Virus record (IMG/VR): IMGVR_UViG_3300021961_005457 | Location: 1-43,464 of that record | Reading direction: 5' to 3' (one strand) | From: a virus | DNA length: 43,464 bases | Shown: positions 1 to 43,464 of the stretch, in pieces | How positions within the stretch are numbered: the stretch's first letter is position 1 | How the letters are laid out: every line of letters begins with the position of its first letter | Notes under the pieces: model-generated | The model's database searches: none | Told to the model about the DNA's origin: nothing | What the model saw: only the letters and a program-made list of their open reading frames with translations | Translations under genes and position numbers: made by a program

Positions 1-3000
1 ATCCATTCAGAATGTAATTAGATGCTACTGTCTGTGGAGATGAATTAGCTACACCATTTAAATAAAGTGTTATTGAAGTGCCCGATCTAACTAAGGCACC
101 GTGATTCCAACTATTTGCAGATACTGCCGTTTGATGTGTAAGAGTATAGTTAGTTGACCCATTAGATATATCGGCAGCAAATGTGGATGTTCCAAGACGT
201 ATACTCCAGCCAATAACGGCTACCGTATCACCGGTTCGTTGCGCTATAAAAGCTTGATTTGCTATAGCAACAGTAGTGGCATAAAACCAAAACTCAATAG
301 TAAAGTTACCTGTGTTAAATGCACCTGTTTGTCCTGCAGGTAGTATCAGATAATCACCGGTGCCATCAAAATACATACTACTTCCGCCAAACTTAGTTAT
401 TGCTGTACTTAGTTTAGCATCACCGACAGTTTCTAAGTTATTCATCATTGCGGCATCATAGATACCAGCACCGGTCATATTGAGTAATGATACTGTATTT
501 TGTACTGCGAGTAGTGGTTGTGCAGGTGGTACAAAGTTACTTGTGTATAGTGCAGATTTTGTAATTCGGACATCTGACATATAACCACGTGTAAAATTAC
601 TACTACCACCTCTTGAACCTATATATGCTGGTCTTGTTGCATCGCCCAATGTTCCCGAGAAAGTTAATGGCGTGCCAACTGATACGCCGTCAATATACAT
701 AGAACAAGTTGTCCCGGATCTAACTGCTGCAAAATGATACCATCTATTAGCAATTGCAGTCGGTCCGACGACAGCTGAAGCAGCACTACTTGGATAGTAT
801 TGGAATGTTGTAGATAAAACAATAGTCCAATCCGCAGATGTATTAGACACATAATTTGAAACTAAATCTTGGTCACCCGATACACTTGTAAAATATATCC
901 AAAATTCTATAGTGTAATTACCTGTAAATTGCAGGTACGTACCGGCAGGAATACTTAAAGAATCACCGGTGCCATCAAAATAACCACTACCACCTATTGT
1001 ACTTGGTGTATAGCCATTAGTTGTTGTACTTGTAAACCCGAATGGGTTTTGTTGTGTCGGTTGACTATTACCAAATGCAGTAATCGTAAAGTTGTTTGTA
1101 CTGTTATCAATAAATGTTGGTGATTGTAATGTTAATAAACTTGTATTTGCGATAGCGGTTAACGGAGTTGTTGGGACAGTAATCGTTGTTAAGGTTGGGT
1201 CGTAAACATTAGACCCAACAACCAATCTTGCGTTGGAAATATATCCAATCCAATTTCTCGGGACTACTCCACCTGTGTATCCAATAGCGGCAGAAGTTGT
1301 ATAACTGTATGTATCTGATACTGTTCCTGTACTTGATCTAACACCATTAAAAAATACTGTTGCTACATTGCTTGAATTTCTTACAAAAGCGACATGGTTC
1401 CAAGTATTTGCGGCTATTGTTGGAACAGTAAAATTATTAGCTGATACACCATAACGATCAAAAGAAAATGTTGTCGAATTATTAAGATTGCAATTTAATC
1501 CACCAGTAATAGCACTACCCGGTCCGATGAAAGATGATATTCCGCTAAAAGAACCGGTGTAATAAAACCAGCATTCAAACGTCATTGCTCCTGTACCTAC
1601 TGTAGTACCAGACCAAGTTAAATAATCTCCCGTACCATCAAAATAACCACTATAACTGGTTGGAGTTACTGATGATGGATTGAATGGACTAAAACGCTGT
1701 ACACTTACGTCACCATTCTTTGTAATAGTAAAGTTGTTAGGACTATCATCAATAAGTCTGTTATCAGCACAGGTTAATAACACAGTGTTTGTTATTGGTG
1801 TCAGTGGTGTAGTAGGTACAGTAATAGTTGATTGTGTCGCATCATACGGAGTTGATCCGTTAGTTAATCGAGCATTACTAATATAGCCTTGGAATACAGA
1901 GCCGCCGGCATTAGTCGTTGATATTTGATAAACACTCGCCGCAAAATTAGATGCAACGGTACCGTTTGCTACACGAACACCATTAATATAAATACTTGTT
2001 TGGTTTGCACCTGTTCCTGAACGAACAAAAGCAACGTGATTCCAAGCATTTACAGTAGGTAGTGTAGTTTCTTCATATAGTTGCCATGCGGTTCCTTTTG
2101 TGGCTATACCTAAACCAGGATTTCCATAATATGACGCTTGTAAAGAATTCGTAGCTGAACCTACAAAGATACCAGTAGTAGTCCCCTGTGTTACAGTTGG
2201 ATATAGCCAGCATTCAAAACAAAAAGCGTTTGTACCAATAGTAATGCTAGGAGTTTGAAGCATATCACCAGTACCATCAAAGTAATTACTCCAGTTACCA
2301 CCATAAGGACTAAATGTACCTTGAGTAGTATTACCATTACGTGTAACTAAGAAGTTATTTGTGCTGTTATCTAAGAAAGTACTATTGTTTACTGGTTGAT
2401 TGTTTTGTAATGTTAATAAACTTGTATTTGCTATAGCGGTTAGAGGTGTTGTGCTTGGGGTGAAATTACTTGTGTAAACTGCTGTACCTTTAACAATACG
2501 GACATCGGTTAGATAACCAGTAAACGGTGCCAGAGACCCGCCTTCATTACCTATATACAATATAGATGAAGGGATAAAGTTTGTTGTATCACTGTTTAAT
2601 GTTGCTTCTATCGCCCCGTTAACAAATAGTCTAGTAGTACCACTTGATCTAGTTACTGCTAAATGATACCATGTATTTGGTTTTGGTGTAGTTGTGCCAG
2701 ATATAAAGCTTGAGTTATAATACCAAGTAATTGTTGCATTATTACGATAGTACAATTCCCATCCTGAATTACTAGACCAACAAGATAATGGAATAAGTGA
2801 ACTTGCTCCTGGTGTTGTTGTAAAGTTAACCCAGTATTCTACTGTAAAATCACCTGTACCAAACTGAAAAACGGCATTGTTTGGTACACTTAAATAATCC
2901 CCAGTACCATCAAAGTATCCACTACCATATGTACTATAACTGCTGTTTGGTATGAATGGATCGAACGATTGTATCGTTGCAGAATTTACTGGTGTTATTA

Positions 3001-3560
3001 CAACATTGTTTAATGAATTATCAATCCATCGATTACTTTGACAAGCTAATAAAGAAGTCCCGCTAACTGCAGTTAACGGTGTTGTTGAAGGAGTAAATGC
3101 AACACTATACAAAGCCGTTCCACGGATAACACGAAGATTACTAATATTCCCAGTAAAACCGTTTGAACCAATCCAACAAGATCCAGGTGCAGTAAATGAA
3201 ACAGCATTAGTCGCAGTTGCAACACTTACACCATTTAGCCACATTATAAAATTGTTTCCACTTCTAGTTATTGCAAGGTGATGCCAAGTGTTTAGCGCAA
3301 TGGTTGCATATGAATATTCAATAACAAAAACAGTGTTATAACTACTTAAACGAATACTACCCGCAGTAGTATTTACAAATGTGTGAAAAGCATTAGCGGT
3401 ACCTTGTGTTGAGCAAAGGTCCCCGCCTATATTCCAAGCGTTTGTTCTGTTAAACCAAAGTTCAAAAGTAAAATTTTCAGTGCCTGTTGGTAATATATTT
3501 GTTCCAAGAAAAGTTAGGTAGTTTCCGCCAGTAGCGCAATAAGCAGAGTAATAACCCGGT
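1..3560 (-). repeat. Six tandem LamG-type repeats (last one partial)
   Basis: Domain starts lie near 3555, 2935, 2300, 1660, 1000 and 380, giving a period of about 600-640 bases. Between domains 1 to 5 the linker repeats as FTPxTTPLTAI-NTxLL, then a DNSxNNFxIT segment. The linker before domain 6 is different (LLNMTGAGIYDAAMMNNLE, then STAITKFGGSSM), suggesting a different origin for the last visible domain. Confidence 0.8.
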
Positions 3561-4612
3561 GTATACGGATTGAAATTGTTAGGCTTTGTATCACCATTAA
3601 TAGTTACAGCAAAGTTATTTGTACTTGCAGCAGCTACAAAAGTTGTATCAGCGCCTTGAATTGCTAGTGTATTATATTTAAAAAACAAATCTGAAACAGA
3701 AACTACCCAAGAAACAAAACGAGTTGCAGTTCTTCCTGTTTGAGTTGCAGTAGCAGTCAATGTAGAATAAACTGTCTGTTCTGTTGTTGGTGTTCCAAAA
3801 ATTGTATTACCAGATAAAGACACACCTGTCGGTAATGTATTGGCTGCAAATGTCACAGCAGAGTTTGAATTAGCCGAACTTGTTGCACTCAATGTAACGT
3901 TGGACATTGTTGTACCACCATCCAATGAATACACTGTATTGTTTGCCAATCCCCAAGTCAAAACATCTGTACTAATTGTTAACGTAAATGCACGTGTAGA
4001 ATCTTGTAACTGTGCGTCAGATGCTTGAATTGTAAATGAATATGTTGTACTTGAACCATCGACTGGCGCATTACCAGTAATTGTACCATTTGAATTTAGT
4101 GTTGCACCAGATGGCAATGTACCTGATATCACTGAATATGTAATCGGCGCATCACCTGTGGCAACAACGGCAGTATTGATGTTTGCAGTTTCATAGATTG
4201 TGCCTAGTGTTCCTGCCGTTGTTGTATATGTTGGTAATCCAGAATACACCAAACCAGATAATAATATGCCTGTACCACCATTACTGTTTGTGACATAAAT
4301 TGTGTAACTGCCAGAACTGAGTGCTGGTGCAGTGAATGCCAATCTGTTTTGGTCAATGAATGTTACTGAACCAATTGTTGTGGCACCAACTTGAACTGTG
4401 GCACCAGGAGCAAAACCTGAACCATTAATAACAATAATCTCACCACCTGCAGTATCTACGGCAGTGTTATCCAGTGGAACATAAGAAACATCAGTAATAG
4501 AAAAAGATGTTACTGTTGGAACAAGAAAACTCTTTTGATTAAACTGTTCAGCTGTTGATAAAAAACCAACACCGTCTTTTGCTCTTTTACCACGAACACC
4601 AGCATTAAACAT
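1..4612 (-). CDS. Multi-domain adhesin with TIG, Ig-like and LamG lectin-like repeats (3' end outside window)
   Basis: The frame opens with ATG at 4612 and is still open at base 2, giving at least 1537 residues. It begins MFNAGVRGKRAKDGVGFLST. Residues about 30-125 form an IPT/TIG-type domain (GGEIIVINGSGFAPGATVQV). Residues about 130-215 and 215-305 look like two putative-Ig (He_PIG) domains (TLPSGATLNSNGTITGNAP; TLPTGVSLSGNTIFGTP). At least six concanavalin-like LamG domains follow, about 200 residues per repeat. Each has a YFDGTGDYL-like opening, an NTWHHLAVTRS-type core and a GYISNxRxVxGxxxY end. Such domains bind sugars or surface proteins, so this is the best receptor-binding candidate in the window. 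GAGGAG lies eight bases before the ATG, which overlaps the preceding stop. Confidence 0.85.
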   Translation of the reverse strand, partial: MFNAGVRGKRAKDGVGFLSTAEQFNQKSFLVPTVTSFSITDVSYVPLDNTAVDTAGGEIIVINGSGFAPGATVQVGATTIGSVTFIDQNRLAFTAPALSSGSYTIYVTNSNGGTGILLSGLVYSGLPTYTTTAGTLGTIYETANINTAVVATGDAPITYSVISGTLPSGATLNSNGTITGNAPVDGSSTTYSFTIQASDAQLQDSTRAFTLTISTDVLTWGLANNTVYSLDGGTTMSNVTLSATSSANSNSAVTFAANTLPTGVSLSGNTIFGTPTTEQTVYSTLTATATQTGRTATRFVSWVVSVSDLFFKYNTLAIQGADTTFVAAASTNNFAVTINGDTKPNNFNPYTPGYYSAYCATGGNYLTFLGTNILPTGTENFTFELWFNRTNAWNIGGDLCSTQGTANAFHTFVNTTAGSIRLSSYNTVFVIEYSYATIALNTWHHLAITRSGNNFIMWLNGVSVATATNAVSFTAPGSCWIGSNGFTGNISNLRVIRGTALYSVAFTPSTTPLTAVSGTSLLACQSNRWIDNSLNNVVITPVNSATIQSFDPFIPNSSYSTYGSGYFDGTGDYLSVPNNAVFQFGTGDFTVEYWVNFTTTPGASSLIPLSCWSSNSGWELYYRNNATITWYYNSSFISGTTTPKPNTWYHLAVTRSSGTTRLFVNGAIEATLNSDTTNFIPSSILYIGNEGGSLAPFTGYLTDVRIVKGTAVYTSNFTPSTTPLTAIANTSLLTLQNNQPVNNSTFLDNSTNNFLVTRNGNTTQGTFSPYGGNWSNYFDGTGDMLQTPSITIGTNAFCFECWLYPTVTQGTTTGIFVGSATNSLQASYYGNPGLGIATKGTAWQLYEETTLPTVNAWNHVAFVRSGTGANQTSIYINGVRVANGTVASNFAASVYQISTTNAGGSVFQGYISNARLTNGSTPYDATQSTITVPTTPLTPITNTVLLTCADNRLIDDSPNNFTITKNGDVSVQRFSPFNPSSVTPTSYSGYFDGTGDYLTWSGTTVGTGAMTFECWFYYTGSFSGISSFIGPGSAITGGLNCNLNNSTTFSFDRYGVSANNFTVPTIAANTWNHVAFVRNSSNVATVFFNGVRSSTGTVSDTYSYTTSAAIGYTGGVVPRNWIGYISNARLVVGSNVYDPTLTTITVPTTPLTAIANTSLLTLQSPTFIDNSTNNFTITAFGNSQPTQQNPFGFTSTTTNGYTPSTIGGSGYFDGTGDSLSIPAGTYLQFTGNYTIEFWIYFTSVSGDQDLVSNYVSNTSADWTIVLSTTFQYYPSSAASAVVGPTAIANRWYHFAAVRSGTTCSMYIDGVSVGTPLTFSGTLGDATRPAYIGSRGGSSNFTRGYMSDVRITKSALYTSNFVPPAQPLLAVQNTVSLLNMTGAGIYDAAMMNNLETVGDAKLSTAITKFGGSSMYFDGTGDYLILPAGQTGAFNTGNFTIEFWFYATTVAIANQAFIAQRTGDTVAVIGWSIRLGTSTFAADISNGSTNYTLTHQTAVSANSWNHGALVRSGTSITLYLNGVANSSPQTVASNYILNG

Positions 4613-4971
4613 TAAGAAATCTCCTCAAATGAACATACGCCTTGAAGTCTGCTGTTATTGCCAGCGGTCAAACGTAGTGCATCACCCTCCAATAGGTACA
4701 GAGACAGTGTTTTGTCAATTGCGGTAAATGAACTGTCGGCTGCAACAGAAACAGTATTAACAATTTTATATGCAGTTGAATTTCTATATAAGTCAACTGT
4801 AATGTCTGATGCATTTGTACCATCAACGTTAGCAATAATCAAACAGTTAATCTTATAAACTTTACCACTACCAGAACCATTTTCAACAATTGCAGTTGCA
4901 GCTGTTGTGATTGATTGCACCGTTGTGTTTCCGTTAATTGTCGTTACCGCTACTATGTTCGGGTTTGCCAT
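4612..4971 (-). CDS. Small fibre-associated structural protein B (119 aa)
   Basis: Beta-rich protein starting MANPNIVAVTTINGNTTVQS, with IIANVDGTNASDITVDLYRN (residues about 45-64) and LYLLEGDALRLTAGNN (about 91-106), ending FEEIS. It resembles the 108-aa protein at 13676-14002 in strand order, the GD-x-LR turn and the C-terminal EIS, although overall identity looks low. It follows giant fibre 2 just as the 108-aa protein follows giant fibre 1. An AAGGA ribosome binding site lies five bases before the ATG. Its stop overlaps the ATG of the LamG adhesin (TAATG). Function unknown: fibre cap, chaperone or minor virion protein. Confidence 0.7.
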   Translation of the reverse strand: MANPNIVAVTTINGNTTVQSITTAATAIVENGSGSGKVYKINCLIIANVDGTNASDITVDLYRNSTAYKIVNTVSVAADSSFTAIDKTLSLYLLEGDALRLTAGNNSRLQGVCSFEEIS

Positions 4972-4980
4972 TTTATTTCC

Positions 4981-7900
4981 TTAGAATCCAAATACTATTG
5001 CCATTGCAATAGCTTTACCAGTTGACGCTTTTGTGTTTGCAGTTTCAAATGCAGAGTTAGCTTGTATGTAGGCTGAGTTGGCATACGAAGATGCAACAGT
5101 TGCATCATCACTGCCGTATGACAATTCTCTAATCTGAATCTTAGTGCCAGATGTTGGTGCAGTTGTGAATGTTAAAGTTGTTCCAGTCAATGTATAGTCG
5201 GTGATTGGTGTCTGTACGACACCGTTCTCCATTACCATAACACTGTTTGCACTTGTTCTTGCTGAGACTGTGTAGTTTACAGTTGTGCCGTCACCAGTGT
5301 AGTTTCTATTTTGATATTGGCCAGAACCTTGTTGACCACCATAATATGTAGAAACATCGATTGCAACACCAGTATCAGGTGCATCTGAGAATGTTAATAT
5401 ATTACTGCTGACGTTATATGCAGATTTATGTTGTGAAATGCCGTCTAACGTAACAGTTGTAAAGTTTTTACTGAATGGTGTTACACTTAATGTAAATGCT
5501 GTGTTTGATCCATCACCAGTGAAACTATCTACAGCAACATTCAAAGACACAGCAGTATTTGCTTGAATGAATGCCGCATTAGCCTGATTTCTCGCAAACG
5601 TATCGGTAGTACCACCGCCACCACCTGTATTAGCAGCTGCGAAGGCCGCATTGGCATGTAAGTATGCGGCATTAGCATAAGCGCTTGCAGAGTTTGCAGT
5701 GCCGATTGTAATGAAGTTTGCTGATGCATTGGCTGCGGCAAATGCAGAGTTAGCATATGAAGCTGCAGAATTGGCAGTACCAATTGCAATAAAGTTTACA
5801 GAAGCATTGGCTGTTGTGAAGGCCGCATTGGCATAATCTTCTGCTGCGGATGAACCAATATTGGAGTAACTTGTGCCGTCATTGGTAAATGTCCACTTAT
5901 CAATAGACTCATTCCACTTCAACATTACTGGATTAGAATCGCCACGAACAACTCGTATACCAGCGTCAAGTGCAGGAACACCAGTTACATCCCATGCAAC
6001 ATCAACAATAGAATCATGTACTCTTAATGTTTCAACAGTTAAGGTTGCAGTGCATCCAGAAACTGTTATGTTGCCGTTGATTGTCAAGTCACCAGTAATT
6101 GTACCACCAGATGTTGATAGTTTTGTGTTAGCCGCAACGAATGCACCATTTGCATAAGAACTTGCAGAGTTGGCAATACCAAATGCGGCATTGGCATATA
6201 CACCAGCAGATACTGCCTTTTGGTCTCCAGTATTGGCTGCAACAAAAGCACCATTAGCATATGAACTAGCAGAGTTAGCAATACCAAATGCGGCATTGGC
6301 ATATGTACCTGAAGTTACCGCACGTTGATCGGCAGTGTTTGCGGCAAGATATGCGGAATTGGCGTAGGACTCAGAAGCTGCAGAACCTATGTTACTGTAG
6401 TTGGTGCCATCATTTGTGAACGTCCACTTGTCTGTGGTTTCGTTCCAGAGTATCGCTGTATTTGTAGAACTTCCACGTGCAACTTCAAAACCGGCATTCT
6501 CTGTTGGGGCAGTTGCCGCAGGAATGTCAGCGTTCAAGGTAATAATATTATCACCTAAAAGTACTGTTGTTGTATTTGCGTAAGTTGTTTGGCCGGTGAT
6601 TGTCAAGTTACCAGTGATATTAACATCACCAGAGATAGTACCACCAGTAGAATTAAACTTAGTATTAGCTAATGTATATGCTGAGTTAGCATAAGAACCA
6701 CTTGTTACTGCACGTTGGTCGGCCGTGTTGGCTGCTTCGAATGATGAGTTAGCATAGACACCTGATGTTACTGCTCTTTGGTCAGCAACGTTAGCTGCGG
6801 CATATGCAGAGTTTGAATAAGAACTTGCCGCATTTGCAGCCAAACGAACCCAAGAGTCAATAGCAGAACCAGAAGCAACAGTATTTGCAAATGCATAAGA
6901 TGAATTAGCATGAGTGTATGCAGAGTTGGCATATGCACCAGAAGTAACTGCTCTTTGATCAGCAGTAGCTGCATTAGTTGTAGCAGTGTTTGCCTGTATA
7001 AAAGCACCGTTGGCATATGAAGAAGCAGAGTTTGCAGTACCAAATGAACCGTTGGCATATGAACTTGCTGAATTGGCTGCGTTGCGAACCCAAGTATCTA
7101 CTGCATTGTTGGCAGCTGCAAAGGCTGCATTAGCGTAAACACCAGCTGATGTTGCTGTAACATTTGCAGTATTGGCCAAGTCAAACGCAGAGTTGGCATA
7201 AGAAGATGCAGAGTTAGCCGCATTTCTCACCCATGAATCAGTTGCATTATTAGCGGCTGTGAAAGCTGCGTTCGCATAAACACCAGCACTTGTTGCCTTT
7301 TGGTCTGCAGTATTAGCCTGAATGAATGATGAGTTGGCATAAGAGCTAGCCGCATTAGCTGCGTTTCTTACCCATGTGTCTGTTGCATTGTTAGCTGCCG
7401 CAAAAGCTGCATTTGCATATGCACCAGCGGAGTTGGCAGTTTGGAATGCGGAGTTAGCATAAGAACCAGCAGAATCTGGAACACCATAATAAGTTACAAC
7501 ATCAATTGGTAAACTAGTAGATGGCGCCTCAGAGAATGTAATTACGTTGCCTGTTAATGTGTATGCAGACTTATGTTGCGTTACACCATTCAATGTAATT
7601 AATGTGTAGTTCTCATTTGCTGGTGTTGTTGAAAGTGTAAATGTTGTTGTGTTTCCATCAGCAACAAAAGAATCAAGTGCAACACTTAAGTTGAATGCAC
7701 CACCAGATGCCGCATTGGCCGCATCAAAAGCAGCATTCGCTTGAATTCTTGCAAACGTATCGGTAGTACCACCGCCACCAGAGTTAGCAACCGCAAAAGC
7801 TGCATTTGCATGAATGTATGATGCATTAGCTTGATTTCTAGCAAATGTGTCGGTAGTACCGCCACCGCCAGAGTTAGCAATTGCAAAGGCTGCATTAGCA

Positions 7901-10900
7901 TGAATGTATGCTGAGTTAGCATATGCACCAGATGTTACGGCACGTTGATCTGATTGAGCAGCATTTGTTGCAGCAGTATTTGCCTGAACGAAGGCACCAT
8001 TTGCATAAGAAGCTGCAGAGTTGGCAGTGCCTAATGTGATGAAGTTGATAGAAGCATTTGCGGCTACAAAAGCTGCATTAGCGTATACTCCAGAACTAGT
8101 AGCAGTTGTGTTTGCTGTATTAGCCTGTAAGTATGCAGAGTTAGCATATGAACTTGCAGCATTTGCAGAATTTCTAGCAAAACCATCTGTAGAAGTACCA
8201 CCAGATAATGAGTTTGCCAAATCAAAAGATGCTTGTGCTAGTATTGTACCTGTGTTGGCCTGTGTGTATGCTGAGTTGGCGTATGAACTAGCAGAAACAG
8301 AATTTACATTTGCAGTGTTAGCAGCTAAAAAGGCTGCGTTAGCATACACACCAGCAGAAGTTGCAGTAACATTGGCTGTATTAGCTAAGGTGAATGATGC
8401 ATTAGCATAAGTGCCAGCACTTACACTTTTTTGGTCTGCTGTGTTAGCAGCTTCAAAAGCTGCATTAGCGTAAACACCTGAAGTTACTGCTTTCTGGTCA
8501 GCAGTAGAAGAATTGGTTACTGCAGTGTTTGCTTGACTGTATGCAGAATTAGCATAAGAACCACTTGTAACTGCACGTTGATCTGCAGTATTAGCCGCAG
8601 CGAAAGCACCATTTGCATAAGAACTAGCTGAACCAGCATTTGTAACTGCAGTATTAGCCTGAGTGTATGAAGCATTAGCATAAACACCAGCAGAGACTGC
8701 TTTCTGGTCGGCAGTGTTAGCTGCCAAGTAAGCACTATTAGAATAACTAGAAGTTGCATTAGCGGCATCACGAACCCAAGAGTCAACGGCAGTACCAGAA
8801 GAAACTGTATTAGCAAAAGCAAACGCAGCATTGGCGTGTGCATATGCCGTATTTGTGTGGTTGATTGGATCGTAACCACGAATTACAGCAACATCAGTGA
8901 TTAGATTTGCAGTTAAATTTGCAATTCTAAATGTTGAGTGATTGGTATCGATATATGGTGATGCGTCTGGTTCTGGTTGGTAGTTGTAGAAAAACTTCCA
9001 TGTACCATCGGAAGCATCACGGAACACACCAGTGTGGTGATACGTACCATCGTTATAATTACCAGCAAAACCTAAATCTGGATTGGCAACAGTATTATTA
9101 GCATTCAGATAAATCATGTTATCTTGTATGCTTAAATTATTTGCAGAAACTGTTGTTACATTACCAGAAATTACTAAGTTACCAGTAACAGTTACATCAC
9201 CAGAGATTGTACCACCAGTAGAATTGAACTTGGTGTTGGCAGTATTAAATGCAGCTGCCGCATTTAGTGCAGTTGTATTAGCTAATGTATATGCAGAGTT
9301 TGCATATGAACCGGCAGACAGTGCATTCGTTGCAGCTGTATTGGCCTGAGTGTATGCTGAGTTGGCGTATGTACCAGATGTAACTGCTCTCTGGTCAGCT
9401 GTATTAGCTGCAACGAAAGCACCATTAGCATAATTGGAAGCAGAGTTAGCAGCAGAACGAACCCATGTATCTACTGCATTGTTAGCAGCTGCAAATGCGG
9501 CATTGGCTTGAGCAAAAGCTAATGTGGTATTAGATGCAACAAGAGAAACTGGTTGTTGAATAACAATGTTACCAACCATACCTGAGTGTACTGAGCATTG
9601 ATACACATAAGTCAAACCAGCCAAATCAAAAGGCACCTTCCAGTAGATAGTGCCAGTGGTTTGAGATTGGGCGCTAGAGCCTGTTGATACTACACCATTA
9701 ACAGAAACGTGTGTTAAACCTGTATTATAGTTTGTGCCACCTGCTGATTCACGCAACATGAACGGATGACCAGATACATTATCTAAAAAGAATGCTATTG
9801 TTTCACCGGCAGAAACATATATTGTAGGATTGTTTCCTGAATATTGGTCAACACTGTAGTACAAGCCAGGAGATGTAACCACCAACTTAGTGACAGCACT
9901 TGTATAATTGGAATTAGCTTGTGTGTAGGCTGCATTAGCGTATACACCAGCAGAAACTGCTTTTTGGTCTGCAGTATTAGCTGCAACAAATGCTGAGTTG
10001 GCATATGAACTTGCGGCATTAGCAACATTTCTAGCAAAACCATCGGTTGAAGTACCGCCAGATAATAAATTAGCTAAATCAAATGATGCTTGCGCTAAAA
10101 TTGTTCCAGTGTTTGCTTGAGCATATGCAGAGTTGGCATATGAACCAGATGTTACTGCTTTTTGGTCAGCCGTACCAGCATTGATTAGTGCCGTGTTGGC
10201 AGTTGAATATGCTGAGTTAGCGTAATTCGAAGCGTTGTTTGCAGCTGTTCGAACCCATGTATCCACTGCTGAGTTGGCAGCTGCAAAAGCTGCGTTGGCA
10301 TAGACACTAGCAGAAGTTGCAGTTTGATTTGCTGTATTAGATAATGTGTAAGCTGCATTAGCATATACACCAGAAGTTACTGCTTTTTGGTCGGAGGTAT
10401 TGGCTGCCAAGAAAGCACTGTTAGCATATGAACCAGCAGAAACTGCTTTCTGGTCTGCAGTATTAGCTGCCAAGTAAGCACTATTAGAATAACTAGATGC
10501 TAAGTTAGCAGAACTATATGCACTATTGGCGTAAACACCAGCAGACACACCTTTTTGGTCAGCAGTATTGGCTGCGGCAAAAGCACTATTAGCATAACTA
10601 GATGCTGAGTTAGCAGAACTATATGCACTATTAGCAAACACACCTGACGTTACTGCTCTTTGGTCTGCGGTTGCCGCATTTGTGTTTGCTGTGTTTGCTT
10701 GTATGTAAGCAGAGTTAGCATATGAACTTGCCGCAATTGCCGTTTGGTTTGCTGTGTTTGCTTGTATGTAAGCAGAATTAGCATATGAACTTGCAGATAA
10801 TGCATTAGTTGTTGCAGTATTTGCTTGGTTGTAACTAGAGTTTGCCTCTATGAATGCTGAGTTGGCATAAGAGCTTGCAGAGTTTGCCGCAACGTAACTA

Positions 10901-13671
10901 GAATTGGCCTGAATGTATGCAGAGTTGGCATAAGAACCAGCTGATACTGCATATTGAGAAGAAATATTTGCCTGTGCATAAGCAGCATTAGCATGTAAGT
11001 AAGCACCAGCAGCTGAACCAGAAGCAATCGTATTTGCTAATGCGTAGGCTGAATTAGCATATGATTCTGCAGCTGCTGAACCAATATTGCTGTAAGAAGA
11101 ACCATCGTTTGTAAATTCCCATTTGTCATTCGTTTCATTCCAACGTAATTGAGTTGGTGTTGAATCACCACGAATAACTCTTAACCCAGCATTCTCTGTT
11201 GGAATACCTGTTGAAAAATTACTGTTTAAATCAATGGTGTTATCAGCAAGAGCAATAACTTCTGTGTTGATTGTTGTTACTTGGCCAGATACAGTTAAGT
11301 TACCAGAGACATTCAAGTCACCAGAAATTGTACCACCAGATGAAGACAGTTTAGAATTTGCGGTTGTATATGCAGAGTTCGCATATGAACTAGCAATTAC
11401 TGCTTTTTCGTCAGCAGTATTGGCTGCCAACAAACCAGCATTAGCATAAACACCTGCTGAATTTGCGGAGAGAAAAGCACCATTAGCATAAACACCAGAA
11501 GTTACGGCTTTCTGGTCTGCCGTATTGGCTGCAACAAAAGCACCATTCGCATATGAACCAGCTGAGAGTGCATTCAACGAAGCTGTGTTGGCAGTTAGAT
11601 AAGATGCGTTGGCATATGAACCAGCAGATAAAGCATTTAGGGCGGCCGTATTGGCTGTTGTATAACCAGAATTTGCATATGAACCAGCTGACAATGCATT
11701 AACTGAAGCTGTGTTAGCTAAATCATAAGCAGCATTAGCATGTAAGAAAGCACCAGCAGCTGAACCAGATGCAATTGTATTTGCTAATGCGTAGGCTGAA
11801 TTAGCATATGAACCGGCAGATGTTGCATTTAAGTTGGCAGTATTTGCCAAGTTGGATGCAGTGATTGCATCTAGACCTGCAGTAATAGCTGATGAAGATG
11901 CTGAATTTGCAACATTGAAAGCTGCATTGGCATGTGAACTAACTGTAGAAATTAATCCTCTAGCAACATTATCTGAAGCAGCAGTTTCAGCAATAGACAA
12001 TTCTCTAATCTGAATGTCAACATTGGCTGCAGGTACAAGAGTAAATGTTAATGTTGTGCCATAAACTATGTAGTCTGAAAAGGGAGCTTGTACAACACCA
12101 TCTTGAGTAACAAATATACTACTCTCGGATGCGGTATTAGATACTTCAAAATTTACATTTATACCATCAGCTACATAATTACGTGCAATGAAAGTACCTC
12201 TAACTGCACCACCAATTGTATTTGCGAATTGATATGATGCATTGGCATGTATAAAAGCAGAGTTAGCAAAAGAGCTAGCGGCCGCTGCATTTGTTATACC
12301 AGTATTAGCTGCAACAAAAGCACCATTTGCGTAAGATGATGCAGAGTTGGCAACACCAAAAGCCGCATTAGCATAAACACCAGATGTTACTGCACGCTGA
12401 TCTGCAGTAGCTGCATTTGTCGTAGCAGTGTTTGCTTGAGTATATGATGCGTTTGCCTGTGTATATGCTGAGTTTGCATATAAGCCTGATGTGACTGCTT
12501 TTTGATCCGCAACAGCTGCATTAATAGTTGCAGCATTCGCCTGTAAATAACTAGAATTTGCTTGAATGTATGATGCATTAGCGTATGCGCCAGAAGTTAC
12601 TGCACGCTGGTCGGCTTGAGCTGCATTAGTTGTAGCTGTGTTTGCCTGTAAATATGCTGAATTAGCATATGAACCAGTAATGGTTATATTTGTTGCATTC
12701 GTATTGGCAAGAATAAATGCGGCATTTACATGTGGTCTAGCATATAAATCAATTGCTGTCGATACTAATGTGTTTGCTAAATTGTACGCTGCATTGGCGT
12801 GTGTGAATATCTGTTCACCATTAATGTAAAAGTTGCCACCAATGCCACCAGAAGTTACAATACCATTTTGGCCAAGTACGGAGAAACTGCCACCTAAACC
12901 AAATCCATCTACACCAGAGTTACCATAAAAATTTACACTACTATTAGCCTTGGCATATGCTGAATTGGCATAAGAACCAGCAGACACAGCCTTTTGGTCA
13001 GCAGTGTTGGCTGCAACAAAAGCACCATTAGCATAAGATGATGCTGAGTTTGCGGCACTAAAAGCACCATTAGCATAAGACTCTGCAGATATTGAAGCTA
13101 TGTAACGAAAGTTTGTACCATCATTAGTGAATTCCCAGTTATCATTTGCTTCATTCCAACGGAATTGAACAGGTAATTCATCACCACGGATGACACGTAT
13201 ACCAGAGTTTTCAGTTGGAGTGCCAGATTCGAAGTTACTATTTAAATCAATTGTGTTGTCTGCAATCTTAACAATCTCAGATGTTACAGTTGTTGTTGCA
13301 CCAGATACAGTTAAATTACCTGTAACTACAACATTACCAGAGATTGTACCACCAGAAGATGAGTATTTTGTATTAGCTAATGTATATGAAGCATTAGCAT
13401 ATACACCAGCGGATTGTGCATATTGAGTTGCAGTATTCGCTTCATTAAATCCAGCATTTGCATGAACGTATGATGAATTGGCGTGTAAGTATGCACTAGC
13501 AGCTGAACCTCCAGCAATTGTGTTAGCGAACGCATATGCCGAATTGGCATATACACCAGCTGAAACTGCTTTTTGGTCAGCCGTATTGGCCGCAACAAAA
13601 GCAGAATTGGCTGTATTCGATACTCTTTTTGCTTGACTCTTAGCTTGATCGCCTAGGTAATTTATTGTCAT
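4981..13671 (-). CDS. Giant Ala/Asn-rich tail fibre 2 (2896 aa) with cupredoxin-like insert
   Basis: The longest gene in the window. Unlike fibre 1 it lacks an attachment domain: the Ala-rich heptad units begin by residue 20 (VSNTANSAFVAANTADQKAV). Beta modules of the GGTISGD...RWNE...TNDGTNY type occur near 13078-13365, 11063-11350, 6365-6665 and 5838-6125, with a variant at 8860-9240. Other inserts are a cupredoxin-like domain (residues about 1256-1375) and four FxxDGxxxxF beta domains. Two of these read GVVQxPxxDY, near 12000-12210 and 5110-5310. Two read QHKSAY, near 7480-7690 and 5340-5550. The C-terminus is hydrophobic (AIAMAIVFGF). Without an attachment domain it may be the distal half of a composite fibre joined to fibre 1 (inference). 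DNA repeats inside make assembly errors possible. Confidence 0.85.
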   Translation of the reverse strand: MTINYLGDQAKSQAKRVSNTANSAFVAANTADQKAVSAGVYANSAYAFANTIAGGSAASAYLHANSSYVHANAGFNEANTATQYAQSAGVYANASYTLANTKYSSSGGTISGNVVVTGNLTVSGATTTVTSEIVKIADNTIDLNSNFESGTPTENSGIRVIRGDELPVQFRWNEANDNWEFTNDGTNFRYIASISAESYANGAFSAANSASSYANGAFVAANTADQKAVSAGSYANSAYAKANSSVNFYGNSGVDGFGLGGSFSVLGQNGIVTSGGIGGNFYINGEQIFTHANAAYNLANTLVSTAIDLYARPHVNAAFILANTNATNITITGSYANSAYLQANTATTNAAQADQRAVTSGAYANASYIQANSSYLQANAATINAAVADQKAVTSGLYANSAYTQANASYTQANTATTNAATADQRAVTSGVYANAAFGVANSASSYANGAFVAANTGITNAAAASSFANSAFIHANASYQFANTIGGAVRGTFIARNYVADGINVNFEVSNTASESSIFVTQDGVVQAPFSDYIVYGTTLTFTLVPAANVDIQIRELSIAETAASDNVARGLISTVSSHANAAFNVANSASSSAITAGLDAITASNLANTANLNATSAGSYANSAYALANTIASGSAAGAFLHANAAYDLANTASVNALSAGSYANSGYTTANTAALNALSAGSYANASYLTANTASLNALSAGSYANGAFVAANTADQKAVTSGVYANGAFLSANSAGVYANAGLLAANTADEKAVIASSYANSAYTTANSKLSSSGGTISGDLNVSGNLTVSGQVTTINTEVIALADNTIDLNSNFSTGIPTENAGLRVIRGDSTPTQLRWNETNDKWEFTNDGSSYSNIGSAAAESYANSAYALANTIASGSAAGAYLHANAAYAQANISSQYAVSAGSYANSAYIQANSSYVAANSASSYANSAFIEANSSYNQANTATTNALSASSYANSAYIQANTANQTAIAASSYANSAYIQANTANTNAATADQRAVTSGVFANSAYSSANSASSYANSAFAAANTADQKGVSAGVYANSAYSSANLASSYSNSAYLAANTADQKAVSAGSYANSAFLAANTSDQKAVTSGVYANAAYTLSNTANQTATSASVYANAAFAAANSAVDTWVRTAANNASNYANSAYSTANTALINAGTADQKAVTSGSYANSAYAQANTGTILAQASFDLANLLSGGTSTDGFARNVANAASSYANSAFVAANTADQKAVSAGVYANAAYTQANSNYTSAVTKLVVTSPGLYYSVDQYSGNNPTIYVSAGETIAFFLDNVSGHPFMLRESAGGTNYNTGLTHVSVNGVVSTGSSAQSQTTGTIYWKVPFDLAGLTYVYQCSVHSGMVGNIVIQQPVSLVASNTTLAFAQANAAFAAANNAVDTWVRSAANSASNYANGAFVAANTADQRAVTSGTYANSAYTQANTAATNALSAGSYANSAYTLANTTALNAAAAFNTANTKFNSTGGTISGDVTVTGNLVISGNVTTVSANNLSIQDNMIYLNANNTVANPDLGFAGNYNDGTYHHTGVFRDASDGTWKFFYNYQPEPDASPYIDTNHSTFRIANLTANLITDVAVIRGYDPINHTNTAYAHANAAFAFANTVSSGTAVDSWVRDAANATSSYSNSAYLAANTADQKAVSAGVYANASYTQANTAVTNAGSASSYANGAFAAANTADQRAVTSGSYANSAYSQANTAVTNSSTADQKAVTSGVYANAAFEAANTADQKSVSAGTYANASFTLANTANVTATSAGVYANAAFLAANTANVNSVSASSYANSAYTQANTGTILAQASFDLANSLSGGTSTDGFARNSANAASSYANSAYLQANTANTTATSSGVYANAAFVAANASINFITLGTANSAASYANGAFVQANTAATNAAQSDQRAVTSGAYANSAYIHANAAFAIANSGGGGTTDTFARNQANASYIHANAAFAVANSGGGGTTDTFARIQANAAFDAANAASGGAFNLSVALDSFVADGNTTTFTLSTTPANENYTLITLNGVTQHKSAYTLTGNVITFSEAPSTSLPIDVVTYYGVPDSAGSYANSAFQTANSAGAYANAAFAAANNATDTWVRNAANAASSYANSSFIQANTADQKATSAGVYANAAFTAANNATDSWVRNAANSASSYANSAFDLANTANVTATSAGVYANAAFAAANNAVDTWVRNAANSASSYANGSFGTANSASSYANGAFIQANTATTNAATADQRAVTSGAYANSAYTHANSSYAFANTVASGSAIDSWVRLAANAASSYSNSAYAAANVADQRAVTSGVYANSSFEAANTADQRAVTSGSYANSAYTLANTKFNSTGGTISGDVNITGNLTITGQTTYANTTTVLLGDNIITLNADIPAATAPTENAGFEVARGSSTNTAILWNETTDKWTFTNDGTNYSNIGSAASESYANSAYLAANTADQRAVTSGTYANAAFGIANSASSYANGAFVAANTGDQKAVSAGVYANAAFGIANSASSYANGAFVAANTKLSTSGGTITGDLTINGNITVSGCTATLTVETLRVHDSIVDVAWDVTGVPALDAGIRVVRGDSNPVMLKWNESIDKWTFTNDGTSYSNIGSSAAEDYANAAFTTANASVNFIAIGTANSAASYANSAFAAANASANFITIGTANSASAYANAAYLHANAAFAAANTGGGGGTTDTFARNQANAAFIQANTAVSLNVAVDSFTGDGSNTAFTLSVTPFSKNFTTVTLDGISQHKSAYNVSSNILTFSDAPDTGVAIDVSTYYGGQQGSGQYQNRNYTGDGTTVNYTVSARTSANSVMVMENGVVQTPITDYTLTGTTLTFTTAPTSGTKIQIRELSYGSDDATVASSYANSAYIQANSAFETANTKASTGKAIAMAIVFGF
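8860..9240 (-). repeat. Beta module of fibre 2 paired with 15390-15765
   Basis: Encodes DNMIYLNANNTVANPDLGFA, then YNDGTYHHTGVFRDASDG, TWKFFYNY and EPDASPYIDT, followed by RIANLTANLITDVAVIRG. It is the fibre 2 copy of the module at 15390-15765. It replaces the RWNE-type module used elsewhere in the same protein. Confidence 0.85.
9541..9905 (-). other. Cupredoxin-like (type 1 copper) domain inside giant fibre 2
   Basis: Residues about 1256-1375 break the Ala-rich repeats with a beta-sandwich pattern: NNPTIYVSAGETIAFFLDN, then SGHPFMLRES, then IYWKVPFD, then YVYQCSVHSGMVGNIVI. The four residues expected for a type 1 copper site are all present: His1302 (GHPF), Cys1359, His1362 and Met1365. The C-x2-H-x2-M spacing equals that of amicyanin, and the flanking GETIAFFLDN and MVGNIVI match plastocyanin-type strands. 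Copper binding is inferred, not shown. Confidence 0.75.
10685..10794 (-). repeat. Tandem duplication of 63 bases (21 residues) in giant fibre 2
   Basis: Copies at 10685-10731 and 10748-10794 match at 46 of 47 bases with a period of exactly 63 bases, which is one 21-residue, three-heptad unit. The near identity contrasts with the diverged neighbouring units and indicates a recent in-frame duplication. Confidence 0.8.
10981..11064 (-). repeat. 84-base near-identical direct repeat, copy 1
   Basis: Differs from 11728-11811 at three positions over 84 bases. Both encode an ANTIASGSAAGAYLHANAA-like segment (the other copy has AF for AY), and they lie 747 bases apart in the same frame within giant fibre 2. 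A related copy with more differences lies near 16310-16390 in fibre 1. Confidence 0.8.
11728..11811 (-). repeat. 84-base near-identical direct repeat, copy 2
   Basis: Partner of 10981-11064 in giant fibre 2, three mismatches over 84 bases. Recombination between the two copies would delete or duplicate 249 codons in frame. Confidence 0.8.
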
Positions 13672-13675
13672 GTCT

Positions 13676-14002
13676 TTAACTTATTTCAAGCACACTTAAA
13701 ATAACATCTGCTGATGATGGTGTGTTGGTTTGAACTCTTAGATAATCACCATTAGTTAATACTAATTTTTGTAGTTGACCAACAGGAACCATGGAACTCC
13801 CAGGTTCGATTGTTGCTTGTTTGACCATATATGAAGTATTACCACCAGAATGTACTGTTACATTTGCAGTAATGTCGGCCGATGTTACATTTGATATTGT
13901 AAAACCAATAACAGTAGATTGTACGCCAATGCCAGATGCATATACGTTAACTGCTGCTGTTCCAACTGCTTGTACTAAACTATTTTTAAAACTGTTTGCC
14001 AT
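13676..14002 (-). CDS. Small fibre-associated structural protein A (108 aa)
   Basis: All-beta-looking protein: MANSFKNSLVQAVGTAAVNVYAS, then TVIGFTISNVTSADITANVTV, then LQKLVLTNGDYLRVQTN, ending DVILSVLEIS. Proteins of this pattern are common, uncharacterised companions of fibre genes in aquatic phages. It resembles the 119-aa protein encoded at 4612-4971: both have an N-terminal MAN, an NV-x-ITV strand, a GD-x-LR turn and a C-terminal EIS. Each follows a giant Ala-rich fibre gene. It has a good AAGAGG ribosome binding site and its own late promoter-like octamer. It could be a fibre cap, tip or chaperone, or a small decoration protein; the sequence does not decide. Confidence 0.7.
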   Translation of the reverse strand: MANSFKNSLVQAVGTAAVNVYASGIGVQSTVIGFTISNVTSADITANVTVHSGGNTSYMVKQATIEPGSSMVPVGQLQKLVLTNGDYLRVQTNTPSSADVILSVLEIS

Positions 14003-14022
14003 GTATAACCTCTTGAATAATT

Positions 14023-14030
14023 TATTTATC
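14023..14030 (-). promoter_or_regulatory. Late promoter-like octamer GATAAATA upstream of the 108-aa gene
   Basis: GATAAATA on the minus strand overlaps the stop of giant fibre 1 and lies 20 bases before the ATG at 14002, almost the same distance as the exact TATAAATA before the 110-aa gene. An AAGAGG ribosome binding site (14014-14009) sits between. The geometry fits a T4-like late promoter of the NATAAATA form. Confidence 0.5.
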
Positions 14031-17000
14031 CGAGTGCAATTGAGAATGCCAGAGAATCTGCTATAATTGTGTTGGCAGAATTATATGCTGCCTGTGCAAG
14101 TATAGTGCCCGTATTTGCTTGACTGTAAGCTGAATTGGCGTAACCTCCTGAAATTACAGATTTTGCATCTGCGGTGTTTGCGGCCGCAAATGCACCATTG
14201 GCATAAGAAGACGCACTGGCCACAAAACCAGTAAGTGTGTTTGCTTGATTGTAAGCTGCAGCTGCCAAAATACCAGCTAATGTTGCATCAGATTGTGCTG
14301 AACCAGCATTAGATGTTGCAGTATTTGCCTGTGAATATGCAGAGTTAGCATAAGAGCCAGCACTCGTTGCATATTGTGTTCCCGTGTTTGCTTGAATATA
14401 AGAAGCATTAGCATAAACACCAGCAGAGACTGCCTTTTGATCTGCCGTATTAGCCGCAACATAAGCTGCATTTGCATGTGGTCTTGCGTATGAATCAACA
14501 GAAGTTGATATTAAAGTATTTGCTAATTCGTAAGCAGAATTGGCATGTACATAAGCTGTATTTGCGGCACCATATGCACCGTTGGCAAATAGTCCAGAAA
14601 TTACTGCTTTTAGGTCAGCAGTTGCAGCATTAGTGTTTGCAGTATTAGCTCTACCAAATGCAGCATTCGCAAAGAAACCTGCAGTGAGCGCTTTACTGTC
14701 TGCAGTTGCGGCATCAGATGTTGCTGTATTGGCCTGAGTAAATGCGGCATTTGCATAATCACCAGCAGTTAGAGCTCTCTGATCTGCAGTATTGGCTTGA
14801 ACAAAACTGGCATTAGCGTGTAAGTAAGCTGAATTCGCATATACACCAGAAGTTACTGCACGTTGATTGGCAGTGTTAGCAATAATATAAGAAGCGTTGG
14901 CATAGACACCAGAAGTAACAGCTCGTTGGTCAGCTTGAGCAGCATTTGTTGTTGCAGTATTTGCTTGGATATAAGATGCGTTTGCATATTCACCAGCAGA
15001 CACTGCCTTTTGATCTGCCGTAGCGGCATCAGTTACACCAGTATTTGCCTTACTGAAAGCTGCATTGGCATATACACCAGCTGAAACTGCTTTCTGGTCT
15101 GCGGTGTTTGCGGCTGCGTAAGCTGCATTAGCGAATGCACCTGAAGATTGTGAAAATTGCGTTGCAGTATTTGTTGCAATATAAGCTGCGTTGGCATGTA
15201 GATATGATGTATTGGCATATACACCTGCACTTGTCGCATATTGAGTACCTGTATTGGCCTGTGTGTATGCAGAATTCGCATAATCACCAGATGTAACAGC
15301 TCTTTGGTCAGCAGTATTAGCTTTTACAAAACCACTGTTAGCATATGATGAAGCAGCATTCGCAACGTCATATGCACCAGATGTATAAGATATCGGATCA
15401 AAACCACGAATAAACGCCACATCTGTAATTAGATTTGCAGTTAGATTAGCAATTCTAAATGTAGCATGTGATGTATCAATGTATGGTGATGCATCTGGTT
15501 CTGGAGAGTAGTTATAGTAGAATTTCCAAGTTCCATCTGATGCATCTCTAAAGACACCAGTATGATGGTAAGTGCCATCGTTGTAGTTACCAGCAATACC
15601 AATATCAGGATTAGCAACAGTATTGTTAGCGTTAAGATAAATCATGTTATCTTCAACGCTTAGGTTTGTTGCACTAATCGTTACAACATTACCAGAAACT
15701 ATCAAGTTACCAGTAACTGTTACATCACCAGAGATTGTACCACCAGAAGCTGAGTATTTTGTATTAGCTAATGCATATGCAGAGTTAGCATATGAACCAC
15801 TAGTTACTGCTCTTTGGTCAGCGGTATTAGCTGCATCAAAAGCACTATTAGAATGTGGTCTTGCATATCCATCAATTGAACCAGATACTAATGTATTAGC
15901 TAATGCATATGCTGAATTAGCATATAGACCTGCTGATACTGCCTTTTGGTCAGCTGTATTAGCCGCAACAAAAGCACTATTGGCATAAGAACTACCAGAA
16001 ATAGAAGTTTGATTTGCAGTATTAGATAATGTATATGCTGAGTTGGCATAAGATCCAGCAGATACTGCTTTTTGATCGGCAGTATTTGCAGCAATGAAAG
16101 AACCATTTGCATGTAAGTATGCTGAGTTGGCATAGTCACCTGCGGCTTGTGCATATTGAGTACCAGTATTTGCTTGAACATATGCAGAGTTAGCGTATGA
16201 ACCTGCAGTCAGAGCTCTCTGATTTGCGGTGTTGGATAATGTATAAGCAGAATTAGCATATGAACCTGCAGCTGTTGCATCATCATATGCAGTATTTGCC
16301 TGAACATAAGCAGCATTAGCGTGTAAGTAAGCACCAGCTGCTGAACCAGAAGCAATTGTATTTGCTAAGTTATATGCAGAATTGGCATAAGAACTTGCGG
16401 CTGTTGCAGTTTGGTTTGCAGTATTTGATAATGTGAATGCAGAATTGACATGTAAGTAAGCAGTATTAGCATAAACACCAGCAGAAACTGCTTTCTGATC
16501 GGCCGTATTTGCGGCATCAAACGCACCATTGGCATATGAACTGGCAGAATTGGCCGTAAAACTTGGAGTATTAGCCTGAATGTAAGCCGCATTAGCATGT
16601 AAATAAGCCGAATTGGCATATAAACCAGATGTAACAGCTCTCTGACTTGCAACGTTAGAATTAGTGTACGCTGAGTTGGCATATGAACCGGCAGATACTG
16701 CTTTTTGGTCAGCAACGTTTGCGGCTAAGAATGCCGAGTTGGCATAATCACCAGCAGTAAGTGCAATTTCTGTACCAGTGTTTGCTTGTGAGAAAGCAGC
16801 ATTTGCATATGTCTCACCAGAATCAGAACCAATGTTACGATAGTTTGTGCCATCGTTTGTGAATGTCCATCTGTCTGTAGTTTCATTCCACAAAATTAAT
16901 ACGTTTGCAGATACACCACGTTCAACGGAAATACCTGCACTCTCAGAAGGCAAACTTAATTGTGGTAAGTCAGCATTCAAATTAATAATATTGTCGCCAA

Positions 17001-20000
17001 TATTAAGTTGTTGTGTATTTAAATATGTTGTTGAACCAGAAACGTTTAAGTTACCTGTAATATCAACGTCACCAGTAATTGAACCACCAGCAGAAGCAAA
17101 TTTAGTATTGGCGTGGTCAAAAGCTGCATTAGCGTATACACCAGCACTTGTTGCATACTGTGTTCCAGTATTTGCTTGAGTGTAAGCTGCGTTAGCGTAT
17201 GCACCAGATGTTACTGCACGTTGACTTGCTACATTGGAATTAGTGTATGCAGAGTTAGCATATGAACCAGCTGATGTTGCATACTGTGTTCCAGTATTTG
17301 CTTGAACGTATGCAGAATTGGCATAATCACCAGATGTAACAGCTCTTTGATCTGCCGTATTAGCTGCAACAAACGCCGCATTGGCGTGAGTGTATCCAAC
17401 ATTAGCATATACACCAGATGTTACGGCACGTTGGTCGGCCGTTGCGGCATTTGTTGTAGCGGTGTTTGCTTGACTGTAAGCAGAATTAGCGTAAGAACCG
17501 GAAGTTACTGATTGTTGATTTGTTGTGTTTGTTGCAACAAAAGAAGCATTAGCGTGTAAGTAAGCGGAGTTAGCATATGAACCAGCAGATACTGCCTTTT
17601 GATCTGCAGTATTGGCCGCAATAAAAGATGAGTTAGCATAATCACCAGATGTAACAGCTCTTTGGTCAGCAGTATTAGCTAATGTGTAGGCAGAGTTGGC
17701 ATATGAACCAGAAGTTACAGCACGTTGATCTGCCGTAACTGCGTTAGTATTGGCAGTGTTTGCTTGTGTAAAAGCTGCATTAGCATAATCACCACTAGTA
17801 ACAGCTCGTTGGTCAGCAGTTGCCGCATTAGTGTTGGCAGTGTTTGCTTGTGCGAAAGCACCATTAGCATAAGACTCAGCTGCATCAGTTCCAATATTTA
17901 AATAGTTGGATCCGTTATTTGTAAATGTCCACTTATCGGTTACTTCATTCCACAACAATGCAACATTCGCAGAAGAACCACGTTCAACGGAAATACCAGC
18001 ACTCTGTGAAGGTAAATCAAACTGGCCAACGTCAGAATTCAAGTTAATAATATTATCAGCAATATTAACTTGTTCTGTGTTTATGTAACTTGTTGTGCCT
18101 GAAACAGTGAAATTACCAGTAACAGATACGTCACCAGAAATTGTACCACCAGCAGAAGCAAACTTAGTATTAGCATGGTCATATGCGGAGTTTGCGTGAT
18201 TAAACGCAGCAGTTGCTGAACCAGATGCAATAACATTAGCAAAAGCATAAGCTGCATTAGCGTATGAACCAGCACTTACACCTTTTTGGTCTGCTGTGTT
18301 AGCAGCTTCAAAAGCTGCATTGGCATAAACACCAGCTGACTGTGCATACTGTGTTCCAGTATTTGCCTGTATATAACTGGCATTAGCATGTAAAGTCGTT
18401 ACGTTTGCTTGATTATATGCCGCATTGGCATAAACAGAAGCAGAGTTGGCAGTATGACTAGGAGTATTGGCCTGAATGTAAGCCGCATTTGCATGTAAAT
18501 ATGCAACGTTAGCATATGATTCTGCAGCTGAAGATGCAATGTTGGAGTATAAAACACCATCATTCGTAAATTGCCAAGATTTTACCAGTTCATTCCAACG
18601 AAGCAATACTGGATTTTCATCACCACGAATAACACGAATACCGGAGTTTTGCGTTGGTGTTCCAATTGTTTCTGCACTAATATCAATAATCGAATCTTCA
18701 ACAGTCAATGTTGGAACACTCAATCGTGCAGAAGTGCCAGAAACGGTTAAGTTACCAGAAACTGTTAAGTCACCAGATACAGTGCCGCCAGCTGCAGATA
18801 GTTTTGTGTTAGCAGTAATAAAAGCAGAGTTGGCATAATCACCACTAGTAACAGCTCGTTGGTCTGCTTGAGAAGCTGCAGATGTTGCAGAATTGGCTTG
18901 AACATAAGCCGCATTTGCATAACGACCAACTGTGTTTGCATTTTCGAATGCTGAATTTGTATGTGTTCTAGCGAATGTATCAACAGCAGTAACTGACAAA
19001 CTATTAGCATATGCAAAAGCACTAGTTGCAATAGTGAATGATATATTAGCTGCATCAAAAGCACCATTGGCGTGGTTTAGAGCTTGAATACCTGTTGCTA
19101 AATCAATAACTGAGTTTGCTTTTGCGTATGCAGCCAAACCAATTAATGTTGCAGTATTAGCCTGAGAAAAAGCCGCATTTGCAAATTGTGAAGACTGTAC
19201 ACCAGTATTTGCTTGAATAAAAGCAGCATTTGCGTGATTGTAAGCTAACGTTACTGTATTTGCTTTTATAAATGCTGAATTAGCATATGAACCAGAAGTT
19301 ATAGCACGTTGGTCAGCCGTGGCCGCAATTGTATTTGCAGTATTTGCTTGGTTGAAAGCCGCTTGAGAAAATGTAGGACTTAAAGTATTTGCAGCCTCAA
19401 AAGCTGCATTAGCGTGTGACCAAGCTGAGTTAGCAACAAAGCTCGGAGTATTTGCCTGAGTGTATGCAGCGTTAGCATAGTTACCAGAAACAACTGCTCT
19501 ATTGTTGGCAAGATTAGCTCTAGCAAAAGCCGCTTCTGCGTGAATTGTTACAACAGAACCAACAGCAAATGACGCATTAGCTTGTAAGTATGCTGAGTTG
19601 GCATAGTCACCAGCACTTGCAGCACCAATTTGAATAGCGCTATTGCCGTCACTGTATAACCATCTATTACCAGTTTCATCCCAAGTGATAGCTGCATTTG
19701 GTTCAATACCACGTTCAATCTCAATACCAGCATTCTGTGTTGGAGTAGCAGATTGTCCTAAGTCAGCATTCAATGTGATGATGTTATCACCAATGTTTAA
19801 CTGATTCGAATCAACGTAAGTTAAATTACCAGTTACAGTTAAATTACCTGTAACAACTAAACTGCCAGAAATTGTACCACCAGTTGTAGATAGTTTTGTA
19901 TTTGAATTTGCAAAGGCTGCATTAGCATGTACATACGCAGAGTTGGCATATGAACCAGCATTAACAATATCAGTCGCACTATTTTGTGCGGTGTTGTATG

Positions 20001-20934
20001 CCAGCGTTGCTGAATTTGAAACAATCGATATCGTATTTGATAAAGATATTACTAAATTTGATGTTTCTTGTGCCGTATTGAAAGCAAGATTTGCTTGTGT
20101 GTTGGCTGTTGCCGCAATATTTGCAGATAGATTGGCAGCTGCAAAAGCACCATTAGCATAAGAACTTGCACTATTAGCGGCCGCACGTACCCAAGGATCA
20201 ACTGCATTGTTTGCAGCCAAGAAAGCTGCATTAGCATAAACACCGGCAGATAATGCGTTGGTGTTAATTGTGTTTGCTAAATCATATACACTGTTAACAT
20301 GTATATAAGAAGAATTTGCCAAAGCCAATGCTGCATTGGCTGTATTGGATATTGTTAGTACACTGGTTGGATTTAAAACATTGGCAGCCGCAAAAGCGGC
20401 ATTTGCCGTATTGGCAGCTGAATTTGCTTTGTCAAAACTATCTTGTGTTGTAATTTGTACTGTGTTAACATTGATAACTCTACCAGAAGAAGCAACAGAA
20501 ATAATTGGTATATGAGTGGCATTACCATAAATTCCACCAGTAATAATGTCAGTTAAATAAATGTCTACTGCTGGATATTCATCTCCATCACCAACTATAA
20601 CATTACCACTCAAGTCACCAGAAAAATTTAAGTGAACTGGACTTGCAAATGTATTCGCAGTGTTTGCAGTACCTCGTAAATTACCAATAAATGTGTTAGC
20701 ACTAATGTTCCCATTTGCGTCACGTTTAACAAGAGTATTAGCACTTACATTGCTAGTACGTTCATCGATTAAATCAATATAGTGTTTGCCACCAATAATA
20801 TCAAAAGAACCATTTGCATTACCAATAAACATCTTATTGGAAACAAACGAATATGCAAATTCACCAGTGTCTAATAGTCCTGGAGTTGGTGCGGTATTAG
20901 ATACCGAATATTTGGTTATGATTATCGTTGACAC
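14026..20934 (-). CDS. Giant Ala/Asn-rich tail fibre 1 (2302 aa) with N-terminal attachment domain
   Basis: A 2302-residue fibre. Residues 1-50 (ITKYSVSNTAPTPGLLDTGE, then FAYSFVSNKMFIGN) resemble the N-terminal attachment segment of fibres in T4-like aquatic phages. Residues about 50-165 are beta-rich. The rest is several dozen degenerate 21-residue units (pattern ANTADQKAVSAGVYANSAY plus two residues). Each unit is three heptads with Ala at positions a and d, predicting a long trimeric helical shaft. Five beta modules interrupt it near 19604-19900, 18508-18805, 17875-18170, 16813-17102 and 15390-15765. Each starts GGTISGDVxVTGNLxVSG, and most continue to RWNE and TFTNDGTNY. The C-terminus is hydrophobic (SLAFSIALG) with no S74 domain. 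The start is a GTG abutting the previous stop; no nearby ATG gives a complete N-terminus. Confidence 0.85.
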   Translation of the reverse strand: MSTIIITKYSVSNTAPTPGLLDTGEFAYSFVSNKMFIGNANGSFDIIGGKHYIDLIDERTSNVSANTLVKRDANGNISANTFIGNLRGTANTANTFASPVHLNFSGDLSGNVIVGDGDEYPAVDIYLTDIITGGIYGNATHIPIISVASSGRVINVNTVQITTQDSFDKANSAANTANAAFAAANVLNPTSVLTISNTANAALALANSSYIHVNSVYDLANTINTNALSAGVYANAAFLAANNAVDPWVRAAANSASSYANGAFAAANLSANIAATANTQANLAFNTAQETSNLVISLSNTISIVSNSATLAYNTAQNSATDIVNAGSYANSAYVHANAAFANSNTKLSTTGGTISGSLVVTGNLTVTGNLTYVDSNQLNIGDNIITLNADLGQSATPTQNAGIEIERGIEPNAAITWDETGNRWLYSDGNSAIQIGAASAGDYANSAYLQANASFAVGSVVTIHAEAAFARANLANNRAVVSGNYANAAYTQANTPSFVANSAWSHANAAFEAANTLSPTFSQAAFNQANTANTIAATADQRAITSGSYANSAFIKANTVTLAYNHANAAFIQANTGVQSSQFANAAFSQANTATLIGLAAYAKANSVIDLATGIQALNHANGAFDAANISFTIATSAFAYANSLSVTAVDTFARTHTNSAFENANTVGRYANAAYVQANSATSAASQADQRAVTSGDYANSAFITANTKLSAAGGTVSGDLTVSGNLTVSGTSARLSVPTLTVEDSIIDISAETIGTPTQNSGIRVIRGDENPVLLRWNELVKSWQFTNDGVLYSNIASSAAESYANVAYLHANAAYIQANTPSHTANSASVYANAAYNQANVTTLHANASYIQANTGTQYAQSAGVYANAAFEAANTADQKGVSAGSYANAAYAFANVIASGSATAAFNHANSAYDHANTKFASAGGTISGDVSVTGNFTVSGTTSYINTEQVNIADNIINLNSDVGQFDLPSQSAGISVERGSSANVALLWNEVTDKWTFTNNGSNYLNIGTDAAESYANGAFAQANTANTNAATADQRAVTSGDYANAAFTQANTANTNAVTADQRAVTSGSYANSAYTLANTADQRAVTSGDYANSSFIAANTADQKAVSAGSYANSAYLHANASFVATNTTNQQSVTSGSYANSAYSQANTATTNAATADQRAVTSGVYANVGYTHANAAFVAANTADQRAVTSGDYANSAYVQANTGTQYATSAGSYANSAYTNSNVASQRAVTSGAYANAAYTQANTGTQYATSAGVYANAAFDHANTKFASAGGSITGDVDITGNLNVSGSTTYLNTQQLNIGDNIINLNADLPQLSLPSESAGISVERGVSANVLILWNETTDRWTFTNDGTNYRNIGSDSGETYANAAFSQANTGTEIALTAGDYANSAFLAANVADQKAVSAGSYANSAYTNSNVASQRAVTSGLYANSAYLHANAAYIQANTPSFTANSASSYANGAFDAANTADQKAVSAGVYANTAYLHVNSAFTLSNTANQTATAASSYANSAYNLANTIASGSAAGAYLHANAAYVQANTAYDDATAAGSYANSAYTLSNTANQRALTAGSYANSAYVQANTGTQYAQAAGDYANSAYLHANGSFIAANTADQKAVSAGSYANSAYTLSNTANQTSISGSSYANSAFVAANTADQKAVSAGLYANSAYALANTLVSGSIDGYARPHSNSAFDAANTADQRAVTSGSYANSAYALANTKYSASGGTISGDVTVTGNLIVSGNVVTISATNLSVEDNMIYLNANNTVANPDIGIAGNYNDGTYHHTGVFRDASDGTWKFYYNYSPEPDASPYIDTSHATFRIANLTANLITDVAFIRGFDPISYTSGAYDVANAASSYANSGFVKANTADQRAVTSGDYANSAYTQANTGTQYATSAGVYANTSYLHANAAYIATNTATQFSQSSGAFANAAYAAANTADQKAVSAGVYANAAFSKANTGVTDAATADQKAVSAGEYANASYIQANTATTNAAQADQRAVTSGVYANASYIIANTANQRAVTSGVYANSAYLHANASFVQANTADQRALTAGDYANAAFTQANTATSDAATADSKALTAGFFANAAFGRANTANTNAATADLKAVISGLFANGAYGAANTAYVHANSAYELANTLISTSVDSYARPHANAAYVAANTADQKAVSAGVYANASYIQANTGTQYATSAGSYANSAYSQANTATSNAGSAQSDATLAGILAAAAYNQANTLTGFVASASSYANGAFAAANTADAKSVISGGYANSAYSQANTGTILAQAAYNSANTIIADSLAFSIALG
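15390..15765 (-). repeat. Beta module of fibre 1, near-identical in protein to one in fibre 2
   Basis: This module diverges from the other four in the same gene: after DNMIYLNANNTVANPD it reads GNYNDGTYHHTGVFRDASDG, TWKFYYNY and EPDASPYIDT. The only close relative in the window is at 8860-9240. The two proteins differ at few positions, whereas the DNA differs at many third codon positions, so the copies are old and held by selection. Confidence 0.85.
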
Positions 20935-21135
20935 TTAGAATGTACCGCCTCTAACTGTGGGAACATCCTTGACAACATATTTTCCTGAACCAGCTTCATA
21001 TGTCAACACTTGGCCATCTAAGGCACCTTGTGTTTCAACGTTGTTTAACTGTGACAAATTGATATTTGCTGTTCGTGCAACTGTTACAGATGAAATGGTT
21101 GTTTTTTGTGGTTTTACTTGTACTTGTATTGCCAT
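20935..21135 (-). CDS. Small fibre-region protein (66 aa)
   Basis: Short conserved protein beginning MAIQVQVKPQKTT and ending KDVPTVRGGTF. The middle (LSQLNNVETQGALDGQVLTY, residues about 28-47) is the motif often seen in phage fibre proteins, where it precedes a short beta hairpin ('L.NV...GA.DGQVL.Y'). It is placed between the 110-aa gene and the 2302-aa fibre, and its TAA is directly followed by the fibre's GTG. It may be a detached fibre segment or adaptor. The ATG has only a poor ribosome binding site and is probably translationally coupled to the 110-aa gene. Confidence 0.65.
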   Translation of the reverse strand: MAIQVQVKPQKTTISSVTVARTANINLSQLNNVETQGALDGQVLTYEAGSGKYVVKDVPTVRGGTF

Positions 21136-21137
21136 TT

Positions 21138-21470
21138 TTATCTCGTTACGTTAGGTAGAACGGTTATGATACCTTCAAAAATTCTGGTAACTTCTCCAGA
21201 ATTATTATCAATTTCTACATCATAAACATATCTACCAGGCGTAAGATTTGCAGTATTGGCTGCAGTCATGGCCATGGTAATTTCACCAATATTTGGTGTT
21301 GAAACCGTTACATTAAATGAACTTTTTGAAGAGGAATAATATGATTTCCTCATTTGTGACCGAGCAATATAACCAACAAGGTTTTGACCTACGCCGGTAC
21401 CGTCATTGACAGTAATGACAGTATTAAATGTTGCACCTTGATCGATGGTTAGTTCTACAAATTCAGCCAC
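21138..21470 (-). CDS. Small beta-sandwich structural protein (110 aa)
   Basis: Conserved small virion protein of T4-like aquatic phages, function not established. It starts with GTG (MAEFVELTIDQGATFNTVITV). The pattern of alternating beta strands, ARSQMRKSYYSSSKSSFNV (residues about 36-54), AANTANLTPGRYVYDVEI and the ending FEGIITVLPNVTR resemble the N-terminal BppU-like domain found in baseplate upper proteins of other phages. That is a similarity of pattern only. The gene follows the best late promoter in the window, and its stop is two bases from the next ATG. It probably connects fibres to the baseplate or decorates it. Confidence 0.7.
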   Translation of the reverse strand: MAEFVELTIDQGATFNTVITVNDGTGVGQNLVGYIARSQMRKSYYSSSKSSFNVTVSTPNIGEITMAMTAANTANLTPGRYVYDVEIDNNSGEVTRIFEGIITVLPNVTR

Positions 21471-21476
21471 AAGAAA

Positions 21477-21482
21477 CTCCTT
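21477..21482 (-). promoter_or_regulatory. Strong Shine-Dalgarno AAGGAG supporting a GTG start
   Basis: AAGGAG six bases upstream of the GTG at 21470 is the strongest ribosome binding site I noticed in the window. It decides the start of the 110-aa gene, where no nearby ATG exists. Confidence 0.7.
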
Positions 21483-21491
21483 ACTTTTACT

Positions 21492-21499
21492 TATTTATA
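21492..21499 (-). promoter_or_regulatory. T4-type late promoter TATAAATA upstream of the 110-aa gene
   Basis: An exact match to the T4 late promoter octamer TATAAATA on the minus strand, in the second-largest intergenic gap (21471-21521). It lies 21 bases upstream of the GTG start, leaving room for a short leader with a perfect AAGGAG ribosome binding site (21482-21477). This would start a transcript for the giant fibre cassettes separately from the baseplate genes. Confidence 0.75.
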
Positions 21500-21521
21500 A
21501 TGAATAGGGGCACAATAAGTT

Positions 21522-24500
21522 TTATTTGTTCAGTTGTTTCTTGATTTCCTCTAATTTATCGTCTAACTCTTTAATAGCTTCAAAAACTAGTCCCATCATA
21601 TTACCATAAGCAACACCTTTAATTCCATTGTGTTCTTCAACAGCTTCAGGTAAAACTACTTCAACATCTTGAGCGATAACACCAGTATGTCTCTTTGCTT
21701 TATCGGAGAGGTCTTTTCTGTTATATGTATAACCAGTAATTTGTCTAACTTTTGCAAGAGCATCACCAATTTTCTCAAGGTTATCTTTAAGTTTTCTATC
21801 AGAGAAAGCAGTAACATTACCACTAGAAGTGATTGAACCAGTAACCGAAAAGGTGCCGGTGTAAGAACCACTCATAGTTAATGTGCCAGTGGAAGTAATT
21901 GAACCACTCAAACCATTTCCTGTTGATACTGATGTGACAGCCGATGTTAAATAACCGTATGAAGTCCATGGAGTGCCGGTAACAAATCCAGCACCGTTAG
22001 TTAACTGATTTGTATTTGTTGGTATAGTTGGTGCACCAGTTAATTTACTATATGCTAAACTTGAAATAAAAGATGGATTAGAATAACTCTGAGTTGTATA
22101 AACACCATTACTAACAGTATCAGCATTGCCAGCTGTTGATGCCTTACCGCTAATATCAATTGCATAAGAACCAGACATTCTGGCTGATGGAACTGTACCT
22201 GAAGTTAAGTTACTTGCACTCAAATTCGTCAAATTAGGAGTAACTGAAGACCAAGCAAATGCTGAACCTGTCCATTGTAAGAATCTATCACCAACACTTG
22301 GTGCATCAATAAAAGTTGTTGTGTCAGCTGCAGATTGATATGGAATTCTAAATCCACTTCCACCAGCAATGTTAGTTGCTTTTGAAGCCAATAAACTTGC
22401 AGCATTAAAATCTGTAAAGTTACCAGCGTTATCACTGTATTGCCATCTTGGAGGACTTACACTCTCATTCCATCTAATATAAGCGTCAGTTGATGTACCA
22501 CGTTTAACTCTGATACCACCAGGTTGTGTTGGACCAGATGTGTCTAACAATCCATTATTGACTACTACGAAGTTGCCATTCGCACGAATATCACCAGAAA
22601 TGAAAGCATTATAACTAATTAATCGTTTTGCATTTGGAAACGTTACATCACCATTAATTGTTAAATCACTGGCAATAGTTTGTGATGATGCAGATGTTTT
22701 TAGTAATGCGCCATTGCCAAGTGTTGTCGCTAATGTTGCTGTTGTATTTGCAACGTTAGCTAATGTCCAAGCACTACCAGCTAATGTATTTGCAGAAGCA
22801 GCTGCAACGTTAGCTAACGCAGCATTAGTGTTTGCTGTTTCTGCCAAATTGAAAGCAATTGAAGCATTATTTAATGCCGTATTAGCTACCTCAAATGCAC
22901 TGTTGGCATAAGAACCAGCGGACCTTGCATTATTGTTTGCAGTTGTAGCCAATGTATTTGCACTGTTGCCATTTTCTCTTGCAAAATTATCAACCGAACC
23001 AGCAGAAACTGTATTAGCTAAAGTAAAAGCAGCATTAGCATGAAAGAATGCCAAATTGGAGTTTGCATTTGCGGTTGTTGCCAAATTCAAAGCAAGATTT
23101 GCAACATTACCAACAATTGCTGATGTGATGATTAAAAATGTATTTGCAGTGTTTGCGGCAGTGAATGCACCATTGGCATATGAAGAAGCTGATGTTGCAG
23201 TTTGATTGGCAGTATTGGCCAAAGTATAAGCACTGTTGCCATAACCACCAGCAACAACTGCGGTATCATATGCAGCCTTAACCGCACTTGGTGTAGCAAC
23301 GTTTGCGGTACTATTACTTGTTACTGTTGCATTTAAGAAACTTGCATCCAAAATGCCATACAAACTTGAGTATGTATTACCTTTAGAAACTTTCCATTGG
23401 TCATCTGTTTCGTCCCAACGAATCAAAGCATCTGTGCCAACAACACGATTGTTACGAATTGTTGCATCAGCATTTGTTGGTGTGTTTGCATTTAATGTAA
23501 ATTCACTAACTTCATACTCAACGTTACCTAACGCAGTCCATGTACCTTCAACGGCAATGTTACCACGAATATATGTTGTTTGCAGAGTTGTTTTACCATC
23601 AACTGTTAATACTTCATCTTCTACTGTATTTGCATAAACACGAATTGCACCACCAGTTTTAACACTCAAATTATTTGATACATTAATCCATGCAGCATTT
23701 GCAGTGGAAACTTCAATGTTATTTGAAATTAATGTGTTGGCTGTAATTGTATTTGAAGACGACAAATATGTAATTGAAGCATTCGTAACATTAGCATTAC
23801 TTGATAACAATGTTTGTATTGTACCAGTATTAACTGTTGCAACATTTGAGGTAAGTGTCACAACATTGCCAGTGATTGTGGTTCCAACTAATGCAGTTAA
23901 TGTATTAATTGTGGCAACATTAGATGACAATGTAACAACGTTACCATTAATCACAGTACCATTTGTAATTGTTGAATTTGTGGAAACTAAATTCTGAACA
24001 GTGCCATTATTGATTGTTGAAACGTTTGATGTTAATGTAACTAAGTTTGCAGAAGTTCTTGCAACCAATACAGTAACATTACCATATGTTGTATCTAATG
24101 TGTTTGAATTGATATCATTAGAATTCAATAGATTGTTATCGATTGTACCAATGTTTGCATATGGCAAATAATTCAATACACCAATTGTGGCCACAGCAGC
24201 GGTTAAGTTTGCAGTAAACACATCATCTGCATACATGTAAGTGCTCAATACACGATTGATAGTTGCCGTACCGGTATTGACATACATTACATTTGCCAAA
24301 CCAGAAAGTCTCAAAATGCCCGCACTTGTAATATTTCGGGTAACTGACACGTTGCCGTTTGCAGTAATGTTCTGCACATATACATTGTTAACAACTTGAA
24401 CATCCGCACCAACCAAGACGTTATTGGCTACGTTTAACGCTGTTCCTGGACCTGTTATACGAATTGTTCCACCAGAGATTAGGTTACCTGTTGCCGCACC

Positions 24501-24752
24501 GACAACACCCAAAAACATGTTGTTGGCAAGAGTTAAGTTACTTTGAAAGAGTACATTGTTTGCCACAGACAGTGGTGTACCTGATGCCGTAATAGACACA
24601 TTTGCTGTGTTGGAAATGAGTAATTGACCTTGGTCTTTCTCGTATGTGAAGAATCCCAAATCATTCAAATCTGTTGCTGATTTGTTGGTTTGGATTCTCC
24701 ACTGGTCAATGGTATCGCTTCTGGCAATTGTTGGGATAGTAGACGTTGGCAT
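21522..24752 (-). CDS. Tail fibre with C-terminal S74 intramolecular chaperone/peptidase
   Basis: A 1076-residue fibre. Residues 1-75 (PTIARSDTIDQWRIQTNKSA, then DLGFFTYEKDQGQLLIS) are a conserved attachment domain of T4-like aquatic phage fibres. Residues about 80-390 are repetitive TSNVATINxGT-type strands, probably a beta-helix. Residues about 400-470 and 700-790 carry two 'RWNE/RWDE' beta modules like those of the giant fibres, separated by an Ala/Asn-rich helical stretch. The C-terminal 93 residues are a peptidase S74 domain: FSDRKLKDN with Ser984 as the expected cleavage nucleophile and Lys989 at the +5 position, then HTGVIAQDVEVVLPEAV. Such domains trimerise the fibre and then cleave themselves off. 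The final helix (IKELDDKLEEIKKQL) is coiled-coil. AAAGG precedes the ATG. Confidence 0.88.
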   Translation of the reverse strand: MPTSTIPTIARSDTIDQWRIQTNKSATDLNDLGFFTYEKDQGQLLISNTANVSITASGTPLSVANNVLFQSNLTLANNMFLGVVGAATGNLISGGTIRITGPGTALNVANNVLVGADVQVVNNVYVQNITANGNVSVTRNITSAGILRLSGLANVMYVNTGTATINRVLSTYMYADDVFTANLTAAVATIGVLNYLPYANIGTIDNNLLNSNDINSNTLDTTYGNVTVLVARTSANLVTLTSNVSTINNGTVQNLVSTNSTITNGTVINGNVVTLSSNVATINTLTALVGTTITGNVVTLTSNVATVNTGTIQTLLSSNANVTNASITYLSSSNTITANTLISNNIEVSTANAAWINVSNNLSVKTGGAIRVYANTVEDEVLTVDGKTTLQTTYIRGNIAVEGTWTALGNVEYEVSEFTLNANTPTNADATIRNNRVVGTDALIRWDETDDQWKVSKGNTYSSLYGILDASFLNATVTSNSTANVATPSAVKAAYDTAVVAGGYGNSAYTLANTANQTATSASSYANGAFTAANTANTFLIITSAIVGNVANLALNLATTANANSNLAFFHANAAFTLANTVSAGSVDNFARENGNSANTLATTANNNARSAGSYANSAFEVANTALNNASIAFNLAETANTNAALANVAAASANTLAGSAWTLANVANTTATLATTLGNGALLKTSASSQTIASDLTINGDVTFPNAKRLISYNAFISGDIRANGNFVVVNNGLLDTSGPTQPGGIRVKRGTSTDAYIRWNESVSPPRWQYSDNAGNFTDFNAASLLASKATNIAGGSGFRIPYQSAADTTTFIDAPSVGDRFLQWTGSAFAWSSVTPNLTNLSASNLTSGTVPSARMSGSYAIDISGKASTAGNADTVSNGVYTTQSYSNPSFISSLAYSKLTGAPTIPTNTNQLTNGAGFVTGTPWTSYGYLTSAVTSVSTGNGLSGSITSTGTLTMSGSYTGTFSVTGSITSSGNVTAFSDRKLKDNLEKIGDALAKVRQITGYTYNRKDLSDKAKRHTGVIAQDVEVVLPEAVEEHNGIKGVAYGNMMGLVFEAIKELDDKLEEIKKQLNK

Positions 24753-24761
24753 CGTTAACCT

Positions 24762-24992
24762 TTAACTCTTTTTTTCTAGTAATGTTTTTAACAAGTTTTT
24801 AATTTCACTAAGGTCATCATTCATCGAAGATACTTGTTCTTTTAATGTATTTATTTCATCATTTTTAGACAATAAATTTTGTCGTATTTTCTTCCTAGCT
24901 TCATTTTCTAGGATAGCATTTTTATTCGTGTTAAGGAGGGCTTTGTTGCCCATGTCCTTAACGTAGTTTGTTCCTTCAACTTTAACTTGCAT
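24762..24992 (-). CDS. Small coiled-coil protein (76 aa)
   Basis: Short protein of unknown function starting MQVKVEGTNYVKDMGNKALL. Residues about 20-75 are strongly heptad-patterned and charged (LLSKNDEINTLKEQVSSMNDDLSEIKNLLKTLLEKK), predicting a coiled coil. Similar small proteins occur next to fibre genes in T4-like aquatic phages. The frame extends upstream to 25016 inside the previous gene, but ATG codons at 24995 and 24992 lie just after that gene's TGA, with AGG at 25003-25001. The 24992 start gives the better spacing (8 bases) and the family-like N-terminus. It may be an assembly factor or a minor connector for the fibre encoded next. Confidence 0.7.
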   Translation of the reverse strand: MQVKVEGTNYVKDMGNKALLNTNKNAILENEARKKIRQNLLSKNDEINTLKEQVSSMNDDLSEIKNLLKTLLEKKS

Positions 24993-24996
24993 CATA

Positions 24997-27900
24997 TCAA
25001 CCTGCTGGCAAAGCAATGATTCGTAGGTCTTTGATAGACGGAACGACTGATGGATCTGATGAAGTCATAACAATCTTAACTGAGAATGTTTTAAAGGTAT
25101 CATACGTTACACCATTATCAGATGTATACGTTGCAGCATCGGCAGTTAATGATGGTCTAAATTCAAATTCAAAGAAGTCCGAATCAGTTACTGAAATACT
25201 TGTTGTTGGATTGAAACATTCCATCTTCTGATATCTTCTATCTTTGAATGAGGTAGAATCTGAAGACGACAATAACTTATAGAATACGGTAACATCAGTG
25301 CCTGATGGTCTATTAACGGCCAAATAAACACGCAAATCACCAGCATCAAATCCATCAGCAAGAACAACTGGTTTAGTGATATACTTGGCCAAACAAGGAC
25401 CAGCAGTACTATCAAATTCAGAATTCAAAACAATACTTGCATTCGAAGTTACGTTTGCGGTAGTGTTTGCATTTGGATAAGAAATTGTGAAATCATCCAA
25501 ATAGCCAAAACCTGTTGAAGCAACATTCATAGAAAGAACATTACCTTTTACACCATCACAAGACATATAAACTGTTGCACCTTCACCTGTTGATGAATTG
25601 ATAACAATCGTATTTGAGTTGGCATAACCTGCACCAGGACTGATGATATTAAAATCTTCAGCATTGATTTCAGCGTTATCAATAAAGTTTTCCCAAACGT
25701 TTAGGTGTAAACTTTCTAAAGATACGATTGGAGAAATAGTATCTGTGTTGGTTGAGATTTGGTATTTAACAGTAAAGTCACCCTTATCGACCAACTCTTT
25801 TCTTCTGGAACCAAGTGTGTACTTACTATCCAAACCACAATCATATTTCATTTGTGGAATCAAACTTCTATATTGAGTTTCTTTGGCACCATTAATTGGT
25901 GTTGAAACAAAATAGTAGTTTGATGCAACAGGGAAATCTGAAGCCGGTTTGATTGATGTTTCCAACAATCTAAATTTGTCTATGTAATATGTTTTTGGTG
26001 GCTTCTCTGAATCTAAACTAAAGTATGCAGATGTACCAGTAACAAACTTACAACGATTCAACGTAAACATCAAATCTTCGTTTAAGAATGGAACATATTC
26101 CATTGAATTTTGTGATTTGTATAAAGTACCAACATATGGGTTTTGTGAAACAGTTTTATTAGCTGTTGTCAATGCACCTTTTTCAGCAACCCACATTAAG
26201 TAGTCTGGACTGCTAGACAAAATAACTGCCGCATATAAACCTGGTTTTAAGAATACAGGTGATGGGAATGTAAACTTCGTTGCAGTAGATGCAACATCAA
26301 CACTTGGTGTAGAAGAAACATTAACTTCACTTGGATATTTTGTCGATACAGATTCTTGATACCAGAAATCTGCTGATGGAGCACCATTAACTGTTGGTCG
26401 AATTTGAACAGTAACAGGTAATGTATCATCTTTGGCACTAAAGAATAGATCGATACTTTCAGCAAACAAACCTAATGGATACTTTTCAGGATCAACATAG
26501 AATGTTTGTGCTAATGGATCATCCACAGCAGTAGAAATTACATTTGTAACTACTGCTTGATCCACAACTGCAGCCGGTGTTGGATTTTCAGCCGCTGGCG
26601 GTGGATTGTAACCAGTACTTGTTAGAACTGAAGATGTTGTTTGACTTGAAAGAACTTTAGATGTAGTTTCACCAGTAAACTTAGATGAAGTAGCAAAGTT
26701 ATAAACTGTGTCAATTAAATTTGTTTTCTTAAGAGCAACACCAGAAGAAACGTAAGATGTTTCTGTAAATGAAATTGCATCTTTGTCGTAAGTATTATTG
26801 AAAGATTCGGTAATACGCAATACACGTTCACCGGTTCTAAATGTTGCTTTAGGTGGATACAAAACACCACCAACATCACCAGTAGATGTAGATTTATTTG
26901 AACCTAGAGAATATGTCCAATTTAAACTTCTCTGTGTTGCTGATGTTGTTTGTTGTATAGTAGCAATTTTTGTTGTTGTATCGTAGGCAATAATGTTGAA
27001 TGTTGCACCAGATACAGTCGCACCTGAAGTTGCATTTTCTAATATACCTGCCTTTTCATCACTATCTGTTCCAATAGACCTTACCAAATATAGAACATTT
27101 GTATTTGCTGAAGCTGCAATGTTAAATGATGGAGCATCAGAAGCCAAAGTAATTGTTGTTGCACCAACAGAACGTGTTACTCCAGATTTGTGTTCTTCCA
27201 ATGTCTCAATATAACGTAGTGAGTCGGAGTTAACACCTCTCAAATATTTACCTTGCAATGATTGACCAGATTCGTTGACCAATGACACGTTTCTTCCAAC
27301 ATCAGCATTAACAATTCTAACTGTCTTATAAGTTCCTGAACGAGCTTTATAATTTGTTATGAATGTTGCAGCTTCACCTTGATTATTCGCAATAACTGCT
27401 ATTTCACCAGGCTGAAAACCATTTGTAGAAAGAGATATAGTTGTTGTAATTCTATTAGGAACAACAACATAATTGTTTACGGAAACACCATCAAAGAAAG
27501 CAAAATAATTACTATCTGGTCGTAAAGAGTTACAAACAAAAGAAATTGCTTTTGGCTTTAAGTATGGATTAATTGAAACATCGGTAACATATGTACCAAC
27601 GTCAACAGTACTTGCAGTTGGCTTTGCAATTTGTTGTAATGTGTATTGAGCACCACTCTTAATGTAAACACTATTTGTGGTAGTTTGTAAATTACCAAAA
27701 TCTGCGCCTTTTAAATCGTAACCAATACCGCCACTAGTGACTTTAGTGTCGGATGTTTCAGAAGCACTTTCGAACCACTTAGAGTCAATAACTTTTGCAA
27801 AAGGATTATTTGCATCGTTTACCCAACCAGGGTTCGCATCAGACAAATATCTAAATGCATCATTAATAAAGTTGAATGGGTTTTCGATACCTTGTAAAGA

Positions 27901-30900
27901 ATTTAACGTGACTTTAGCTGTTGAATCTGTATCAGCTTCTGCTGTATACTCTGGGAACAACTTCATGTTACCTCTAAATGCACCATACAATGCACTTGCT
28001 ACACCTACAGTTTTCGTTGCAGAATCTTGTTGTGCAAATGGTAAAGATGTATAGTCCATCATCAATGAACGTTTATCACCAGAACCAATGGCACGATAAG
28101 AACCAGAAGATGCGGCTTCATTCCAAAGCATCTTCACTGTACGCATCAAAGCAGCAGGTTTCAATAAACCATTATCAACCATACAACGATTATCAAAACC
28201 AGCATCACCATATGTTGCTTGTACACCATTATCACCAAAATTATCAACTAGAATACCATACTTGGATCTTTCGAGTCCAGTTGCATCTAAGATTTTAGAA
28301 TCATTGGCATTCTTTTCTAATGTATTCAAAGACACATAATATTCAAGGCCTCGAATTCTAGTGTCAAACGAACTAATATCCTTCATCGTGTAACGTTTAT
28401 TATTCTTAAAGTCGGCACGAATGTCTTTTACACTTTCCGTGTATGCTGGAACATACATTGTGTATAGGTGTAAGTCCTCCGGACCAACTGGTGGTGCAAC
28501 TGGAATTACAGCAGGTTTACCACTGATAATGGAAATTTCTTGTGATGGTTTAACAACAACCTGGTCAATCCTTGGTAAATAATATTCAAATGACAATTCT
28601 GCTAATGAATCTGGATCAGGATTGACTGCACCGGTTAATGTTGTGCTTGCAACATCTCTTGTTGGTCTAAAATCCAATGCAGCACGAGCTGAAACAATTC
28701 TACCATCTTCACGATTGAAGAATTTTGGTAGTTGATTGTATGTCAAATTAGTTGAACCAGTATATGAATCAACAGTAAACAAACCATTATTTTGTGGAGA
28801 TGGTGCGCTACCGTGATTGAAATATTTGTACTGAATCATCAATGATGAACCAGTTGGTGAACTGTAACCACGCTTCAATCTAATAGAAGCATGGTCGTAG
28901 TGTGTTTTTCTGTGGCCATTGTCCAACTCATAATGGTCTGTTACATCGTGTGTTGGATCAGTCAACATTGACATTGTAATGTTGCCAGTATTTGTTTTGG
29001 AATCAATGATCTTAACAATTTCATAAACGTCTGCAACTTGCAAACTAACCGGAACACCAGGAGTTTTCAATTGATTCAATGGAAAAGAACCACCAACAGA
29101 TGAAAAATCATAGTGTGTCACACCAATAGTTGGGAAAACATAACCGCCAGTAATAGCGGTAACCGTACCTGTGTTACCAACATTTAAAGCATCAACGTCA
29201 TCTAAAATGTATGGAACTCTTGTGTGAAAATAATCGTTCGCAGGGAACAGTGATTTTGTTCTAACTGCACCATTGGTACCATCTTCAGCTTGATTTACTT
29301 TAGTTTTGATAATGAAATCACAACGTACAGCAGGAGTATTCAAATCAACTTGAATTGTTGTACTATCAACAGCAACAACAGTAAATAAGTTATTAGCCAA
29401 AGATAAGATAGTGTTTCCAGCAATACCTGATGCAGCATTTGTTGCAGAAGTATCAGAACGAACTAAACAAACAATATTTTCTAAAATTGCGGTGTCACCT
29501 AAAGTACCACCAGAACCAGCAAATGCGAATGTATCTGTACCAACTGTGGAGATTGTAATTACACCACCACCATCAGACAATTTGTTGGAGTAAACTTTAT
29601 TAGCAAAGAAATCAAAATTTGTAATTGTTCCTTCTTTTAAAGCTTCAAAAGGAATTGGGAATAACAAACTGTCTTTGTTTTTCTCGGTAATATATGCATC
29701 ACCTGTAGAATCTCTAGATTCAGCATTAACATCGGCACCCCAAAGCAATGCACCACCAGAACGAATCACCAATGATTCAGCACCACTGAATCCAGATTCA
29801 ATTGTGAAAGCATTTGCAGCTGGAGTAAATGATAAACTTGAATCTAATCTAATGAAGTTTGAACCAGAAGATTCGATTCGAATTGGAGCCAAATCTCTAC
29901 CAGCACCATCAGTGATGTGGAAATACATTCCTTGATATGAGTTGGCTTGCAATGTTGTACACCATGCAGTAGGCAATATAACATTTGCTGAGGTGTGGCC
30001 ACTTGAAGCAAGATTACCAATGATTGGTGTGGTGTTTGCTTCAAATAGATTCAATCTATGAGTGTGTGATGTACCTAATGTTGTAGACGTTGCACCATGA
30101 TACTTCATGTTGTTGACACGAACAGTACCAATTTTTGTAGAATTGTAATATACTGTACCACTCTTATCGATATATTGTTTTGGTACACAATGAATATCTA
30201 AAGTTGGAAATGTAGTAATGTCTAAGTTTGTTGTACCTTGAACATTCTCAACAACAACATAACTAGAATAATTTGTAGGAATATCATAGTCTGATACGTT
30301 CGCTGTAGCACGACCACGATAAACACCTAACTTAGTAGGTGCAATAGTTTGAAATTCATGGCCTGCAACATAAGCTTTACCTGGATCCAAAATTACACTG
30401 AAATAATTTGGGTCAGCATAATTATTGTTTGCACGATTTGCATATTCTTCTTCCAAAGTCAAAACAAAAGGATCAACTGTGTAATTACCAGACTCATCAT
30501 AAGTTCTTCTGGCCAAAGTTTTTTCTATTTCACTGTATATTGGGTATTGAACTTCTTTAGTTTTAACACCATCAACAACACGAACAACTTCAAAGAACGC
30601 AGATTCATCAGCAGAATCTAATGTGCGTTTTGATAATCGTGTGATTAGTTTTGAACGTGTTGCACCTGGAGCTTGATAGTTAAATGAGCCTTGTGCAGGA
30701 TCCAACAACGAAGAATCATCAATTTCATCATAGATTTCTTGGTCAAATTCAATACCAATTTTATATGATGGCAATACATTAATTGTAGATGTATCATAAC
30801 CTAAACGATAAAATGTTTCAAGTACCAAAAACTCAGGCAATACTTTTACGAATTGACCTTTGAAGTAATATATACCTTCTTGGATACTGGCAACATATGA

Positions 30901-31368
30901 ACGACCAACAGCATCTAGTGCTTTAGCTTGAGCAAAGATGTTTTGACCATAAATTTTTATTTCATCGGCTTCAACAAACTTCTCACCACTCAAATACTTA
31001 ACGACCAAGATAGGATTTGTTGTGGTATTGTCAATTGCAATAACTTTTGCACGTACAATTTTAGTTGTGCTATAACCAATAATAGTTTTATTCAACCAGT
31101 TTTCCAACACAACATCTTCACCATTATATTGTGTATCTAATTGAATATAGTATGCTCGGTCATCAAGTGAGATTTTACCACCAGTGATTGGACTACCACT
31201 CTTAAAGATATGATTACCAAATTTTTCAATCTGGTTTGCGAGGATTGTTTGAGCTTGAGTTAATTCTCTGGCTTGAACTGCATATCCAGGTCGGAATAAG
31301 ACACGCATGAAGTTCTTGTCTTCATCGAAGTCATCGAAATATGGGTCGTAGTTGAAAAGAGTTGTCAT
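24997..31368 (-). CDS. Giant DUF4815-type baseplate or tail structural protein
   Basis: A 2123-residue virion protein. The N-terminus (NYDPYFDDFDEDKNFMRVLF, then RPGYAVQARELTQAQTILANQIEKFGNHIFKSGSPITGG) is the hallmark of the DUF4815 family of T4-like aquatic phages. The long middle is mixed beta structure with conserved-looking blocks (YYLPRIDQVVVKP near residue 930; LAQTFYVDPEKYPLG near residue 1625). Residues about 1900-1965 carry a glycine-rich GxGY module like those in gp6 and gp8. The C-terminal segment (VTVFYKLLSSSD, then KDRRYQKM) is typical of the family. It follows gp8 where T4 has gp9-gp11, so it probably decorates the baseplate periphery and mounts fibres (inference). A GAGGA Shine-Dalgarno precedes the ATG. 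The stop nearly touches the next start. Confidence 0.8.
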   Translation of the reverse strand: MTTLFNYDPYFDDFDEDKNFMRVLFRPGYAVQARELTQAQTILANQIEKFGNHIFKSGSPITGGKISLDDRAYYIQLDTQYNGEDVVLENWLNKTIIGYSTTKIVRAKVIAIDNTTTNPILVVKYLSGEKFVEADEIKIYGQNIFAQAKALDAVGRSYVASIQEGIYYFKGQFVKVLPEFLVLETFYRLGYDTSTINVLPSYKIGIEFDQEIYDEIDDSSLLDPAQGSFNYQAPGATRSKLITRLSKRTLDSADESAFFEVVRVVDGVKTKEVQYPIYSEIEKTLARRTYDESGNYTVDPFVLTLEEEYANRANNNYADPNYFSVILDPGKAYVAGHEFQTIAPTKLGVYRGRATANVSDYDIPTNYSSYVVVENVQGTTNLDITTFPTLDIHCVPKQYIDKSGTVYYNSTKIGTVRVNNMKYHGATSTTLGTSHTHRLNLFEANTTPIIGNLASSGHTSANVILPTAWCTTLQANSYQGMYFHITDGAGRDLAPIRIESSGSNFIRLDSSLSFTPAANAFTIESGFSGAESLVIRSGGALLWGADVNAESRDSTGDAYITEKNKDSLLFPIPFEALKEGTITNFDFFANKVYSNKLSDGGGVITISTVGTDTFAFAGSGGTLGDTAILENIVCLVRSDTSATNAASGIAGNTILSLANNLFTVVAVDSTTIQVDLNTPAVRCDFIIKTKVNQAEDGTNGAVRTKSLFPANDYFHTRVPYILDDVDALNVGNTGTVTAITGGYVFPTIGVTHYDFSSVGGSFPLNQLKTPGVPVSLQVADVYEIVKIIDSKTNTGNITMSMLTDPTHDVTDHYELDNGHRKTHYDHASIRLKRGYSSPTGSSLMIQYKYFNHGSAPSPQNNGLFTVDSYTGSTNLTYNQLPKFFNREDGRIVSARAALDFRPTRDVASTTLTGAVNPDPDSLAELSFEYYLPRIDQVVVKPSQEISIISGKPAVIPVAPPVGPEDLHLYTMYVPAYTESVKDIRADFKNNKRYTMKDISSFDTRIRGLEYYVSLNTLEKNANDSKILDATGLERSKYGILVDNFGDNGVQATYGDAGFDNRCMVDNGLLKPAALMRTVKMLWNEAASSGSYRAIGSGDKRSLMMDYTSLPFAQQDSATKTVGVASALYGAFRGNMKLFPEYTAEADTDSTAKVTLNSLQGIENPFNFINDAFRYLSDANPGWVNDANNPFAKVIDSKWFESASETSDTKVTSGGIGYDLKGADFGNLQTTTNSVYIKSGAQYTLQQIAKPTASTVDVGTYVTDVSINPYLKPKAISFVCNSLRPDSNYFAFFDGVSVNNYVVVPNRITTTISLSTNGFQPGEIAVIANNQGEAATFITNYKARSGTYKTVRIVNADVGRNVSLVNESGQSLQGKYLRGVNSDSLRYIETLEEHKSGVTRSVGATTITLASDAPSFNIAASANTNVLYLVRSIGTDSDEKAGILENATSGATVSGATFNIIAYDTTTKIATIQQTTSATQRSLNWTYSLGSNKSTSTGDVGGVLYPPKATFRTGERVLRITESFNNTYDKDAISFTETSYVSSGVALKKTNLIDTVYNFATSSKFTGETTSKVLSSQTTSSVLTSTGYNPPPAAENPTPAAVVDQAVVTNVISTAVDDPLAQTFYVDPEKYPLGLFAESIDLFFSAKDDTLPVTVQIRPTVNGAPSADFWYQESVSTKYPSEVNVSSTPSVDVASTATKFTFPSPVFLKPGLYAAVILSSSPDYLMWVAEKGALTTANKTVSQNPYVGTLYKSQNSMEYVPFLNEDLMFTLNRCKFVTGTSAYFSLDSEKPPKTYYIDKFRLLETSIKPASDFPVASNYYFVSTPINGAKETQYRSLIPQMKYDCGLDSKYTLGSRRKELVDKGDFTVKYQISTNTDTISPIVSLESLHLNVWENFIDNAEINAEDFNIISPGAGYANSNTIVINSSTGEGATVYMSCDGVKGNVLSMNVASTGFGYLDDFTISYPNANTTANVTSNASIVLNSEFDSTAGPCLAKYITKPVVLADGFDAGDLRVYLAVNRPSGTDVTVFYKLLSSSDSTSFKDRRYQKMECFNPTTSISVTDSDFFEFEFRPSLTADAATYTSDNGVTYDTFKTFSVKIVMTSSDPSVVPSIKDLRIIALPAG

Positions 31369-31378
31369 GTATTCCTCG

Positions 31379-32707
31379 TTAGAAACTCAATATAAATTTA
31401 ATTCGGTCGGTTTGGTCAGGATCCCTAGTTAAAGGTAACTGATTGATAATCATTAATGTTTTACCGGAATACAAATGTAATTCCGGATCTGCTTTTGAAA
31501 CACCAACTCGAATCGCACCACTCAAATTACCTTTGATTGTGACGTTTGGCTGAAATGTTCCCAATATATTATTTAAAAATAAGTTATTCGTAAGTTCATC
31601 AAACGAAATAACTTGCGCTGAGAATGTGGCAGTATCTAGTGAATCGCCTTGATAAACATACTCATCATTGTTGAAGTCACCAATACCTGGTGACACATTA
31701 ATTTTTGTGTATACATTATATAGTAGACCAGATGCCAGCGTTGATGTATTGAAAACGTAAGGGTTCTTAACCAATGAAATTTGTCTAAATTCATTTTCTG
31801 CTGGAAAATCACCAGATTCACTGCCGTCAAAATCAATATTCAACATAACAGTGTTTGCTGTTAGTTCTTCGACTGGATCATAACCGTGGCCGTTTTGTGG
31901 AGCAAGAGAAATTGTGGCTGCAGCACCAGCACCATTACCACCAGTAATATCGGTAAATATTACATTTGCTTTTGTGTAGTTTAAACCACGACTTTGCACA
32001 ATTACATTTTGAATGCGGCCATTTGATACGTTTGCTTTCAATACAGCACCAGTGCCATCACCATCAACTGAAATAATTGATTGTGTTGAACCATCGACAT
32101 AATTGTTACCACTGTTGGTAACTTTTACAATATCAATACTTCGGTCCAAAGCAGCTGCCCGTACAAACTTATTGTATGTAACTGGCATCCAATCTGCTGT
32201 TAAAAATCGTTCTTTTTGTGATGTGTTCAAAGTGTACATATATTTCCACTTATAACCATCAGTAGTTTGGAAGTAAGGTTCTTCTAATGAAGTTGAAGAT
32301 AAAAATAGTTGTGGTTCATCAGTAGAGTTTGCATTACTGTTGTTATCTAAACACTTGAAGATTTGGTCTTTACTGTTCAATACGTAAAAGTTTGCATTAC
32401 CAGAATCATAAGCATAGTATATGGTATTTAATGTCCAGTTTCTTCTTGGAACAACATAAGATATATCATTTAACGACATTCTTTTTGCAACAATAGCATT
32501 GTCCCAACATTGCACGAAAGAAGGAATAGTTTCTGTTGGTGTTGGAACAACCTCAGTTCCTGCGTTCCAAGGAATTTGTTTACCCAACATTGCAAAAACA
32601 TAACTCTTTCTGATTTGAGGTAAATAATCATTCGCACCAATATCAAATAGATAGGTGAAATCCTGAGCTAACTCGGTTGAGAAGTTTTTAGTAATTATTG
32701 AAGACAT
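31379..32707 (-). CDS. 8: Baseplate wedge subunit gp8
   Basis: Wedge protein; T4 gp8 (334 aa) is a dimer in the wedge and contacts gp7 and gp10. Recognised by FVQCWDNAIVAKRMSLNDISYVVPRRNW (residues about 65-92) and by EPYFQTTDGYKWKYMYTL near residue 143. The protein is 442 residues. The excess over T4 includes a glycine-rich stretch at about residues 195-262 (VTNSGNNYVDGS, then IVQSRGLNYTKANV) resembling the modules in gp6 and the preceding gene. The C-terminus (SGKTLMIINQLPLTRDPDQTDRIKFILSF) is typical of marine T4-like gp8. No Shine-Dalgarno is visible; AATAAATA lies five bases before the ATG. Confidence 0.86.
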   Translation of the reverse strand: MSSIITKNFSTELAQDFTYLFDIGANDYLPQIRKSYVFAMLGKQIPWNAGTEVVPTPTETIPSFVQCWDNAIVAKRMSLNDISYVVPRRNWTLNTIYYAYDSGNANFYVLNSKDQIFKCLDNNSNANSTDEPQLFLSSTSLEEPYFQTTDGYKWKYMYTLNTSQKERFLTADWMPVTYNKFVRAAALDRSIDIVKVTNSGNNYVDGSTQSIISVDGDGTGAVLKANVSNGRIQNVIVQSRGLNYTKANVIFTDITGGNGAGAAATISLAPQNGHGYDPVEELTANTVMLNIDFDGSESGDFPAENEFRQISLVKNPYVFNTSTLASGLLYNVYTKINVSPGIGDFNNDEYVYQGDSLDTATFSAQVISFDELTNNLFLNNILGTFQPNVTIKGNLSGAIRVGVSKADPELHLYSGKTLMIINQLPLTRDPDQTDRIKFILSF

Positions 32708-32712
32708 GTCTT

Positions 32713-32720
32713 TATTTATT
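32713..32720 (-). promoter_or_regulatory. ATAAATA octamer just upstream of gp8 (weak late promoter candidate)
   Basis: AATAAATA on the minus strand overlaps the stop of the preceding gene and ends five bases before the gp8 ATG. It resembles the NATAAATA late motif, but in this AT-rich DNA and at this spacing it may be only part of the translation start region. Confidence 0.2.
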
Positions 32721-35700
32721 CAAGTTTTTGGTGAGATGTTGTCACATAGGTAGAATTTGTTGTAAATTTGGTACTTACCAAAATTGTATTTGCGTTGACA
32801 AATGTGACTTGTTTTGTGTCATTGAACAAGATACTAATTGTTGCATTATTATTTGATATGCCAAAATTAGTATATGTATAAATTGTATTTGCGTTTATGA
32901 CTTCAGTTACAGTTGATGTGTTTCCGGTTGATAGTTTAATAACATCATTGGCCTGAACATCGTTAATGAAGTTCGTGGAAGTACCAACAACAACATTGGA
33001 AGATACACCTACATTTACAGTACCACTAATTCTACGTTCAACATTTCTCAGTGTCACATAATCACCAACAGAAATGACAGATGCCAGATTAGGTGAAGCG
33101 CCCGTTGCAACCATATTGTTTGAACCATTGGATACATTGAATGTATTCGATAAAGTTTGCACAGAAATTATTTTGATTGTGCTGTTTGGTCTGGCAGCAT
33201 TTTTTGGATTGGCACTAACTCTAGTAACAAATGTTTTTGTTCCAACAGGGTGAACAACATCATTCAAGGCTTTCTTAAATTTAACATAATCATTTTCGGT
33301 ATTGATTACATAAGAGAAATTGTGATATTTCTTAGAATCTTGTAATTTCTTATCAGCACTCAGTTGACCATCTTCATTCAAATAAATACCAGGATAACGA
33401 ATCAAACCATTTTCAAACCCAGCTGTTGCCTTTGCTTTGCCGTCACCATAGTAAGATACATTTACAACATTCGCAGAAACTGTATTATCATCAGATATAA
33501 TTTGTGATGCAACATTGAGAGAACCACGGTAATTATAAATTCTCATGTGGTTGTTTGATGTGACGTATCTATCAACAAAAGCTGTCCAAGTTGTATTTGT
33601 GTTTGATGCACCTTGATAGATTTTTGTATTTGCAACAAAAATTTGGCCTTGTGTTACATTCGAAACAACTAAGTCTGCATTACGTAATGAAATTTGTGGT
33701 GCAGAGATGTAATCATAGCCATAACTTACAACACGTAATGTTGAAATAGATCCAATTCTAGTTGTTGACAATTCGAGTTCTTCACCATCACCAAGAATTT
33801 CTTTGGCAATTAATGTTGCACCTGTACCAAATGCAGTGTTAACAGTTATTGTTGGTAAATGTTCTGCATCATAACCTTCACCACCACGAATATACTCTGG
33901 TGCATAACTAATTGTTAAGTTAGCTCTAAATCCAGAACCAGAACCAGTGTTTGATGTAAATGGATTTAATGTTGTAGTTGGACTTGTGATGTATTTGCCA
34001 GAATTTGAAACATTAACTGAAGTAACATTACCACTACCATTAACAGCCAAAACAGTTAGCACCGCAGAAGTTCCAGTTCCACCCGTAGCAGTAAATGTGT
34101 TACCTACACCATAACCAGTGCCACCTGTGGAAATTGTTACACCAGTTAAAGCACCAATACTTCTTTCGTTGAATTCTACTGATTTAACACCATTGTTTGC
34201 GGTGTGAACTTCGATAATTTGTGCGTTTGCACCAAGTCCACGGCCACCAGTCGATGAGAATATTAAATATTCACCTACGTTATAATTTTGGCCACCATTT
34301 AAAATTTCAATACGACCTAAAGAACCTAACGCATCAAGATTTTTTCTCAATAGTTTATAAACCATCAAGTTATCAATGTTGTTTTCAAATGGAACATCTA
34401 ACGTAATTGTTTCGGATGTTACTGCAGTAACTGTTCGTATTTCTTCAAAACGATTCTTTAAAAACAATTTGACTCTTTCACCAACTTCAAAAGTGTCTGT
34501 TAAATCTTGTGAAGAATCTCTAAGTATGCGACTGCCTTGAACGGCAGTACATGATGTGATAACCAATAAATCATCAACGTCTTCCAAATACATACTGGAA
34601 ATATCAACTTCAGGTTTTTGTCTGTAACCACCGCCAGATGACAGAATGTCAACATAAGCAATACTATACAAACCTAAATCTTGATATGTTGTAACTTGGC
34701 CAATTGTTTTTGTATTAGATGTATTATCCCATTGATTAATTGACTGTGAATAAACAGTTTCAATTGTAACATCAGAAACATTAACATTTCGTGTATAATT
34801 TTCATCAAGTAACGAAATGAATGCCTTGGCTTCTGAACCCAAAAGTCCACCGGCAAAACCACCTTTGAAGTCAATAATCGTTGAGTTTGGTGCAACCGAA
34901 TCATATCTAAAACCAAAACCACCATTTCTAGTAATAATGTTTTTAACAGAACCTTTTAGAACAGTACCAACTGTAGCTAAGGCACCAACCGGATTGGCAG
35001 ATTGTGGATTTAAACCACCAATAATTGTAACAGGATCACCATCGTAACCTAAATCTGGATCATATCCATTGTAATACAATCCACGATTTATTGGATCAAT
35101 TTTAATTTCTGATAGAGAACCAATCAAAGTTGCTGTAACTTCAATTTGTGTATTCCCAGTAACGTGTGTTCTAATCGTTTCACCAGTAGTGAATAATTTT
35201 GTGATGTTGGAGATATATAACTCAACATATTCAATGCCCAACTGTCGGTCAACAGATTTTATTGCCTTCTCAACGATTGCAGATGCTTTAGATGTTTGAC
35301 CTATAATTTTTGTTTTTTCAATTTCTAAAATATTTACATCATTGTCGGTTACACGCAAGGCTAATGGAAGAACCCATTTACCATCAGATGTACGCAACAC
35401 CTGTTCTTTTGGATAACTGATTGTTATTTCTTCATTGTATAATACACGAAAAAGAAACTTAACAGACTCTGGTGTACCTTTTGAACGATAAAATTCACCA
35501 ACGATCTTTAAAAACTTAGCCTTGTCGAGCAACAGTTCTTTTGGAAAGAATGGTGCAATCTCTTTTCTAATTTGTTCAATATAAACATTGTCAGCCAAGT
35601 CAACATCTTTGGCATCATCCAATTTTTTGGACTCCAAAACAATGTTTCCGTTCTTTTCCAACCACTCATAGTATCGTTTAATAAATGTTGCAAAAAGTTG

Positions 35701-35766
35701 GTGTTCTTCCCTAATAAATTCGGGAAGTTGACTTTCTACTATACTTGATAGAATTACGTCTGACAT
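32716..35766 (-). CDS. Large baseplate wedge protein in gp7 position
   Basis: A 1016-residue protein between gp6 and gp8, the place and size of T4 gp7 (1032 aa), so a wedge role is likely. The N-terminus (ESQLPEFIREEHQLFATFIKRYYEWLE, residues about 10-36, then FYRSKGTPESVKFLFRVLYNEE near residue 112) is a conserved helical block known from baseplate components of aquatic and other myophages. The middle is almost entirely glycine-rich GxGY beta repeats (about residues 210-300, 365-390 and 480-700). The C-terminal third contains YHNFSYVINTENDYVKFKKALNDVVHPVGTK, a block also conserved in these proteins. Sequence similarity to T4 gp7 itself is not evident to me, so 'gp7' rests on position and length. 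The ATG overlaps the gp6 stop (TAATG). Confidence 0.65.
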   Translation of the reverse strand: MSDVILSSIVESQLPEFIREEHQLFATFIKRYYEWLEKNGNIVLESKKLDDAKDVDLADNVYIEQIRKEIAPFFPKELLLDKAKFLKIVGEFYRSKGTPESVKFLFRVLYNEEITISYPKEQVLRTSDGKWVLPLALRVTDNDVNILEIEKTKIIGQTSKASAIVEKAIKSVDRQLGIEYVELYISNITKLFTTGETIRTHVTGNTQIEVTATLIGSLSEIKIDPINRGLYYNGYDPDLGYDGDPVTIIGGLNPQSANPVGALATVGTVLKGSVKNIITRNGGFGFRYDSVAPNSTIIDFKGGFAGGLLGSEAKAFISLLDENYTRNVNVSDVTIETVYSQSINQWDNTSNTKTIGQVTTYQDLGLYSIAYVDILSSGGGYRQKPEVDISSMYLEDVDDLLVITSCTAVQGSRILRDSSQDLTDTFEVGERVKLFLKNRFEEIRTVTAVTSETITLDVPFENNIDNLMVYKLLRKNLDALGSLGRIEILNGGQNYNVGEYLIFSSTGGRGLGANAQIIEVHTANNGVKSVEFNERSIGALTGVTISTGGTGYGVGNTFTATGGTGTSAVLTVLAVNGSGNVTSVNVSNSGKYITSPTTTLNPFTSNTGSGSGFRANLTISYAPEYIRGGEGYDAEHLPTITVNTAFGTGATLIAKEILGDGEELELSTTRIGSISTLRVVSYGYDYISAPQISLRNADLVVSNVTQGQIFVANTKIYQGASNTNTTWTAFVDRYVTSNNHMRIYNYRGSLNVASQIISDDNTVSANVVNVSYYGDGKAKATAGFENGLIRYPGIYLNEDGQLSADKKLQDSKKYHNFSYVINTENDYVKFKKALNDVVHPVGTKTFVTRVSANPKNAARPNSTIKIISVQTLSNTFNVSNGSNNMVATGASPNLASVISVGDYVTLRNVERRISGTVNVGVSSNVVVGTSTNFINDVQANDVIKLSTGNTSTVTEVINANTIYTYTNFGISNNNATISILFNDTKQVTFVNANTILVSTKFTTNSTYVTTSHQKLE

Positions 35767-37841
35767 TATTTTATTGGTACTATGTTGATAACAATTGTAG
35801 TAGAATCATTAACATCAAACGTTAATAATTTATTTTTCTCTGAGTGAATAACTGATTTAGATGGACGAATGTGTACAGACAACTCATCAAAATCGTTGGC
35901 TACAGATAGAGGATTAAAATTGTTAATGTAAATTTTACCTTTGGTGTAATCAATCTGACCCATCACACCATTGTTGTTTTGGTAATTAAGAATTGATTTA
36001 ACACTCTGATTCGATGTTTCATCTGGTCTGAAGTAAGCAATGCGTAATTGGCCATATCTATTCTCAAGCACAGCAGATCCAGTGGCTAATGTTCCGCCAC
36101 CTCCAGTAATTACAATTGCAGCAGTCGTATAACCAACACCTGGATTTGTAACTGTAATATATGACAAACGACCATTGATAATTGTGGCTTCTGCCTTGGC
36201 GCCTTGGCCGTCACCTAGAATCGCAATCGTTGGTGTTGATGAGTAATTAATACCTGGATTCGTAACAGTAATTGATTCAACACCAGTAAATGATGATGGA
36301 ACTTCTTCAATAAACGCTGACCTTGTAATTCCGTTTTCATCCAATACTGTGAAGTTTGGACTTGTATAGAAGTTATCGTTTGTTGTACCACGTTGCAGTT
36401 CAACACCAAAATCTAAAATATAATTTGATGTTGTTATAAGGTCTGGTCTAAATTTCTTGGCAATAAAAACTTCCAACTCGTTTGAAATGACAGAAATGTC
36501 ACAAGAGTCAATTGCCGTTTTTAAAGCAGAAGACCTAAAGTATGCATTAAAGGAGTTTAGATTAGTATTACAAAAATCTAAAATCGATGTTCTAACCTTA
36601 GTTCTTAATGTATTCAAATCCAAAATTGTTTTAGTTGGGTCATAATATACTGTAGAAATCATTTTTAAGTAATTATAGTCAACGTCAACAATTTGTGGTG
36701 TAACAGTCATCACACTAATTGGTTTTAGAACATTCTGTAAGAAGAAATCTTTTTCGGTATCTGTAATCTCAAAGCCATCTTTAGGTTTGGCCGAGATAAA
36801 GACTTTACCATAAACAGGTGGATCATTTTCTTCTCCACCCCAAACATTAACTGCTTCAAACTGTGGATATTTTTGTTGAATTAATTTGATATAATCGTTT
36901 TTAGTGACAGCACGATTTTGCGAAATGTATTGTAGTGGTGCAGCAAATCTAATCTCATCAACAGTCTCACGTGTTCGACCACCAGCGGCAACAGTAACAG
37001 TATTGATTGTAAATCCTGTTAAATAATTAATTGATGCGGAACCAGTAAAGTTTGCAGCCTTGTTTGCATCTTCACCATTACTTATTAGATAACTGATTGT
37101 TAAAACCGCACCATCTGGTAATTTTTTACCAACAATGTTATCACCAAAATAGATTTGGTACTTGCCGCTTTGTCCTTCTTGTAGGAAATACGTTTTAGAA
37201 TCCGAAGTCAATGAAATTGAATCATCTACAGGATTATAAACGACAGTTTCCGTGTTTGAAGAACTTTGTTGAACTGTAACACGCAATGTTGTTGTATCAA
37301 CTTTAGCATCAGGTATTTCATAAATTTGTTTAGGATTACTAATTTCCGAATGATTGTATGAATATGAAAGTAATTTACCTTCAAAGATTTCAATATCGTT
37401 ATAGACAAAGTTTGTTCCAGTTTTTGAAACGGTATAGTCTTGCAAAGTAATGAAAGTATAAATTTTACCTTCAACCGGACCACTAATAAATGTATATCCA
37501 CGTGGTATAGTCAAGTAATCTTCTGCAGAAGTACTGCCATTAATCGATACATCAATAACAGCCTTAGATGCTCTGTTTGAACGTGGTGTATAACCAAGTT
37601 TTTTGGCATGAGACACAACTGAGTTTCTTAACAATGCGGTATCTAAGAAACCCTCATTTGCAACCATATTGAGATAGTATGCATTATAGTGCGTGTTATA
37701 TGCCAAAATGTCCAAAAGAACACTTAAGCCAGCACCCTCAAAATCATAATCGGAAAACTCCGTTTGTTGTTTGAGGAATGTTTTTAAATTGGTCTTGATT
37801 GTATCAAAATCAAGTTCGGTTACTCTTAAACGATTTGCCAT
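35766..37841 (-). CDS. 6: Baseplate wedge subunit gp6
   Basis: Core wedge protein that forms the ring around the hub in T4 (660 aa there, 691 here). The N-terminus (LKTFLKQQTEFSDYDFEG, then LLDILAYNTHYNAYYLNMVANE, residues 16-65) is the diagnostic gp6/gpJ-type signature. It is followed by LRNSVVSHAKKLGYTPRSNRAS. Residues about 290-340 (AAPLQYISQNRAVTKNDYI, then KYPQFEAVNVWGGEENDPP) are also typical. Residues about 520-600 hold two glycine-rich repeats (VTNPGINYSSTP, VTNPGVGYTTAA) that I regard as an inserted beta module shared with the next genes. The start abuts the gp25 stop, and the stop overlaps the next gene's ATG by one base. Confidence 0.92.
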   Translation of the reverse strand: MANRLRVTELDFDTIKTNLKTFLKQQTEFSDYDFEGAGLSVLLDILAYNTHYNAYYLNMVANEGFLDTALLRNSVVSHAKKLGYTPRSNRASKAVIDVSINGSTSAEDYLTIPRGYTFISGPVEGKIYTFITLQDYTVSKTGTNFVYNDIEIFEGKLLSYSYNHSEISNPKQIYEIPDAKVDTTTLRVTVQQSSSNTETVVYNPVDDSISLTSDSKTYFLQEGQSGKYQIYFGDNIVGKKLPDGAVLTISYLISNGEDANKAANFTGSASINYLTGFTINTVTVAAGGRTRETVDEIRFAAPLQYISQNRAVTKNDYIKLIQQKYPQFEAVNVWGGEENDPPVYGKVFISAKPKDGFEITDTEKDFFLQNVLKPISVMTVTPQIVDVDYNYLKMISTVYYDPTKTILDLNTLRTKVRTSILDFCNTNLNSFNAYFRSSALKTAIDSCDISVISNELEVFIAKKFRPDLITTSNYILDFGVELQRGTTNDNFYTSPNFTVLDENGITRSAFIEEVPSSFTGVESITVTNPGINYSSTPTIAILGDGQGAKAEATIINGRLSYITVTNPGVGYTTAAIVITGGGGTLATGSAVLENRYGQLRIAYFRPDETSNQSVKSILNYQNNNGVMGQIDYTKGKIYINNFNPLSVANDFDELSVHIRPSKSVIHSEKNKLLTFDVNDSTTIVINIVPIK

Positions 37842-38246
37842 TTATCGTACTCGTTCTAGGAAAAAATTAATTGTTACGGGGTCTGTCATATTCATAATGT
37901 AAAATTCCATACGAACACTGAAACCATTATTGTCAACATCAGGTAAGATATCTAAAGTTTTAATCTGTGCTCTTGGTTCGTAATTCTCAACAACCTGTCT
38001 AATCTCTCTTTCCATCGATATTGCGGTAATCTTATCGAGGTTTTCAAAAAGCAAGCGCCTTACGTTAGAACCTAAATCAGGTTGAAACGGTCTTTCGTAA
38101 TGATTGGTCATCATCAAATTCTTAATTGAATTGATAACTGCCATTTCGTCCTTGTGTTTATTGATATCTTTCCTTACTGGATGTATCAAAAAGTTAAGGT
38201 CCAAATCTTTATATTGTCTGGATGAAGATGAAATTACTGTGGCCAT
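37842..38246 (-). CDS. 25: Baseplate wedge subunit gp25
   Basis: Wedge protein that links the baseplate to the sheath in T4-like phages and is conserved across contractile injection systems. The 134 residues match the T4 length (132). Visible family features are DLDLNFLIHPVRKDI at the N-terminus, NSIKNLMMTNHYERPFQPDLGS in the middle (residues about 39-60), the conserved EPRAQI near residue 90, and a C-terminal beta-hairpin rich in hydrophobics (FSVRMEFYIMN). The fold is lysozyme-like by family name, but the family is structural. The stop codon is directly followed by the gp6 ATG. No Shine-Dalgarno is visible before this start; an ATAAATA motif lies there instead. Confidence 0.93.
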   Translation of the reverse strand: MATVISSSSRQYKDLDLNFLIHPVRKDINKHKDEMAVINSIKNLMMTNHYERPFQPDLGSNVRRLLFENLDKITAISMEREIRQVVENYEPRAQIKTLDILPDVDNNGFSVRMEFYIMNMTDPVTINFFLERVR

Positions 38247-38250
38247 ATCT

Positions 38251-38258
38251 TATTTATC
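38251..38258 (-). promoter_or_regulatory. Possible T4-type late promoter octamer GATAAATA upstream of gp25
   Basis: The largest gap in the window (38247-38299) contains GATAAATA on the minus strand, one base off the T4 late consensus TATAAATA and compatible with NATAAATA forms reported for T4-like cyanophages. It ends only four bases before the gp25 ATG, so a transcript starting from it would be nearly leaderless. The spacing makes this weaker than the sites at 21499 and 14030. Confidence 0.35.
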
Positions 38259-38299
38259 TATGTTACCCAACGTTATTTTTGTGTTTGTCATAATTATTC

Positions 38300-40540
38300 T
38301 TAACCAGTGCTTTTTAAATTAGAAGGTACTGCTAGGTAAAGATTTGCCGCACCCAACAGGTCATATGGATCGGTTACGCCGCCAGTAGTTGTAGGAATCT
38401 GATTTACTCCAGCGTTCTCTGTGATATAAGTTAATGCAGCTGCTTGATTCATTGTGGGAGTTATTTCTAATGCACATGCCAATACACCACACACCTGTGG
38501 TGACGCCATGCTAGTGCCACTAAGTTTGGCAACATAATAGTTGGAATTTCTCGCATCAACCACAGGAGTAGGTAAAATTCCTTGATCTGTAATGATGTTT
38601 GTAAGCCAAGCACTGGTAATAATTGTGCCAGGAGCAAACAAATTCACCCGAGGCCCACGATTGCTATAATCAAGTTTTCTGTCAGGACCTGGACTATTGA
38701 TTGACGATGATATCGCTCCTACACATATGACATTTGACGCAGAACCTGGTGATGAACCACGATTATAGTATATGGGATTGCCTGAATTGGATCCTGTTGC
38801 TGTCACAGTATTGTTGTAGTCAACATCGCTAGTATTTGTTGTTATTTTATAATATTGATTTCCAGCGGAAGCAACCATGATAATACCCGCATCAATGCAG
38901 GCCTGTATGTCAGCATCCATTGTGTCATTCCTCAATGGAATCCTAGCAATGTTGGAGGAGTCAACGTTAATGCCATAAGATGCCAATTGATTAATAGTAA
39001 ATGGACCTGCAACAGTTGATCCTCGATATGTCACGGATGTGATATTAGTATAAGTTATTGTGTATCGTGAATCCCAACTGTTATTTACAATTGTTGGTGT
39101 CATATTACCTGCCGCACGTTTTTGATTGTGCCAATACAAAATGTATTTGTACAAGTATGTATATTGAACACCGCCTGTCACATACTGCGGACTTATGTTG
39201 TAAATATTAGCATTACGAGCCCATCCTTGTGTATTACCTGCTACAGTACCTGCCACATGAACAGCATGTCTACTGTCATCAGAAGAAGAACTTGCATTGC
39301 TTGTTATAGGAGGACTGTATGTCTGTCCATACCTGGTATCACCAGGTATGTTCAAAGAATACCAATTAAAATATTTTACTCTGCTACCGCCCGTGCCGTC
39401 TGGATTCACAGCAAATTCAGGATGATTCGAATCTATAACACCATCCACAATAACTACATCAACTCCTCTTCCGCCGGCTTTTAGTGAAACTGTACCAGAC
39501 CTGTTACCTGTGGCACCGGTGCCACTTGATCCCCAAGTAATATCAGGATTAGATCCATACCAAGACCTATACAATCCCCAATTGCGATCCATGACTCCAC
39601 CCACAGAGTTGGATTGAATTGTGGTTAAAGTATTTGCCTTGCTCCAAAAATCTGAATATTGAGAAACTAGAGGATCCGTAACCGATTCATTGGCCAAGCT
39701 ATTTTTGTATTTGTCTGTACCAATCAGATTGTTTATTAAGTATTTTTGTGTATTACCGACTCTACCTAGTGAGTTGAGTTTGTTATAATCATCCAAAATA
39801 TTCAATGAATTTCTGTAAAAGTTCCAATCATGCAATCTTCTGGTAGACAATAACGTGTTGGCAGATTCAACATTTGCAGTTAAAGATGTTATAAGTGATA
39901 ATGATAGGTTTGATAAAGTCGATGTTACTGGCGTTTCACCACCTGTTGTTTCTGTGCGAATGCTGTTTTTCACCAAAACTATGTTACTAATAATGTTGTT
40001 GGCATTGGATGTAATCTCATCTGAAATAAACAAACTAGTAAAATTACCCAACAAAGGAACTGTATTGGCAACACCATCGGTTGCACTAGTCAACATTAAA
40101 ATCTGTTCACCTGCACTAACTGCCTTATTGTAATCTGGAAAATGAGTGACTACAATAGAACCTTCTGAAATATTAGCTTTTGATTCCGTAACACCAGAGA
40201 TGTTTGATGTGTGACTCAAATAGTTACGAATCTCAATTATCAAATTCGATACACTAGTTTTTAATTCAGTTCCAGAACCGTTATCAAATGTATCGATTGT
40301 CTGTAAAACACTGTTTAACTCAGCAACGTTATCACTCAATCTTGAGGTAACAGTAATCATTGGATTTTTAAAATAATTTGTTTTGACAATACCGCCTGTG
40401 GCCAAATCATTCTTTTGCCAATCTTCAAGTTTAACTGGTGCGGCGTTTAGATAACTCTTTGTACTGTCTGAAAGATTAATTGAATCTCCAAACTTGCTTG
40501 TATCAAAACTAAAATTTAATCTTTCATATACGCTTGCCAT
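38300..40540 (-). CDS. Virion-associated subtilisin-like serine protease (S8) fused to a long N-terminal structural region
   Basis: A 746-residue protein with two parts. Residues 1 to about 340 are mostly helical and unrecognised (WQKNDLATGGIVKTNYFKNP near residue 40). Residues about 355-735 form a complete subtilase domain: Asp366 in VIVDGVIDSNHPEF, His425 in RHAVHVAGTVAG, oxyanion Asn561 in VASAGNQ and nucleophile Ser677 in LSGTSMASPQ. The usual HGTH around the catalytic His is HAVH here, but all catalytic residues are present. No signal peptide is evident. The start has GAGG four bases upstream and lies just after the spike gene, before gp25. The N-terminal region probably anchors the protein in the baseplate or spike (inference). 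Possible roles are cleavage of host surface proteins or processing of virion proteins. Confidence 0.82.
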   Translation of the reverse strand: MASVYERLNFSFDTSKFGDSINLSDSTKSYLNAAPVKLEDWQKNDLATGGIVKTNYFKNPMITVTSRLSDNVAELNSVLQTIDTFDNGSGTELKTSVSNLIIEIRNYLSHTSNISGVTESKANISEGSIVVTHFPDYNKAVSAGEQILMLTSATDGVANTVPLLGNFTSLFISDEITSNANNIISNIVLVKNSIRTETTGGETPVTSTLSNLSLSLITSLTANVESANTLLSTRRLHDWNFYRNSLNILDDYNKLNSLGRVGNTQKYLINNLIGTDKYKNSLANESVTDPLVSQYSDFWSKANTLTTIQSNSVGGVMDRNWGLYRSWYGSNPDITWGSSGTGATGNRSGTVSLKAGGRGVDVVIVDGVIDSNHPEFAVNPDGTGGSRVKYFNWYSLNIPGDTRYGQTYSPPITSNASSSSDDSRHAVHVAGTVAGNTQGWARNANIYNISPQYVTGGVQYTYLYKYILYWHNQKRAAGNMTPTIVNNSWDSRYTITYTNITSVTYRGSTVAGPFTINQLASYGINVDSSNIARIPLRNDTMDADIQACIDAGIIMVASAGNQYYKITTNTSDVDYNNTVTATGSNSGNPIYYNRGSSPGSASNVICVGAISSSINSPGPDRKLDYSNRGPRVNLFAPGTIITSAWLTNIITDQGILPTPVVDARNSNYYVAKLSGTSMASPQVCGVLACALEITPTMNQAAALTYITENAGVNQIPTTTGGVTDPYDLLGAANLYLAVPSNLKSTG

Positions 40541-40549
40541 AATACCTCA

Positions 40550-41383
40550 TTACATTAGTGCAAAGGGTGTACCGGTTGGTCCCTTTGATGTTGGATGTAT
40601 GTGTGAATTAAACACCATTCGCATCATTTCCATTGTGCCACGAACATCTTTAACAATAACACCATTAATTAGCGGTGAATTAACTGAGACACCAGCATTA
40701 ACAGCGGTTGTCACATTAACTTGTAACGGCACAGCAACATCAAGTCCAACCGCAACACCACCAAGTAATGTTACGAATCCTAAAGGACCAGCAAACACAC
40801 CTGTTCCAGCATTAACTTTATTTTCTGAAGTAATCATATTCGCCGCCAAACTACCAGATACAACCAAATCTGCATCCAAATACAAATGGTCGCCAGCTGC
40901 TAATTTCATTCGACCCGTGATTGGGTTTCCACAACCAACAGTCATATCACCATTAGATAATATTGAAGATGTGTCAGCAACAGTTTGTGACAATTTACCA
41001 CCAACTTCTAGGTAATAGTCACCATCAATTTTTTCATATTTGTCACCCTTAACGTGTACAACTGAATTGCCTTCTATAGTAATATTACATACACCAGAAA
41101 TAATAACATTGTTATCTTTGGCAACAATCTCATAATTATCACCGACAATCTTGTTGATTCTCGTTCCATCAGATTGAATTTCAAAGAAAGTACCATCACC
41201 ATCAGTTTGTGCGCCGCCGTGTTGGAGGCGTATCCTCTCACGTCCCGGAGTATCATCCAATTCAAAACTGTGTCCAGATTCGGTTATGGTTGCGTGGTTG
41301 TATGGATACTTCGGCAACGTTTCATCGTTTGCCTGCGACTCGGGTTCTGTCCACGAATAATCATCAGATGGTTTTGTTGCCAT
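40550..41383 (-). CDS. gp5 C-terminal-type membrane-piercing spike (beta-helix with HxH tip)
   Basis: Likely central tail spike (277 aa). Residues about 35-75 (SGHSFELDDTPGRERIRLQH, then TFFEIQSDGT) match the conserved start of the gp5/VgrG beta-prism. Short valine/glycine-alternating strands follow (VIISGVCNITIEGNSVVHV, then YYLEVGGK), as expected for an intertwined trimeric beta-helix. The C-terminus carries FNSHIHPTSKGPTGTP, with H261 and H263 forming an HxH pair. In P2 gpV and related spikes an HxH near the tip binds iron; that this one does is inference. It lies one base downstream of the OB-fold gene's stop, so the T4 gp5 chain is split over two genes here. No strong Shine-Dalgarno is visible; translation may be coupled. 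Confidence 0.75.
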   Translation of the reverse strand: MATKPSDDYSWTEPESQANDETLPKYPYNHATITESGHSFELDDTPGRERIRLQHGGAQTDGDGTFFEIQSDGTRINKIVGDNYEIVAKDNNVIISGVCNITIEGNSVVHVKGDKYEKIDGDYYLEVGGKLSQTVADTSSILSNGDMTVGCGNPITGRMKLAAGDHLYLDADLVVSGSLAANMITSENKVNAGTGVFAGPLGFVTLLGGVAVGLDVAVPLQVNVTTAVNAGVSVNSPLINGVIVKDVRGTMEMMRMVFNSHIHPTSKGPTGTPFALM

Positions 41384-41384
41384 G

Positions 41385-42449
41385 TTAATTCGTTGTAAAT
41401 TTAGTTATATCAGTTGTCGTTGATGTTGGGTTCACACTGGATAGGTATGTATTCAACGTTTCTCCAGCAGCTGCAATATCAGTTGAACTACCTGGAGTAG
41501 TCAATGCTTGGATTACAGCAACGGGTGCTGCAACAACTTTTAAACCAGCGGTGTAAATTTCTCCTGCTGATTTTTGAATATCATTGAATACTGCAATGGC
41601 CTCAGTAAAATCTGTTTTGCCAGATGAAGCAAACAATACCGATAATCCAGAAGTTAGTGATGCTACCAATTCTGATAAACATTGTTTCAATAAGGCATAT
41701 AGTTTAGAAGGCAGCCCATTAATATAGTCGATCATTGCTCGAACTTTTTTAGCAAAATCAACAACAACTGTTGCAAGGTCTGCTATTTCTGAAATTGATT
41801 TTGCTATGTTACTCAATTCACGAGCTAATTTTTTTGCTTGTTCAATCATATAACCAGTAATACCACTACTTAATCCTAAAGCTTTCAATATAGCTTTAAT
41901 GCCTGCTCGAATTCCTTCCATTAATTGTGAAAATTGAATTCTGAGTAGAGCTGCGTTACGTTTCATTAGTCCAGCAATATCACAAACGTGTTTTCTATTT
42001 TGATTTGCTTTATGTATTGTTGTTTGTTGTAATAACTTTACATCTTCCATAACAACAAGTGGCAAAGATGGCACACCAATTTGTTCATACACAATACCTT
42101 TTGCAGGTTTTGGTGCTGTAACAATCATTTCTGGTATTCGTGGGTCATTAAAACCAAGTTCATTATTTTGTTCTTCTAATCTAATTCCATGTATGACTCC
42201 AGTAATAACTGGAAAATCAGGATTACCATGCATAAAATAACCATCAACTGTATCACCCTCTTTTGGCATCATCAAAGATAACATCGAAGACGGCGGACAA
42301 GAAATTGATGCCCAAGGTAAAGCTTCAGTTGGAACTTGCGCTTTACTAATTGGATGTACACCAATAATACGAACCCTACAACGTAATTTTAACGGATCGT
42401 TTCTATCCTCAACAATCCCAACCCAATTGCGATAGTAATCATTACTCAT
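41385..42449 (-). CDS. gp5-like baseplate hub OB-fold protein with helical C-terminal half, no lysozyme domain
   Basis: Equivalent of the N-terminal OB domain of T4 gp5, which seats the spike on the hub. Residues 1-105 from the chosen start (MSNDYYRNWVGIVEDRNDP, then CRVRIIGVHP, then PKEGDTVDGYFMHGNPDFPVITGVIHG) have the usual gp5 N-terminal OB pattern. Residues about 140-310 are predominantly helical and amphipathic (for example GIRAGIKAILKALGLSSG), and the tail is Thr/Ser rich. The frame could open at a TTG at 42476, but the ATG at 42449 overlaps the upstream stop and gives the family-like N-terminus, so I chose it. No lysozyme domain (as in T4 gp5) is present, and the beta-helix is encoded by the next gene. 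The 354 residues are therefore OB fold plus an unrecognised helical domain. Confidence 0.75.
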   Translation of the reverse strand: MSNDYYRNWVGIVEDRNDPLKLRCRVRIIGVHPISKAQVPTEALPWASISCPPSSMLSLMMPKEGDTVDGYFMHGNPDFPVITGVIHGIRLEEQNNELGFNDPRIPEMIVTAPKPAKGIVYEQIGVPSLPLVVMEDVKLLQQTTIHKANQNRKHVCDIAGLMKRNAALLRIQFSQLMEGIRAGIKAILKALGLSSGITGYMIEQAKKLARELSNIAKSISEIADLATVVVDFAKKVRAMIDYINGLPSKLYALLKQCLSELVASLTSGLSVLFASSGKTDFTEAIAVFNDIQKSAGEIYTAGLKVVAAPVAVIQALTTPGSSTDIAAAGETLNTYLSSVNPTSTTTDITKFTTN

Positions 42450-43464
42450 TATAATTTGCTGCTCTTTCTTGGTCAACAGTACTTGTAAAAACTGTATTAT
42501 TTTTATTTCTATAATTAGATGAATCTGTTACAGCTTCAATTACGACCTCATGCATGTTTGGTCTTATTATGTGTCGTGTGGCCACAATTAAATATTTGCC
42601 GTATAATGAAGAATCAAATGGATTTTCACCATCCACCAAAACACTTCTTTTTGGTACATCTAAATCTATGCAAAAACCGGAAGACAATTTAAAATTTCCA
42701 GGTAAAACTAATTTAACACGTTTTGAGAATAGGTTTTGAAAAATAGCTTCACGTTGAAATTTATAATTTTCTGTGTCTTCATCCAATGACACAGACGTTG
42801 GATTGTTTTCTTTGATGAACGCACTATTTTTTCTATTACCAAAAAATGGATAAGTCACAATTCTGGAATCATACATCTGTGTTTGAAATAAACCACCTCT
42901 ATTTTTTATTAAAGAAACGTTTGGATTTCTATTTGCATGTTCACCACTATCATACATCTCTTTAAAAGTATGTTGTTGCTCTTGTATCGTTTTTGTTAAA
43001 GGATCAAACGCTATAAGTTTGCCGGCATAAACGCCAGATTTGGTGTTACGAACAAAATCATTTTGTGTAACAACTTCAAAACTTCTAGCACCAGTAAATT
43101 CTTCACCTAGATTATCCGAAATATTTTTTGCACTAAAATTTACTCTAGTTAAACTCGGGAAAGAAAATAGTGTACTCAAATTGGTAAAATTAAAACCCAT
43201 TCTGTTTTCGAAAAATATGAATCCAGGTGATTGATTTTCGTCTACAGCTCTAGTTGCAAGCCATTGTAAAGCAACTAAAGGTTCTAAAGATGGAACAAGA
43301 ATATTCCGAACACCAAAAGAAGATGAATATATTCCAAATTTTTTGATACCCAAATAATCACTCATTATTTTAACGGCAGCATCAGAATAGGACAAATTAT
43401 AATAGTGTTGAACTTTTTGTTGTAATGAAAAAATGTACTCATCAGAAACAAAATGCAAAACATA
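42442..43464 (-). CDS. Baseplate hub protein, gp27-like (5' end outside window)
   Basis: Probable central hub protein of the baseplate, forming the ring that carries the gp5 spike. The frame is open to the right window edge. The first in-frame initiator-like codon is a TTG at 43458, so the true start almost certainly lies outside. About 340 residues are visible. Hub-type features are a segment reading PLVALQWLATRA followed by FIFFENRMGFNF, and a C-terminal beta-rich part (GKYLIVATRHII, then EVVIEAVTDS) like the tube domains of gp27/gpD/VgrG proteins. The gene directly precedes a gp5 OB-fold gene, with the stop overlapping the next start (AATGAGTAATG), matching the gp27-gp5 partnership of T4. 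The assignment rests on pattern and position; another hub or tail-tube-like protein is possible. Confidence 0.6.
   Translation of the reverse strand, partial: YVLHFVSDEYIFSLQQKVQHYYNLSYSDAAVKIMSDYLGIKKFGIYSSSFGVRNILVPSLEPLVALQWLATRAVDENQSPGFIFFENRMGFNFTNLSTLFSFPSLTRVNFSAKNISDNLGEEFTGARSFEVVTQNDFVRNTKSGVYAGKLIAFDPLTKTIQEQQHTFKEMYDSGEHANRNPNVSLIKNRGGLFQTQMYDSRIVTYPFFGNRKNSAFIKENNPTSVSLDEDTENYKFQREAIFQNLFSKRVKLVLPGNFKLSSGFCIDLDVPKRSVLVDGENPFDSSLYGKYLIVATRHIIRPNMHEVVIEAVTDSSNYRNKNNTVFTSTVDQERAANYNE

Follow-up and report, generated by a model that had tools for sequence, protein, structure and literature searches.

A selected, predicted type 1 copper site in a cupredoxin module of a phage tail-fibre shaft

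The closest described counterparts of the domain reported here are the cupredoxins amicyanin and plastocyanin (PF00127), with which it shares an upstream His and an all-beta sandwich. Amicyanin is the soluble periplasmic electron carrier of methylamine dehydrogenase, whereas the present domain lies inside the open reading frame of a 2896-residue phage tail fibre; its ligand loop, C-x2-H-x2-M followed by x-G, is of amicyanin length, and amicyanins are its best PDB profile matches. Unlike amicyanin and plastocyanin, the domain is embedded in a virion fibre, lacks its own secretion signal, has a longer middle region and shows about 20% identity to them; it is likened to amicyanin, as a domain that works like one, rather than classed as one. 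The first predicted copper ligand (His1302, in G-H-P-F) is out of register with the P-H-N of amicyanin in the profile alignment. In rusticyanin the first His lies in G-H-S-F, which is closer to G-H-P-F than the amicyanin context is, and the NCBIfam rusticyanin model (TIGR03095) covers nearly all of the domain (10-117 aligned to 35-147 of 148), but the ligand loop of the domain is shorter and its score is far below the equivalog cut-off (19.3 versus 146.7 bits). On the phage side, the C-terminal domain of the cyanophage baseplate connector gp9 (phrog_677) is the same module, matched at E 1.2e-22 and with identical ligands; gp9 is a baseplate protein of about 410 residues, whereas the module described here lies mid-shaft in a far longer fibre with the rest unmatched, the match being limited to profile positions 303-410 and made by the cupredoxin domain alone. 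Metal ligands are also built into the tail fibres of T4 (gp37) and Alteromonas phage R22Y, where iron is bound by His-x-His pairs of the trimeric tip (PMC11705849); in contrast, the present fibre uses a one-chain His/Cys/His/Met site, and no His pair two residues apart occurs in its 2896 residues. The same domain type is found in flavobacterial lipoproteins, which differ in being cellular and, in some cases, fused to Lipoprotein_15 repeats. A search of open-licence papers returned no description of cupredoxin, blue copper, plastocyanin-like or copper-binding phage tail proteins, and PMC8115048 deals with a viral nitrite reductase, not with tail proteins. The fold and the ligand set are known, whereas the module's setting in a virion shaft and baseplate connector, its wide occurrence and its conserved site do not appear to have been described in the open-licence literature searched.

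The window, i.e. the whole stretch of 43,464 nucleotides that was analysed (IMG/VR record IMGVR_UViG_3300021961_005457), represents a cluster of baseplate and fibre genes from a myovirus of the T4 superfamily, a placement based on its gp6-like baseplate wedge subunit. It encodes baseplate wedge subunits, hub and lysozyme pieces, a distal tail fibre protein and two Ala-rich fibres (Table 1). A sequence-only reading of this DNA had placed a complete type 1 copper site in the shaft of an Ala-rich fibre of 2896 residues, at positions 9541-9905, and the sequence features of that description were borne out: the frame encodes 2896 residues, the interval contains the domain core, the translation holds His1302, Cys1359, His1362 and Met1365 with the C-x2-H-x2-M spacing, and the shaft setting agrees with 63 YANxx[FY] repeat units and with the helical structure predicted, at low confidence, for the sequence that flanks the domain on either side. 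The best phage matches of the fibre are annotated as tail fiber-like protein. Outside the cupredoxin domain, Ala accounts for 23% of the residues, and the repeat units lie around ten other low-Ala segments. In this fibre and its relatives the cupredoxin is set between repeat units, often with A-F/Y-x-Q-A-N-S before and S-N-T-x-L-A-F after it, and the entire chain contains two Cys residues, including the ligand Cys1359. Other non-repeat modules of the fibre lie at residues 497-563, 1999-2074 and 2708-2863; DUF4183-like segments recur among such modules, with a sub-threshold Pfam match at 1997-2056, and a GGTISGDV...TNDGT module is present in several copies.

Table 1. Positions of the fibre, its cupredoxin domain and neighbouring genes in the window
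Feature	Position	Strand	Basis
Ala/Ser/Asn/Thr-rich tail-fibre-like protein, 2896 aa, domain carrier	4981..13671	-	ORF, translation, best phage matches, 63 YANxx[FY] units
Downstream repeat flank of cupredoxin domain, predicted helical (low confidence)	9340..9549	-	Structure prediction
Cupredoxin domain core, residues 1262-1374	9550..9888	-	PF00127 above cut-off, PDB profile matches, AF2 and Foldseek
Met1365, axial ligand (predicted)	9577..9579	-	Translation, invariance
His1362, second His ligand (predicted)	9586..9588	-	Translation, invariance
Cys1359, thiolate ligand (predicted)	9595..9597	-	Translation, invariance, Cys scarcity
His1321 (G-L-T-H), fifth His, near-invariant only in the window's subfamily	9709..9711	-	Alignment
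His1302, first copper ligand (predicted), G-H-P-F context	9766..9768	-	Translation, invariance
Upstream repeat flank of cupredoxin domain, predicted helical (low confidence)	9889..10104	-	Structure prediction
Sister Ala-rich fibre, 2302 aa, no Cys, no cupredoxin domain	14026..20934	-	
Long tail fibre distal-subunit-like protein	21522..24752	-	PHROG matches
gp6-like baseplate wedge subunit	35766..37841	-	phrog_219 E 1.6e-161; 42% to Methylophilales phage Melnitz
Subtilisin-like S8 protein in baseplate cluster	38300..40540	-	PF00082 E 4.4e-22; phrog_9158

As an isolated segment, the domain matches PF00127 (Copper-bind) with an E-value of 5.2e-5 and a score of 24 bits, above the gathering cut-off of 21.2, and 30 of 43 homologues also match it (E<=0.01); Copper-bind is absent from the Pfam scan of the intact 2896-residue protein, and routine annotation would therefore overlook the domain. 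A single-sequence search of the PDB with the domain gave no significant match, and a profile of 15 phage copies (A1) matched 59 PDB chains at E<=0.1, led by amicyanin (2.8e-6) and consisting of cupredoxins and copper enzymes with cupredoxin domains. A reversed-sequence control profile made from 13 of the A1 rows had no PDB match at E<=1, and the H...C-x2-H-x2-M arrangement arose in none of 5000 shuffles of the fibre. For pattern scans, the A1 alignment proved too diverse. AlphaFold2, supplied with 43 aligned sequences, predicted an all-beta domain (pLDDT 93.5, pTM 0.87), and the best 50 PDB fold matches found by Foldseek all have the cupredoxin fold, being laccases and other multicopper oxidases, amicyanins, plastocyanins, pseudoazurins, nitrous oxide reductases and factor VIII. 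Superposition on the PDB cupredoxins is moderate (TM mostly 0.41-0.60, rmsd 5-10 A, E 8e-5 to 2.5e-3); among viral models (BFVD) the best match, an unnamed model, reaches TM 0.86, and most of those that carry a name are phage tail proteins (TM about 0.6-0.73). When the domain was folded together with its flanks, the model was poor (pLDDT 59). A chance motif is ruled out by the Pfam and PDB profile matches, the predicted fold, the reversed control and the shuffles. The cupredoxin proposed from the ligand pattern was thus recovered by the Copper-bind score, the amicyanin-led profile matches and the predicted fold, and the segment is almost certainly a genuine cupredoxin, most probably a single-copper module that lies in a long tail fibre between repeat units of predicted helical structure. 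The BFVD matches also include giant viruses, among them a ‘Blue type 1 copper protein’ of Fadolivirus, and small beta-sandwich, cupredoxin-like proteins of pithovirus and marseillevirus relatives.

Conservation of the ligands was evaluated in sets gathered in different ways. A first IMG/VR scan, the patterns of which took in ligand segments, returned 192 relatives; the cellular set was recruited by a pattern with Cys and His, and isolates were gathered through their similarity to queries with the ligands. Ligand invariance can be stated without this bias from a second IMG/VR scan, for which the query was the inter-ligand stretch only (segment residues 50-103, containing no ligand) and which gave 53 loci. 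Among these, one copy is cut by a contig end, and His, Cys, His and Met are kept in every full-length copy but one. The sole full-length exception (L148:624-1001) has lost all four ligands together and lies downstream of an intact copy (92-427), and a tandem of an intact cupredoxin (748-1122) and a ligand-free copy (1261-1650) is also present in L039. The ligand-free copies of these two loci represent natural metal-free controls. In an alignment of 96 distinct sequences, viral and cellular, all four ligands rank among the six best-conserved columns out of 102 (P = 3.5e-6, if columns are exchangeable). Within the window's subfamily, protein identity between copies falls to about 28% (median 66%), and the His (CAT/CAC) and Cys (TGT/TGC) ligand codons turn over synonymously with the residues unchanged. 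The four ligands, in which the sequence-only reading had seen a preserved copper set, therefore do not vary freely by any of three measures, namely the ligand-free-query set, the codon turnover and the 96-sequence columns. The subfamily is represented by 15 contigs with one or two copies each, usually one, as expected for a fixed structural site. The equivalent of His1321 is absent from the cyanophage gp9 copies.

The Cys content of the fibres bears on the same site. Outside the domain, 15 Cys residues occur in 34,458 fibre residues (0.44 per 1000), and inside it there is essentially one in each copy. A disulphide Cys is ruled out by the lack of a conserved partner Cys in the domain and by the near absence of Cys from the fibres, and a conserved lone thiol in oxic water, normally without a disulphide partner, points to metal ligation. 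The domain might instead hold another metal, such as zinc, or be largely metal-free and serve as a plain beta-sandwich decoration, comparable to the Ig-like domains of other phages; the persistence of ligand-free copies beside intact ones would fit such a role, as would the Ig-like modules in the giant tail proteins of related phages (a weak match). However, a plain decoration would let its ligands drift, yet these are invariant at about 30-40% identity, and the ligand Cys is the only regular Cys of the fibres, so that this alternative is improbable. Ligand loss is all-or-none and was seen only beside an intact copy, which favours a metal role over the bare fold; on the other hand, because ligand-free copies persist, the fold can apparently last without metal, so that the invariance may call for more than stabilisation. 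As judged from these comparisons, the predicted metal site itself is under selection, beyond the mere fold. We regard the module as carrying a real type 1 copper site that is under selection and occurs in a setting new for it, and we infer metal binding and its use from sequence. Of the roles suggested in the sequence-only reading, namely a more rigid shaft, copper binding at the host surface, docking on a host partner and redox sensing, any may apply; the use of the metal could be a stabilised contact knob, a metal bridge to the host or redox docking.

Similar blocks in structural proteins of aquatic myoviruses had been mentioned in the sequence-only reading, which was correct and understated their extent. 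A cyanophage-type query retrieved 348 isolate-phage records with the domain, many of them near-duplicates; 341 are named Synechococcus, Prochlorococcus or Cyanophage, and the other seven comprise four marine single-cell viruses, two Pelagibacter phages and one uncultured phage. Under the names Synechococcus and Cyanophage, 322 domain records stand against 449 with a T4-type capsid protein (about 72%), a comparison that is not paired record by record and in which a few of the carriers are podoviruses. None of the 348 domain records has an enterobacterial name, against more than 1,200 enterobacterial records that hold the T4-type capsid protein. The module is positioned on exterior tail proteins: its usual site is the C-terminus of the gp9 baseplate connector, as in Syn9 and P-SSM4, and it also occurs in fibres, among them a proximal tail fibre, in a podovirus protein, in S8 protease fusions and in S74 proteins. 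Such a distribution could in principle reflect recent recombinational spread of one gene, with conservation as a by-product, since phage fibres swap modules freely and near-duplicate isolate records are many. This explanation is, however, hardly credible, being contradicted by the synonymous turnover at the ligand codons and the column conservation over 96 sequences; the range of identity down to about 28% and the retention of the ligands in cellular relatives also argue against it. In a tree based on a short alignment, with many forks unresolved, no petE row and several ‘genome’ rows that are themselves phage tail proteins, the window domain falls in a well-supported clade of viral contigs beside the cyanophage gp9 copies. 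Capture of a host plastocyanin (petE) is not supported, given a plastocyanin equivalog score (TIGR02656) of 19.4 bits, far below the cut-off of 87.85, and a mostly phage-side clade apart from the flavobacterial ones.

Viruses with the domain probably carry copper on their tails, to judge from the conserved ligand set. Metal is quite likely bound in the virion, and the bound metal is likely to be copper rather than another metal. The chain may fold in the cell either metal-free or with Cu(I), and copper could be loaded at the latest when lysis releases the virions into oxic water. The metal would then lock the ligand loops to give a stiff, protease-resistant knob projecting from the shaft, with three knobs per fibre if the fibre is a trimer. 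This knob may act as an accessory host-surface contact, for which the exposed ligand-His end could provide the docking face. A metal-stabilised contact knob, as opposed to another use, is proposed tentatively, and the functional reading as a whole, that of a copper-stabilised knob making an accessory host-surface contact, somewhat more tentatively still.

A more specific role would be metal-armed receptor binding, in which the copper-loaded domain is a ligand for a copper-uptake or copper-protein partner on the host surface, or a bridge to surface groups through its exposed His. An analogue is the Trojan (Ferrojan) Horse hypothesis of iron-bearing fibres, and the HxH iron of T4 gp37 provides a precedent for metal in fibres (PMC11705849). 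The conservation of the site beyond the fold alone, the location of the module on exterior tail proteins and the all-or-none loss of ligands are consistent with receptor binding; nevertheless, this role is rather unlikely, for the domain lies mid-shaft, near residue 1300 of 2896 and away from the tip, and phages of different hosts carry the same module on proteins as varied as gp9 connectors, fibres and proteases, which fits one receptor poorly.

Cellular copies are mostly flavobacterial secreted lipoproteins with a C-terminal cupredoxin; all ligands are kept, the identity to the cyanophage query is 37-47%, and these copies form separate clades in the tree. Their secreted nature and the position of some beside YceI and DUF5777 genes, together with the complete electron-transfer-type ligand set with its axial Met, could suggest redox docking or sensing, in which Cu(I)/Cu(II) cycling with an electron carrier of the host surface or periplasm would trigger or license a step of infection. 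This is unlikely for the phage module, which in the window resides in an extracellular shaft with no visible electron path or partner and no adjoining redox partner gene, and which occurs in phages that infect hosts with different surfaces. Lipoprotein_15 fusions were observed in L162 and L172 and a short lipoprotein-like ORF in L178; in L172 and L178 the lipoprotein gene is followed by YceI and DUF5777 beta-barrel genes, and this arrangement is a possible cell-surface redox locus. Five loci titled as bacterial MAGs or single-cell genomes (L149, L150, L151, L153 and L157) encode phage-like tail proteins with the domain, one of which (L157) has a C-terminus resembling an S74-type chaperone, and are probably phage sequence inside bacterial assemblies.

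An electron-transfer-type domain with an intact, selected, predicted metal site is unexpected in a virion shaft, and most of the T4-like cyanophages sequenced so far, which are abundant and can be cultured, have the same module on their tails. Should copper be bound, such virions would be copper metalloparticles, and metal-dependent adsorption, stability and contributions to the copper inventories of surface waters could be tested with isolates such as Syn9 and P-SSM4. In the broadest version, most T4-like cyanophages and a large related aquatic group would display a functional type 1 copper site on the exterior of their baseplates or fibres, with its metal or redox state taking part directly in host recognition or in the triggering of infection. 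There is a small but appreciable chance that this is so; if true, it would be the copper counterpart of the iron-armed fibre idea and would connect the adsorption of phages with copper and redox chemistry in surface waters.

As for the host, psbA was not found in ten related contigs, and the nearest relatives of the capsid protein from a contig that carries an identical domain are those of Synechococcus phages (66.7%), followed by Methylophilales phage Melnitz (63.4%); on these data a cyanophage host for the window was not established. In PHROG-family relatives and in cyanophages (P-HM1, ACG-2014e), an S8 domain is joined to a cupredoxin further along the same chain; the S8 protein of the window is without cupredoxin. 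At the edge of the window, the protein encoded at 2-4612 (- strand), which is cut by the window end, contains six laminin-G/ConA-like lectin domains and He_PIG Ig domains and is likely a surface adhesin.

Follow-up and report, generated by a model that had tools for sequence, protein, structure and literature searches.

What is a subtilisin-like protease doing in the middle of a phage baseplate operon? This question is raised by a gene of the window (the whole 43,464-nt stretch of IMG/VR record IMGVR_UViG_3300021961_005457 that was analysed), the product of which joins an N-terminal module, referred to here as the anchor, to a C-terminal S8 subtilase (Table 1). In order of transcription, the operon codes for a phrog_350 hub, a gp5-like OB protein, a gp5-type needle, the fused protein, gp25, gp6, a wedge protein and gp8. 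The first-pass annotation had placed the protease between the spike and gp25, and this is borne out, with the needle gene ending 9 nt upstream and gp25 starting 53 nt downstream of the fused gene. Note that gp5 itself is split in the window (40550-42476), with the OB protein having a TMP-like helical tail and the needle being a separate gene. Elsewhere, three giant ORFs (4981-13671, 14026-20934 and 24997-31368) code for proteins of 2,896, 2,302 and 2,123 aa that have hardly any Pfam matches; the last of these contains DUF4815, and an S74 chaperone ends the protein encoded at 21522-24752.

Table 1. Coordinates in the window of the fused gene, its domains and catalytic codons, and the genes that flank it.
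Feature	Coordinates	Strand	Basis or remark
Fused gene, baseplate anchor and subtilase	38300..40540	-	746 aa, ATG start
Anchor module, residues 1-283	39692..40540	-	Homologue ends; AF2 model
Linker, residues 284 to ~313	39602..39691	-	AF2 pLDDT <50 over most of 264-350
Mature-type S8 subtilase domain, residues ~314-746, without propeptide	38303..39601	-	Profiles and structure alignment
Catalytic Asp366 codon	39443..39445	-	44/44 alignment rows
Catalytic His425 codon (HAVH)	39266..39268	-	44/44 alignment rows
Oxyanion Asn561 codon	38858..38860	-	44/44 alignment rows
Catalytic Ser677 codon (GTSMASP)	38510..38512	-	44/44 alignment rows; scan pattern favours motif
Stretch missing from protease-free alleles L018, L019	38290..39699	-	blastn
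Scar, non-coding leftover of stand-alone anchor 3' end	38263..38289	-	26/27 nt match
Needle (gp5 C-terminal trimer part)	40550..41383	-	PF22178 E 1.1e-4 (below cut-off); phrog_430 E 6.8e-39
gp5-like OB protein, C-terminal half helical	41385..42476	-	phrog_430 E 5.7e-28; no lysozyme match
Hub/tail protein (phrog_350)	42442..43458	-	E 1.9e-41
gp25	37842..38246	-	PF04965 E 7.6e-12
gp6	35766..37841	-	phrog_219 E 1.6e-161

By homology the window protein is an S8 subtilase of PHROG 9158. Residues 357-710 match Peptidase_S8 (PF00082) at E 4.4e-22 (79.2 bits against a cut-off of 21.8), phrog_9158 is matched at E 1.1e-55, and proteinase K-like PDB chains are matched in a sequence search. Structure alignment to keratinase 5wsl gave a Z of 34.0 and an rmsd of 2.9 over 275 aligned residues, and a search of a viral structure library returned known phage S8 proteins on top, followed by a few helical matches whose E values were 0.01 or worse. 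From about residue 350 onward, most of the AF2 model has pLDDT values above 80, although these drop near 420, 615 and 655. Structure alignment with VIA-align, which spanned the protease part alone (model residues 317-745 of the window protein and 86-525 of the ordinary form described below), puts the start of the protease fold at about residues 314-317, with an NWGL motif at 320. Asp366, His425, Asn561 and Ser677, which the first-pass annotation had listed as a full catalytic set, are all present at exactly these positions and are conserved in 44 of 44 protease rows of our alignment, a count in which the Ser is partly built in because its motif was one of the two scan patterns that supplied most rows, which does not apply to Asp, His and Asn. 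Homologues that had lost the triad, named by the first-pass annotation as a finding that would speak against its reading, were looked for and none occurs among these 44 rows. The replacement of HGTH by HAVH is real but unimportant, as positions 2 and 3 of this motif vary across the family (HGMH, HGAH, HGCH, HGQH, HAAH). A dN/dS of 0.19-0.22 between the window protease and its closest relatives, L015-L017, indicates that the protease is under purifying selection. G+C content is 0.41 in the protease versus 0.34 in the anchor of the window, and 0.43 in the L016 protease versus 0.36 for its locus.

A whole-protein scan of 2.9 million viral contigs revealed three kinds of loci, namely fused, protease-only and anchor-only. 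Specifically, the same fusion is found in five further contigs at 99-100% identity, with a sixth contig containing the fusion's end only; three contigs match residues 284-745 only, or most of them; and the remaining 21 match residues 1-283 only, or part of them. This indicates that the first 340 residues, previously described as structural, do include a structural module, but that the module ends at residue 283 and is followed by a linker from 284 to about 313 and by the protease fold from about 314-317. An anchor profile scan then gave 91 relatives, and among the best 80 of these, 73 stop within 10 residues of the module end, five are fused to a protease and two run off their contig, with gp25 located downstream of the anchor wherever the contig extends far enough. 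The suggestion that the N-terminal module be sought without the protease in related phages was thus answered positively by 73 of the best 80 of 91 homologues, and the predominance of stand-alone copies with gp25 next to them argues that the anchor is an ordinary gene of the baseplate operon to which the protease is an addition. That most anchors stand alone would also be expected if the fusion were an artefact of assembly or reading frame, but the same fusion, junction and scar (see below) occur in the five further contigs, which are near-identical and come from different IMG/VR records. As these contigs derive from other assemblies, an assembly artefact is ruled out, and we regard an artefact of either type as next to inconceivable.

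The anchor is helical in the AF2 model, with low-to-middling confidence that is low at its ends. Profile searches of Pfam, PHROG and PDB assigned it to no family (best matches at E 0.029, 0.38 and 0.81, respectively), and residues 1-340, searched by tblastn against 50,697 phage records, had a single match at E 0.5, which we take as chance. We rejected an identification of the anchor as gp53 by its position, since putative gp53 ORFs are located upstream of the hub. Those recognized by eye are a 176-aa ORF at L016:2251-2781 and a 215-aa ORF at L026:2112-2759. From gene order alone, we infer that the anchor resides in the baseplate near the hub and needle, and this placement is the weakest link in our argument.

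The history of the fused gene is recorded in near-identical phage contigs. On the gp25 side, L018 is 99.2% identical to the window over 4,092 nt and L019 is 99.7% identical over 1,730 nt (blastn), and along the needle (41126 to 40527) both are 95-100% identical in 150-nt steps. However, their anchor is just 73-87% identical to that of the window in 150-nt steps, and hence a different allele, and they lack the protease (Table 1). The reverse pattern is exhibited by L013, where the fused allele is 98-100% identical to that of the window and the adjoining needle is 69-78% identical. These patterns indicate that the fused gene moves as one allele. The needle gene shows an allele switch of its own relative to L013, with window positions 40527-40976 being 69-78% identical beside stretches of 98-100%. 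Directly behind the protease stop codon, the window contains the last nine codons, including the stop, of an L018-type stand-alone anchor (26 of 27 nt), after which 16 nt shared with the L018 type lead up to gp25. This scar is present and identical in all five fused contigs that were compared, and the remnant of an old anchor end behind the protease indicates that the fusion is the derived state. The protease would appear to be an optional, exchangeable tool that is dispensable for assembly.

The closest proteases to that of the window are found in L015-L017, where proteases 81-84% identical to the window's are joined to an N-terminal gp5 OB domain instead of the anchor, with similarity to the window protein beginning at residue 284. 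In L016 and L017, the two that were scanned, the OB domain matches phrog_694, 430 and 1922 at E 1e-23 to 1e-26; Pfam Gp5_OB is matched at E 0.094 in one of them and is unlisted for the other. The OB-protease gene is followed by gp25 and gp6 in L015 and L016, with the L017 contig ending earlier. Within the 30.7-kb L016 contig, itself a fragment, this OB domain is the sole phrog_430 match, and a search of the same fragment with the window needle gave no match. In T4 gp5, the lysozyme domain lies between the OB domain and the needle. Given this layout, the subtilase of L015-L017 stands in the place of the lysozyme. Furthermore, gp25 and gp6 of L016 share only 36% and 39% identity with those of the window, whereas the proteases are 83% identical, which indicates transfer between distant phages. 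A gene for a zeta-toxin-like kinase (PF06414, E 4.8e-6) is present between the hub and the OB-protease at L016:4259-5230, and also in L017.

How these fused proteases differ from ordinary members of the family was evaluated with a protease profile scan of viral contigs, which yielded at least 587 relatives, the best 80 of which were analysed. Among these 80, the 77 that are not fused, with L097 and L125 beginning at a contig edge, have a short N-terminal region in common when read by eye. In the AF2 model of an ordinary relative (pLDDT 87), this region has the beta-alpha-beta-beta-alpha-beta order of an I9 propeptide. Pfam Inhibitor_I9 matches 14 of 42 ordinary N-termini at E values of up to 1 (best 2e-4) and 3 of 8 in a smaller set, all three below the cut-off, and a PDB profile search with the region returned no I9 chain. 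Foldseek aligned the ordinary form with whole proforms (3afg, 3whi, 1r6v) over 514-556 columns, but at an rmsd near 20, and with mature enzymes of the proteinase K group over about 406-434 columns. We conclude with moderate confidence that the N-terminal region of ordinary relatives is an I9-like propeptide. No such propeptide is present in the window protein, which has the 283-aa anchor at its N-terminus and just about 30 residues before the mature fold.

Ordinary relatives also have a partner. Among loci from the same best 80 of at least 587, 75 have enough upstream sequence, and in 72 of these (the exceptions being L083, L084 and L103) the gene directly upstream of the protease has at its end a conserved domain of 126 residues, termed here the dock; the median distance between the two genes is 1 nt. 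The reverse test, which has several contigs in common with the first set, found an S8 protease directly downstream of 78 of 80 docks, and in the other two the protease frame overlaps slightly beyond the limit used. Five of eight dock-position proteins that were examined have a T4 gp9/gp10-like N-terminus and others look like collagen-like fibres; the P-SSM2 protein at this position has a different C-terminal type. In L060, L104, L108, L117 and L120, the dock-protease module lies between wedge and gp8-like genes. No dock was found in the window ORFs or in eight fused or stand-alone-anchor loci. Dock domains also occur in cyanophages that have no protease-search match, including PSS2 and S-CBS2 (72-108 kb records). 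At L083:5683-10092 and L084:4959-9374, which lack an upstream dock, the protein containing the protease measures about 1,470 residues and has an extended C-terminal part, and a second protease-domain ORF follows the first at L066:6199-8010 and L103:7770-13307. A phylogeny of 51 proteases unites the window, L013 and L015-L017 in one clade (100/100) that adjoins the dock-bearing L051 and L066 (98/91), with a bootstrap that had not fully settled. The simplest history that these sequences suggest would be a single loss of propeptide and dock, followed by the acquisition of two anchors.

Is the protease a component of the virion? Phage S-SCSM1 encodes a 1,411-aa homologue, ORF228 (L008:5233-9468), in which S8 with its triad is combined with lectin-like Laminin_G domains, and which is labelled 'virion protein' in the record. 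The report on this phage describes 45 virion proteins identified by mass spectrometry (PMC9602691), and the record has 48 CDS labelled in this manner. The structural genes ORF17, 211, 215 and 245 are unlabelled and yet the translational repressor ORF70 is labelled, which argues that the label probably marks detection; detection by mass spectrometry is its most likely meaning. For S-CREM1, where 14 virion proteins were found, the passages on those proteins do not mention its peptidase, and T4-GC518 is named as an S8 peptidase with no function given in the passage concerned (PMC3037559). The term 'subtilisin' in PMC9004378 and PMC12796325 was rejected as a precedent, as it refers to the tail sheath in the passages in which it appears. 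Among the passages that our literature search retrieved, including those of PMC9964418 and PMC10665884, none describes a fusion of a subtilase to gp5 or to another baseplate or hub protein. Overall, the homologues and the gene context make a predicted virion-borne protease at the baseplate well supported. The first-pass annotation had proposed a virion protease from gene position, and this proposal now gains further support from the stand-alone anchors (73 of 80), the OB fusion, the dock (72 of 75) and the S-SCSM1 label, with proteolytic activity being predicted.

We also analysed whether the window encodes a tail lysozyme. Profile scans detected no lysozyme family in the OB protein, the needle or seven other window proteins, which agrees with the earlier remark that the spike proteins lack a lysozyme domain; note that the contigs are fragments and that a lysozyme or another protease may lie elsewhere. 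The fused protein has no Pfam or PHROG match to an OB domain and is therefore not classed as gp5. A genome scan did not reveal a host, as the better of the 11 relatives that it returned are just 32-39% identical and lie on contigs of binned or metagenome-assembled genomes. The best gp6 matches are to Methylophilales and Pelagibacter phages at about 42% identity, and these leave the host undecided.

Taken together, we favor a model in which a virion-borne subtilase is covalently tethered to the center of a T4-like baseplate as an entry tool, to which we assign a probability of about 0.6. As read from sequence, a PHROG 9158 subtilase of aquatic T4-like phages lost its I9-like propeptide and dock partner and was joined to a core, normally stand-alone baseplate-operon protein here, with a sister lineage having it on the gp5 OB hub domain. 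The anchor would place one protease per anchor copy beside the hub and needle, where the enzyme may be kept idle by burial in the baseplate rather than by propeptide inhibition. Contraction would then bring it to the host envelope, where it may cut surface or periplasmic proteins at the puncture site as a proteolytic equivalent of the tail lysozyme of T4 gp5. The virus particle probably carries the protease as a tool for entry, with the entry role and the envelope substrate being what the location of the enzyme would suggest.

The position of the gene inside a structural operon could alternatively mean that the protease serves assembly by processing baseplate or fibre proteins, or by cutting itself off its anchor, and plays no part at the host surface. 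Head maturation by phage structural proteases is known, and the mostly low-confidence stretch at residues 264-350 of the model could hold a cut site, although cleavage near residue 350, as earlier suggested, is unsupported here. However, near-identical phage contigs without the protease keep the anchor and all of its neighbors, no S8 match was found in any of 14 stand-alone-anchor records searched (which are fragments), and the fibre or wedge proteins that the ordinary module adjoins differ greatly from one another. As the protease is missing from near-identical phages, we consider an assembly role quite improbable. A different role at the host would be the clearing of its surface or the unmasking of a receptor before contraction, in which the enzyme trims surface proteins, pili or matrix and does not act at the puncture site. 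T4 gp9/10 and fibre-like proteins sit at the baseplate rim, ordinary relatives dock on proteins resembling these, and S-SCSM1 ORF228 combines S8 with lectin-like domains, all of which is congruent with surface clearing. The fused forms, on the other hand, use the gp5 OB hub domain and a needle-adjacent protein, which suggests the center of the baseplate, and we view surface clearing as unlikely for them.

It is also conceivable that the S8 domain is catalytically idle and functions as a structural or binding domain. Subtilisin propeptides serve folding, such that folding and activity are not assured without one, and here the propeptide is lost and activity is a prediction from sequence alone. 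Conservation of the four catalytic positions in all 44 rows, with the Ser partly ascertained, together with purifying selection, argues against an idle domain, which we judge to be very improbable. Returning to the entry tool, a broader and more tentative proposal is that open-water T4-like phages have an exchangeable proteolytic 'warhead' that replaces or accompanies the tail lysozyme, in which the dock-subtilase module was turned into hub and anchor fusions, enclosure and contraction are the off- and on-switch, respectively, and alleles with and without the warhead are exchanged by recombination as a single gene between near-identical phages. We hold this proposal to be possible rather than likely.

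Several known systems resemble parts of this arrangement. The closest are the PHROG 9158 'subtilisin-like serine proteases' of Kyanoviridae (S-H38, S-CREM1, S-WAM2, P-SSM2), which are of the same family, have the same catalytic residues and are encoded near baseplate or fibre genes; proteases of this type occur in 38 phage records. An I9-like propeptide is present in these proteases, and those with a dock have it as a separate upstream protein, whereas the window protein has neither and is a covalent baseplate fusion. Similarity to T4 gp5 is seen in L015-L017, where a gp5-type OB domain precedes an enzyme in the slot between hub and gp25, but here this enzyme is a subtilase and not a lysozyme, and the L015-L017 protein yielded no needle match. 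In the window the enzyme is carried by a neighboring anchor protein and not by the OB domain. Proteinase K, aqualysin and keratinase share the fold and triad, but are secreted with a propeptide and signal peptide, unlike the predicted baseplate fusion. Evolved VgrG and PAAR effectors of type VI secretion, where an enzyme is fused to the spike or tip of a contractile injection device, would be alike in design, but the window is from a phage and not a secretion system. Thus, an S8 subtilase of PHROG 9158 is known, and what appears to be new is its covalent fusion to a baseplate or hub protein without a propeptide and dock.

Most tail-tip enzymes known from contractile phages hydrolyse carbohydrates or peptidoglycan. 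If our reading is true, a subtilase present on the gp5 hub in one lineage and on a needle-adjacent baseplate protein in another would constitute a proteolytic entry tool. Otherwise near-identical phages that differ at this one gene in having or lacking the protease provide a natural experiment on its role. Finally, the pairing of dock and protease gives a testable function to PHROG 9158 and to PHROG 9627/15343, which PHROGs lists as function-unknown.
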